In this document: piece after piece, positions 1 through 64,000 of the stretch | How the letters are laid out: each line of letters begins with the position of its first letter | Position numbering within the stretch: position 1 is the first letter of the stretch | Source: Zingiber officinale | Lineage: Eukaryota > Streptophyta > Magnoliopsida > Zingiberales > Zingiberaceae | DNA length: 64,000 nt | Reading direction: 5' to 3' | Assembly (NCBI RefSeq): GCF_018446385.1 | Contig: NC_055990.1 | Coordinates: forward strand, 138,954,996-139,018,995 | Position numbers and translations under genes: made by a program | The notes under the pieces: generated by a model | Database searches by the model: none | Seen by the model: the letters and a program-made list of their open reading frames with translations, nothing else | Told to the model about the DNA's origin: nothing

Positions 1-37
1 TATGAAAGTTTAACAACAACATCCAAGCCTTTTCCCA

Positions 38-2896
38 CTAAGTGGGGTCGGCTGTATAAATCTTTTTACGCCATTGAGCTCTATCTCCAATTATATCATC
101 ATCTATATTTAAATAAATTTTATCTTGTTTTATTGTTACTAACCAAGTCTTTTTTAGTCTTCCTCTACCTCGTTTGATATGCATATTTATCATAGTTTCA
201 CATCGCCTAATTGGAGCATTTATTGGTCGTCTAAGTACATGTCCGTACCATCTTAAACGTGTCTCTCGGAGTTTTCCCTCAATAGATGCAACTCCGACTT
301 TCTCTCTAATGCTCTCATTTCTTATTTTTTCCATCTTCGTATGTCCACACATCCACCTTAACATTCTCATCTCTGCAACTCTCATCTTCTGCTCGTGTGC
401 TCGAGTCATAGCCCAACATTCAGCTCCATATAACATAGCAGGTCTAACTGCGGTTTTATAGAACTTACATTTAAGTTTAAGAGGTACTTTACGGTCACAT
501 AAAACACTCGACACTCCCCTCCATTTCACCCATCCTGCTTGTATTCTATGTAAGACATCTCTCTCAATCCCTCCATCATTTTGTAAAAATGATCCTAAAT
601 ATTTAAATCGCTCGGTTCCAGGCAACTCGTCCTTTCTTATCTTAACAATTGTTTCATTACTTCTAATATTGCTAAACTTAAATTTCATATATTCTGTCTT
701 TAATCTACTAAGCTTAAAACCTTTCCCTTCTAGTGTTTCCCTCCAAGATTCTAGCTTAACATTTACTTCTTCACGTGTCTCATCTACCAAAATAATATCA
801 TCTGCAAACAACACGCACCACGGTACTGTGTCTTGAATGTGTGCATTGAGTTCATCCATAATTAGTGTAAAAAGATAGGGACTTAGAGCTGATCCTTGAT
901 GTAACCCTATCTTTATTGGAAATGCTTCAGTTACTCCGCCTGAAGTCTTTACTCTGGTCGTTACATCCTCGTACATATCCTTAATTAGTTCAATATATGT
1001 TACTCTAACACCTCCCTTTTCTAAAATTCGTCATATAATTTCTCTTGGGACTCTATCATACGCTTTTTCTAAATCAATGAATATCATGTGTAGATCTTGT
1101 TTTTGCTCACGATATTTTTCAATTAATTTTCTAAGAAGATGTATAGCTTCTATTGTCGACCTTCCAGGCATAAACCCAAATTGATTTTCTGTCATTATGG
1201 TCTCCTTCCTTAATCTTTTTTCTATTACTTTTTCCCAAAGTTTCATAGTATGACTCATTAGTTTAATACCCCTATAGTTTGCACAATTTTGTACGTCTCC
1301 CTTATTCTTATATAAGGGAACTAGAGTACTTATCCTCCATTGATCAGGCATTTTTTTCGTTTTCAATATCATGTTAAATAATTTTGTAAGTCATTCAATA
1401 CCTTGTTTCCCTAAGCACTTCCACACCTCTATCGGAATATCATCTGGTCCAACGGCTTTTCCATTGTGCATCTCATTTAAAGTTTGTTTTACTTCTGAAG
1501 TTTGAATTCTACGATAAAAATTAAAATTTCGATGCTCATTTGACCTAATTAAATTACCCAAGTTAAGTTGGTCTCCTAAACCTTCATTAAAAAGTTGATG
1601 AAAATACCTCTTCCTCCACTCTTTTATTTCTCCATCGCTTACTAATACCCTATTACATTCATCTTTAATACATTTTATTTGACTAAGATCTCTTGTTTTT
1701 CTTTCTCTCACTTTAGTTATTCTATAAATGTCTCTTTTCCTTCTTTTGTATCCAATTTTTAATATAACCGTTCAAAAGTTTCATTTTTGCTTCACTCACC
1801 ACTTTCTTAGCTTCTTTCTTGGCTATTGTATATTTTTTTAAGTTTTCCTCATTCTTACAAATATATAATTCCTTATAAGCTATTCGTTTTTCCTTCACTT
1901 TCTCTTGTACTTTTTCATTCCACCACCAAGATTCTTTACTTAGCGGTGCATGCCCCTTTGACTCACCGAGGACACTCTTAGCTACTATTTTTAACTTTGA
2001 TACCATCTTATCCCATGTTGTATTAGAGTCATCATATATTTCACCTAATGCTTGTACTTCTATCCTCTCCTTAAATATATGTTGCTTCCCATCCTTTAAC
2101 TTCCACCACTTAATTCTAGGAATTGTATAGATTTTCTTTCTATTGATACTATGTTTAAGGCGTATATCCAACACTACTACCATATGTTGGGTAGTTAAAC
2201 TTTCTCCAGGGATGACTTTGCAATCTTTACAAATCTTTCTATCCTTCTTCCTAACCATAAGAAAGTCAATTTGCGATTTATTATTCCCACTTTTGAATGT
2301 GACTAAGTGTTCTTCTCTTTTCTTAAAAAACGTATTAGCTAATATAAGGTCATATGCTATCGCAAAATCTAATATAGTTTTCCCTTCCTCATTCCTCGTT
2401 CCAAACCCATAGCTCCCATGTACTCTCTCATATTCCTCATTTTTCACTCCGACATGCCCATTTAGATCACCTCCTATTAAAATCCTTTCATTTGGTGAAA
2501 TATTTTGTAATATTTCATCTAAGTCCTCCCAAAACCTTAATTTGGTAGCTTCATCAAATCCTACTTGTGGTGCATATACACTAATTATGTTCATAGTTTC
2601 TTTCGCCACTATTATCTTAAGGGCTATAATTCTATCCCCTTTTCTAACTACTCCTACAACTTCATCTTTTAACAAACTATCTACAATAATACCCACTCCA
2701 TTTCTTGTTTTACTCTTTCCAGTGTATCATAACTTAAAACCCGTGTTCTCTATCATCTTTGCCTTCTCACCTGTCCATTTTGTCTCTTGTACACACAAAA
2801 TATTAATTTTTCTCCTAATCATTATATCTACTACCTCTATTGATTTACCAGTGAGAGTTCCTATGTTCTATGTTCCAAATCTTAGATTATTAGTTT
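38..2896 (-). pseudogene. LINE endonuclease-reverse transcriptase polyprotein (broken)
   Basis: The polyprotein runs right to left. The endonuclease part (about 2896-2000) shows 'NILCVQETKW', 'GGDLNGHVG' and 'KSQIDFLMVRK', as in APE-type nucleases that nick the target for target-primed reverse transcription. The RT part (about 1711-40) shows 'NGKAVGPDDIPIEVWK', '[19 protein letters not shown]', '[14 protein letters not shown]', 'GLHQGSALSPYLF' and the catalytic 'FADDIIL' box, and ends in the usual RTE C-terminus 'RAQWRKKI..ADPT' with its stop at 38. Breaks: two TGG tryptophan codons in the endonuclease are now TAG and TGA (near 2860 and 2730), and frame breaks lie near 1715, 1380 and 1000. 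The missing frame after each break continues in another frame, so these are small lesions, not large deletions. Confidence 0.88.
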
Positions 2897-2930
2897 TCCT
2901 ATCATATTTGTTCTATCTAACCTATGGTGT

Positions 2931-3110
2931 GAGAACTCTTGCCTATTTAACACTACACCCAAGTTCTCATGGAGATGTAGCGGTCCTTGCTGAGATGTTA
3001 CAGTCGGACCCTGTAACACGAACTCTTGCATATTTATCACTACATCCGAGTTCTGGAGATATAGCGATCCTTACCGAGATGTTATAGTCGGACCCTACAA
3101 CGCGTTTAGC
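2931..3110 (-). repeat. Tandem repeats in the LINE 5' leader
   Basis: Two diverged copies of an about 87-bp unit (starting near 2931 and 3019, each with 'AACTCTTGC', 'CACTACA' and 'CAGTCGGACC' or close variants) plus a partial third copy ('TTTAGCACTACACCCGAATTC') end exactly at the 5' TSD. Repeated units in a LINE 5' leader commonly carry the internal promoter; that role is inferred here. Confidence 0.6.
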
Positions 3111-3135
3111 ACTACACCCGAATTCATGAAAGTTT

Positions 3136-3477
3136 TATAATATGATAAATTAATTTCTGTATATTATTTTTAAAATAATTTTTTATATAAAAAATTAATT
3201 TTAAAAAAGTATTTAAAAGCTATATCGAATGCACTTTTTTAAAACCAAATAAATTAAACTAGATCATTAATCTTTAGATGGCTTCACATGTAGTCGATAT
3301 GACTTTTTTCTTCTTGATTAGTTCACATGGTTGATTCCTCCTGTCCCTATTTCTATGAAAGAGGTTGTGTATGCATTTGCTCTATTCATTTTAACACTAA
3401 AATTGAATTATTAGAGGGTCTTTTATAATAAAATCTTATGAGGCATTTTGAAAATATTATTAAACCTTACTCCTTGG
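3136..3477. other. AT-rich spacer, no gene seen
   Basis: Poly-A/T rich sequence between the LINE and the next MITE. Neither strand shows an open frame with recognisable protein similarity, an RNA gene or a repeated block. Confidence 0.5.
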
Positions 3478-3486
3478 GGGTATTTG

Positions 3487-3839
3487 AGATCGGATCCTTT
3501 AGTCCATATTTTGTGAATCCGGAGATGATCTATAATGTGATTATGATCGAATCATGACTATGATTCAACCGTAATTAGTCGCTATCCTTCTCTGAGTTCA
3601 TCTTCCCATCCAGATTTTGGATTGGGTTGAGTGGCTGGAGACCGCCCTCACTCGGCACTTGGCCATCCGCCCATCGTCGACTACCTCCGAGCAACCTCCG
3701 ACCTCTCATTCTAATCTAAATTATAACATGGATAAAAAGATTAATCTATGAACAAATCACAATCAATTATGATCAAATTATAATCATAATCCAATCTTAA
3801 TTATATTACGGATCATCCTCACAAAAGAATCCTGGATAA
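3487..3839. mobile_element. MITE with 9-bp target-site duplication
   Basis: A 353-bp non-coding element flanked by the perfect direct repeat GGGTATTTG at 3478-3486 and 3840-3848. The ends are imperfect inverted repeats: the left end has 'GGATCCTTTAGT' and 'TTTTGTGAATCCGGAGATGAT', while the right end read in reverse has 'GGATTCTTTTGTGAGGATGAT'. More inverted AT-rich blocks built on 'ATTATGAT' follow inside. A 9-bp TSD suits Mutator-like MITEs; an hAT MITE would normally give 8 bp. The family name is inferred. Confidence 0.55.
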
Positions 3840-3848
3840 GGGTATTTG

Positions 3849-4288
3849 GATAAATTTCATATTTATTATTATTCTTAATTATTATTTTAATCATTAATGA
3901 GGTAGGCCTAAGGTCGCCGACGTTATCGAGGGAATCACATGGTCTTTGGCCAATCAAGTTGCGCCGAGGGGGGCACCAGTCCCACTCCCACCGCCACGTG
4001 CACCGAGTTACGAGTGTTCAGGAAGTCTTGTGGTGAGTTATGAGCAAGGGTGGTCGTGGTGGCAGCAGCGTAGATCAAAGGTAGCATTAAGAACCTCATG
4101 ATTAATATAATCTATTTGTGATAAATTTAATTAACTTTATTGATTAGTTTTAAAGTGACTTGCGATGGGCGGACAAAAATTTAGTATTTTTTAATTACGC
4201 ATCCTATTTAAAAGAATTATTTTTAAAAATTCTTCATAATTGAAAATTAAATTATGAATATAAATATCCACGGAGACGTATCTTACTC
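3849..4288. other. Spacer, no gene seen
   Basis: Mixed-composition spacer with a GC-richer block at about 3900-4080. I see no convincing open frame, RNA gene or repeat. Confidence 0.4.
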
Positions 4289-4647
4289 TAAGGGTACGTT
4301 TGGTTCAAGTCATTATCTATAACCTTGGTTATGTGATTACCAGGTAATCACATAACAAAGGTTATGAGAAATACAACATAACTTATTAGGTATTTGGTTC
4401 AACTAAGATTACACAATTATTCAATTATTTAATTTTATATTTACTAATTTATCCATTAACTTCTTGAATTAATTTAATTGAATGAAAACCTTCCTCCTCC
4501 TCTCCTCCTCCTCCTATCTGTCTGCTTTTCAAAACGAGAGCGGAAGGAAGGAAAAACAAGAAAGGAAAGCAGTCAAAAAAGAGAGAGAGACTCTCGTTGT
4601 TGTGTTCATCTTCCTCCATCAGCCCATGTTGCTATTCCGTGGCCACA

Positions 4648-5205
4648 ATGCACTTCTTCACGCTTTTGCTACTGTTTCCCTTACTTGTTTCCGCCACCCC
4701 GCCTCCGTCTCTGCCGCCTCTTACGCCGACGGGGCGCAGCCGGGAAACCCAGGGGGAGATCGACGCGCTTACAGCGTTCAGGCTCGCGCTCCGTGACCCT
4801 CTTGGCGCGCTCGACGGCTGGCGTCTCTCTCCGCACCTTGCGACTGGCGCGGCGTCGCGCGAACGCCGTCCGCGTCGTCGAGCTCCGACTCCCTTGCCTT
4901 CGCCTCTCCGGCCTCATCTCTCCTCGGCTTGCTGACCTTCGCCTCTCCGGCCTCATCTCTCCAACCTCTCCTCCCTCCAAGTTCTCAGCTTTGTCGGAAA
5001 CCTCCTCATTGGCTTTGTGCCCGCCGCCTTTCCTCCAGGTATCCGCTACCTGGACCTCTCCTCTAATGCATTCGCCGGCCTTGTCCCGGCCAACCTCTCT
5101 TCCGCTGCCACACAGCTCTAGTTCCTCGACCTCTCCTACAACTGCCTCCACGGCATCATCCCCGGAGACTTCGCGCTTTCTTTCCTCTACCGTGGAAACA
5201 AAGCT
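4648..5205 (+). pseudogene. 5' fragment of an LRR receptor-like kinase gene captured by the transposon
   Basis: Starts with ATG at 4648 and a hydrophobic signal peptide ('MHFFTLLLLFPLLVSA'), then the plant LRR N-terminal domain: 'EIDALTAFRLALRDPLGALDGW' in pieces, a Cys-Asp-Trp-Arg-Gly-Val cap motif in a different frame near 4840, and 'VVELRLPCLRLSGLISP' in a third frame. LRR fragments follow ('RYLDLSSNAFAGLVP', 'FLDLSYNCLHGIIPGD') to about 5205, where similarity stops. The N-terminal phrases resemble the receptor kinase family that includes Arabidopsis At4g36180; this is a family-level recognition from memory. Frame changes, an in-frame TAG and the missing kinase part make it a pseudogene. 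It is far more GC-rich than its surroundings and sits wholly between the Harbinger ends, so it looks transduplicated. Confidence 0.72.
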
Positions 5206-5265
5206 TTCCTTTTTTGGCAATTTTGGGAAAAAATATTGATAATCCCGGAATCGTAGAAAATCTAA

Positions 5266-5482
5266 GGGTGCGTTTGGTTTGCACTGTTTTCATTTTCATT
5301 TTCTAGAAAACGCGCGTTTTCTAGAAAACAGAAAACGACATTTTGTCATTCTCTGTTTTTCTAGAAAACGATAGTCAATTTTTTAGAAAACGCGCGAGAA
5401 AAACGCAAACCAAACACCGTTTTTCAGAAAACGCGCATTTTCCAGAAAATGAAAATGAAAAACGCGCGTACCAAACGCCCCC
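5266..5482. mobile_element. Tourist-like MITE nested in the Harbinger-like element
   Basis: A 217-bp element with inverted ends (GGGTGCGTTTGGTTTGC at left; inverted GGGGGCGTTTGGTACGC at right) and TAA at 5263-5265 and 5483-5485. The interior is rich in 'TTTTCTAGAAAACG' palindromes and can fold into a long hairpin. It inserted after the outer element. Confidence 0.75.
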
Positions 5483-5656
5483 TAAGGTTTTCAAGGTTTT
5501 TTGATTTCTGGTTCTATTCCCTAATTGTTGATGTGGCGGTAATGTTGTATTACCCAGAATCACCAATTACTTAAACCAAATAAGATTATCGTTGATAACC
5601 AACTAAGATTATTAGCGATAACTCTGAACCAAACACACTCTAAGGATAAAGGGTAT

Positions 5657-7431
5657 TGATACGGTTAGTGATGGAGGGGCCCAAGAGGAAATGATTAGAA
5701 AAGTCCAGGCTATGTGGCGGTCAAAAGTCACGAGGAGGTGGCGGTCAATAATCATGGCAACTTGGCGGTCAAAAAGGCAGGCTGACAGGGCAGTCAGGGC
5801 TCAGCATAGGCAGAAGCGGGTTGGGAGCGGCAGAGCTGAGAGGAGTCAGCTCGATCCACAGGCCTGCAGTAGAGGGCCCGGAAACACAGAGTACATAGGT
5901 CGGTCAGGAGCGGCATAGCTGAGAGGAGTCAGCTCGATCCACAGGCCTGCAGTAGAGGGCCCGAAAACACAGAGTACATAGGTCGGTGAGGAGCGGCAGA
6001 GCTGAGAGGAGTCAGCTCGATCCACAGGCCTGCAGTAGAGGGCCCGGAAACACAGAGTACATAGGTCGGTCAGGAGCGGCAGAGCTGAGAGGAGTCAGCT
6101 CGATCCACAGGCCTGCAGTAGAGGGCCCGGAAACACAGAGTACATAGGTCGGTCAGGGTCGGCAGAGCTGAGAGGAGTCAGTTCGATCCACAGGCCTGCA
6201 GTAGAGGGCCCGGAAACACAGAGTACATAGGTCGGTCAGGAGCGGCAGAGCTGAGAGGAGTCAGCTCGATCCACAGGCCTGCAGTAGAGGGCCCGGAAAC
6301 ACAGAGTACATAGGTCGGTCAGGAGCGGCAGAGCTGAGAGGAGTCAGCTCGATCCACAGGCCTGCTGTAGAGGGCCCGGAAACACAGAGTACATAGGTCG
6401 GTCAGGAGCGGCAGAGCTGAGAGGAGTCAGCTCGATCCACAGGCCTGCAGTAGAGGGCCCAGAAACACAGAGTACATAGGTCGGTCAGGGTCGGCAGAGC
6501 TGAGCGGAGTCAGCCCGAGCTACAGACCTGCTGTTGAGGGCCAGGAAGTACAAAGTGTAGGATGCACGTCGGTATTGGCAGAGCTAAGCAGAGGCCAAGA
6601 ACTGGAAGTATAGGCCAATGGGTCGGAGCAGAAGCAGCCCGAGCTACAGACCTGCGGTTGAGGGTCAGGAAGTACAAAGCGCAGGATGCAGGTTAAAGAT
6701 CAGCGTAGCTATGTCTAGACAGTTATGGCTGCAGGTCTGCGAGTGGGAGGCCTGGAAATGAGAACCACAGGTGCAGGCTGGTGCGGGGGCACAATGAATC
6801 GGAGGAGCTAAGTAATACGGGAGCGGAGAATCTCAACGGTCCGTCAGGGGTAATCATTACATACCAACAATGCGAGCGAAGGCGAAGGTTCTTGAAACGA
6901 AAAGATGCTCTTGTAGCCAGTAGTAGCCTGCCAGCTGTCTCTCACTACAGGACAAAACCCAAGTGCAGGACAAAACCCAAGTGCGAAGGCGGAGGTTCCT
7001 AAACAGAAAGATGCTTTCACAACAAATAGAAGCGCGACAGGTGTCCAGGACTAGAGGACAAAGCCGGGCGTCCAACGTTTTTCTGACAGGAGGGCAGGTT
7101 CTAGCAGGAGGACGGATAAAAGGGGAGAAATCCCTCGTACGCAGGTACGCGCACACACTCTCTGGTCACTTCTTTCCACAACTGTTTTTCCTTCTGCTTC
7201 TCTCTGTTCTTTCTGGGGAAAGAGGACCTGACTTGAGCGTCGGAGGGCCTGATCCGGGGACTTTTTCCCTGGGTTTCGGTCCCTAACGTGAGAGGGGAGA
7301 TCGTCTGAGTGTGCGCAGGGTCCTGTAGCGGCGTCAGCCACCCGTTGGGAGCCTGTATCGCCCGCGACTTCCCGTCAACGCCCAGTCCACCGCGACCGGC
7401 CTCTGTCCGACTCAGCCTCCGGACGGGATCA
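5657..7431 (+). repeat. Left LTR of the gypsy element
   Basis: Begins TGATACGG next to the TSD and ends GGGATCA, four bases before the primer-binding site. It contains an 83-bp minisatellite at 5820-6520, then a single-copy part (6530-7345) that is almost identical to the inverted right LTR. A 'GATAAAAG' TATA-like motif at 7115-7122 may mark the promoter. Several open frames here are chance frames in GC-rich repeat DNA. Confidence 0.85.
5820..6520 (+). repeat. 83-bp minisatellite inside the left LTR
   Basis: Eight highly uniform units and one degenerate unit. The landmark 'TCGATCCACAGG' (or a one-base variant) recurs at 5851, 5934, 6017, 6100, 6183, 6266, 6349 and 6432, exactly 83 bp apart each time. 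Each unit also carries 'AACACAGAGTACATAGGTCGG'-like sequence. Confidence 0.92.
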
Positions 7432-7435
7432 AATT

Positions 7436-7453
7436 TGGCGCCGTCTGTGGGAA
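7436..7453 (+). promoter_or_regulatory. Primer-binding site of the gypsy element
   Basis: TGGCGCCGTCTGTGGGAA begins five bases after the LTR's terminal CA. TGG at the first bases and the block TGGCGCCG match the 3' end expected of a tRNA primer (CGGCGCCA, as in plant tRNA-Asp); the rest of the match was not verified. This sequence is common at the same place in plant gypsy elements. Confidence 0.7.
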
Positions 7454-7480
7454 AACAGGAGCCTGTTCCGGAGCGTGAAG

Positions 7481-8760
7481 ATGGAGGACTCCGGTCGAAG
7501 CTCTAGCCGGAGGATCAACGTGACTATGACTGCGGGGGAATACGAGCTTTTCAAGGAGGTTAGGAAGCAAGCCGCCTCCGAAAGACAAGGCACAGTTTCA
7601 CGACCCCGCCTTAGCCCCTGAGGCATCCAAAGAACTAGCTCCTGCTTCCGACAGGAGCTCAAAGAGGAAGCAGCCGGAAGAACTTCCACGTGCTTCATTC
7701 CGAGAGCCCCGTCGCGATTATCATCGGGCTGGACCTCGCGGGCGCAATCCAAAGAAGGAGGAGCCGCCGGCCTCAGTAGCGGAAAGCTCTCTACACCCGC
7801 CCCGGGATTCAGGAAAGGGGAAGACCGTGATCCTGGCTGAAGACCTGCCTGAAGATCCTGACGATAAGGTACCTTTCTCTGACCAGATCTTAAAAGAAAG
7901 CTTGCCGAGGGGTTACCGAGCCCCAAACATTGGAGAATATGATGGGAGCAAGGACCCAGAAGAGCATCTGAGAAAGTTCAAGAACGCGGCTATATTGTAT
8001 CAATATAGTGATGTCGTCAAATGCCGAGTCTTCCTGCACACTCTGTCTGGATCGGCGCAAAAGTGGTTCGATGGATTGCCCCCGAATCCATCGCTGTTTC
8101 ATGGACTTCAAAACGGCCTTCCTACGCCGTTTCGCCAGCAGTCGTAAGTACCAGAAAACCGACCATTGTCTTTTTGCTCTCAAGCAGGAGTCAACTGAGC
8201 CCCTGCGAAGCTACATCAATCGATTCAGTCAGGTAGCCAACGACGTCCCCTCTGCCACCTTTGAGATACTGATGAGCGCCTTCTCCCACGGATTGCGAGA
8301 AGAGGAATTCTTCAGAGATCTCATCAAAAGCCCCGCCCAGAGTTTTGACGACATGGTAGAGAAAGCCTCGTGCTACATCAAAGTGGAGGAAGCGTAGGCC
8401 GCCAGGCGGAAAGCCGAGAAGACGATGGCATCAGGCAACCGAACTGAAAGAAGAGCACCCCAGCCACCCCAGCCCTTCCAACGCATTCAGCCAAGGCCTG
8501 CCCCCCAGCCCGCGCAGGGAGCCAGACCAGCTCCGCGAGTCGCCGCCATACAAGCGCCCAGGCCTGGACCGAGGGGAGCACCATATTGCACATATCATCG
8601 GTCCAGGACGCACGATCTCAGCAACTGCTTCCAATTCGCCCGGGATTCCAGGCGAGCTGCGGAGCAAGGCTTGCCTCCCCCGGCGCTGGCGCCTCAGATA
8701 CAGAGAATGGAGGAAGAACGGGCTGCAGCTGGACGTGCTCGGCAGGCCCGGCCCGACCTA
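7481..8760 (+). pseudogene. gypsy gag (capsid/nucleocapsid), broken
   Basis: ATG at 7481 opens gag (MEDSGRSSSRR...), but the frame ends at a TGA at 7619 and continues in a second frame to about 8100. That frame holds the retrotransposon gag domain ('NIGEYDGSKDPEEHLRKF', 'LSGSAQKWFDGLPP'). A second shift leads to 'DFKTAFLRRFASSRKYQK', 'LRSYINRFSQVANDVP' and 'LIKSPAQSFDDMVEKASCYI'. A TAG at 8395 interrupts it before the proline-rich part with a zinc-knuckle-like 'CTYHRSRTHDLSNC' (near 8590). Gag forms the particle and binds the RNA. The lesions mean it could not be made intact from this copy. Confidence 0.8.
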
Positions 8761-8960
8761 GCTGGCCCATCTAACCAAGCTGGCCCCGGCGAAGACCGAA
8801 GAGAAGCCGGAGAACTTGATAATCGGGGCAACGTGGCTGTGCGAGAGATCGGTATGATCTCAGGAGGGCCCACTGACGGGGACTCAGGCCGGGCTCGTAA
8901 AGCACATAGCCGGCGACTATATGTGGGGGCCGTGGGATGCAGCTACGAGCAGGCATCTGG

Positions 8961-9480
8961 TCCTGTCCTCAGCTTCGGGCCTCAAGACTTGGAGGGTTTA
9001 GAGCTGCCCCATGATGACACCCTCATAATCAGGGCCGTTATTGCTAATAGCCGAGTGGCTCGGATCTTTGTGGATACCGGGAGCTCGGTCAACATTTTAT
9101 TCAGGCTGCATTTGAGGAGATGCAGATCGACGCCGCTGACCTCCAACCTGTAACCACTTCCTTGTACGGGTTCACAGGTAATGAAGTCAAGCACATGGGT
9201 CAGATCAAGCTGGCCATTTCCATGGGCACTGAGTCATTGGTGCGCACGCGGAGGAGCACTTTCATTGTGGTGGATTCGCCTTCCTCCTACAACGTTATCC
9301 TGGGAAGGCCAGCCCTGCATGAGTTCCGGGTTGCCGTTTCCACGTTTCACCAGAAGATCAAGTTCCCGGTCGGCGAGCAGGTCGGGGAGGTCAAGGGGGA
9401 GCAGAAAGCGTCTCGTAGCTGCTACATAGACATGGTCCGAGTAGAGGCGCGCAAAAGCCGGAGGACGCAAGATGGGGGAG
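8961..9480 (+). pseudogene. gypsy aspartic protease, frameshifted
   Basis: The catalytic 'IFVDTGSSVNILF' lies near 9068-9105, with the preceding 'HDDTLIIRAVIANSRVARIF'. The frame then shifts and the second half ('SSYNVILGRPALHEFRVAVST') continues from 9120 in another frame. The enzyme would process gag-pol; the shift directly after the active site separates its two halves. Confidence 0.78.
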
Positions 9481-9599
9481 TACACGCTATCCAAGAGGAA
9501 TCGCTACCTATCGCTGAAGAACCGATTTCTTGGGAGGAGGTTCAGCTACACCCGACAGATCGGAGAGCATCACTCGCATCGCCAGTGACTTACCTCCAG

Positions 9600-10605
9600 A
9601 GCTTAAGGCGGAGCTAATACAGTGTCTGCGTCGCAACCGAGACGTCTTTGCTTGGTCGCCAGAGGAGTTGCCCGGGGTCAGACCAGAAGTAGCCGAGCAC
9701 AAATTGCATATTATGCCCGAGGCTAAGCCAGTCAAGCAGAAGAAGAGAAACTTCCCTGCTGAGCAGAATAAAATTATCCGAGCTGAAGTAGAGCAGCTCC
9801 TGAAGGCGGGGCACGTCCGAGAGGTGCAGTTCCCGTCCTGGCTCTCTAACGTCGTGTTGGTCAAGAAGCCAAACAACAAGTGGAGGGTGTGCATAGACTT
9901 CCGTGACCTCAACAAGGTCACTCCAAAAGACTGTTATCCGCTCCCGCATATCGATCAGGTAGTGGACTCAACAGCTGGTTGTGAAAGGATATGCATGATG
10001 GACGCTTTTCAGGGATATCATCAAATACCCTTAGCCCCGGAAGACCAGGAGAAGGTCAACTTCATAACGGCTGACGGTACTTTCTGCTATACCGTCATGC
10101 CATTCGGACTCCAGAACGCTGGGGCTACCTACCAAAGGATGATGGACAAAGTCTTTCGGGCTCAGATCGGGCGGAATGTAGAGGTTTATGTGGATGACAT
10201 CCTGATCAAGTCCCCTCTGGCGTCTAGTCTGATAACGGATATAGAAGAAACCTGTGGGACTTTGAGGCAATATGGGGTGAAGCTGAATCCCTTGAAATGT
10301 CTGTTCGGGGCCAAAGGAGGGAAGTTCCTGGGTTATCTGGTGACCGAACGAGGGATAGAGGCCAACCCTGAGAAAGTGCAAGCCCTTCGAAACATGCAGG
10401 TCCCTCAAAATCTGAAGGAGACGCAGAAGCTGGTCGGCAGGATAACAGCCCTGTCCCGATTTATCTCCAAATCCACAGATAGAGCGGCGCCCTTTTTCAA
10501 AGTGCTCAGGAAAGCGGCCAAATTTCAGTGGACGGAAGAATGCACACATGCCTTTGAAGAGCTGAAGCAAGACTGGAGTCTTTGCCATCGCTGTTTAAGC
10601 CTATT
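9600..10605 (+). pseudogene. gypsy reverse transcriptase
   Basis: The domain starts with 'DVFAWSPEELPGV', typical of gypsy RT entry, and follows with 'NVVLVKKPNNKWRVCIDFRDLN', 'CYPLPHIDQVVD', 'MDAFQGYHQIPL', 'YTVMPFGLQNAGATYQRMMD' (in pieces), the catalytic YVDD at 10187-10198 and 'KFLGYLVTERGIEANPEK'. Frame loss near 10570-10700 disrupts the link to RNase H; short segments of the missing stretch can be seen in other frames. The RT core itself looks intact. Confidence 0.85.
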
Positions 10606-10799
10606 GTGGGAGAACCTCTTTGGTCTACTTGTCACCACCCCGAGGCCGTAATGTGGTTAAAGAGCAGACAATGTACAACACCAATGTATTTTTTCATCAT
10701 CTATTGAAGGGGTTGAGTCTCGTGATACGGCCCCGGAGAAGCCTGGTCTATGGACTTGTTCTCATGGCTCGGCGCCTCCGACCGTATTTCTTGGCGCAC

Positions 10800-12680
10800 C
10801 CCATTACCGTCTTGACGAACAGTACAATGGGCCGAGCTCTCACCAAGGTAGAAGTGGCGGGCCGGCTTATCAAGTGGGCAACTGAGCTAGGGGAGTATGA
10901 CATACAATATCAGCCTCGAACCGCAATCAAAGCACAGGCTCTGGCGGATTTCCTGACAGAAGTATACCCAGCGGACTCAGAAGAGGTCTGGAAAATCTAC
11001 GTGGACGGGTCGGCTAACCATCGTGGGAGTGGTGTAGGAGCACTGCTCATATCCCCACAGGGAGATATCATGCAGTTGGTCGTGCGGTTAAGTTTCAGAG
11101 CTACCAACAATGAGGCAGAATATGAAGCTCTACTAATAGGCCTGCAAGCAGCTCGGCATGTGGGGGCGAGTCGAGTCATCATACATTCCGATTCCCAGCT
11201 AGTAACTCAGCAGACAACCGGGCAATTTGGGGTGAATAGCGAGAGGATGCAAGTTTATAAGGAGGCTTATGAAAAGATGAAGGGAGAATTCAAGGAGATC
11301 ACAGTCACGAAGATTCTTAGAACTGAAAATGAAAGAGCGGATGAGTTGGCTAAAATGACTAGTTCCCTGAGTACATGGACGATTGACCGATCTATAGCGC
11401 AGACCTTCCTTGTAGCCCAGATAGATTTACAGAATAACGTGGGAGAAGTAATTGATTGGAGAGCGCCCATAATGAGCTTTCTTCAGCAAGGAACCCTACC
11501 CACCAGCCCTGAAGAAGCGCGTATGATCAAGAGGCAAGCCCACTCTTATGCGATGATTGGGGATCAGCTGTACAAAAGGTCTTTCTCCAGGCCTCTACTC
11601 AAGTGCCTGAATATGGAGGAAGCAGACCAGGCCTTGCGAGAGATACATTCGGGGTGCTGTGGTAATCATGCTGGGGGAAGAACGCTGGCTCGGAAGGTAC
11701 TGCTGGCTGGTTATTTCTGGCCTACCTTGCAGAAGGACGCACAGAGGTTGGTGAATACTTGTCTATCATGCCAAAAGTACCAGAACCTGACGCACAGACC
11801 TACAGAGCTGTTGAGAACTTCCACAGTATCCTTGCCTTTCGACCAATGGGGTATGGATATCGTGGGGCCTTTCCCGATGGCTACCGGGCAGAGGCGCTTC
11901 TTGTTGGTAGCAGTAGACTACTTCTCTAAGTGGGTAGAAGCAGAAGCTTTAGCCAGAATCACTGAAGATGCGGTGATCCAGTTCCTATGGAAAAATATCT
12001 TTTGCAGATTTGGCTTACCTCACAAGTTGGTATCGGATAATGGCCGGCAATTCCAGGGACACAGGATACAGAATTGGTGCAAGGGGTTCGGCATAACTCA
12101 GGCCTTCACCTCAGTGGCTCATCCTCAAAGTAATGGTCAGACCGAGGTGGTCAATCGGGAGATAGTGCGCGGGCTTAAAGTCAAGCTGGATCACATGGGA
12201 GGCAGCTGGGTAGATGAGCTCCCAGGCATTTTGTGGGCCTACCGTACGACGCCCCGAGAGAGCACAGGTCTGACCCCCTTCCATCTGGTCTACGGTAATG
12301 AAGCGGTGGTTCCTCTGGAGGTCGGAATACCTTCTGTAAGAAGGATGATGTACGATGGAGAAAACACCGAGCGGCGGCTGGCTCAACTGGATTTCATCAG
12401 CGAAATTTGTGAGCAAGCAGCTGCCAAGTTGGAAGCCTACAGACAGAGGATGGGACAGAACTATAATAGGAAGGTGATCCCTCGATTCTTCGGAGAAGGT
12501 GATCTGGTCTGGAAGCAGATAAAGCCCTTAGGGGAAGTAACGAAGTTGGCTCCTCAATGGGATGGACCATACAAGATTACCAAGAAATTGGCATCAGGAG
12601 CCTATTATTTACAAGATACTCAAGGAAGGAAGTTGGATCGACCTTGGAGTGCTAATTACCTGCGGCCCTATCAAGTTTGA
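10800..12680 (+). pseudogene. gypsy RNase H and integrase
   Basis: RNase H: 'WKIYVDGSANHRGSGVG', 'NNEAEYEALLIGL' and 'IIHSDSQLVTQQ' (about 10990-11210) give its acidic residues. Integrase: an HHCC zinc domain ('IHSGCCGNHAGG', 'CLSCQKYQ', about 11645-11785), then the D,D35E core: 'WGMDIVGPFP', 'LVSDNGRQFQG' (12030) and 'HPQSNGQTEVVNREI' (12120-12165). The C-terminus 'LAPQWDGPYKI...LRPYQV' lacks a chromodomain, as in Tat elements. This stretch has one long open frame from about 10620 to the stop at 12680 and is the best preserved part of the element. Integrase normally joins the two LTR ends to the target with a 5-bp stagger, matching the GGTAT repeat seen here. Confidence 0.87.
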
Positions 12681-12806
12681 AGGGGCTGTCTTTGTGGACG
12701 TAGGCTGGATCAAACGAGGGGCGTAGAAGCAATAAGATAGTCAAGTGAAAACTCGAAAAGACATATGTACATGTAACGAGTTCCCAGTTTAAGTGGCTAG
12801 TACAGA

Positions 12807-15276
12807 TCATTTGAAAAGAGCAAAAATCTCATCTGGAAGGCCTTGAATAATTAGGTTATGATTCAAGAAATCTGCCGCGGGGATGGAGCTCAAGAAGCCC
12901 TGAGCGTTCAGTTGCCTGATAACTCCCGCCGCCGTGTATGGCACGGTCATGGCAAAGCGTGCCCCAGCCTGGGATAGAAATTCGGGGGAAGTCAGATACG
13001 ACGTTCGACTTCGCAGGCAACGAACTTCTTCTCCCTCCTGATAGGTTGACAAAGCGGTAGACACTCCCGCTAGAGTCGCCCGAGACTGGGACAGTTCCTC
13101 CCTTAGGGCCCGCAGCTCTGCTTCCTGGGCTGTCAACTTAGCTGCCTGAGCCTCCAGCTTATTGTCCTTCTCCCGAAGCAGGGTATCTCTGGACTGAATC
13201 TCCCCAACCTGGTGGGCGAGCTGTTGCTGATATCCCGCCTCTTGTGCAGCTTTTTCTTCACATGCAGCTCGGAGTTCAGCTCTGACCTGCATCAGAGAAC
13301 CTTTTTGCCGCTCAGTCTGGTTGGTTAGAGCTCGAATCTCGGCACGTAGGGCGTGGCTGGCTTGATCAGGATCATTCAGTTGTAGCTCTAGTTCAGAGAT
13401 TTTGTCCCGGAGGTCTTTGCTCTCATGATGGAGGGTGTGGAAGGATTGATTCAACACCAGGGACTCTGCGTGAGTCTGGACCACGAATAAGGACCCTCAA
13501 TTAAAACAAACTCGTGTTCAGGAAAAGGAACAAGGTACTTACTTTAGCCCAAGACTTCGAGAACCTATCCATTTGAGCTAAGGGCAACAAACTACCCATT
13601 TGATGCATGCTCTCTGCCCACAATTTGCCAAGGCCGCCTTTCATCGCCAAGTCGCTAGTAGGGACATCATGTCGTCGAGCCTGAGCTGCTTCAGAGGGGA
13701 TAGTGGTCCTATAACAATGGCGGGCAGGTGGAGAAGGGCCGGCGGGTTGAGAAGGGCCTGCGTCCGAGCCGGGAGGAGCAGGAGGCGACTCGGGAGTGGG
13801 CTCGCCTGGTGCCGGGCTACGTCGCTCACCGGCGTTGTCCTCCTCCTGAGGAATGGGGGTGGAACGAGATGCAGAGGGTCTTCCCCTGTAGGGGTTGGGG
13901 GAGGCTGCCACGGAAATAGCGCAGCAATAACAAGAGGAAATGATGTTAGAATCAGCCATGATGACGGCAGGGAACGCCGCAGTGATAAGGGAACAACAGC
14001 GAGTCCGCGAGAAGTCAGACCTGGTCTTCGACGCCGTCTTTGAAGTTGGGGCTGACCATCAGAGCTGGAGTCGTCAGAACGCGGTAAGCCCTGAGGGGAG
14101 GTTGTGGCATTTTCACCCGCAACGCCTCGACCAGACAAGTTTCGACCCGCGCGACGAAGATCTGCGCGACCCCGTCGAGAGGCCCGGGGGGCTCCTCGGA
14201 AGACCCGCCTAGCTCGATGGCTAGTCTGAGCGTGATCCCGATCCCCGCTCGAAGCGACAGGTGGAGGAGGAGTTTCTTGCGCAGTGGGGGCGGAAATGGG
14301 TCGGACTGCTGCCCCGGGAAAAACGGGACCGAGGTAGGGGAGTAGCCTCCTCTCCAAGATTACTCGGCCACGCCGCAGTATCTCCAGATCGTCTAGGGGC
14401 AGGGGCAGAACCTCGGAGGCACGATACAGGGCCTCCGCTGTAGGCGTCGACACGGAAGGTTATCTTTGCAGATAAAACAAGTGTAAACAGGAGAGAAGAG
14501 CCAAGTGCAGATTTACCCAATGAGCGCGGTGCCCCAGAGAAGGAGGGATTCAGACGGAAAAAAGAAAGCATATCTCCAGACAGCAGTCTCGTCAGATCTA
14601 GGCGCCAAAGTTCCATTCTTGTCGCCGCTGCAGCATAGGAAAGGTCCATATGATACTCTTCCAACTCCGGGGGCGGAGGAAGTCCAGGTTGCCAACACAT
14701 AGGCCAGCCTGTCTCTTCAGGAAACCGGAGAAAAAAGTATTTTTTCCTCCAGTTGGCGCGAGGAGGGGGAAGACGGGAGAAAAAGGCAGTTTGACTGCGA
14801 GCTTGAAATTCAAAAAGACCATCGGCGCGCCGAGCGAGGGAGAAGAAGCAGTGAAAGAGGGGAGCAGACCAGGAAACTTCGCAAACCTCACAGAGTATCA
14901 CGAAGCCACATAGAATCTTTATGGAGTCGGGAGCTAACTGACCTAAGGGGATGTGGAAGTAGCGGCACACTCCAGATAGGAAAGGATGTGGAGGTAGACG
15001 AAGGCCAGACACAAATTGCTCAGTGAAGAAAGTACACGAACCCGGCGGAGGATCGAAGTACACATTTGCAACAGTGGGGATGATAGGGAGGAAGCCTACA
15101 GGGATTTCATAAGTGTACCGTAGGTCATCCCAATCTAACTCGGCAAAGTTTGAAACGCCTGGGAAATGCTCAGCCAACAGAGAAGCCCAGGAAGGAGAGG
15201 CCATGGAGGAAGATAACACCTTAGAGGATGGAGAAGCCAATCGCAAAGGAAAGCCAAGGGAGAAGGGACGGATCAC
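12807..15276 (-). CDS. Antisense spliced gene of the gypsy element (Transposase_28-type protein with coiled coil)
   Basis: Runs opposite to gag-pol. Likely start ATG at 15204 ('MASPSWASLLAEHFPG') or 15276. Exon 1 (to about 14520) has the conserved N-terminal domain of 'putative gypsy type transposon' proteins: 'YEIPVGFLPIIP', 'FVSGLRLPPHPFL', 'FHIPLGQLAPDSI', 'GWPMCWQPG'. Exon 2 (about 14465-14020) and exon 3 (about 13915-13543) are Arg/Pro/Ser-rich. Exon 3 ends at a clear donor AAA|GTAAGT (donor at 13542). Exon 4 (about 13490-12807) is a long coiled coil with many Leu/Glu/Gln heptads, ending '...GLPDEIFALFK'. Such antisense ORFs between pol and the 3' LTR are known from Tat elements; their function is unknown. 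The splice sites other than the exon-3 donor are inferred from frame continuity. Confidence 0.65.
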
Positions 15277-16096
15277 AGCAAGGTCTCGGAGGAAATTAGT
15301 CGGCGGCGGCGGCGTTTGAGTGCTCTACTGTGATGGTGAAAGAAAGAGTCAGATGATACTTATAGGTATGGTGGGTGCGGGACATTTTCGTAAGTCCGCA
15401 ACGGACGGTAGATGCAGGGTTTGGAGTAGACAAGGAACGCTCGGCGATGAGCTTCGAGAAGATAGCCAGGGGGCATTAAGGGAAAGGCAAGGGCTCGATA
15501 TACGAAGCGCTTCCCTAGAAAATTGTTTCAAACAGGACAAAAGTGTACAGAAGGGTCCCCAGAAGGCGGATAAGTCAAATCAGCGAATGGCACGGACACG
15601 GGAGGTGGCCTTTAGCCCAGACCGGCACAGTAGAAGGGCAGCGATGGGGGGAGAAGCCACGTAGCGAAGGGAAGTAGACAAGGGAAGTCTGATCAGCGGA
15701 GCACGGTCGAAACCAACAATTAATTGGCCACAGAAAATAAGCTACAAGTACGCGAAGGGGGCGCGGCACAATTGTTGAATTGCAGAGGAAATCGGAGATA
15801 AACAAGCCGAGGTTAGTATGATTACACAAATACCACCAAGGAAGGGCCGGTAGCAACGCATCAAAAAGCAAGCGGCATAACATGGTTCTAGTTACATTAC
15901 ATTCGGAGAAGGAGGAGACAGGTTGTCAGGAACCGACTGAGAAGAAGCCGGGCTGGCTGGTTCATCAGGAGGAGGGGCAAGGGCTTCAGAAGCTTCGGGG
16001 ATGGCGGCAGGAAGATCCTGGGGAGACACCTCTACGGGAATTGGAGCGGCAGCGGGAGGAGGAGCAGCTCGGAAGAAGAGCCCGTCATCCGCCCCC
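15277..16096. other. Internal gypsy region between the antisense gene and the inverted LTR
   Basis: No conserved domain is visible. The minus strand has a Pro/Ala-rich open stretch (16098-15892) that might be an upstream exon or chance. I see no convincing polypurine tract next to the right LTR, where the 3' LTR of a normal element would begin. Confidence 0.45.
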
Positions 16097-17630
16097 ACGG
16101 GTGGCTGACGCCGCTACAGGACCCTGCGCACACTCAGACGATCTCCCCTCTCACGTTAGGGACCGAAACCTAGGGAAAAAGTCCCCGGATCAGGCCCTCC
16201 GACGCTCAAGTCAGGTCCTCTTTCCCCAGAAAGAACAGAGAGAAGCAGAAGGAAAAACAGTTGTGGAAAGAAGTGACCAGAGAGTGTGTGCGCGTACCTG
16301 CGTACGAGGGATTTCTCCCCTTTTATCCGTCCTCCTGCTAGAACATGCCCTCCTGTCAGAAAAACGTTGGACGCCCGGCTTTGTCCTCTAGTCCTGGACA
16401 CCTGTCGCGCTTCTATTTGTTGTGAAAGCATCTTTCTGTTTAGGAACCTCCGCCTTCGCACTTGGGTTTTGTCCTGCACTTGGGTTTTGTCCTGTAGTGA
16501 GAGACAGCTGGCAGGCTACTACTGGCTACAAGGGCATCTTTTCGTTTCAAGAACCTTCGCCTTCGCTCGCATTGTTGGTATGTAATGATTACCCCTGACG
16601 GACCGTTGAGATTCTCCGCTCCCGTATTACTTAGCTCCTCCGATTCATTGTGCCCCCGCACCAGCCTGCACCTGTGGTTCGCATTTCCAGGCCTCCCACT
16701 CGCAGACCTGCAGCCATAACTGTCTAGACATAGCTACGCTGATCTTCAACCTGCATCCTGCGCTTTGTACTTCCTGGCCCTCAACCGCAGGTCTGTAGCT
16801 CGGGCTGCTTCTGAGCAGCTCTGCCGCTTCCGACCCATTGGCCTATACTTCCAGTTCTTGGCCTCTGCTTAGCTCTGTTGATACTGACTTGCATCCCGCA
16901 CTTTGTACTTCCTGGCCCTCAACAGTCTCAGAGCTCGGCCGACTCCGCCTCACCGCCACCGACCGACCTATGTACTGTGTTTCGGCCCCATCGCAGTTCG
17001 TGGATCGAGCCGACTCTCAGCCGCCTCCCGACCGACCTATGTACTGTGGTTTCCGAGCCCCATCGCAGGCTCGTGGATCGAGCCGACTCCTCTCAGCCTG
17101 CCCCGACCGACCTATGTACTGTGGTTTCCGGCCCCATCGCAGCTCGTGGATCGAGCCGACCTCCTCAGCCTCCGCCGCCCGACCGACCTATGTACTGTGT
17201 TTCCCCTCACCGCAGCTGTGGATCGAACTGACCTCCTCACCGCCGACCGACCGACCTATGTACTGTGTTTCCGGCCCCATCGCAGCTCGTGGATCGAGCC
17301 GACTCCTCACTCGCCGCCTCGACCGACCTATGTACTCTGGTTTCCTGCCTCTCGCAGTGGATCGAGCCGACTCTCTCAGCCGCCTCCGACCGACCTATGT
17401 ACTGTGGTTTCCGCCTCTCCGCAGCCCGTGGATCGAGCTGACTCCTCTCAGCTCTGCCGCTCCCAACCCGCTTCTGCCTATGCTGAGCCCTGACTGCCCT
17501 GTCAGCCTGTCTTTTTGACCACCAAGTCGCCATGACTATTGACCGCCATCTCCTCGTGACTTTTGACCGCCACATAGTCTGGACTTTTCTAATCCTTTTC
17601 TCTTGGGCCCCTCCATCACTAATCGTATCA
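16097..17630 (-). repeat. Right LTR of the gypsy element, inverted and truncated
   Basis: The reverse complement matches the left LTR from its first base (17630 = 5657) to 16097 (= 7345). The last 86 bp of the LTR (7346-7431) are absent, as is a primer-binding site beyond it. The 500-700 bp nearest 16.1-16.9 kb are nearly identical to the left copy, and the first 170 bp differ by roughly nine changes, mostly transitions. The minisatellite block is different in the two copies. Confidence 0.85.
16960..17460 (-). repeat. About 70-bp minisatellite inside the right LTR
   Basis: Seven or so units, recognised by 'CCTATGTACTGTG' and 'TGGATCGAGC', spaced roughly 67-76 bp apart and variable in length. 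They are relatives of the 83-bp units of the left LTR but clearly shorter and more varied. Confidence 0.85.
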
Positions 17631-17635
17631 GGTAT

Positions 17636-18295
17636 AAACTGAGTTCATTGGTATTTTATAGATTCTTAAAAATGTAGAAAATTTGGGATAGTGCGTGAAA
17701 AACGCCGAAAAGTCGAGGAGGTTGACTCCAAGAGACGACTTCAGGGTCAACAGTCAAATAAAAAAGTATTTATTGTGGAATCTTCTGGTCCATCCAGACG
17801 AACTAGCACATCTGAGATGACATCCCACTGACCCTTTATGATCCCAAAGTTGAATTTGTTTACTTTTTCACTATCTTCCGCAGCCCTTTCTGACTTTCTT
17901 GTACAAATATAATATTTTATGTGAAACCTTAAGTCAGAACAAATTGGCTAGCCAAATGTACTCCACCGCTCTTTGCCATATTCCCACTCTAATCGGGTCG
18001 GTTCAACAATAGTTCGATACGCTGAAGTCCGACAGGATTCAATCCTTCCACAACTTTAGCTCGACGTTCTTGCTTCGCTTTGTTAGCTAGTGACACTAAG
18101 TATTAGAATTTGACCTTCAGTACTCTATTTCCAATCTGAAGTAATAAGGGCAGAGTCGTTGAAGGAGTACATCTAGGGGTGCACTTAGGCTGCTTTGGAG
18201 GTATCTCTGCCTCGCGCGCGAGGTGCTTACTAGTGCTTTCTAGTTTCTCCTAAGCCTTATGAGAGGGAGACGTCTTCCAATCCCTCCTAAAACGG
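17636..18295. other. Spacer, no gene seen
   Basis: Mixed sequence right of the gypsy element. I see no clear repeat or long frame. Short coding-like pieces may be old retrotransposon debris. Confidence 0.35.
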
Positions 18296-18515
18296 CTCCC
18301 AATTACGTATGATGATCTATTGGAATGGATTGAAAAGTACATTAAAACAGAGCAATCTCAACTATTTAAGAAGGACGATAAGACAATCACTCGACTCATG
18401 TAGAAAGTAGAATGCAGAGCCCAATATGAGTCCCCTAGCGCGCTTCATCCTCCTGCACACGTCCCTTGAGGCCGTGATCACGGAGAAGGTATTGCAACTC
18501 TAGCTATAATTAAGG
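18296..18515 (+). pseudogene. Degenerate gypsy gag fragment
   Basis: One frame reads 'YDDLLEWIEKYIKTEQSQ' and, after a stop and a shift, 'RFILLHTSLEAVITEKV'. These resemble the 'ELL..A.KYI..E' and 'PL.....EIL..I' stretches at the C-terminal end of plant gypsy gag. No LTR or pol was seen next to it. Weak similarity; treat as a relic. Confidence 0.35.
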
Positions 18516-18589
18516 AAAATTGAGTGGGAAGGGGGCCTGGAAGTCTCAATCATATCACTTAATTGACTCCTTCCATAACCACTTGGCAT

Positions 18590-18925
18590 TGTTAGAAGTT
18601 GGACTAGAAAATTAAGTGTCATTAATCACCTCAAGTAGTTTAAATGTTGTAATTAACTTGCCCACTAAAATCTTGTATATACTGGCTGCACAAATATATT
18701 AGTAGATATAGAAGCAATTAACAATATTTATTTTAAAAATAATTCAAAATTAATTAATGACAAAGTAGCAGAACTTGAGAAAGAGCAGCGGGCTGGGCCG
18801 AACCGAGCAATGTTATAAATTAGATAGATTAAATGTTGTCACTTAGACCATGCACTAAAATCTTTTAGTTATTGGTTTCACAAATATATTAGGAGATATG
18901 GAGGCAAGTAAGGGAAAATGTATCA
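18590..18925. repeat. Diverged tandem duplication
   Basis: Two related blocks, about 18610-18730 and 18825-18910, share 'TTAAATGTTGT', 'CACTAAAATCTT' and 'CACAAATATATTAG.AGATAT'. The stretch between and after them (to 19418) is AT-rich with a (TA)n run near 19170 and no gene. Confidence 0.5.
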
Positions 18926-19418
18926 AATTGATAAAATTGTCCCCCACACTACTCTATTTTCTTAACACTTTGCCAAAACTTTACTTAATTCATTTTAAGG
19001 TGATGCTAATCAAATCGCTAATTAGATTTTGTGATTTGTAGAATTGGTGCAAACGTCAAGTATATAACACGTACAAAGACGGCTAACAATATGATAAAAT
19101 AGAATAGATAACAGAAGAATAAGAACATGTAAAAAAGATCAACAATCTTATGGAAATAATAGCTTCTGACAATATATATATATATATATGAATTTTATAT
19201 ATCTGTTAATAATTAGACATATACCAATACCTTTAATATTATTTATTAATAATATTTTTCAAAAAAATCATATTCGTTAACATTGTTGGTGCAATTGTTC
19301 TCGAATCAAAGTTGACTAATTTAACTAAATTCAAATTAGCTTATATAAGAGAGAAGTTAAGTAGGTCAAGAAAGAACCAGATACTTGACTGGAAAAGTGT
19401 TAGACACAAACAATCTAA

Positions 19419-20710
19419 TGTCGGAGATTTATGGGTACTTAATTGAATTTAAAACTTACACAGAATTTAAATTCAACTTACAGTCGAAATGACCTTAGCA
19501 GATAATCTCAGGCTGCCAGCAGGGGTTGGTTTCCGTAACGCAGCAGAGCTGAGCGACAGGGCAGGTCTGCAGAGCGATAGATCAGGTCTACAAAGCGGCA
19601 GACCAGAGCGGAAGACTAAGTCTGCAGAGCGGAAGAGCAAGTCTGCAGAGCGGCAGACCAGAGCGGAAGACCAAGACAGATCTACAGAGCAGCAGACCAG
19701 AGCAACAAGGCAATTCTGCAGAGCGGTAGGGCATAGCAGAGCAGTAGACCAGCGCTGCAGTGCGGAAGACCAGAGTGGCAGAGTAGGTCTGCAGAGCAGC
19801 AGACCAACGTTGTAGTGCGGAAGACCAGAGTGGCAGAGCAGGTCTGCAGAGCGGCAGGGCAGAGCAGCAGACCAGCGTTGCAGTGTGGAAGACCAGAGTG
19901 GCAGAGCAGGTCTGCAGAGCGGCAGACCAGAGCAACAGAACAGATATGCAGAGCGGCAGACCAGAGCAGCAAACAGATCTGCAGAGCGGCAGACCAGAGC
20001 AGCAGGTCTGCATAAAGGAAGGTCAGGTCTACAGAGCAGAATGACCAGGTATGTTTGAACAGGTTTGCAGAAAGGAAGACCAGGTCTGCAGAGTAGAATG
20101 ACCAGGTCTATTTGAGCAGATGTGCAGAATGGAAGACCAGGTCTGTAGAGCAGAATGACCAGGTCTGTTTGAGCAGATCTGCAGAATGGAAGACAGAGAG
20201 GTAGAGCAGACCAGACAGTAAGGTCGGGCGAAAATTCTGACGGGGCAATCTGACCGAGGTCTACGAGTAGCAGTTTCCTTGAAACAGATTCGCCCACCTC
20301 CGGCTGTGCTTCGAGGTTTACTCGGGTCGTCTGTTTCCCAGGATACAACGATCGACCGTGAACTCCATCAAGCACTGGTGGTCACGGCGAACTGAGTGGC
20401 ACCCGAATGCTATCACGGGCACTCCGGTGAGCAGGAATTGCGCGACAGAGGGGGGGGGGAATAAGGCGGAGAGCCTCTGCTTGCTTCACTGTGTTCTCTT
20501 CGTAACCTTTTGTCTGTGGTCGCAACCTCCTTATATAGGAGCTCAAGACCAAAGGACAACATTAATGATCAACTAATGATCATTACTCAATGCTAGCGTT
20601 TCACTTGGCCGTTTTGATTCTGCATTAATCTTTCTTTAATGCATCCGTTACACAAGCAGCAAAAAGCTTTATGTGGCAAAATGTTGGTTGTTCCGCTTGG
20701 GCAAATTTAG
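19419..20710 (-). repeat. LTR (probably solo) with minisatellite core, copy 1
   Basis: Recognised by comparison with the split copy at 54832-59890. Shared blocks: TGTCGGAGATTTA at the left edge, 'GATAATCTCAGG.TGCCA', 'CTGTTTCC.AGGATACAAC', 'ACTGAGTGGCACCCGA', 'CCTCCTTATATAGGAGCTCA' and 'AAATGTTGGTTGTTCC' at the right. A TATA motif read on the minus strand (TATATAAG, about 20530-20537) implies minus-strand orientation. No primer-binding site follows the LTR end, so it may be a solo LTR. No TSD could be assigned. The family is not named. Confidence 0.6.
19545..20215. repeat. GC-rich minisatellite in the LTR
   Basis: Irregular tandem units built from 'CAGAGCGGCAGACCAGAGC' and 'CAGGTCTGCAGAG'. 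They produce long Leu/Cys/Ser-rich chance frames on the minus strand; these are not genes. Confidence 0.8.
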
Positions 20711-22160
20711 CCCCGACCGATCCGGCATTCGTGTGCAGTCGTGCTCGAGTCAACTTGATTCAGTGCAATCCGGGCCCTGGATTTGGACCCCTTACGCACC
20801 CACTCATGAGAGAGAGTCTCTCCCCATGCATTTGTTCACATTCTCAATGTATGTGAATCAATATAAACCAACAAACTTACCTTGAAACTTCCAATGTAGG
20901 ACTAAAGTCTCATTCACAATGGAGTTTCTTCTCTTCCACCTCTTCTCCATTCACACTTATTCAACAGAAAGTTCTACCTAAAAGCTAGATAATGAGAAGT
21001 CTTAACTAAATGTTAAACAACATGAAGTCATAATTGGAAATTAGGCAACAAAAAGTCCTAACAAAGGGTTAGACAATAAAAAAAAAACTAATGAGTGAAT
21101 TTAGAAAGTAGAAGTCCTAACGGGAGTAAGTAGTGAAAACCTAGTTGGGAACTCGACAATGGAAGTCTTAGCTAAGTTAGGCAAGAAAAAAGTCTAAGTT
21201 GATTAAAAGTTGATCGGACACTTAGTGATCAGAAGTCTAACAGGAGTTGGCATATGATGGAAAGTCTAAGTAGGTCAAGTGTTTACCAGACACTTGGTGA
21301 ACAAACCTTAGCAGACACTATGTAAAAATCAACAATAAACTTCGGATATTATCTGAAGTAATAGGTAGATAATTATTAAAGCAGACGTACAAGGGTCAAT
21401 TTAGGTTGTGTTTTTCTCATGAACAAAAGACCTTAAATTGATTGGGACAATTAATTAAGGCACATGCCAATCGATTAGGGCAATCGATTAGACAGTATTT
21501 TCGTAATAATATATAGAAGAAAGTTTCTGAATTGATTGGAGTAATCGATTAGAAGCTACCGCATCGATTGATATGACTCACCAATTGATTAGATGGAAAA
21601 AGAATAATTCTGTAGGTTTTTGAATGGTCGTTTTACATGACAATCGATTAGGGATAAACCTAATCGATTAAGAGTTGTCAAAATAATCGATTCAGATTTC
21701 AAAGGCGTCAAAGTAATCCTAAAAAAGGGATTTTATGATGATTTGAAGATAGACTTGGTTACGCCAATTTTTAAGGATTCTGAAGCGAAGTGTTATATTT
21801 TTGAGTCAAGAAAAGGTATTTTCATATTGTAAGATATCAAGTAAATAAGGTTTTCATTATATTGTATGTTTACTTTCTTATTTTTGTTGTATTTTTATTT
21901 TTGAATTTATTTGAGGTTTCTCCATCCTGAAAAAGGTGTCAAGAAAAAAAGATTTTATAATGGATGAAATCATAAAAGTTGGATCCTTAAATTAGCTAAG
22001 GTGGGGACTAACTAAAAATAACATGGCTTTAAATTTTGTGTCATAAATCAACTAAAAAAATTTTAAAAATAAAAAGTAATTGAAGTTATTCACCGCTCGA
22101 CTCTCTGCTTCCATACAAACATTAGACTAGTGAACTGTGTCCACGTAGTGATAAATTTGG
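20711..22160. other. Intergenic region with repeated short motifs
   Basis: At 20960-21310 a loose repeat around 'AGAAGTCTAA' and 'GTTAGGCAA' recurs. At 21420-21700 'AATCGATTA' and near variants occur about ten times. No open frame is convincing. The last 200 bases are the distal PR-1 promoter. Confidence 0.45.
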
Positions 22161-22163
22161 CAA

Positions 22164-22297
22164 TTGACGTTGACAAATCTAAAGAGCATCTTCCTCATTA
22201 TTTTTCGTGGTGGAATTTTCATAGACTCGATAATTTTTATCAACTTATAATCCACGTGAAAAATTAGGAATTTTACGCCACTGAAGTTCTATAAATA
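22164..22297 (+). promoter_or_regulatory. PR-1 promoter elements
   Basis: TTGACGTTGAC at 22164-22174 holds two W-box cores (TTGAC) and one TGACG core of as-1-like elements. CACGTG (G-box) lies at 22253-22258 and TATAAAT at 22291-22297, 66 bp before the start codon. W-box (WRKY), TGACG (TGA bZIP) and G-box motifs are well known in pathogen- and salicylate-responsive PR-1 promoters; function here is inferred. Confidence 0.65.
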
Positions 22298-22362
22298 CCA
22301 ACCCTGGCTATCTTGAATCGATCACCAGTGAATTATCGATAACCAATTAATTGGAATTAATT

Positions 22363-22857
22363 ATGAGGTCATCGTTGATGCTGGCGTTGCTCTGCGCCGC
22401 CGCCTTGGCTCTGGCTACGGCGCCGACGACGACGGTGGCGCAGAACTCGCCGCAGGACTTCGTGGACGCCCACAACTCGGCGCGCTCTGCGGTGGGGGTG
22501 GGGCCGGTGTCGTGGGACGACACGGTGGCGGCGTACGCGCAGAGCTACGCGGAGCAGCGGATCGGCGACTGCCAACTGGTGCACTCCGGCGGGCCCTACG
22601 GCGAGAACCTCTTCGGGGGGTCGGGCGCCGACTGGACGGCGGCGGATGCTGTGGGCTTGTGGGTGGGCGAGCAGCAGTACTACGACTACGACAGCAACAG
22701 CTGCGCCGCCGGGCAGGTGTGCGGGCACTACACTCAGGTGGTGTGGCGGTCGTCGACGGCGATCGGGTGCGCGCGCGTGACGTGCAACAACGGAGCCATC
22801 TTCATCATCTGCAACTACAATCCCCCAGGCAACATCGTCGGCGAAAGACCCTATTAA
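22363..22857 (+). CDS. PR1: Pathogenesis-related protein 1 (PR-1), secreted CAP-domain protein
   Basis: Single exon, 164 residues. ATG at 22363 fits the TATA box and gives a signal peptide (residues 1-26, cleavage likely before QNSPQDF). The CAP domain follows: '[19 protein letters not shown]', 'PYGENLF', '[11 protein letters not shown]', 'CNYNPPGN', with the six conserved cysteines and the His/Glu cavity residues. The C-terminus [11 protein letters not shown] fits the CAPE1 consensus PxGNxxxxxPY, preceded by CNYN, so it could release an 11-residue CAPE1-type peptide as in tomato PR-1b. There is no lysine and many Asp/Glu, so this is an acidic PR-1. PR-1 proteins bind sterols and accumulate in the apoplast during defence. 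Length and motifs are normal, so it looks functional. A broken paralogue lies at 41066-48360. Confidence 0.95.
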
Positions 22858-25675
22858 TCACCAAGTAATCACAATATATAATAATTAATTAAGAAAATAA
22901 GAGTTTATAAGGCCTAGAAATTATGATATTTTCTGGCCGTCAAATGCTATATACATTTGATCAAATAAAACAATGCGCATATGACTCGTGACACAGTCGT
23001 GGACAATCAGTTTATACTTTATAATCAATTTTCATCTGGTTTGGTATGGTAATTGTTGTGCCTAAAAGATGTCTATATATTTCTATAATGGTATGATATT
23101 ATTCACTTTAGATTTAGACCTTCGTAATTTTACTCTTGGGTTCTCCTCAAAATGTCTTATGTCAATGAAGATATCTTATTTCCTTTTAATTCCATAATTT
23201 TTATCAAATCTTTACAATGTGAAATGTTGATTGAACCTCAATAGTAATATATATAGATTCACCCATAGACAGAGATTAATAATACTTGAGAAATGAGAAG
23301 AACATCAAATTACGGAGTTTTCAATACTATAACTGATCAAATTAAAAACATGTATGGCTAGAGCTGATCTAACGTTTTACTTTAAATTTCAAAGTTTATT
23401 GTTTTATTATTTTTATACAAATTATAAATATTAATTATTAAAATAAAATTATTAATGTTGTTTTATAGATAAATTAAAATATGCTTTATGTTTTACAAAC
23501 CCTTTTCAATTATTATTTTATAGAGAAATAATAAATGTTATTTTATATACAGGTTGGACTAGTAACGTTAAATCTAGATGATCAGTCCGGTCCCATAGAA
23601 ATTTATCATCAATTGTCAGACTTCTGTAGTTGTATGCCTCATTTAAAAGAAAAGTTTCTACAAATATGTCATAGTTAGAGATCAAACTGAGAATATTTAG
23701 ATGACAACTTGACATCCTTCCGTTGTACCGTAGCCTCGGGGGCAATATTGTTTTATATACATAGAACTAGGTTTTATGGATCATCATGGTCATTGAAATT
23801 ATTAAGATTTCAAATATCACTTTGATTACAATTTTTCTGTGTTGTTTCTTTTATCACCTTAATCATCTATGTAAGCATATTCTTTAGTGTTTCCCAACTA
23901 TATTTTTATATGTGGCTATATTTAATTTGTGTGGATAAGCGTATGCCCTCTTTAATCATTCATATTATTTAATTTTGTTATTATTACAAAATATAAGTCA
24001 TAGTTCCGTTTGTTAGTTAGATACCACAATTCTATTTAGTTAGGTGCGACAGTTCAATCGCATATATATATGTGACAATCCTATGGCGTCTACTAAAATA
24101 AAATTATGATTCTGATAAAATAGAATTGTGACACGTGTCCACTATTTTATAGTAAAAACAAAACAATAAGAATATCTCATATCAAATATTTTGTCATGGC
24201 GTGTCAATTTCTCTAACGTATTGGAATTTTTTTGTTTATATGCAAACAGGCAAGTCAATTTCCTTCTCCATGTGGAAAATAATTATCCTCCTTGATTAAT
24301 CCCATAAATCATCCCAAATTTTCCATGTAAAATTAGGAACATAGGCATTTTTTCAAACGATACTTACATAATTAAATTAATATTTTTTTTCTAATCTTTG
24401 ATTTTAATTTGTAGCTAGGGCATTAAATTTTTTTTTTTTAAAGTGTGATATGTAGTGGTAAAACAAAAAAAATATAGTATAGAAACTATAATTAAGTTTT
24501 GTTATAACTATTTAAATCAAAGAAATTTCTTTGAAAATAATATTACTAGGTTATCAGTAGATTTACTGGTTGTTAGTTCTTCTGATTTTGAAATCAAGTG
24601 GAATGTAATTTTTATGGCCGGCCAAGAAGCCGCCGGCGGAGTTCTGGGCAGGGGTGAGGGTGGTGGTGCAGACCATGGGGAGGGCTACGGCACCACAAAT
24701 TATATACGGAGGCTAAAGTTGATGGATTATTTGAGCATCTCATAATTAATCAATATAGTTACCTTCTGACAAACGTATTCGTCTTTTTACCATTAACTTA
24801 GTTAACAATTCGTTGTCAATTAATGACAATAATTACATGAATGTTATGTAGTTAAGTTGTGATCAAGGGGGAAAACTAGTATAGTTTATAAGAGTTTGAA
24901 ATTTGTTTTCCGTAAAGAATTAAAATAATAAATTCAACACCAATAATGAAACGTATAATGTAATTTAAGTGGCTTGACTTGGAAGTTTACGTCCATGAGG
25001 AACGAAGGAGTAAAGTCCATTTCACCATAAAAGTCCACATGTTCACATGCCCTAAGGCAACTTCATCATAGAATTTCTTGCATCGAAGGACATTAACATA
25101 TCATGAAACGCACTTGAACTCCTTTATGAAATTATTATTAAACTCACACATTAGCACCATTATTTGAATATTAGGACAATAACTCATTGAGGATCAGGAT
25201 GATGAGAAGAAAATCATCTTATTCAAGTACATAAATCCTATCAAATCAAATAAAGTCCTACTAATTAAATCACATAAATTATATATATATATATATATAT
25301 TACTATTTTATTAAGAATCTCTCCTGTACTAACCAGATTTGATTAAACCCAAAATAAAAATATGTCCTTTTTACTATTCATATCAAAAATAATTCTAAAA
25401 TTTATTAATAATTTCCATAAATATATCTATCAATAATCTAGAGTTCGAGACTAGAAATCTAGAGTTCTCTTTAGTCTCACATCTTAGAACACTGCAAGTA
25501 AAAAAATTTCTATAAATACCTTGGGTCGGTCATATTAAAGCATACTTTTATTAGCACTTTGGCTTAAATCAAGTATGATATTAAATTAAAAGTAGGAACA
25601 ATCCTCAAAAATTAAAACTAGTTTTTATAGGTCAATTCTTCTTTTCTCAAATCTCTCCCTATATTGACCCACCTA
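22858..25675. other. AT-rich downstream region, no gene seen
   Basis: The PR-1 3' UTR is followed by AT-rich sequence. A decayed relative of the repeat at 62440-62665 lies at about 23570-23745 ('AGTCCGGTCCCA', 'TTTCTACAAATATG', 'GTAGCCTCGGGG'). A short GC-rich patch at 24615-24710 is described under findings. A (TA)n run is near 25280. Confidence 0.45.
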
Positions 25676-25699
25676 ATACACTACAAAAAAACAGACATT

Positions 25700-26500
25700 T
25701 TGAGACAAAATTGGGGACGAATTTTAAAAAAAAAATTCATTGCAAAAATTTTAGGGACAAAAATTGGGACGAAAATTTTTTCGTCCCAAAATGGTTGATG
25801 CCAACTTTTGGAACGAATTATGGATTGTTGCAAATTTGGGAACGAATTTGGGGACGAATTTGGCGACGAATAAAATTTTCGTCCCCAAATTCGTTGCAAA
25901 AAAGTATACAAATTTGTAACGAAAATTATTTTTGTTGCAAACTTAGGAACGAATTTGGGGACGAATTCACATAAATTTTCCGCCAAATTTGTCTCTATTT
26001 TTGCAACAAATTTGGGGACGAATTCGGTGACAAATTATATTTTGTTGCCAAGTTTGTCCCTAATATTGCAACGACTTTGGGGACAAATTCTGTGACAAAA
26101 TTTTTTTTGTTTCCATTTTTTTTCCTAAGTTTGCAACGAATAATAAATTTGTTGCAAAATTGGCAACGAATTTGGCAACAAAAACTTGCCAAATTCTTTG
26201 ATAATCGTAAGATAAATTTTCGTCCCAAAATTCGTCCCAAAATCTGGGATGAAATTTGGGACGAATTGTGGGACGAATTTTGTGATTCGTCCCAGAATTC
26301 GTCCCAGAATCTGGGACGAATTTTGGGACGAATTTTGTAGTTTCGTCCCAGATTCTGGGACGAATTTTGGGACGAATTTTGTGGATTTGTCCCAAAATTC
26401 GTCCCAAAATCTGGGACGAATTCTGGGACGAAAATAATTTTGTCCCAAATTACGATAGAATTGGCACAAATCATTTTTGTTGCCAAATTCGTCCCTATAT
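25700..26500. repeat. CACTA subterminal repeats, 3' side
   Basis: Dense copies of 'GGGACGAATTT' and its complement 'AAATTCGTCCC', often as head-to-head pairs able to form hairpins (best at 26220-26440). In En/Spm, subterminal repeats bind the TNPA protein; the same role is inferred here. Open frames rich in 'GTNFGTN' and 'IRPKIRPR' are translations of this repeat. Confidence 0.85.
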
Positions 26501-27968
26501 CAAATATTTTTTTCCAGCTTCAATTTATTTCTGCAATACAATCCAAATACATAAAAACAATATACATTCAACACATCCTAATTTAACATCAACACATCCT
26601 AATTTAACATTCAACACATCAACTCATAATTCAAGAAATATAAAGATTTTAACAAAGTTTACAAGATCCATCTTGTTTAACAAAGTTTACAAGTTCAACC
26701 ACCCAAGTCCATCAAATCTTACAAGTTCAACAACCCAAGTTTACAAGTTTACAAGTACAAAATCTTTGATCCCCATCAAATCTCCTTTGCCTACATAACA
26801 ACAAATAAATAAACTAGATTATGTGTAACAAGAAAGATTGTAAATATTATACGATATGACCATGTAAAAAGAATAATTGAAAACAAAACATAAATTTGAA
26901 ATTCCTTAAACATTTTAATAAAAGCCCTAATTCTAATAAAAGTCATATTTAACAACGATATGAATCATCCATGTCATAGCAACGGTAAATAAAATTATAA
27001 GAATTATTTTGAAACTAAGTACATGTATTGTAACTATGATACAACCTAATATAATTGACACATCATATAGAGAGAAAGAGAGAGAGATCTTGTGAAGTAT
27101 GGTATTAGGGTTCAAATTTTCTCACTTAGTTAACTTTAATTTTCATTTTAATTTGCTGAATTTATAGTTTTATCTTTGGTTGGTATTTAATGTAAACTAA
27201 AGGATGTTTAAAATAATTGTTCCTTTCATTGTGTTAACTAGTTGACAATTTCATATGAATAACTTTAGCACATTTTTAACAACTCTTTGCAAAATATTAA
27301 GGTAGGAGGATGCATCGTTATCTAATAAATAATTTTAGAATAGTGTGATGTAATTCTAGATGAAATATAAAACTTTTATGTATCTATATAGTTTTGAGAC
27401 TGTACATAGATCAAATTCAGAACTTTTATGCATCATTATCATTGAAGACAAAACAAGAAAGAGCAGCTTATCAAAAAGAAGGAACACAATTAAACAACTA
27501 TTTAAAGCTAACTTTAACATAATTATTTAAAGTTAACTTTATATAATTAAACAACTATAACATAATTATTTAAAGCTAACTGTATATATAGATCAGTAAA
27601 TGCATATTAATGAACTTAGGAATACCGAAAAGATGTGAACAAATACAGCTGTCTTCAACTATAGTGAGATCACACCAAATTGAGACCTGCACAAACAACA
27701 TTATCAAATCAGGACAAAAATAAAGTCAGAGTATTAGAGACTCCATTCATATTGCCTAGTTATGCTTTAATTTTGTTACTGGTACACAACTAATAATCAT
27801 ATAGATTAGTCTACGTCAAAGATAGATCTCATACATTGACAGTGGAACAGTGCAAGAAGACAACAGCCTTAACCTACAAATGGCATAGTTGAAAAGTTAA
27901 AAAACCATTGATTAATGTGTAAAGCAGTAAACATGAGAAAAAAAAATCATCATACATTATTAAAATCA
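26501..27968. other. CACTA 3' non-coding region
   Basis: AT-rich, with a short duplication 'ACACATCCTAATTTAACAT' near 26570-26610 and one copy of a long direct repeat (27437-27707). No gene seen. Confidence 0.55.
27437..27707. repeat. Long direct repeat, copy A
   Basis: About 270 bp that match 34867-35083 in the same direction: shared 'ATTGAAGACAAAACAA', 'AATCAAAAAGAAGGAAC'-like, 'AATACCGAAAAGA', 'AAATACAGCTG.CTTCAACTA' and 'GACCTGCACAAACAACATT'. The two copies bracket both transposon genes. Confidence 0.75.
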
Positions 27969-29668
27969 TCAAAAATCATCACCGCCATCATCATTATCAT
28001 CGTAGGCATCATCATCGTCGTCATTGGGAGGATTTTGACTTTGAGCGGAGCTCAACTGAAGGTGTTTCATGATTAATTCTTGTTGTCGGCGCATATCTCT
28101 AATATCTTTCTCCAAATTAGCCCGTTCTAGGTCTCTTTGCACCCTTTCTTGGTCTCTTTGCGATATTATTTCCTTCAGATGGCTAACCTCATCAGTCAAG
28201 GTATTTATTTGGGTCGTAAGTGCTGATGTGGAGGAAGAAGTTCCAACTAATCTTTGGGTTCTACTCAAGGAACCCATCCCCAATATTCTTCCCCCTTTTG
28301 GTCCTCCACTGGCCTCTAACCATAAACTCAAATTATTGCCAACAGACTCCTCAGACCCCTGACTATCGATACCAGCTTGTGAGCATGTTTGAGCTAGCTC
28401 GAGTTGATCATATTTTTCCTGTTTTGTAAAACACATACGATATTGATTAGATATAATAGAAACACATATAATATTAAGACAATAATGGTAGGTAACTAAT
28501 TAAATTTAAACAATATATTAAGGTAAAATAAATATTACCTTGACTGCTTTTGCTCTCGCCCCACTCCATGTGTTATCTTTTTTTTTTTTAAAGTGCGAGT
28601 GAAAGTATCAATGAAAGAAGGCTCCTTCCCTGTCTCCTTGGTCTAAAAAAATATTATTTCAAATAATGAAATAATTTGATATATATTAAAAATTTGTGAA
28701 AGAGTGAAACAATTACCATTCTCCGTCTATGCTCATCTATGTTAATGGAGCCTCCCGCATATATAACACTTGAGTCACCAGAATTGTGAGATTGATTCAT
28801 TCTATTCAGGTCACTCCTTTGTTTACTTTCCTCCTTTGCCCAAAATATAGTGATCCTCTCCCAATTTTCTTCAGTGATGAAGTTTGACTTTTTCCGCTGA
28901 CTCTTTGCGTGGCTTAATACATGTCTAATGTGATCGCCACATTTCTTTTTAAATATTCTTCGTATCTCCATTTCGTCATTCGGGTCCCAATTATTTAAGC
29001 GCTGAAATAGAAATTTATTTTATTATATAATCACTGTAAAATTGAAGTAAACTCAAGAAAATATACTTTGAACTCGCTCCACCAAAGTTGTTTTGTGGCT
29101 GGTGGAGTGCTTGAATATGACAAAAAATCCCCTCCCCAATGGTTGTTCACGATTCTATTTATTTCTCGAACAACTTGTACCGGATTTTCAAAGCTGCATT
29201 AAATTACAAAATAACGATGTTAAATAATTAAGATAAGTCTAACAAATAAAATATTTTATAGTACTTACGAATCACCGATGGAGACTAAAGGAGCTCTATC
29301 ATTCCTAAACTCAGCAAATGAGTTTCTTGCTGAGTCGGGAGGATCTGAGTGGGCAGGTAACTGCTCTGGGTAAGGTACTTGTGGCGGCGAATATGAAATC
29401 GGTGCAGAAGGTACATGAGATGGGCCCGGCTGATGAAGGGGTGGCATAGGTACACTGGCAGGGGAATATGATGCCGGTGGAGAAGACACATGGGATGGGC
29501 CTGCCTGAGTAGGGGGTGGCATAGGTTCACTGGCAGGTGATGGATGTGTCTGGTCCTGTGGTCGCCGTCTACGTCCACCACGTCGAAATATATGCTGGAA
29601 ATTTCAATAATTTAATAAAGTTAATTACAGATCTGATACATAACAAAGGATAATTAAAAACTTACCAT
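27969..29668 (-). CDS. TNP1/Transposase_24-type CACTA accessory protein
   Basis: Multi-exon gene on the minus strand. The likely ATG (29668-29666) is followed at once by a donor site GTAAG. Later exons give an Arg-rich start ('GGRRRRPQDQTHPSP'), a Pro/Ser-rich linker (to 29265), 'VREINRIVNNHWGGDF', 'KQLWWSEFK' (about 29190-29068), 'IRRIFKKKCGDHIRHVLSHA' and 'ENWERITIFWAKEESKQRS' (about 29000-28717), and a C-terminal coiled coil 'TTQINTLTDEVSHLKEII' with an Asp-rich tail (28430-27969). This is the layout of the second protein of plant CACTA elements, which binds subterminal repeats. Exon ends are inferred from frame and splice motifs; no stop was seen inside the exons. Confidence 0.7.
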
Positions 29669-29846
29669 TTTTATGTAAATATTATGGAAAAGGGTGGAGG
29701 GGAAATTTATGAAATGTGACCTCTGATAAACTGTAGGAACAAATACAATGTGTTAACAGATAAAGTAAACCAAATTATAAAAGAGACAGTATATACAATA
29801 AAATATGAGAAATTTCTTTAAATAAGCTAACAAAACTTACCCATCA

Positions 29847-32800
29847 TCAAAAATCAAAGTCATCATTGTCATTATCATCCTCCTCCTCCTCTTCCTCTTC
29901 CTCCTCCTCTTCCTCTTCCTCTTCCTCCTCCTCCTCCTCCTCCTCTTCCTCCTCCTCTCCTTCCTCCTCCTCCTCCTCCTCATCATCATCATCAATTTCA
30001 CTTCTATCTACGTTGATTACTACACCGTTGGGATCTCGTAAAGTTGGAATAATATATTCCTCAGTCTGAAAGGTGTTTGAAACTTCCTCTTGTTGATATG
30101 CAATGTTTTCCCAACGTGCCTCAATTTTTTTTCGTGTTTTAGTTTTACAAACAGCCCACCAATCAATCTTATCGCGTTTCAAACTCGGATATGAAGAATA
30201 GAATACTTGAATTGCTTGTTGTGCCAACACAAATGGTTCATATCTCTTATAAAATCTCTTATGATTTATTTCAACTAAATTATAATGTGGATGCACTTTC
30301 ATCCCTCTAACAGGGTCAAACCAGCAACACATAAATAATATAACTTGCATTTGTGGTCCTGGGTATTCTACTTCTATAATTTCATCCAACAAACCATAAA
30401 AATCATTGCTTGCATCTCCTTCATTGGATGACGATACGCACACCCCACTATTCATGGTATTCTTACTCATTCCATAGTCTTGAGTATGAAAATTATATCC
30501 ATTTATGAAATATGCTGGCCAAGTGCGTACGCATGAATTTGGACCCCATGACAGATGGATTAGCCATTCTTGCTCAAGGTGAGCTTGATTAGCTTGAACC
30601 TAAGGTCAAAACACAAATTGTTAAAAGTATGCATATGTATCAACAAAATATAGATTTTTTACTTACATATGATTTGAATCATGCAGCAAATTCTTCTTCA
30701 CAAAATCGATCAAACTCTTGTGTCGATAATTCAGAATATAAGTTGATAAATATCCTACTCAAAAAAACATATTGTTACACAAACAATTGAAAATAAAAAT
30801 AAAAATAAAAATATATACTTACTCGTAATATGATGATACTTCTGGATAATTTAGTAAAATATATGTTTGGGCTGCCCGCCATTCTTTACCAGTTAAGTAT
30901 CTTTGTTTACATGGTCCACTTGGTCGACCAAGGTAGTTAAAAATTGAAAATGAGGTAACATTTGGATCAATAGGACCCTCATCATTTCTGCCCGCTCTTC
31001 GCCTTTTGCATTGAACATGAGGTTCAAAATAATATGATGCAAAAGTGGTGACTTCCTCCACAATGTATGCATTAACAATAGAGGCTTCAACTCGTGCTTT
31101 ATTTTTCACCTTTTTCTTCAAATGATATAAGAATCTGTTGAAGATATATAAAATTATATTAAATATATATATATAAATGATCCAGGAGTAGAAGTATTTT
31201 TTTTTTTGCATTCAAACAGTCAAAATATACAAATAAGACACTCTACCTTTCAAATGGATACATCCACCGAGAATGGACGGGTCCTCCAACTTTGGCCTCA
31301 TATGGCAAGTGAATCAAAAGATGCTCCATGGAGTCAAAAAAAGAGGGTGAAAATATCCTTTCCAAATTGCACAAAATGATTGGAATATCTCTCTCTAACT
31401 TCTCCATGTGTGAACGTCTCAAAACTGTTGAGCAAATATCATGTAGGAAAATACTTAACTCCGTAATCGCTCCCCATACAAATTGTGGTAAGAGTTCCTT
31501 AAAAGCAATAGGAATCAGTCTTTGCATTATGATATGACAATCATGACTTTTCATACCGATTAACTTCCATTCTTTCATATCGACACATCTTCCAAGATTA
31601 GAGACATACCCATCTGGAAATTTCAAAGATTTCAACCATTCACATAGGACACGTCTTTGATCCTTATTTAATGTATAAATTGCCTTTGGCTTTGGTCCTC
31701 TACTATTTTCATCGACATCAAGAGTGGGTCTTTTACATATGAGTCGCATATCTTTTCTTACATTGAAATTGTCTTTTGTTTTTCCGGTGATATCCATCAC
31801 AGTATTTATCAGATTATCAAAAACATTCTTCTCAATATGCATTACATCGAGATTATGATGTATCAAATGACTAAACCAATACGGTAAATCCCAAAATATA
31901 CTTCGTTTAGTCCATTTATGTGTACTCCCATATTCATATGTTGTACCATATGGTTGTTCAATAACAGAGGGAAAGTGATGCACTCTGTACCAAATATCTT
32001 GACCTGTCAATCTCAATGGCGGAAGTGTTCTTTCGATCCTATTTTTAGTGAATTCATCTTTATTCTTTCCGAACTTATGATTTGTGGGTAAGAATTGCCT
32101 ATGACAATCAAAATAACTTGGTTTCTTTCCGTGTTTCAATCTGAATGACTTTGATCTCTCCATACATATTGGGTATCCTAAGATCCCAGCAGTACTCCAA
32201 CCTGATAGCATACCATAAGCTGGAAAGTCATTTATGGTCCAAAGAAGAGCAGCCTTCAGTATAAACATCTGGTTAGAATGAACATCGTATGTAGGAACAC
32301 CTTCATCCCATAGTTGTTTAAGTTCTGCTATCAGAGGTTGCATATAAATATCTATTAACTTCTTTGGATTTTGCGGACCTGGTACAACCAATGTTAAAAA
32401 CATATAAGGTGTTTTCATGCACATCCCAGGTGGAAGATTATACGGCGTTAAGATAACTGGCCAACAAGAATAATTTCTTCCTGATTTACCAAACGGAGCA
32501 AATCCATCAGCACAAAGATATAATCTAATATTTCTAGTCTCCTTTGCAAAAGCTGGATATGTTCTATCAAAATTTTTCCACGCATCTGCATCTGATGGAT
32601 GACACATTAAATCCTCTTCTGTTTGATGAGTTGCCTGCCAAGTCATGTGTTTCGCAGTTGCCTTTGATGCATACAATCTTTGTAACCTAGGAGTTAAAGG
32701 TAAATAAAGCAACTGGCTATGTGCTTTACGTCCTGTTGGATCGAGAAGCGCTAGAGGGGGGGGGGGTGAATAGCGCTCGTGGCTATTTCGTTCGATTATC

Positions 32801-34825
32801 GAAATCGTAAAACACTCGAGTAAAAAACGCAGCGGAAATGAAAGAAACACAAGCAGATGAACACAGTGGATTTACTTCGTTCGGAGCCTGTGACGACTCC
32901 TACTCGAAGGCCCGCGATCCTTGATCGCTTTCGGTGGGCAACAACTATAAGTTCGTTAAGAGTATTACAAACTAATTACAATTCAAAGCTGTAAAAGGAT
33001 TATACCGACAACAAAAAGATTAAATCCGAAGCTCCGGGTTGTCGGGGTGTCGTTGCAGTACTTCTGGATTGAGTTGTTAGCAGCTTGTTGCAAGGAGATT
33101 GCTTAGATGATTGTTATTCTTTGTGCTGCACCTCGACCCTTCTTTTATATGAGGTTCCGGGCGCCTGGATCCCTTCCGGGCGCCTGGAGTGTGACGTGGC
33201 CAACCAACCAGGATGCTCCACGTGTCAACTTCGCGCAGGGGATAAACTTTGGTCCCGGGCGCCCGGACCTCCGGGCGCCCGGACAGCCTTTTTCCAGCAG
33301 GTTCCTCACCTGCAAACAAAGGTTAGTCCGAGCAAAATCCCCTGCAAGACAGTGTTAGAATAAGACAAAACATCGTAAAGAAGAATTGACAGTCTTCAGA
33401 CTGTCCGAGTCTGACTTCGGATTTCCAACCGGAAATCCTAGGTCGACCCGACGCCTACTGTTCCCTCTACGGGGAACGCGTCCTCACCTACTCCCCTCAG
33501 GAGAGATTACCTGATGCCAGTCTGGTCCTCCAGACCGACTGGACTTTCCGCCTAGGGTTACCACCCCCTAGGACCTAGGGTTACCGCCCCCTAGGGTTTT
33601 TCTCCACCTAGGGTTACCACCCCCTAGGACCTAAGGTTGCCGCCCCTTAGGATTTTCCTCCACCTAGGGTTACCGCCCCCTAGGACCTAAGGTTACCCCC
33701 CCTTAGGATTTTCCTTCACCTAGGGTTACCACCCCCTAGGACCTAAGGTTACCCCCCCTTAGGATTTTCCTTCACCTAGGGTTACCACCCCCTAGGACCT
33801 AAGGTTACCCCCCCTTAGGATTTTCCCTTACCTAACCGTAGTTAGGACTTTCCTGAAACACTTATTCAACATGTTAGATCACCATGAACCTTAACTTTGA
33901 ATCCTTTGCCATTATCAAAACTCAGGTTCGATCGTCGGATGCTTCCCGCACCAACACGTCGTTGTTGACTCCTTCTGGTTGTCTTATACCTATCTTGATT
34001 ACAGAATTTACAAACCTCTACATCTGCATCATCTCCCCAATATAACATACAACCATCTCTGCAAACATCAATTCTTTCAATTGGAAGACCTGAATCTTTC
34101 ACCAGTTTTTTCATACTGTAAAAATCAAGAGGCAAATTGTGATCACGTGGCAATGTATCGTCAAACGCTTGAACAATATCATTAAAACAATCTTGCGACA
34201 TATTATGATCTGCCTTTATATTTAATAATCTGGATGTGAGAGATAATTTAGTCTGACTGTCACAACCGGAATATAATGGTTCATTTGTAGCACTCAATAC
34301 TTCTTGAAATTTGTAATATATTTCATCCAGACCTGGTATATCAGGCTCCTCCAACGGCAATGTATTAGTGGCAAACATTTGTTCACTTGTTGGAGAAAAA
34401 CTAGAACTTGCACCAAGCGTCTCGGGAATATAATTCTGACAACTTGCATCAATTATCATCCTCTGATATGGATTGAATTGTTCATAATAACTCTGATCCC
34501 CACTAGCAGAGGCTTGAAAATTCCGTCCATAATCCTCATCAGATATGAACGATTCGCCATGACTTGTCCAATTATAATAATTCAGAGTAAAACCAAATCT
34601 ACAAAGATGTTCTTCAACTTTATCGGTGGGTAAAAATTTTCCATATTGTGACATTTTCTACACGCGCACCTTATCTTCTTGCCATCCATATACATAATTT
34701 GAGTAGATGTAAAATTTAAAAATTGCCTCAGTCCAGTGATAAACTCAGGAGTTAACCCCTGATGATTAAGCAAATTTTTGTTATACATCCAACTTCGCTC
34801 ATTCTGCATTTTACCTGAATTCAAC
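29847..34825 (-). pseudogene. TNP2 transposase of the CACTA element, interrupted by a solo LTR
   Basis: Reads right to left. N-terminal transposase-associated domain ('RSWMYNKNLLN', 'LTPEFITGLRQFLNF', 'KIRCACRKCHN') with a frame change at about 34650; then an acidic linker and 'CRDGCMLYWGDDADVEVCKFC'-type zinc motif (in pieces). The reading is cut at 33956/32734 by the LTR insertion and resumes with 'LPLTPRLQRLYAS'. The catalytic region follows (candidate acidic residues in 'LCADGFAPFG', 'TINDFPAYGMLSGWST' and 'NLDVMHIEKNVFDN'), then the DUF4218-like and DUF4216-like C-terminal parts in further exons (31211-30819; about 30780-30480; 30470-29847), ending in a run of about 40 acidic residues. 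Apart from the insertion and the frame change it is well preserved. Confidence 0.88.
32734..33956 (-). mobile_element. Copia-type solo LTR inserted in the CACTA transposase exon
   Basis: 1.22 kb with TGTTGG...CCAACA ends. Flanks are CGTCC (left) and CGTCG (right), i.e. a 5-bp TSD with one mismatch. The end near 32740 read on the minus strand ('TATTCACCCCCCCC...') resembles the U5 end of the LTRs at 50.9-59.5 kb, so orientation is minus. It contains GC palindromes ('GGGCGCCCGG', 33180-33290) and tandem 'CCTAGGGTTACC.CCCCCTAGGACC' units (33545-33830, about 60-65 bp period). No internal region or second LTR is present. Confidence 0.75.
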
Positions 34826-34866
34826 TATTCAGTTAAATATTATTAAAAGTTACTATAGATAAATCT

Positions 34867-35083
34867 TATCATTGAAGACAAAACAAAAACAACAGCTAAT
34901 CAAAAAGAAGGAACGCAATTAATCAACTATAATATAATTAATTATTTAAAGCTAACTTTATATACAAATTAGTAAATGCATAATAATGAACTTAAGAATA
35001 CCGAAAAGAGGTCAACAAATACAGCTGCCTTCAACTACACTGAGATCACGCCAAAATAAGACCTGCACAAACAACATTATCAA
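34867..35083. repeat. Long direct repeat, copy B
   Basis: The partner of 27437-27707, just upstream of the transposase gene. Being in the same orientation about 7.4 kb apart, the pair could recombine to delete both genes. Confidence 0.75.
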
Positions 35084-35114
35084 TTAAGACAGTAAATTTC
35101 GAAAATTAACTTAA

Positions 35115-35525
35115 ATTTCATAAGGTGCGTGCACGGCGGCGACCATACGTCGTCCAGCCATTGCAAGGCAGCGAGCAGCCACACGCCGGCCAGGCAGCGG
35201 CCTGCCGACGGCCAGACAAGGACTTCGCCCAAGCCGTTTTTCGCCTTCGATGCGACTGCAGCTTTAGCTACAAATTCCTTTGCGCTTGCTGCTTTCATGG
35301 CGGCGCTGCCGCCGGCCGCCGGCGCCTATTCCGCCGGCGAGCAGCCCCGCGACGCCGACAGAGAGAGATCAGAGAGCAAAGGGCTTACCAAACGAAAACC
35401 TTCCACCGCCGATCGTCGGAGATCACGCCGTCGTCGGTCGGAGATGCGGCCGAAATCCTGGAAATCGCAGCTGGGAAGGGGAACGGGGGAGAGAGGAAAG
35501 AAATGAGGGAAGGGAAAAGTAATCG
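35115..35525. other. GC-rich island inside the CACTA element
   Basis: About 400 bp of GC-rich, CpG-containing sequence in very AT-rich DNA, between the transposase gene and the subterminal array. It has overlapping open frames on both strands (Arg/Ala/Ser-rich) that match nothing I recognise. Since the genes run leftwards from here, it may be the first exon or promoter of the transposon, or a captured host fragment. Confidence 0.45.
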
Positions 35526-35559
35526 GGTAGATGTTTAGATCTAGGGTTTTTAGGAACAA

Positions 35560-38500
35560 ACATTTTTTTGTTCCCAATTTCGTCCCTAAATTTGGGATGA
35601 ATCCATGGATTCGTCCCAAATTTTGGGACAAATACTGGATTCGTCCCAAAATCTGGGACGAATTCAGAAATTTGTCCCAGAATTTAATTTTTTTAAAATA
35701 AAAGAGGAACAAAATCAAAAGGAATAAATACGGACCTGAAGACATCGGAAATCGATGAAACAAGTTTCTATGTGCTCGTATCATTATTCTGATCGTAAAT
35801 CTATCAATAAAAGTATTTTTTTACCAAATATATATTTTTTTGGAATTTTTTAATCCTAATTTGACCTAATTGGGTGTTAAAAATTCAAATCACTGAAAAT
35901 ATTAATTAAAAAATATGGATGATGACGTATTTAGGATCAGCTCAACGATACGGACGTATAGAAACTTGTTTCATCAAATTTCGATGTCTCTAGGTCCATA
36001 TTTAGGCCTTAGGTGTTTGATTTTATTTATTTAAAATTATCTTCAGTTTTGGAATGAATCCTGGATTCATCCCAAATTTTGGGACGAATCCAAAGATTCG
36101 TCCCAAAATTTTATTTATTAAAAAATAAAAAAAAACAAAATTAGACGGCTTAAATACGGGCCTAGAGACATCGGAATTTGATGAAACAAGTTTCTATGTG
36201 CTCGTATCATTATCCTGATCGTAAATCTATCAATAAAAATATTTTTTACCAAATATATATTTTTTTGGAATTTTTTTAATCCTAATTTGACCTAATTGGG
36301 TGTTAAAAATTCAAATCACTGAAAATATTAATTAAAAATTATGGATGATGACGTATTTAGGATCAGCTCAATGATACGGACGTATAGAAACTTGTTTCAT
36401 CAAATTTTGATGTCTCTAGGTCCATATTTAGGCCTTAGGTGTTTGATTTTATTTATTTAAAGTTTTCTTCAGTTTTGGGACGAATCCTGGATTCGTCCCA
36501 AATTTTGGGACGATTCCAAAGATTCGTCCCAAAAATTTATTTATTAAAAAATAAAAAAACAAAATTAAACGCCTTAAATACGGACCTAGAGACAACAGAA
36601 TTTGATGAAACAAGTTTCTATATGCTCGTATCATTATCCTGATCGTAAATCTATCAATAAAAATATTTTTTTACCAAATATATATATTTTTGGAATTTTT
36701 TAATCCCAATTTGACCTAATTGGGTGTTAAAAATTCAAATCACTGAAAATATTAATTAAAAATTATGGATGATGACGTATTTACGATCATCTCAACGATA
36801 CGGATGCATAGAAACTTATTTCATCAAATTCCGATGTCTCTAGGTCCATATTTAAGCTTTCGGACACTAATTTACAACCGTTCACTACACAACACCTTTT
36901 TTGTTAGTATCAACCTATATATGTTTTAAAAAATATATACCTAGAGGCATCGAAATTTGATGAAACAAGTGTCTATACGTTCGTATTGTTGCCCTGATTG
37001 TAAATCTATCAATAAAAATATTTTTTACCAAATATATATATTTTTAGAATTTTTTTAATCCTAATTTGACCTAATTGGGTGTTAAAAATTCAAATCACTG
37101 AAAATATTAATTAAAAATTATGGATGATGACGTATTTAGGATCAGCTCAACGATACGGACGTATAGAAACTTGTTTCATCAAATTCCGATGTATCTAGGT
37201 CCATATTTAGGCCTTAGGTGTTTGATTTTATTTATTTAAAATTATTTTCATTTTTGGGACGAATCCTGGATTCGTCCCAAATTTTGGGACGAATCTAGGA
37301 ATTCGTCCCAAAGTTTGGGACGAATCTCTGGATTCATCCCAAATTTTGGGACGAATCCAAAGATTCGTCCCAAAAATTTATTTATTAAAAAATAAAAAAA
37401 CAAAATTGGACGCCTTAAATACAGACCTAGAGACATCGGAATTTGATGAAACAAGTTTCTATGTGCTCGTATCATTATCCTGATCGTAAATGTATCAATA
37501 AAAATATTTTTTACCAAATATATATATTTTTTGGAATTTTTTTAATCCTAATTTGACCTAATTGGGTGTTAAAAATTCAAATCACTGAAAATATTAATTA
37601 AAAATTATGGATGATGACGTATTTAGGATCAGCTCAATGATACGGACGTATAGAAACTTGTTTCATCAAATTCCGATGTCTCTAGGTCCATATTTAGGCC
37701 TTAGGTGTTTGATTTTATTTATTTAAAATTATTTTCATTTTTGGGACGAATCTTGGATTCGTCCCAAAATTTGGGACGAATCCATGAATTCGTCCCAAAT
37801 ATTTATTTATTAAAAAAAACAAAATTGGACGCCTTAAATACGGACCTAGAGACATCGGAATTTTATGAAATAAGTTTCTATGTGTTCATATCATTATCCT
37901 GATCGTAAATCTATCAATAAAAATATTTTTTACCAAATATATATATTTTTGGAATTTTTTAATCTCAATTTGACCTAATTGGGTGTTAAAAATTCAAATC
38001 ACTGAAAATATTAATTAAAAATAATGGATGATGACGTATTTAGGATCAGTTCAACGATACGGACGTATAGAAACTTGTTTCATCAAATTCCGATGTCTCT
38101 AGGTCCATATTTAGGCCTTAGGTGTTTGATTTTATTTATTTAAAATTATTTTCAGTTTTGGGACGAATCCTGGATTCGTCCCAAATTTTGGGACGAATCT
38201 AGGAATTCGTCCCAAAAATTTATTTATTAAAAAATAAAAAACAAAATTAAACGCCTTAAATACGGACCTAGAGACATCGGAATTTGATGAAACAAGTTTC
38301 TATATGCTCGTATCATTATCCTGATCGTAAATCTATCAATAAAAATATTTTTTACCAAATATATATATTTTTGGAATTTTTTAATCCCAATTTGACCTAA
38401 TTGTGTGTTAAAAATTCAAATCACTGTAAATATTAATTAAAAATTGGATGATGACGTATTTACGATCAGCTCAACGATACGGATGCATAGAAACTTGTTT

Positions 38501-40810
38501 CATCAAATTCCGATGTCTCTAGGTCCATATTTAAGCTTTCGGACACTAATTTACAACCGTTCACTACACAACACCTTTTTTGTTAATATCAACCTATATA
38601 TGTTTTAAAAAAATATATACCTAGAGACATCGGAATTTGATGAAACAAGTGTCTATACGTTCGTATCGTTGCCCATATTTTTTACCAAATATATATATTT
38701 TTGGAATTTTTTTAATCCTAATTTGACCTAATTGGGTGTTAAAAATTCAAATCACTGAAAATATTAATTAAAAATTATGGATGATGACGTATTTAGGATC
38801 AGCTCAATGATATGGACGTATAGAAACTTGTTTCATCAAATTCCGATGTCTCTAGGTCCATATTTAGGCCTTAGGTGTTTGATTTTATTTATTTAAAATT
38901 ATTTTCATTTTTGGGACGAATCTTGGATTCGTCCCAAAATTTGGGACGAATCCATGAATTCGTCCCAAATATTTATTTATTAAAAAAAACAAAATTGGAC
39001 GCCTTAAATACGGACCTAGAGACATCGGAATTTTATGAAATAAGTTTCTATGTGTTCATATCATTATCCTGATCGTAAATCTATCAATAAAAATATTTTT
39101 TACCAAATATATATATTTTTGGAATTTTTTAATCTCAATTTGACCTAATTGGGTGTTAAAAATTCAAATCACTGAAAATATTAATTAAAAATAATGGATG
39201 ATGACGTATTTAGGATCAGTTCAACGATACGGACGTATAGAAACTTGTTTCATCAAATTCCGATGTCTCTAGGTCCATATTTAGGCCTTAGGTGTTTGAT
39301 TTTATTTATTTAAAATTATTTTCAGTTTTGGGACGAATCCTGGATTCGTCCCAAATTTTGGGACGAATCTAGGAATTCGTCCCAAAAATTTATTTATTAA
39401 AAAATAAAAAACAAAATTAAACGCCTTAAATACGGACCTAGAGACATCGGAATTTGATGAAACAAGTTTCTATGTGCTCGTATCATTATCCTGATCGTAA
39501 ATCTATCAATAAAAATATTTTTTACCAAATATATATATTTTTGGAATTTTTTAATCCCAATTTGACCTAATTGTGTGTTAAAAATTCAAATCACTGTAAA
39601 TATTAATTAAAAATTATGGATGATGACGTATTTACGATCAGCTCAACGATACGGATGCATAGAAACTTGTTTCATCAAATTCCGATGTCTCTAGGTCCAT
39701 ATTTAAGCTTTCGGACACTAATTTACAACCGTTCACTACACAACACCTTTTTTGTTAATATCAACCTATATATGTTTTAAAAAAATATATACCTAGAGAC
39801 ATCGGAATTTGATGAAACAAGTGTCTATACGTTCGTATCGTTGCCCATATTTTTTACCAAATATATATATTTTTGGAATTTTTTTAATCCTAATTTGACC
39901 TAATTGGGTGTTAAAAATTCAAATCACTGAAAATATTAATTAAAAATTATGGATGATGACGTATTTAGGATCAGCTCAATGAAACGGACGTATAGAAACT
40001 TGTTTCATGAAATTCCGATGTCTCTATGTCCATATTTAGGCCTTAGGTGTTTGATTTTATTTATTTAAAATTATTTTCATTTTTGGGACGAATCCTGGAT
40101 TCGTCCCAAATTTTGGGACGAATCCAAAGATTCGTCCCAAAAATTTATTTATTAAAAAATAAAAAAACAAAATTGGACGCCTTAAATACGGACCTAGAGA
40201 CATCGGAATTTGATGAAACAAGTTTCCATGTGCTTGTATCATTATCCTTATTTTAAATCTATCAATAAAAATATTTTTTATCAAATATATATATTTTTGA
40301 AATTTTTTAATCCCAATTTGACCTAATTGGGTGTTAAAAATTCAAATCATTGAAAATATTAATTAAAAATTATGGATGATGACGTATTTACGATCAGCTC
40401 AACGATACGGACGCATAGAAACTTGTTTTATCAAATTCCGATGTCTCTAGGTCCATATTTAATCCTTATGGGTTTGATTTTATTTATCTAAAAATATTTT
40501 CAGTTTTAAGATTCGTCCCAGAATTTGGGACAAATCCTGGATTCGTTCCAAAATTTGGGACGAATTCTCGATTCGTTCCCAAATCTGAGACGAATCCAGG
40601 ATTTGTCCCTAAATTTGGGACAAATTTTTAATTCGTTCCAGATTTGGGGACGAATTTAGCAACGAATTTTTTTTATGTTGCAAACTTGAAACGAATTTTG
40701 TTTGTTGCAAGTTTTGTTGGTTATTTGGGTTGAAATTTATTTTCGACCCTAAATTTGTCCCAATTTTGGGACGAATTATTTTCGTTCCAAAATTTTGTCC
40801 CCAAAGTTAT
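35560..40810. repeat. CACTA 5' subterminal tandem array with higher-order structure
   Basis: Twelve or so monomers of about 330-490 bp, each with 'TAGGTCCATATTTA', a 'GGGACGAAT' hairpin block and 'GATGATGACGTATTTA'. The landmark recurs near 36001, 36428, 36850, 37207, 37693, 38110, 38530, 38863, 39280, 39700, 40035 and 40458. The spacing 417, 420, 333 repeats exactly in kind at 37693-38862 and 38863-40034, giving a 1170-bp higher-order unit; these two units are almost identical. Confidence 0.9.
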
Positions 40811-40824
40811 GTTTTTTTGCAGTG

Positions 40825-41065
40825 ATATAAGGGACATGCAACACATGTACACAATCGTTAGTATATATAATTCATCTCAAATCTAAATCTATATATAATA
40901 AATGCAAAGTTTGATTACATAAAAAAAAAAAATGATCCAGGCTCACACGTAATTATTAAATGATATTTTTTTTCTACGTAAGTGCACCATTCTTCCCCTA
41001 AAGAACCCAAATGTACGCCTCTCCTTAACGTACCGTCTCAAAGTTAATTAACTAACTTATTATAT
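40825..41065 (+). promoter_or_regulatory. Upstream remnant of the PR-1 pseudogene
   Basis: The 240 bp between the CACTA element and the pseudogene start. AT-rich; 'CTATATATAATAAATG' near 40888 could be the old TATA region. No clear W-box was noticed. Confidence 0.35.
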
Positions 41066-41827
41066 ATGAGATCCTCAAAGAATCCATCAACTTCTGCTTC
41101 CGTGATTTGTGCTTCGGTGGCCCTGGCCATGGCCTGATCCAGCCCACACTACAAAAAAAAAAATAAATAAAAAATAAAAAAAATATTAAGGATAAAATTT
41201 TATGACAAAAAATATTCATTGTAAATTTATGATAAATTTTGAGATGAAAATAAAATTCATCGCTAATTGACAATGGAATTGACGAAAACAGGTTAATAAT
41301 GTTAACCATTGATTCTTTTTTTTAGTAGTTCAGAATGGTATAGAATTTTTAATGATCCAAGATTCAGTGTAGTGGATTTGAGATTAATATTATTATATTC
41401 TAATCGAGTATTAGATTCTTTCTTTTGTATAAATATTTGTTATTTGATTGAGTTTGTTTGTTATATATATTTTTTAATAATATTAATTTATTTTAAACAG
41501 GAATGGTAAATCCATGTTGGAGGAAGTTTTTATCTATTAAGTTTTATATTGAGATTTTTTTTTTTTTTTTCATGTTATAACTAGTTGCTTCTATATTTTT
41601 ATTTTTCCTTAATACTTTATATGTTATGCTATGTTTTATATATTTTTAACTTACCTATTATTAATCCATGCAAAATTAGTTATTATGTTTCGATACTTTT
41701 ATTATGTCATGAAACATTTGATATATGTATTTTTGATTACATGACAAATACTTTTGATTATACTTTTCGATACTTTTTTTTAACTTACCTACTATATATT
41801 TTTGATTATTTATATGTTTTGATATAC

Positions 41828-41829
<2 letters not shown>

Positions 41830-41896
<67 letters not shown>
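41830..41896. repeat. (TA)n microsatellite
   Basis: An almost perfect run of TA dinucleotides, over 60 bp, within the second CACTA element. It explains the alternating Ile/Tyr frame on the minus strand. Confidence 0.95.
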
Positions 41897-41898
<2 letters not shown>

Positions 41899-42106
41899 CG
41901 CTTAGTTACAAGTTTCATGTATTTATATATTTCATGTGGCAAAAAGATGATTCGCTTGCCCACAATGCCCCCGTGCCCCCTCGCTAGCACATCCCTAAGC
42001 CAACACAGAGAAGTTAATCACGAGTGAGTACTAGCTATTAGTGTAAGTAGCTAAGGCATGGGGGAGGGCATACTCAAACGCGCCGAGTTTTGACCCTTCA
42101 TCTTTT

Positions 42107-45100
42107 TGTTAACGAGGCAAGAGAAACAAAAGACACTAAACAAAGGCTTCTTCTTTGCATAAAAATTTTCTTATTCAGAAAAGAAAACCAGAGCCTATTT
42201 ATAGGCTTTTACAGTAGAATATTTCACCCACTATCTCCTAATTAATAGGATCACACTAAAACTAATCGATAAGCAAAAGACTTGGACAAAACCAAAAGAC
42301 TTGGGCAAATGATAAAACTTTTTAGTCTTATCACCCTCCCTTAAACTAAATGTTTTTAAAAAAACATTTGGTTTAAGAATTATCAAATGGGCATACTCCA
42401 ATCAGCCCCCTTAGCCTTTGAAATGTAGATAACTTCAATGGCTTGGTCATAATATCAGCAACTTGATCTTCACGTGTGCAGAAGTAAAGATCAATTACTC
42501 CATCCTTCGTCAAGTCCATTAAAAAATAAAACCTCACATCTATGTGATTGCTTCTTCCATGCATGACGGGATTTTTAGAGAGTTTAATAGCTGAACTATT
42601 ATCACAATAAATTTTAACAACACCTTCTTGCTTGAAATATAACTCTTCAAGTATGTTCTTTAGGCAAATTGCTTAAGAAGCACAAACTGTTGTAGCTACA
42701 AATTCTACTTTTGTTGTGGATAAAGTCACAATTGGTTGCTTCTTTGAACACCATAAAATAGCTGCTGAACTCATCATAAAAATATATCCAGAAGTACTTT
42801 TTCTATCATCGAGATCACCTGCATAATCGCTATCAGTAAAATCAATTAAGTCTGATTTTTCATTCTTCTTGTAGAACAAACCATATTCAATGGTTCCTTT
42901 TAAGTATCTAAAAATTCTCTTTGCGGCTTGAAGATGTATCTCCTTTGGACTTTCCATGTATTTGCTGATAAGACTTACAACATGCATAATATCAGGTCTT
43001 GTAGCTGTTAAGTACATCAAACTCCCAACAATTTGCTTATAAATTGTGTTATCAATCTTCCTGCCTTCAGGATTTCGAATCAACTTCAATCCTGCTTCAG
43101 CAAGAGTGTTAACAGAGTTACAATTTTTCATTTGAAACCTGTCCAGAATTTCTTGTGCATACTTCTTTTGGGAAATGAAAATTCCAGCTGCTAATTGAAC
43201 TACTTCAATGCCCAAAAAATAATGCATCTTTCTAAGATCAGACATATCAAATTCAACCATCATAGATCTTTTAAATTTTGCAATCATGGCAATATCATTT
43301 CCAGTAAAAATAAGGTCATCCACATATAAGCAAACTATAAGCAGTTTTCTTCCATCTTCAATCTTTGTAAAAAGTGTATGTTCATATAGACATTTTTTAA
43401 ACCCCTCCTTTGAAAAATATGCATCTATGCAAATATACCAAGCACGTGGAGCTTGTTTCAATCCATATAATGCCTTTTTGAGTCTATAAATTTTATTTTC
43501 ACAACCAGATTTTATATAACCAGGCGGTTGATCAATAAATACCTTTTCTTAAAGTTCACCATGTAGGAATGTTGATTTAACATCCAACTGGAAGATAGGC
43601 CATGATCTTTGTACTGCCAATGCTATCACCAATCTAATTGTGTCAAGTCTTGCAACTGGTGCAAAGACTTCTTTGTAATCCACACCAAATTCTTGCTTGT
43701 AGCCTTTTTCAATTAAGCGTACCTTGTGCTTGTCAATTTCACCATTTTCTTTCAATTTTGTCTTGTATATCCACTTGACCCCAATTGTTTTATGCCCTTT
43801 TGGAAGATCAGTTAACTCCCATGTATTGTTTCATTCAATGGATTTAATTTCTTCATCCATGGCCTTTCGTCATTTTGATTCCTTGATAGCTTCTTCAAAA
43901 ACTGTAGGATCACAATCGAAAAATAGGGCAAAGTATGTAAGTGGATCATCAGATTGACTAATTCCAGTTACCTCATAGTCTGTCATCCAAGTAGGTCTTC
44001 TTCTAGTGTGTTGAGGTAGTTCTTCACTTTCTACTATTGTTGGCGAGCTTGGAGCATCTACTTCATTTTTTGATGAAAGTTGTTAATTATTTTCTGTTGT
44101 TGATTGCTACTCTTCATCAACTCCATCAAAGCTAGTAGGTATTCATTCTTCAGTAGAGTTGTTGTTCCATTGTCAAAATTTTCCTTCTTCAAAAACCACA
44201 TCACGGCTGATGATAATTTTCTTGGTGATAGGATTATAAAGCTTATAAGCTCTTGATTGATCACTAACACTAAGAAATATACATTTTTCTCCCTTGTCAT
44301 CAAGTTTGATCCTCTTCTGATCTGGAATATAAGCATAAGCGATACATCCAAAAATTCTGAGATGATCTACCTTTGGTTTTTGATTGCTCCATGCTTCTTC
44401 TGGTGTCATATTCTGAACTGCAAGTGTAGGGCTTTTGTTTAATATATGGATACTCCAGTTGACTGCTTCAGGCCAAAAAGCTTTTGAAATGCCGCATTTT
44501 GCCAAAAGACTTCGCACCATATTCAAAATAGTACGATTTTTCTGCTCACAAACACCATTCTGTTGAGGAGTATAAGCCGCAGTTAGTTGCCTTTTGATTC
44601 CATGATTTCACAAAAATTTGAAAATTCTTGTGAGAGATATTCTCCACCACGATCTGTGTGTAGAACTTTGATTGGACTGTCTGTTTCTTTCTCAACTAGC
44701 GCTTTATAGCTCTTAAAATCTGTAAATGCTTTAGATTTTTCTTGCAAAAAATATACCCATGATTTCCTACTAAAATCATCAATGAAGGTGATTATATATC
44801 TCTTACCTCCATTAGAATATGGATTAATTGGGCCACACAAGTCGGAATGCACCAACTCCAAAGCTTTTTTTGCTCTTCATGATTTTCCTTTGGAAAATAG
44901 TTTCTATGTTGTTTGCTAACAACACATTCTTCACAAACTTCAAAAGGAGCAATAATTTGAGGAAGTCCAGTTACCATATTTTTTTGCTACAAAGTCTTCA
45001 ATCCACTAAAGTTTAGGTGGCCATAACGAAAATGCCATAGCCATGAAACATCATTCACTTTTGCTAAAAAAACATGAATGAGTAGTATTGTTCAAGTAGA

Positions 45101-46772
45101 GTGGGAACATGCGATTTGCTGTCATGTTAACTTGAGCAATTAAACCCATCTTTGCATCTTGAATTTGGCATACTCCATCTTTAATAGAAATCTCATACCC
45201 TTTTTCTTGCAGCTGACCAATACTAAGGAGATTGGTCTTTAGATCTAGGAAAAAAATAACATTAGATATTGTATTAGAAGAATTTCTTTTGGTTTGGATA
45301 GTTACCATTCCTTTTCCCATAATAGAAATGGTAGAGTTATCACCAAACTTGACTGTGTTGCGGAATGATTCATCCAGTTCAGAAAATGTCATCTTATCTC
45401 CACACATGTGATTGCTGCAACCAGTATCCAGATACCACATATTTTGCTAGGTTTCTTCATTTACATGGCACACCATTAGGAGAGAGACCTCTTCTTCCTT
45501 TTCAACAATGTTAGGTCTTTCTTCATCTTGCTAACTCAGATTAGTATGACATTCTGATTGATAATGACCATACTTATGACATCTATAACATTCAATATTG
45601 GACTTATCTGCTGATTTATGTTTATAAGTTGTTGAGTGATTACCTCCTCTTCCTCTTCCACGAGATTGATTTTCTTGGTGATGGTGACGTTGTTGTTGGC
45701 TATCACGATAATTACTTCCTCTTGCTTTGAATTTTCCTCTTCCTTACCTTCTATCTCCTCTTTGTGTTGAATGATTTTCTGTTGAAACTTTCAATGCTTG
45801 CTCCTCTTTGTCTTGTTGGTTGAGTTTTTGTTCATGAACCAATAAAGAACTCTGCAACTCCTCAATTGTAAGTTTATCAATATCTTTTGACTCTTCTATT
45901 AAACAAACAACAAAATTAAATTTTGGTGTCATTGATCGAAGAATCTTCTCAACAATGGTGACGTCTTGCATTTTTTTCACCATATATCCTCATTTTGTTG
46001 GCAATTGTCATGGTTCCTGCAAAAAAAATCTGAAACAGATTCCCTAGACTTCATGCGTAAAGTCTCGAATTCTATCCGAAGACCTTGAAGCTGCACCCTC
46101 TTAGCCTTGGCATTCCTTGATACTTCTTCTTCATGCAATCCCAAATATCCTTGGATGTTTCTTTGCTAAGAATTGTCTCCAAGGTTGCTCGATCTATGGC
46201 TTGGAAAAAATAGTTCTTTGCCTTGAGATCCTTCAGCTTCAATGCATCTAATTCAATTTTTTGTGCACTCGTTAGTACTTCTCCAGTTGTTGGCTCTGCT
46301 ACTCCCGATTCAACAACCTGCCAATACTCCTTGGATCTCAAAAAAGTTCTCCATTAACATGCTCCAATGGCCATAGTGACCATCAAAGCGAGGAATTGCT
46401 GGTTGAACAAAGTTGTCAGACATCATGATAATATACTGCTGCTGCAGAAAGAACTCAAACTCAACCCTTTTTTTTCTCACAAAAACATTCACACAACTCA
46501 ACCTTTTTAATGGCGGACCAGTTCTTCAACTTGGCTCTGATACCAATGTTAACGAGGCAAGAAAACGAAAGACACTAAACAAAGGCTTCTTCTTTGCATA
46601 AAAATTTTCTTATTCAGAAAGGAAAATCAGAGCCTATTTATAGGCTTTTACAGTAGAATATTTCATCCACTATCTCCTAATTAATAGGATCACACTAAAA
46701 CTAATCGATAAGCAAAAGATTCGGACAAAACCAAAAGACTCGGACAAATGATAAAACTTTTTAGTCTTATCA
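42107..46772 (-). mobile_element. Ty1/copia retrotransposon, nearly complete
   Basis: LTRs at 42107-42333 (227 bp) and 46547-46772 (226 bp), 5-bp TSD CTTTT at 42102-42106 and 46773-46777. The primer-binding site next to the right LTR reads TGGTATCAGAGCCAAG on the minus strand (initiator-tRNA-Met type), and a polypurine tract ('TTTAAGGGAGGG' on the minus strand) adjoins the left LTR. The LTRs differ by about eight substitutions, all transitions, and one 1-bp indel, so the insertion is fairly recent. It lies inside the second CACTA element. Confidence 0.95.
42373..46426 (-). pseudogene. copia gag-pol polyprotein, broken
   Basis: Starts near 46426 ('MMSDNFVQPAIPRFDGHYGHW'-type gag start). Gag continues with 'TSKDIWDCMKKKYQG' and a zinc-knuckle region. 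Protease: 'WYLDTGCSNHMCG' (about 45440). Integrase: 'LVHSDLCGPINPYSNGGKRY', 'FIDDFSRKSWVYFL', 'LHTDRGGEYLS' (44860-44600) and 'AFWPEAVNWSIHILN'. RT: 'FQLDVKSTFLHGEL', 'LYVDDLIFTGND' (YVDD near 43325) and 'TRPDIMHVVSLISKYM'. RNase H: 'GYIFMMSSAAILWCSKKQP' and C-terminal 'DIMTKPL'. The domain order PR-IN-RT-RH defines Ty1/copia; the phrases suggest the Tork lineage (inference). Several frame breaks and stops (about 46070, 45740, 44580, 43550, 42670) inactivate it. Confidence 0.88.
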
Positions 46773-48840
46773 CTTTTGTCATCTAGGGCCTTGATATGTT
46801 ATGATAATGAATTAAGTTTTGTTTGTTATAAATATTAGGCACGAATATCATTGATAGTTAGACACATTTTGTTTTATTATAAATGTTACTTATTATTTGT
46901 TTATAATTTGACACAAGAAAAGAAGAAGAATAGAAGAACGCCAAGAAAGCTGCTGGGCAGCACGATTTGTATTTTTTTGTCCTTTGGATGACTTGTTAGA
47001 CTTGTTGTTTAGATATTATGACTTGTTGTTGAATTTTGATATGCTACATGACTTCTAGTCCAAATTGTTATGGATATAATAGTTTCAAGTTGAACTTCAT
47101 TTTGGATGACTTCTTTAAATGCTAAAATGTTAAATTGTTGAATGTGTTGTAAATGTTAAATTGTAGGATGTTGAATGTTAATGTTGTATGATGTCTGTAT
47201 ATGAATATGACGTATTTCATTTTAGATGATGTCTGTTTATTAATTGAATAATGTGTTGGATATGTTAATTAATTGTAAGATATGTTATATGTTTGATATG
47301 TGATATGTAAACATGATAAATGCAGAAATGTTGTGAAAAAATTTTGATTTTTATGATGAAATTTGCGACAAATCTGGTTTCATGATCATCAAAGATTTGG
47401 AGTGAAAATTTATTTACATCGCAAATCTAAGATGAAAAAAAGGAATTTTTTTGTCGCGGCTTCATCGTAAATATGCAATATTTTTTGCAATGAAAAATAA
47501 TTACTCGCCAATTTGTGAAGAAGCCGTGACAAAAAAATTCCTTTTTTCATCGCAGATTTGAGACGAAAACATATTTTCATCCTAAATTTGCAATAAAAAC
47601 ATATTTCCATTCCAAATCTATGATGAATCTGGATTCATCATATATCTGTGACGAATTTGGATTCATCCTAAATCTGTGATGAATCTAGATTTGTCGCGGA
47701 TTTGGCACGAAAATATGTTTTTATCACAAATTTACAACGAAAAAAGGAATTTTTTCCACCGCAGGTTCTTTACAAATATACAATATTTTTTGCGATGAAA
47801 AATAATTTATTGCAAATTGACAACGAAAATATATGTTTGTCACATATTTGAGCTCATGAAATTTGTGATGAATTAATTTTCATCGCATATTTACAACGAA
47901 ATATACTAGGAAAATTAAATTCATCACAAAATTTGTAACAAATTTTTATAATTTTGTGACGACAGATTGATGATGAATTTATTTTCGTTAAAAAAAATTT
48001 TACGACATTTTTTTTTCTAAAAATTTATCCCAAAATATCTTTTTTTTTTTTTTTTTTGCAGTGCTAGGACTTTGCTAGTGACTTCCTGCCTAGACAGCAT
48101 AACCCCATCCGCGCCGAAGTCGATGTGGAGCCAGTGACATGGAATGACATGTTGGTGCCCTACACGCAGGACTACGCAAACCATCACGTGGTCAATTGCT
48201 AGCTAGTGACCTCCAACGAGAATCTCTTCTGGGGGTACGGGCGCCACTTCACCGTGGACGATGTTGTTAGCAACTAGGAGTCGGAGAAGCAGTCCTATGA
48301 TTACTCTAGCAATAGATGCAACGCTGAGCGCGTGAGCAGACATAATACGCAGGTGGTGTGGCAGTCATACAGAGGAATTTACTTTGCACATCCTTACCCT
48401 ACATATTCATGGGAGATTGAGTGCAATTCGGATGCCTGGAAGCCCTTTCAAGCGCCTCAATTCACATTTGAGGATCGGAGCGCTCGGAAAGGCTTCTGGG
48501 TGCCCGAGTTGCACTCAGTCACCCACGGATGTACAAGGTAAGGATGTGCAATGATATGTTGCGGATGGTGCACCGCAAAACCGTCTATGCCACAATGATT
48601 GAGGTACCTGGATTCTAAGCGCCTCAATTCAATTTTTTTTTTATTATTTTTGAAAAATCAACATTTTTTTGAATCATAAATCCTAAATACATATACTATA
48701 CGGCTATACCCGTGAGTACCTAAAATTTTTTAGTTTTAATTTTTTTTAGTTTGAACATTATAATCCAACCTTTAAACTCTAAGATAAATTCTAATTGGCT
48801 TAACCCCGGAGCTAAAAAAAATAAATAAATAACTACTATT

Positions 48841-49009
48841 AAAAAAAAAGGGCAGCTCGGTGCATGAAGTTCCCGCTATGTAGAGTCCCAGGGAAGGATA
48901 CATTGTACGCAACCTTACCATACTTTTTGCAAGAGGTTGTTTTCAGGATTCAAATCCGTAACCTTTTGGTCACAAAGCAACAACTTTACCGTTGCGCCAA
49001 GGCTCCCCT
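48841..49009 (-). mobile_element. Au-type SINE
   Basis: Read on the minus strand it begins GGGGAGCCTTGGCGCAACGG, contains box-A-like 'TTGGCGCAACGG' and box-B-like 'GGATTTGAATCC' promoter motifs, then 'CTCTTGCAAAAAGTATGGTAAGG' style body and '..GCGGGAACTTCATGCACCGAG', as in the Au SINE family of flowering plants. An 8-bp TSD ACTACTAT lies at 48832-48839 and 49010-49017. The A-run at 48841-48849 is the 3' tail side. Confidence 0.88.
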
Positions 49010-49017
49010 ACTACTAT

Positions 49018-49340
49018 AATCCAACTTCTAAATTCTAAAGATAAAATTTAATTGATTTAACTCCGGATAAAAAAATAAAAAATAAAAAACTACGACATGA
49101 ATCGAGGTGCTTGAATTCATAGGTAAAATTATATGAATACTATTTTTTGTTGCGTAAAATTGTATGTACAAACATGTCTTTATTTATTTATTTTAACGAT
49201 AAATTAGAGAAAAATCCTCAATTATAATTTTAACTTTGCAAGTAATCCTCATATCTAAAAAACTTTGTTTCCACTCCCTATATATAAAGTTTTATTTGCT
49301 TCAACTCCCTCATGCAAATATCGTTACCTAATTGCTCCTA
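49018..49340. other. AT-rich spacer
   Basis: AT-rich sequence with nothing recognisable on either strand. The stretch 48361-48831, to the left of the SINE, is likewise without a supported gene. Confidence 0.4.
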
Positions 49341-49344
49341 AGAA

Positions 49345-49860
49345 TTTTTAAGTACAAAAAGTCTAAAAATGAGTACAATTCTCTTAAATTCAATACTTTA
49401 AACTAGAATCAAATATATTTTAATCAAAATTGCCTCTCATCTTTTTAGGTACAAAAAGTCTAAAAATAGATATAATTCCTGTTAATTCAACACTTTAAAT
49501 TAGAATCAAGTGTATTTTCTATCAAATTGCGCACGACTTTCTAATTACTGCTCAAATTTTTTAGGTATAAAAAGTCCAAAAATTAATATAATTCCTCTTA
49601 AATTCAGCACTTTAAACTATAATCGAGTATATTTTTTTTTTTATCAAAATTACTCCTCATATTTTTTAGATACAAAAAGTTTAAAAATAAGTATAATTTC
49701 CATTAAATTCAGTATTTTAAACTAGAATTGAGTATATTTTATATTAACTTGAGCGACTTTTTTCATACTTAATATAATTCCTCCAAAATTTAGTATATAT
49801 TTTCCATCTAATTGAGCATCATTTAAAGAAAATCTAGTATATTTTCTTCCCAATTAAGGT
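49345..49860. repeat. Diverged tandem repeat, about 100-115 bp units
   Basis: Four or five copies recognised by 'GTACAAAAAGTCTAAAAAT' near 49352, 49449, 49564 and 49669, each followed by 'TTAAATTCA.CACTTTAAACTAGAAT' and 'TATTTT.TATCAAAATT'. A partial inverted relative follows at about 49860-49980. Confidence 0.65.
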
Positions 49861-49979
49861 GAAAAATTAAGAGTCGTGCTCAATTTGATAGAAAATATAC
49901 TAGATTTTAGTTTAATATACTGAATTTAAGAAAAATTATGCTAATTTTTAAACTTTTTATATCTAAAAATATCAAAGAC

Positions 49980-50863
49980 AATTAGATAAATCAGTCTTCA
50001 TCATATTTTAACTAGGGAGTGAAAACAAAAAATTTTATACTACGTACAAAATTTTATTTCTAATTAGGGATTGCATGCATGCGTAACCACCTAATAACAT
50101 CAGTAATTCGTATATATACCCGGTGTGAGAATTGAACAAACAACTTCTTTAGAATTATAGAAAATGATATAGGACATAATCTATTTCGATAAAAGATTCA
50201 GCCCCTTTAGCAGGCTTTTATTGATCTTCTATTTCAATGATATAATTAATCCATGTTACCCCCGTTTATTTAATAAGTGACTCTTTAATCCATATATTTT
50301 TATTAATTAAAAGTCATACGTTCTTTCTCCACAGCTTTGTTTCTTTGTCTTATTTGACTGCATTGGTAAAGTTAAGGAAAATAATTTCTTTTGAAATAAT
50401 TACTGTGTGATTATAGTAATTATTATATTTTGTAACAGTTATTGTATCGTATTATTATTACTATATTAATGATTATTATATATAATAATAGGTGAGAGAA
50501 GATATAATTTTATTTTAATTTTAAAAAAAAATTATTATATACAAAAATCGTCGGATAGCATATCATTTCTCTCACTAATTATATTCAAGGAAAGAGATTT
50601 TTTAATAATTTAATAATAATTTAATAATTTATGCTCAATGAGACTCAACAATTGTATTCCACATAAGTTTATGCTATTATTAAAACCCGATGACAATGTA
50701 GTTGTTATCGGTACAGTGTTCAATAGTTAAAATTGATCGGGCTCAAGTTCACTTGAATTGATTTGAGTTTCGATATTTTATTAATATGGTTTTTTAACGA
50801 GAGTGAGAAGACAAGTATAGGGAGAGTTAATTTGTCCGAGAGGAAGATTATGTTGGACAAATA
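49980..50863. other. AT-rich spacer, no gene seen
   Basis: AT-rich with homopolymer and ATT runs. No convincing frame, RNA gene or repeat. Confidence 0.45.
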
Positions 50864-51828
50864 ATATATGTTGGAATCCCAAGGTGTTTTGGTGTGATCA
50901 AACAAGTTAAGTTATGTTCTGTTTTGTCTAACCCTTGTGTCTAAGTGTGGAGGAGCTTAGGAACACAGGATGTCGAGCGAAAGACGCGGCTAGCGAGAAG
51001 GACGACATGGGGTGAGAGCCGACGGCTCAGTGCGTCCGAGGGACGAGGTGACCGCGGAAGAGTACACCTATGGACGAGAAGAACGTGCACGGCGTTCGAG
51101 GGACGAGAAACCGGGAAGGAAGGCTGCTCGAGGAGAAGACCGGAACTTGGGTTCGGATGAGCCCTATTCCTGATGGTCGAGATCACTCAAGCTAGCGGAG
51201 CCGGAGCGAACAAGACCCGGACCGAGACGAGCTGAACCGGAGACAAAAAAGTCAACTTCTGTTGACTTCAGGGCTTGGGGCGCCCGGGGCGCCCGGAGCA
51301 GCCCGGGGTGCCCGGAAACCTTTCGGGCACTCGGAAGTGGATTTTGACCAGGATCGAGGTTTGACTCGATCTGAACGTTGGGGGATAAAATTTATCCCCC
51401 TAGGGTGCTCGGAAACCTTCCAGGCGCCCCGACCAAGGCTATACATATAGCCTTGGTCCAAAAGCTAATGAATTTATTCAGAACAACCAACTTGTAATCA
51501 ATTTATGTGTGCTTTACTTTTTTGTCTGTGCTTTCAATGTTGTAAGAGACTACTCCGCCCAGAGGAGAATCAGATAGTGCGTCATCTTTGCCTTGTATTA
51601 GCAATCCCCTGATTGCAAACCAAGTAATTCATCTGTGTCTGTTTAGATTCTATTTAATTAGTCTCTTCTATTTTTATAAGTTCGATTAGTAGTTAAAAAT
51701 CCGAGAAAGGTCAGTTTTATTTTTGTAGGGTAATTCACCCCTCCCCTCTTGCCGGTCTCCAAAGGGACCAACAAGTGGTATCAAAGCAAGACGCTTCAGG
51801 AGGACTAACCGTCGATCGAAGCAACAAG

Positions 51829-53259
51829 ATGGCCGGACCAAGCATCGTTCCACCAAAATTCGAGGGGGACTTCGCAGACTGGAAGCGACGTATGGAGGTA
51901 TTCCTAAGAACTGATTTCGAAATTCGGTTTATTATGAAATATGATTTTGTAGCTCTGACGAATCAAGATGGAGAAGAAAAAGAAGAGAGTCATTGGACAA
52001 AGAAGGAGCAGAATGAGTCTGTAGCAAACAGCCGTGTGGAATATCACCTGCTGAGTGTACTACCGCCTCAGGAAGTCAACCACATCGGAAGCTACTCGTC
52101 GGCTAAAGAACTTTGGGAGAAGTTTCTGGAACTCCACGAAGGCACGTCCGAATCGAAGCTCGCTAGAAGAGACATCCTCCGGAACAAACTGATGAACATC
52201 CGTCTAGAAAAAGGTGAGAAGGTAGCCGGTCTACATGCGAAGGTAAAATAATTAATTACTGGTCTCGAGAACCTCGGTGAAACGGTAACAAACCGAGACA
52301 TCATACACTACGCACTCAACGCATTTCCTCGAACTCCGGAGTGGACATCAATCGTCGACGCCTACTATATTTCAAAAGACCTGGAGGTAAGTACTTTAGA
52401 AGAGTTGTTTTCTACTCTTGAGTTACATGAAACCAGGTGTGCAGCTACAACAAAAGACTCAAGTCAGATAATGACACTAAACACAACCAAGAAGGATGAA
52501 CCCGAGTCAGATTCAGAAGACGATCAGGAAGCATACATGGTAAAAAACTTTAAAAAGTTTTTTAGATCTAATAAATTCAAAGAAATGCAGAATAAAAAGA
52601 ATCCAAGAAATAGAAGAAGGATGCGTTGCTACCAGTGTCAAAAGGAAGGACACCTAAAAGAGGATTGCCCAGAACTAAAGAAGGACAAAGGCAAAATTCC
52701 CAAGAAGCACAAGAACCTAAAAGCTACTTGGGATGACACTTCATCATCTGAGTCTGAGATTCAAGAATATGCCGAGCTAGCGCTGATGGCAAGCTACGAA
52801 GGGCAAAACACATCAGAACCTAGCATCGATGAAGGGAGAGCGACCTTAGATGAAAGCAGTAAAGCAGGGGGAGATTCAGGCTTCAAGTCTGATATGGTAA
52901 GTGAGATATGCCTCTTACCCCTTGATCAACTTTACTTTGGTATTAAGGCAATGGCTAAATCTATGTATAAATTAGAAAATAAAAATACCAAATTAGCAAA
53001 TGAAATTTTAGAAACAAAAAGAATTTTGGCAAAATCATGTCTTATAGAGGATTTTGATAAATTGAAAATTGAAAATGAAAAACTAAAAGAAGAAATAGAA
53101 AGATTGAAAAAGTCTAATAGTTCAAATATTTCTATTTTTATAAATTATAGAGGTTTAAATTGGTATTATAGGTTTCACCAAAATCAAATTAGAAAAATAT
53201 CAAAGGCCTATGTACCTAGAAAATATTTAATTAACCCTGTAGGAAGGAACCTCAATTGA
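51829..53259 (+). pseudogene. copia gag of TR-GAG copy 1, one premature stop
   Basis: ATG at 51829. The N-terminal UBN2-type gag domain has 'PPKFEGDFADWKRRMEVFL', 'KELWEKFLELHEGTSESKL' and 'LNAFPRTPEWTSIVDAY'. A CCHC zinc knuckle (CYQCQKEGHLKEDC, about 52627) binds RNA. After it come Glu/Ser-rich linkers and a C-terminal coiled coil ('LENKNTKLANEILETKR', 'KLKIENEKLKEEIERLKK'). A single TAA at 52249-52251 replaces a Glu codon that is intact in copy 2; the frame is otherwise the same throughout. Confidence 0.88.
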
Positions 53260-53499
53260 GTTCCAAAAACCTGTTTAATTTAAAATTAAAATTAGACTTA
53301 TCATTTTCAGCAAGGAAATTAAACAACTAATTTCTTTATGAGACTTTGTCTAAGGAAGTGGTTGTTGCTCCAATAACCAAGAAGGCCTAGTGTCTCGCCA
53401 TGACTTGGAAGCCAAGTATCGAAATGAAAATTTTAATTGACAAACTGAAAATCATTAATTTAATTTACTTAATGCTTTAAAAGAGTTATTCAATTTGTG

Positions 53500-53735
53500 T
53501 TAGAAAATATTTAAAATTGATTTAGAATTTTTTTTATTACCTTAGAAATTTTTAAAACGGGAATTAATTTTTTTTTTTTACTTAGAAATTTCTCTTATGA
53601 AAATTACCTTAGAATTTTTTTTTTAACCTTAGAAATTTTTTTATGAAAATTGACTTAGAAATTTTTTTTAGAAACTGTTTTTAAGATTTGCCATAGAATT
53701 TTTTTTTACCTTATACTTGTTTAAGAACCCCCATT
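53500..53735. repeat. AT-rich repeats in the internal region of TR-GAG copy 1
   Basis: Irregular units around 'ACTTAGAAATTTTTTT' and 'GAAAATT'. The same kind of block occurs at 56640-56880 in copy 2 (inverted), so it was present in the common ancestor. Confidence 0.7.
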
Positions 53736-55487
53736 TTTTATGTGATCAAAGGGGGAGAAGGATGTTAAGTCTAGGGGAAGGTAATATAATTTTTTTTTAA
53801 TTGAAAAATCTTTAGACTTATTTGCAACTTAATTGCAAATTAACTGTTTTTATTGCATCTGTTTTACCCTAACTTAACTTGGGTTGCTCACATTAAAAAG
53901 GGGGAGATTGTTGGAACCCCAAGGTGTTTTGATGTGATCAAACAAGCTAAGTTAGGTCCTACTTTGTCTAACCCTTGTGTCTAAGTGTGCAGGAGCTTAG
54001 GAACACAGGAAGTCGAGCGGAAGATGTGGCTAGCGAGAAGGATGGCACGGGGAGAGAGCCGATGAGCTCGGTGCGTCCGAGGGACGAGGTGACCACGGAA
54101 GAGTACACCGGTGGACGAGAAGAACGTGCGCGGCGTTCGAGGGACGAGAAACTAGGAAGGAAGGCTGCTCGAGGAGAAGGCCAGAACTTGGGTTCGGGTG
54201 AACCATATTTCGGATGGCCGAGATCACCCAAACTAGCGGAGCCGGAGCGAACAAGACCCGGACCGAGACGAGCTGAACCGGAGACGAAAAAGTCAACTTC
54301 TGTTGACTTCAGGGCTTGGGGCGCCCGGAACCATTCCGGGCGCTCGGAGCAACTCGGGGCGCCTGGAAGTGGATTTTGACTAGGATCAAGGTTTGACTCG
54401 ATCTGAACGTTGGGGGATAAAATTTATCCCCCAGGGCGCCCGGAACCCTTCCAGGCGCTCGGAACCCTTCCAGGCGCCCCGACCAAGGCTATAAATATAG
54501 CCTTGGTCCAGAAGCTAATTAATTAATTCAGAACAACCAACTTGTAATCAACTTCTGTGTGCTTTACTTTTTTTGTCTGTGCTTTCAACGCTTTAAGAGG
54601 CTACTCCGCCCAGAGGAGAATCAGATAGTGCGCCATCTTTGTCTTGGATTAGCAATCCCCTGATTACAAACCAAGTAATTCCTCTGTGTCTGTTTAGATT
54701 CTGTTTAATTAGTCTCTTCTATTTATATATGTTCGATTAGTAGTTGAAAATCCGAGAAATGTCAGTTTTATTTTTTGTAGGGTAATTCACCCCTTCCCTC
54801 TTGCCGGCCTCCAAAGGGACCAACAATATATTGTCGGAGATTTACAGGGTATTAACTAAATTTAAATTACACTAGATTAAATTCACTTATTTGTTAAGAT
54901 GACCTGAGTAGATAATCTCAGGATGCCAACGGGGGTTGGTTTCTGCCAAGTGCTGAATGTAGTTTGCACAGTGGCAGCAGAGCGGGTAAAGAGGTCGAGC
55001 GGGCATGTCGGCCAAGAAGGAAGATCGTGCAGGCAGATCAGTCGGGCGGGTAGACCGACCGAGCAACCAGGTGATTGGTCGGGTAAAGCAACGGAGCCAT
55101 CGGACAAGCTGAGCAGCGACCAAACAATACGATTGATCTAGCGTGGAGCCAAGCGGTCGAGTGAGCAATGCGATCGAGTCGCATATAAAGCATAGAGTAT
55201 GATCAGGTAGAGCAACCCTCCAATCAGAGAGGTCAATCGAGCAGTGTGATTGGGAGGACAGAGAGGCCGACCGGGAGGACAGAGTGGTCGACTGGGAGGA
55301 CAAAGAGGTCGACTGGGCGAACAGAGAGGCCGACCGTGCGAACGGAGAGGCCAACCTGGCAAGCGAAGAGGCCAACTAGGTGAGTGGATCGAGGCCTGCG
55401 AGAGTCGCAGATTTCTTGAAACATATTTGCCCCACCTCAGGCTGTGTTTCGAGGTTTTCTCGGGCCGTCTGTTTCCTAGGATACAAC

Positions 55488-58400
55488 TGTTGGTCCCTTT
55501 GGAGGCCGGCAAGAGGGGAGGGGTGAATTGCCCTACAAAATAAAACTCGAACCTTTCTCGGATTTCAACTATATAATGAACACTTGTAATAAATAAATAA
55601 AAGAGACTAAGTAAAGAAAAGCAGACACCAGAGTTTTACTTGGTTTGCAATCAGGGGATTGCTAATCCAAGGAAAGTAAGCGCACTATCTGATTCTCCTC
55701 TGGGCGGAGTAGCCTCTTTACAACGTTGACAGCACAAATGAAAAGAACAGAATTGAAAGCACAGAAATAATTGATTACAAGTGAGTTGTTCTTAAGCTTC
55801 TGGACCAAGGCTATATTTATAGCCTTGGTCGGGGCGCCTGGAAGGGTTCCGGTCGCCCTGGGGGGGAAAAAACTTATCCCCCAACGTTCAGATCGAGTCA
55901 AAACTCAATTTGGTCAACTTTACTGCTCAGGGCGCCCCGGAGGGTTCCGGGCGCCCTGGAGGGCTCCGGGCGCCCCGGACTGCTCCGGGCGCCCTGGAGC
56001 CCAAAGTCAACAATGTTGACTTTTTCGCTTCCGGTTCAGCTTGTCTCGGTCCGGGTCTTGTTCGCTCCGGCTCCGCTAGCTTGAGTGATCTCGGCCATCC
56101 GGAATAGGGCTCACCCGAACCCAAGTTCTGGCCTTCTCCTCGAGCAGCCTTCCTTCCCGGTTTCTTGTCCCTCAAACGCTGCACACGTTCTTCTCGTCCA
56201 CCGGTGTACTCTTTCGCGGTCACCTCGTCCCTCGGACGCATCGAGCCCGTCGGCTCTCTCCCCGTGCCGTCCTTCTCGCTAGCCGCATCTTCCGCTCAAC
56301 TTCCTGTGTTCCTAAGCTCTTGCACACTTAGACACAAGGGTTAAACAAACGCAGGACCTAACTTAGCTTGTTTGATCACATCAAAACACCTTGGGGTTCC
56401 AACAATCTCCCCCTTTTTGATGTGAGCAACCCAAGTTAAGTTAGGGTAACCATATGCAATAAAAACAATTTATATCCAAATAAGTCCAAATATTTTCCAA
56501 ATGAAAAATTATATTGCCTCCCCCTAAACTTAACATACTTCTCCCCCTTTGATCACATAAAAATTGGGGTTATAAACAAGTCTAAGGTAAACTCAAAAAA
56601 AACATTGAGTGTAAAATATTTAAAAATGTCTAAGTAAAGACTCTCTTCAGAATTTTTCTTTCGAGAAAAATTTAAGTAAAACATTTTCAGATTAAAAAAA
56701 ATTCTAATTAAAAAAATTCTAAGTGAATATTCATAAGAAACAATTCTAAGTCAATTTTTAAAAAAATGATAAGGCAATATTATTAAAAAAAACTCTAAGT
56801 TAACTTTTATATAAAAAAATCTAAGTCAATTTTCATAAAAATTTCTAAGATAAAAAAATTTCTAAGTTAAGTTAAATTTTTTTTTAAATATTTTCTAACA
56901 CAAATTGAATAACTCTTTTAAAGCATTAAGTAATTTAAATTAATGCTTTTTCAGTTAGTCAATTAAACTTTTCATTTCGATACTTGGCTTCCAGGTCGTG
57001 GCGAGACACTAGGCCTTCTTGGTTATTGGAGCAACAACCACTTCCTTAGACAAAGCCTCATAAAGAAATTAGTTGTTTAATTTCCTTGCTGAAAATGCTA
57101 AGTCTAATTTTAATTTTAAATTAAATAGGTTTTTGGAACCCAATAGAGGTTTCTACCTACAGGATTAACCAAGTATTTCCTAGGTATATAGATTTTTGAT
57201 ATATTTCTAATTTGACTTTGATGAAATCTATAATACCAATTTAAACATTTATAATTTCTAAAAGTAGAAATATTTGAACCATTAGATTTTTTCAATCTTT
57301 CTATTTCTTCTTTTAGTTTTTCATTTTCAATTTTTAATTTTTCAAAATCCTCTATAAGACATGATTTTGCCAAAATTCTCTTTGTTTCTAAAATTTCATT
57401 TTCTAATTTGGCATTTTTATTTTCTAATTTATACATGGATTTAGTCATAGCTTTGATACCAAAGTAAAGTTCATCAGGGGGTAAGAAGCATACCTCACTT
57501 ACCATATCAGACTTGAAGCCTGAATCTCCCCCTGCTTCGCTACTTCCATCTGAGGTCGCTCCCCCTTCATCGATGCTGGGTTCTGATGTACTTTGTCCTT
57601 CGTGGCTTGCCATCAGTGCAATCCCCGCATATTCTTGAGCTTCTGATTCAGATGAAGAAGTGTCATCCCAAGTTGCTTTTAGGTTGTGTTTCTTGGGTGT
57701 ATTCATTTTGACCTTCTTGAGTTCTGGGCAGTCTTCCCTTAGGTGTCTCTCCTTCTGACACTGGTAGCACCGTACCTTTCTTCTACCTTTTTGATTCTTT
57801 TTATTATGCATTTTAAATTTATTAGATCTAAAAAACTTTTTCAAGTTTCTTACCATGTACGCTTCTTGATCGTCTTCGGAGTCTGACTCGGGTTCATCCT
57901 TGTTGGTTGCGTTCAGCGCCATAGTCTGGGTTGTGTCCTTTGATATCTCTGCATATCTAGTTTCGTGTAATTCAAGGGTAGAAAACAACTCTTCTAAAGT
58001 ACTTACCTCCAGGTCTTTTGAGATGTAGTAAGCATCGATGATTGATGTCCACTCCGGAGTTCTTGGAAACGCGTTGAGCACGTAGCGTATAGTGTCCCGG
58101 TTTGTTACCGTTTCACCAAGATTTTCGAGACCAGTAACTAGTTCTTTTACCTTTGCATGTAGACCGGCTACTTTCTCACCTTTCTCCAGACGGATATTCA
58201 TCAGTTTGTTGCGGAGGATGTCCCTTCTAGCGAGCTTTGCTTCGGACGTGCCTTCATGGAGTTCCAAGAACTTCTCCCAAAGTTCTTCAGCAGATAAATA
58301 GTTTCCGATGCGGTTGACCTCTTGAGGCGGTAACACGCTCAGCAGGTGATGTTCCGCACGGCTGTTTGCTACCGACTCATTCTGCTCCTTCTTTGTCCAA

Positions 58401-59523
58401 TCGCTCTCTTCTTTTTCTTTTTCATCTTTATCTATTGGAGCTACAAAACCATATTTCATAATAAACCGAATTTCAAAATCTGTTTTTAGGAATACCTCCA
58501 TACGATGCTTCCAGTCTGCGAAGTTCCCCTCAAATTTTGGTGGGACGATACTTGGTCCGACCATCTTGTTGCTTCGATCGGCGGTTAGTCCTCCTGAAGC
58601 GCCTTGCTCTGATACCACTTGTTGGTCCCTTTGGAGGCCGGCAAGAGGGGAGGGGTGAATTGCCCTACAAAATAAAACTCGAACCTTTCTCGGATTTCAA
58701 CTATATAATGAACACTTGTAATAAATAAATAAAAGAGACTAAGTAAAGAAAAGCAGACACCAGAGTTTTACTTGGTTTGCAATCAGGGGATTGCTAATCC
58801 AAGGAAAGTAAGCGCACTATCTGATTTTCCTCTGGGCGGAGTAGCCTCTTTACAACGTTGACAGCACAAATGAAAAGAACAGAAAGAATTGATTACGAGT
58901 GAGTTGTTCTTAAGCTTCTGGACCAAGGCTATATTTATAGCCTTGGTCGGGGCGCCTCGAAGGGTTCCGGGCGCCCTGGGGGGATAAAACTTATCCCCCA
59001 ACGTTCAGATCGAGTCAAAACTCAATCTGGTCAACTTTACTGCTCAAGGCGCCCCGGAGGGTTCCGGGCGCCCTGGAGGGCTCCGGGCGCCCCGGACTGC
59101 TCCGGGCGCCCTGGAGCCCAAAGTCAACAATGTTGACTTTTTCGCCTCCGGTTCAGCTCGTCTCGGTCCGGGTCTTGTTCGCTCTGGCTCTGCTAGCTTG
59201 GGTGATCTCGGCCATCCGGAATAGGGCTCACCCGAACCCAAGTTCCGGCCTTCTCCTCGAGCAGCCTTCCTTCCCGGTTTCTCGTCCCTCGAACGCCGCG
59301 CACGTTCTTCTCGTCCACCGGTGCACTCTTCCGCGGTCACCTCGTCCCTCGGACGCACCGAGCCCGTCGGCTCTCTCCCCGTCGGCCCTCAAACAAGCTA
59401 GTCGCGTCTTCCGCTCGACTTCCTGTGTTCCTAAGCTCCTGCACACTTAAACACAAGGGTTAAACAAACGCAGGACCTAACTTAGCTTGTTTGATCACAT
59501 CAAAACACCTTGGGGTTCCAACA
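55488..59523 (-). mobile_element. Gag-only copia-type LTR element (TR-GAG structure), copy 2
   Basis: LTRs 55488-56404 (917 bp) and 58620-59523 (904 bp), ends TGTTGG...CCAACA. On the minus strand the primer-binding site reads TGGTATCAGAGCAAGG beside the right LTR, and the polypurine tract AAAAAGGGGGAGAT lies beside the left LTR. ACAAC precedes the left end (55483-55487); ACAAC also occurs at the right junction (59521-59525) but overlaps the LTR's last bases, as if three bases of an ACA repeat were lost. Same layout as copy 1: gag, AT-rich block, no pol. The LTR pair is very similar. Confidence 0.9.
57116..58564 (-). CDS. Intact gag of TR-GAG copy 2
   Basis: ATG at 58564 ('MVGPSIVPPKFEGNFADWK'), stop at 57116, about 482 residues with no interruption. 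Domains as in copy 1: UBN2-type gag, CCHC knuckle (CYQCQKERHLREDC, a Gly-to-Arg change inside), Asp/Glu/Ser linkers, C-terminal coiled coil 'KLKIENEKLKEEIERLKK' and a basic end. The open frame also extends upstream into the primer-binding site without an ATG, so 58564 is the best start. It could supply particle protein if transcribed; enzymes would have to come from another element. Confidence 0.88.
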   Translation of the reverse strand: MVGPSIVPPKFEGNFADWKHRMEVFLKTDFEIRFIMKYGFVAPIDKDEKEKEESDWTKKEQNESVANSRAEHHLLSVLPPQEVNRIGNYLSAEELWEKFLELHEGTSEAKLARRDILRNKLMNIRLEKGEKVAGLHAKVKELVTGLENLGETVTNRDTIRYVLNAFPRTPEWTSIIDAYYISKDLEVSTLEELFSTLELHETRYAEISKDTTQTMALNATNKDEPESDSEDDQEAYMVRNLKKFFRSNKFKMHNKKNQKGRRKVRCYQCQKERHLREDCPELKKVKMNTPKKHNLKATWDDTSSSESEAQEYAGIALMASHEGQSTSEPSIDEGGATSDGSSEAGGDSGFKSDMVSEVCFLPPDELYFGIKAMTKSMYKLENKNAKLENEILETKRILAKSCLIEDFEKLKIENEKLKEEIERLKKSNGSNISTFRNYKCLNWYYRFHQSQIRNISKIYIPRKYLVNPVGRNLYWVPKTYLI

Positions 59524-59890
59524 ACTACAGTTAACTGTAGCGCACACCAAGTACTGGTTGTCACGACAAACTGAGTGGCACCCGACTGCTACCACGGGCA
59601 CTCCGCTGAGCTAGAGTTTGCACGACAGAGGAAGAGGGAATGTAGGTGGAGAGCTTCTACTGCTTTTCTATGTGTACCTCTTTACCTATGATTGCAGCCT
59701 CCTTATATAGGAGCTCAGATCAACGGTAACGTTAATGATCGATTAATGATCATTACTCGCCGAGCTGTGAAATGGCAACGTTTCACTTGACCATTTTGAT
59801 TCTACATTAATCTTACTTTAATGCATTTGTTAAACAATCAACAAAAAGGTTTACGTGGTAAAATGTTGGTTGTTCCACTTGAAAAATTTA

Positions 59891-61680
59891 TGGGCAACAA
59901 TCCTCCAAGATGAACACCACCCAAAAGCTCCTCCTTCTTCTCTAATATTCGGCCACCACCACCACCAAGGAAAAAGAGAGCAAGGGGAAAGGAAAAGGGA
60001 GAGGGACGACCACAAGAGAGAGCACAAGCAATAGAATAAGAATTGATACCTTATGAGGCCTCTCCTCCCCTTCTTTTATAATGCTTGCCCAAGGCAAATA
60101 AAGAAATATTTTTTTACAAAAATTAAAATCTTCCTCTTGTTTCCCTTTTCTCCTTTTTAATTTCCTTTTCACCTTCTAATTGATTGAATGACCGACCCCC
60201 TTGCTTGGGCACCAAGCAAGGGTGGCCGGCCCTTAAAAGAAGAAAGAAATATTTTGTAAAAATTTTATAAGCAAAAAAAGAAAGTTCTTATAAAATTTTA
60301 TAAGCTCTTTTCTAATTTCCTAACGTGGATGTTTAAAAAGGAAAATTTTAAAACAAGTTTTAAGATTTAAAACTTCTCATTTAAAATTTCCTTTTTTAAC
60401 ATGGTTACAAAAAAAGAAAGTTTTAAATTTAAAACTCTCTTTTTTAAAAACCATGTGGATGGTTAAAAAATGAAAGTTTTAAAATTTTCTTTTAAACCAT
60501 GTGGCCTAATTCAAATAAGAAAAGTTTTGTAATTTTAAAATTTCTCTTTTAAAACTTGTAGATATCTACAAAAAGAAGATTTTAAAAATTCAAAACATCC
60601 CTCATACTTTGAATTATAGTGGCCGACCCCCCTCTTGCTTGGACACCAAGCAAGGGGTCGTCCCCTTTGAGAAGGAAGTGGCCAGCCCTATGACTTGGTC
60701 ACCAAGCCATAGGTCGACCCCCTCTTGGACACCAAGATGGACTTTTCATGAGTGGATTTGAGGCTTCATTGAGACTATGACAGGGACCTAGAGAAGAAAT
60801 TGGTTTTGGCCTCCCGACGAGCTCGAGTATCCCGTGTTCGCCCCGAACATACAACTCAAGTTCATCAATAATAACTCATTCCACTAGAGAGTTATTATTG
60901 CACTACCGCACCAATCTCAAATTACATTATGAGCTCCTACTTATCATGAGTGTGTTAGACTCTCTGTGTTTAAGATATCGGAAGTCCACTAATTAATTGA
61001 GTTACTGACAACTCATTTTAATTAATATCTCAGTCCAAGAGTAGTACAACTTAACCTTATTGTCATGTCGGACTAAGTCTACCTGTAGGGTTTAACATAA
61101 CAATCCTTATGAGCTCCTTTTGGGGACATTATCAACCTAGATTACTAGGACACAGTTTCCTTCTATAATCAACAACACACACTATAAGTAATATCATTTC
61201 CCAACTTATCGGACCTTTTGATTTATCAAGCTAAATCTCACCCTTTGATAAGTTAAAGAAATAAATACTAAATATATGTGCTTGTTATTATATTAGGATT
61301 AAGAGCACACACTTCCATAATAACTAAGGTCTTGTTCTTTTATTAAGTTAGTATAAAAAGAACTTACCTTAAATGGTCATGCTCAATACACTCAGAGTGT
61401 ACTAGTGTAATTTATTAGTCAAGATAAACTAATACCTAATTACACTATAACTATTCCAATGGTTTGTTCCTTTCCATCTTAGTTATGAGCTACTGTTTAT
61501 AATTTATATAGAACTGATAACATAATCTTCTGTGTATGACACCATACACCATATTATCTACAATATAAATTAATTGAACAACTACACTTAGCATATAAAT
61601 GTAAATATTTTTGACCAATATGATTCTTTATTTCTAAATAAATGTTTACAAAAGGTAGACTTTTAGTATACACTCTAACA
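59891..61680 (-). repeat. LTR-like sequence, 1.79 kb
   Basis: Plus-strand limits TGGGCAACA (59891) and CACTCTAACA (61680); on the minus strand it starts TGTTAGAGTGTATACTAAAAG, a common LTR start in monocots. TATAAAAG on the minus strand at 60073-60080 marks a promoter with leader to its left. It contains four short hairpins of the type 'CTTGG.CACCAAG' (60200, 60635, 60690, 60720). No TSD matches, no internal region is seen; probably a solo LTR, or one side of a rearranged element. Confidence 0.55.
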
Positions 61681-61820
61681 GTAATCTGTGTTGCATGTCG
61701 GAGCGGAGTTTACATGCGGTGAGCGGGAGCGCTACATCCCCAGCTTTTCGTCTCATCGACTTTCGGACTCACTTGGAATTCCCTTATCTTATCAAGTATC
61801 GAGTCAACTTTGCCCTCTCA

Positions 61821-62010
61821 GGACGGATAGTTGGCTAGCACATGGTAGTTTGCCACAATGAGATCTGGGGGTCAAGTCTCGGCTAGTAGTAGGGTACTTA
61901 CCCTCCTCCATGCACTATTCAACTACCCAAGCCTAGTAGTCATTAGTAATTTACCTCTTCCATGTTGGCCTAGGGACTACCTAACAAAGGCATTGGGGTG
62001 AGCGAATCAC
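61821..62010 (+). mobile_element. tRNA-derived SINE, copy 1
   Basis: Starts GGACGGATAGTTGGCTAGCAC with a box-A-like motif, box-B-like GGTCAAGTCTC at 61870-61880, then 'TAGTAGTAGGGTACTTACC' and 'TTTACCTCTTCCATGTTGGCC'. The same body motifs are found inverted at 62228-62420. The 3' limit is approximate and no TSD was fixed. Confidence 0.5.
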
Positions 62011-62227
62011 CTTTTGCCACCAAATATTCGATTAACCTTGACTTACTTGTCTCTTTACTCAACCAACTTAACATATTAATTGATTGTCAAGTATTAGGTT
62101 ACTCTTGATCTATTTATCTCTTCGCTCAACCAACTTAATATATTGATTGACTATTAAATATGAAATCAACCTTGACTTACTTGTCTCTTCACTTAAACTT
62201 AACATATTGATTGATTGTCAATTATCA

Positions 62228-62420
62228 AGTCAATCTCCCTCAGCACCCCCGCCAACCAATCTCAGGGCCAACATGGAGAAGGTAAATCACGGACGGCTAC
62301 TAGCATTTGGAATAGTGATTAGCACATAAGCGAGGTATTTACCTCGACTTTGTCGAGATTCGAACCTCAGACCTTATGATGGCAACATCTCATGCGTTAG
62401 CCACTCGACTTATCCGAGGA
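62228..62420 (-). mobile_element. tRNA-derived SINE, copy 2 (inverted)
   Basis: Minus-strand start TCCTCGGATAAGTCGAGTGG; box A in 'AGTGGCTAACGCATGAG', perfect box B GGTTCGAATC at 62366-62357, then 'GTAAATACCTCGC', 'CTAGTAGCC', 'GTGATTTACCTTCTCCATG' and 'TTGGCCCTGAGATTGG'. The head is tRNA-like, but the body after box B shows it is a SINE, not a tRNA gene. Confidence 0.65.
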
Positions 62421-62439
62421 GATAATTAATTAATTGACT

Positions 62440-62665
62440 ATAAAAAAAATGATAATCCCGGTTAGCCTCATTGACTATCTCTGGGGGTGACTGGTCCGGT
62501 CCCACGGAAGTTTCCCACCGGCCACCAGGGTAAATCGGGAAGCGCACGCGGCGGCCAGCCCAGAAGCCCAGCATCCTTTGATTACGCCCCCCATTTGGAG
62601 GAAAAATTCCTACAAATACGCCGTAGCTGGGGTTCAAACTATGGCCCCGGGGACTAATTAATTGA
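62440..62665 (-). repeat. SINE-like dispersed repeat
   Basis: GC-richer block with 'GGTCCGGTCCCACGGAAGTTT', 'GCATCCTTTGATTACG' and 'CCTACAAATACGCCGTAGCTGG'. The minus strand has a box-B-like GTTTGAACC but no clear box A. A decayed relative lies at about 23570-23745. An open frame on the minus strand reflects composition only. Confidence 0.5.
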
Positions 62666-62939
62666 CTATCAAGTATCATGTCAATATTGACACACTTGAT
62701 GTGTCAGTTGATCAATTAATATATTAATCAAATATTAAAATCTGAACTAAAGATGAACTAAACACCTCTCTTCTAAATTTCTAGAAAAAATACATCGGCA
62801 ACTACCTCATTCAGTTAAAGAGATGTCACCACCTCACGCCAATATACAGTGCGAATAATTTGCAAGTTCCATCTTCTCACTAGACAGAGTCAAGTTCTTC
62901 TTGGTCGAAAAAAAATAATGAATATTAAAAATTAATTGA

Positions 62940-63730
62940 AGATAATTTAAAATTTTAAAAATATATATATTAATTTTAAAAAAAATAAAGATAATTTTAA
63001 ATTGACACTTCATTAATAAAAGGGATTAACGAATATTAAAAAATGACTATAATAATTAGAAATTTAAATGATTTCTTACTTGATAATTAATATACTCTAT
63101 TAAAATAATAAATAAGGAATTAATTATAATTCCTACCAAAATGGTCATATTTTTATTAAAAAAAATAAAAAATAAAGATAATTTTAAATTGACACTTCAA
63201 TAATAAAAGGGAACAATTAAAGAATATTAAAAAATGGCTATAATAATTAGAGATTTAAATTATTTCTTACTTGATAATTAATATACTCTATTAAAATAAT
63301 AAATAAGGAATTAATTATAATTCCTACCAAAATTTATTAAAAAAAATTAAAAAATAAAGATAATTTTAAATTGACACTTCAATAATAAAAGGGAACAATT
63401 AAAGAATATAAAAAAAATGACTATAATAATTAGATATTTAAATTATGTCTTACTTGATAATTAATATACTCCATTAAAATAATAAATAAGGAATTAATTA
63501 TAATTCCTACCAAAATGGTCATATTTTTAGTAAAAAAAATTAAAAAATAAAGATAATTTTAAATTGACACTTCAATAATAAAAGGGAACAATTAAAGAAT
63601 ATAAAAAAAATGACTATAATAATTAGATATTTAAATTATTTCTTACTTGATAATTAATATACTCCATTAAAATAATAAATAAGGAATTAATTATAATTCC
63701 TACCAAAATGGTCATATTTTTATTCAAAAA
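62940..63730. repeat. AT-rich tandem repeat, about 180-193-bp units
   Basis: Four units, recognised by 'AAATTGACACTTCA' with the TTGACACTT core near 63002, 63189, 63371 and 63564, each followed by 'AATAATAAAAGGGAACAATTAAAGAA' style sequence and 'TAAGGAATTAATTATAATTCCTACC'. Units 2-4 are close to identical; unit 1 is more diverged. Confidence 0.9.
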
Positions 63731-63922
63731 AATTATTTTATGTTTACTAATAGATTTATAAAAGTCTTATATTTTAATTATTTTAAATTAATTAAATTTC
63801 CATATATTTTTTTCTAGACTCGTATTTTATTCGCATCATATTATTTCTACTCCTCTCTTATTATTTTCCTAATTTACAATGAAAATTTATATTTGCTATA
63901 TGAGGCACGGCCACTCACGGTG

Positions 63923-63930
63923 TATAAAAG
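63923..63930 (+). promoter_or_regulatory. TATA box of a gene beyond the window
   Basis: TATAAAAG, followed by about 70 bp of leader-like sequence to the last base ('...GAGTGAATAATTAT'). The spacing to a possible ATG just outside resembles the PR-1 gene at 22363 (TATA to ATG 66 bp, leader ending 'GGAATTAATTATG'). Confidence 0.4.
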
Positions 63931-64000
63931 GCCATATTGTATCACAATTATTGAATCAAGTTAATTAGCGAAAAGATTAATTAATTGAGTGAATAATTAT

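What the first reader, a model, noticed from the sequence alone, without database searches (positions are those of the whole stretch)
5652..17635. A 12-kb Ty3/gypsy element integrated with its LTRs inverted, flanked by a perfect 5-bp TSD
Seen: the left LTR (from 5657) is plus, the right LTR (to 17630) is its reverse complement, outer ends are TGATACG/CGTATCA, and GGTAT lies directly outside both ends. Known: integrase of Ty3/gypsy elements joins two LTR ends with a 5-bp stagger, and normally one end is U3 and the other U5. Here both outer ends are U3. Inference: two U3 ends were integrated together, either from two cDNA molecules whose other ends were later joined by repair, or from an aberrant cDNA with inverted LTRs. 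A later inversion would have had to break exactly at the LTR edge to keep the TSD. By chance alone a 5-bp match occurs about once in a thousand.
Basis: partly seen in the sequence, partly recalled or inferred. Interest (0 to 1): 0.87.

Follow-up and report, generated by a model that had tools for sequence, protein, structure and literature searches.

The report
Ginger retrotransposon inserted by two U3-ends
In a ginger genome assembly a jumping gene of the Ty3/gypsy kind sits with the same (U3) end on both sides instead of one of each, and the unoccupied site on the homologous chromosome points to one genuine insertion; it looks like the trace of a copying accident rather than a new kind of element.

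Summary
Window 5657-17630 is a Retand/Tat-like Ty3/gypsy element of cultivated ginger with a complete left LTR (5657-7431) and an inverted, U5-truncated right LTR (17630 back to 16093). Both outer ends are U3 and GGTAT flanks both. The homologous haplotype (C6) has an empty site, and a nearby paralogous copy holds the same 19 bases across the site with one GGTAT, so the 5-bp duplication is real. Bases 5657-16093 are colinear with ordinary direct-LTR copies; at 16093 the last 5.7 kb and the direct 3' LTR are replaced by the inverted LTR through a join with 1 base of homology, spanned by no other match among 40 scored candidates. Best reading: a linear cDNA with two U3 ends was integrated in a concerted way, most simply because plus-strand strong-stop DNA (U3-R-U5) switched template onto a co-packaged RNA. 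Two cDNAs, joined later by repair, are the main rival and are not excluded; the two U3s differ more than R-U5 does, which does not favour a single RNA source. The ragged repeats of the right LTR are probably nanopore consensus error. No reads could be checked.

The parts
5652..5656 (.). left copy of the 5-bp target-site duplication GGTAT
   Evidence: single copy in paralogous site L057 and as GGTGT in the allelic empty site L058
5657..7431 (+). left LTR, complete (TGATACG...GGGATCA), with eight repeat motifs spaced 83 bp in U3
   Evidence: end set by comparison with the C5 and C2 copies whose TSDs abut GGGATCA
7434..7454 (+). primer-binding-site-like stretch TTTGGCGCCGTCTGTGGGAAA
   Evidence: read from sequence; PBS label recalled, not tested
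7432..16093 (+). internal region, colinear with ordinary direct-LTR copies up to 16093
   Evidence: 5990-13639 at 96.2% to L009 and 13640-16093 at 97.9% to L010 (C5 copy); 90.6% (6160-13887) and 88.0% (13888-16093) to the C2 copy
9530..12680 (+). pol: reverse transcriptase, RNase H, integrase, in two open frames (9530-10651 and 10620-12680)
   Evidence: Pfam RVT_1 9.2e-30; RVT_3 1.1e-19, RNase_H 1.9e-9, Integrase_H2C2 2.7e-8, rve 2e-17
14221..15276 (-). antisense ORF with Transposase_28 (TRP28) domain, in the same sense as the inverted right LTR and downstream of it
   Evidence: PF04195 1.1e-11
16093..16093 (.). internal junction: LTR CCCGTGGGG joined to internal GGCGGATG (minus strand), 1-base (G) homology, 82 bp short of the U5 end
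   Evidence: of 40 scored candidates (2670 found) only this locus spans it; two others run 2 and 5 bases past it
16093..17630 (-). right LTR, inverted, U3 outermost, U5 truncated; its repeat array (about 16.99-17.44 kb) is ragged, probably nanopore consensus error
17631..17635 (.). right copy of the target-site duplication GGTAT
   Evidence: see empty site

Best explanation
Best supported by the sequence: a single integration placed DNA whose two termini are both U3 ends into GGTAT on one haplotype of ginger, with a 5-bp duplication. Inferred: that DNA was one aberrant reverse transcript. Plus-strand strong-stop DNA, whose 5' end is the exact U3 terminus, stopped about 82 nt before the end of U5 and its 3' end switched, with 1 base of homology, onto the second packaged genomic RNA about 5.7 kb upstream of the 3' LTR. 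There it primed minus-strand synthesis back to the primer-binding site. Normal plus-strand transfer then gave the left U3-R-U5 end, and second-strand synthesis made a blunt cDNA with U3 at both ends, which the integrase used like any pair of ends.
For: Target present once in the paralogous copy (AAGGGTATAAACTGAGTTC) and, with one change, at the allelic empty site. Flanks in the same order on C6 (window 3160-4285 at 87%, 17631-21210 at 91%), a further anchor at 94% and one more paired by position. U3 terminus at both ends. The second arm ends inside the LTR, as strong-stop DNA would; a random break along a roughly 17.5-kb cDNA would fall there about 1 time in 10 (my estimate). R-U5 of the two arms differs by 6 of 717 bases with no indel; each is 7 substitutions and 1 gap from the nearest other copy. 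The variant repeat unit (CAGTT) is followed by four units in both arms. So the arms look to be of the same sub-lineage. The internal join is 82 bp short of the LTR's CA end, so integrase did not make it.
Against: One case only. One base of homology at the join fits end joining equally well. The left-right pairing in the R-U5 tree has support 0.305. In the first 207 bases of U3 the arms differ at 10 sites, whereas the left arm differs from seven other gap-free family copies at only 3 to 8 (right arm: 7 to 10); this is against a single source RNA unless the right arm is error-laden. No reads were checked.
Confidence: 0.45

Rival explanations
1. Two separate cDNAs each gave one U3 end to the integrase, which joined both to the target; their other, broken ends (one at 16093, one inside U5) were then joined by host end joining.
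For: Same anatomy and TSD; 1-base homology at the join; the two U3s differ at 10 of 207 bases, more than the left one differs from seven other copies.
Against: Needs two cDNAs, two breaks and a repair; the break in the second arm falls in the LTR by luck; R-U5 of the arms is nearly identical.
Confidence: 0.33
2. The element went in normally and was altered later: the 3' part and direct 3' LTR were replaced by an inverted LTR whose edge landed exactly on the TSD.
For: LTR-mediated rearrangements are common in plants (PMC1950507); both LTR termini end in ATCA, which could guide a join.
Against: Needs a break at the exact base of the U3 end beside an intact TSD, plus a second break; no partner LTR near it appears in the listed hits (capped lists); flanks keep their order on C6.
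Confidence: 0.1
3. Two independent insertions at the same GGTAT in opposite orientation, followed by deletion of everything between.
For: Would give the same product; no tool result speaks for it.
Against: Needs the same 5-bp site twice; the two other TSDs read here (AGTTA, GTTAA) show no fixed target, though two are few.
Confidence: 0.03
4. Assembly artefact inside a repeat-rich region.
For: The right LTR repeat array looks like uncorrected error, of a kind seen in three other arrays; the assembly is ONT-based, polished with short reads.
Against: The ends fit to the base an empty site on other sequence; a misjoin would not create a matching TSD.
Confidence: 0.07

Closest known systems
Retand lineage (Tat clade) of plant Ty3/gypsy retrotransposons (PMC11963269; passages seen)
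   Same: Sense gag-pol, long pol-3'LTR region in ordinary copies, antisense ORF with TRP28 (PF04195), 5-bp TSD.
   Different: LTRs here are about 1.8 kb (315-1194 bp in the paper's clusters); this copy lost 5.7 kb and its direct 3' LTR and ends in an inverted LTR. No RT tree was made.
Template-switch complex LTR insertions of Triticeae, rice and maize (Sabot and Schulman 2007, PMC1950507; whole text read, figures not held)
   Same: Abnormal reverse transcript inferred from matching outer LTRs and intact 5-bp TSD.
   Different: Their complexes have a third, internal LTR and a model that gives LTRs in one orientation; here there are two LTRs in opposite orientation, hence two U3 ends.
Autointegration products of retroviruses and retrotransposons (mechanism recalled; PMC2644782 seen as abstract start in a listing)
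   Same: Can yield changed LTR orientation (recalled).
   Different: Autointegration joins a processed LTR end to an internal site; the internal join here is 82 bp short of the LTR end, and both outer ends are joined to host DNA with a TSD.
DIRS-like elements with inverted LTRs (recalled; PMC5633606 seen in listings only)
   Same: Inverted terminal repeats.
   Different: DIRS elements use a tyrosine recombinase and make no TSD (recalled); this one has an rve integrase and a 5-bp TSD, and the ordinary copies examined have direct LTRs.

Membership tests
Ty3/gypsy, Retand/Tat lineage | pol order RT, RNase H, integrase with rve domain | tested here: met
   RVT_1, then RVT_3/RNase_H, then H2C2 and rve
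Ty3/gypsy, Retand/Tat lineage | antisense ORF with PF04195 between pol and 3' LTR | tested here: met
   paper passages
Ty3/gypsy, Retand/Tat lineage | RT phylogeny places it in Retand | not tested
   no tree of RT was built
LTR retrotransposon insertion | 5-bp TSD of a site present once in an unoccupied relative | tested here: met
   (paralogous copy exact; allele with one change in the 5 bases)
LTR retrotransposon insertion | direct LTRs, one U3 and one U5 outer end | tested here: not met
   both outer ends are U3
Template-switch complex (Sabot and Schulman) | third LTR between two cores | tested here: not met
   no third LTR-length repeat reported between 7432 and 16093
Autointegration product | internal join at the processed end of an LTR | tested here: not met
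   join is 82 bp inside U5; feature recalled
DIRS | tyrosine recombinase, no TSD | tested here: not met
   rve integrase and TSD; defining feature recalled

The most novel reading that the evidence does not exclude
Plus-strand strong-stop DNA can leave its template and prime minus-strand synthesis on the second packaged RNA, giving an integration-competent cDNA with two U3 ends. Such insertions carry two inward-firing LTR promoters, so that sense gag-pol and antisense transcripts overlap, and may act as natural double-stranded-RNA loci that silence their own family.
Probability: 0.3. Interest if true: 0.72.

Novelty: new variant of a known kind. Interest (0 to 1): 0.55.

Why it matters
If reads uphold it, this is a natural record, with empty site and TSD, of a plant Ty3 integrase using two U3 ends in vivo. 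If the strong-stop route is right, it gives a simple diagnostic (second arm never longer than LTR plus primer-binding site) to look for in any long-read genome; tools that look only for direct repeats would miss such copies. A locus with two inward-facing LTR promoters is also a candidate source of siRNAs against its family (not tested).

Tried and rejected
Chance TSD: rejected by the uninterrupted paralogous target and the allelic empty site. A mobile sub-family with inverted LTRs: not supported, since only this locus spans the junction among 40 scored of 2670 candidates (a partial look), and of 38 pairs of neighbouring listed LTR starts within 40 kb 36 were direct, 1 inward, 1 outward. Those pairs come from 109 positions (100 listed of 690, 5 of 5, 4 of 4). 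The outward pair is this element itself, and its right start entered only because the pattern was taken from it, so this is no unbiased rate. The inward pair C2:26080668/26088920 was checked for a U5-U5 insertion: the 401 bases at 26078850-26079250 and at 26090400-26090800 gave no match to the window's LTR; by eye the left one looks like gag, so I read two separate elements; not resolved. Hypermutated or old right LTR: the ragged repeat array was first taken as biology, but similar change is present in three other arrays (L068, L069, L070), which I fetched because they were among the better outside hits; the assembly is ONT-based. Methylation-linked base-calling error is my inference. Papers: in searches (20 of 336 listed; 20 of 618; 12 of 51; 7 of 7; 2 of 2; 13 of 13; 6 of 6) I saw titles and starts of abstracts and noticed no two-U3 insertion; subscription journals are mostly not held, so this is no proof of absence.

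Full report
What is there. The window lies at C5:138954996-139018995 of a 3.09-Gb genome of 211 contigs. The lengths of C2 (194,392,478) and C15 (141,269,392) equal the longest scaffold (194.39 Mb) and the scaffold N50 (141.27 Mb) of the haplotype-resolved ginger assembly of 2021, which has 11 homologous chromosome pairs and was built from Oxford Nanopore reads polished with Illumina reads (PMC8342452, passages seen). The paper's table gives 219 scaffolds against 211 contigs here. I take the genome to be cultivated ginger; this is inference.

The element. The left LTR runs 5657-7431. Ordinary copies on C5 and C2 begin TGATACG, end GGGATCA, have direct LTRs about 16 kb apart and TSDs AGTTA and GTTAA. 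The window copy follows the C5 copy up to 16093 (96.2% over 5990-13639, 97.9% over 13640-16093). There the ordinary copy goes on for about 5.7 kb to its direct 3' LTR, whereas the window copy joins an inverted LTR that runs outward to its U3 end at 17630. The inverted LTR lacks the last 82 bases of U5. At that place 9 of the 10 other LTRs caught by my motif read GTGGGGAG, one reads GTGGGAG, and the window's left LTR has GTTGGGAG. The internal sequence of the C5 copy reads CGAGGCGG on that strand. The window reads CCCGTGGGGGCGG, so the two sides share one G. Pol encodes RT, RNase H and an rve integrase, and an antisense ORF carries PF04195, the TRP28 domain found in antisense ORFs of 97% of Retand clusters (PMC11963269, passages seen). 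The RT was not put on a tree.

The target. The right flank (300 bases) has three matches in the genome: itself, C6:113156168 at 93% and C6:113148658 at 83% over 172 bases. C6 is the homologous chromosome here: window 3160-4285 (87%) and 17631-21210 (91%) match C6 in order; C5:138977295 matches C6:113170248 at 94% over 1001 bases, and relatives of the same gene lie further on at C5:139019060 and C6:113216693 (this last pairing is by position). At the C6 allele there is no element...ACCAAGGGTGTAAACTGAGTTC. The second C6 copy reads ...GATGAAGGGTATAAACTGAGTTC. The window reads ...ATAAAGGGTAT, element, GGTATAAACTGAGTTC. So GGTAT was present once and was duplicated. A caution: another insertion (4292-5640, absent from both C6 sites) ends about 13 bases left of the element's TSD region, so the left side of the comparison is short, and the allele differs by two bases in length there.

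How it arose. Two U3 ends joined to the two strands of one site, 5 bases apart, means concerted integration. That integrases accept two like ends in vitro is recalled; my search for it showed only two titles. Three routes to such a DNA were weighed. (a) Template switching by plus-strand strong-stop DNA: its 5' end is the exact U3 terminus, its length cannot exceed LTR plus primer-binding site, and a switch onto the second packaged RNA gives exactly this product. The observed second arm, an LTR cut 82 bases short, fits. (b) Two cDNAs, each giving its U3 end, then joined by repair. This fits too, but the break in the LTR is then luck (about 1 in 10 by length, my estimate). (c) Later rearrangement, which must hit the LTR edge to the base. 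The steps of reverse transcription used in (a) are established knowledge, recalled.

Kinship of the arms. R-U5: 6 substitutions in 717 bases, no gap; each arm is 7 substitutions and 1 gap from the next nearest copy, on C3 (21 distinct sequences; 10 duplicate rows, the window's own re-fetched loci and incomplete matches were dropped). Tree support for pairing the arms is 0.305. The first 207 bases of U3 tell otherwise: 10 differences between the arms, while seven other gap-free copies differ from the left arm at 3 to 8 sites and from the right arm at 7 to 10 (three further rows were shifted by gaps and are not used). So the U3s may come from two RNAs, or the right arm carries error. Both (a), with two different packaged RNAs, and (b) allow this.

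Quality warning. The right arm's repeat array has units of 67-76 bases instead of 83, with CAG turned to CGG or CG and small losses. Its best-scoring match outside the element is 79% over about 250 bases; shorter ones reach 89% over 72 bases. Similar decay is present in three other LTR arrays on C2, C12 and C15, which I chose from those hits. I read this as uncorrected nanopore error; the stretch 16.99-17.44 kb should not be used for dating.

Consequences, inferred. The TATA-like stretch GGATAAAAGGGG is present in both arms, so the two LTRs would fire towards each other, the right one reading towards the antisense TRP28 ORF. Overlapping transcripts might feed RNA silencing. Nothing here tests that. 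The lack of a direct 3' LTR makes ordinary onward transposition of this copy unlikely.

How rare. The LTR-start pattern has 690 matches with up to 3 mismatches (330 forward, 360 reverse), of which 100 were listed; with 9 more there are 109 positions and 38 neighbour pairs under 40 kb: 36 direct, 1 inward, 1 outward, the last being this element. Its right start was listed only through a pattern taken from it. So no other outward pair was seen in about one sixth of the family's starts; the rest was not seen.

Verdict. In the listings (titles and starts of abstracts) I saw nothing that describes a two-U3 insertion; the nearest is the template-switch complexes of Sabot and Schulman (whole text).

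Noticed in passing
4292-5640: A separate insertion of about 1.35 kb with inverted ends (GGGTACGTTTGGTTCAAG / CTGAACCAAACACACTC) and TAA at both sides, PIF/Harbinger-like by recall, absent from both C6 sites; it holds a GC-rich coding-looking stretch (no Pfam match for 4478-5236) and a nested inverted repeat at 5249-5499.
   Followed up: partly
22354-22857; C6:113148145; C6:113170248: CAP-domain (PF00188) gene, PR-1-like by recall, with relatives on C5, C6, C17 and C18; the paralogous copy of the target site on C6 lies just upstream of one of them.
   Followed up: partly
L068, L069, L070 and window 16990-17440: LTR repeat arrays with CAG-to-CGG/CG changes and ragged unit lengths in four places of the assembly, probably unpolished nanopore error.
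   Followed up: partly
C2:26080668(-) and C2:26088920(+): Two LTR starts of the family facing each other 8.2 kb apart; they look like two separate elements pointing away from each other.
   Followed up: partly
29850-32850 (-): Transposase_21 (tnp2) remains with DUF4218 at 31246-32850 and DUF4216 at 29850-30470; CACTA/En-Spm label recalled.
   Followed up: no
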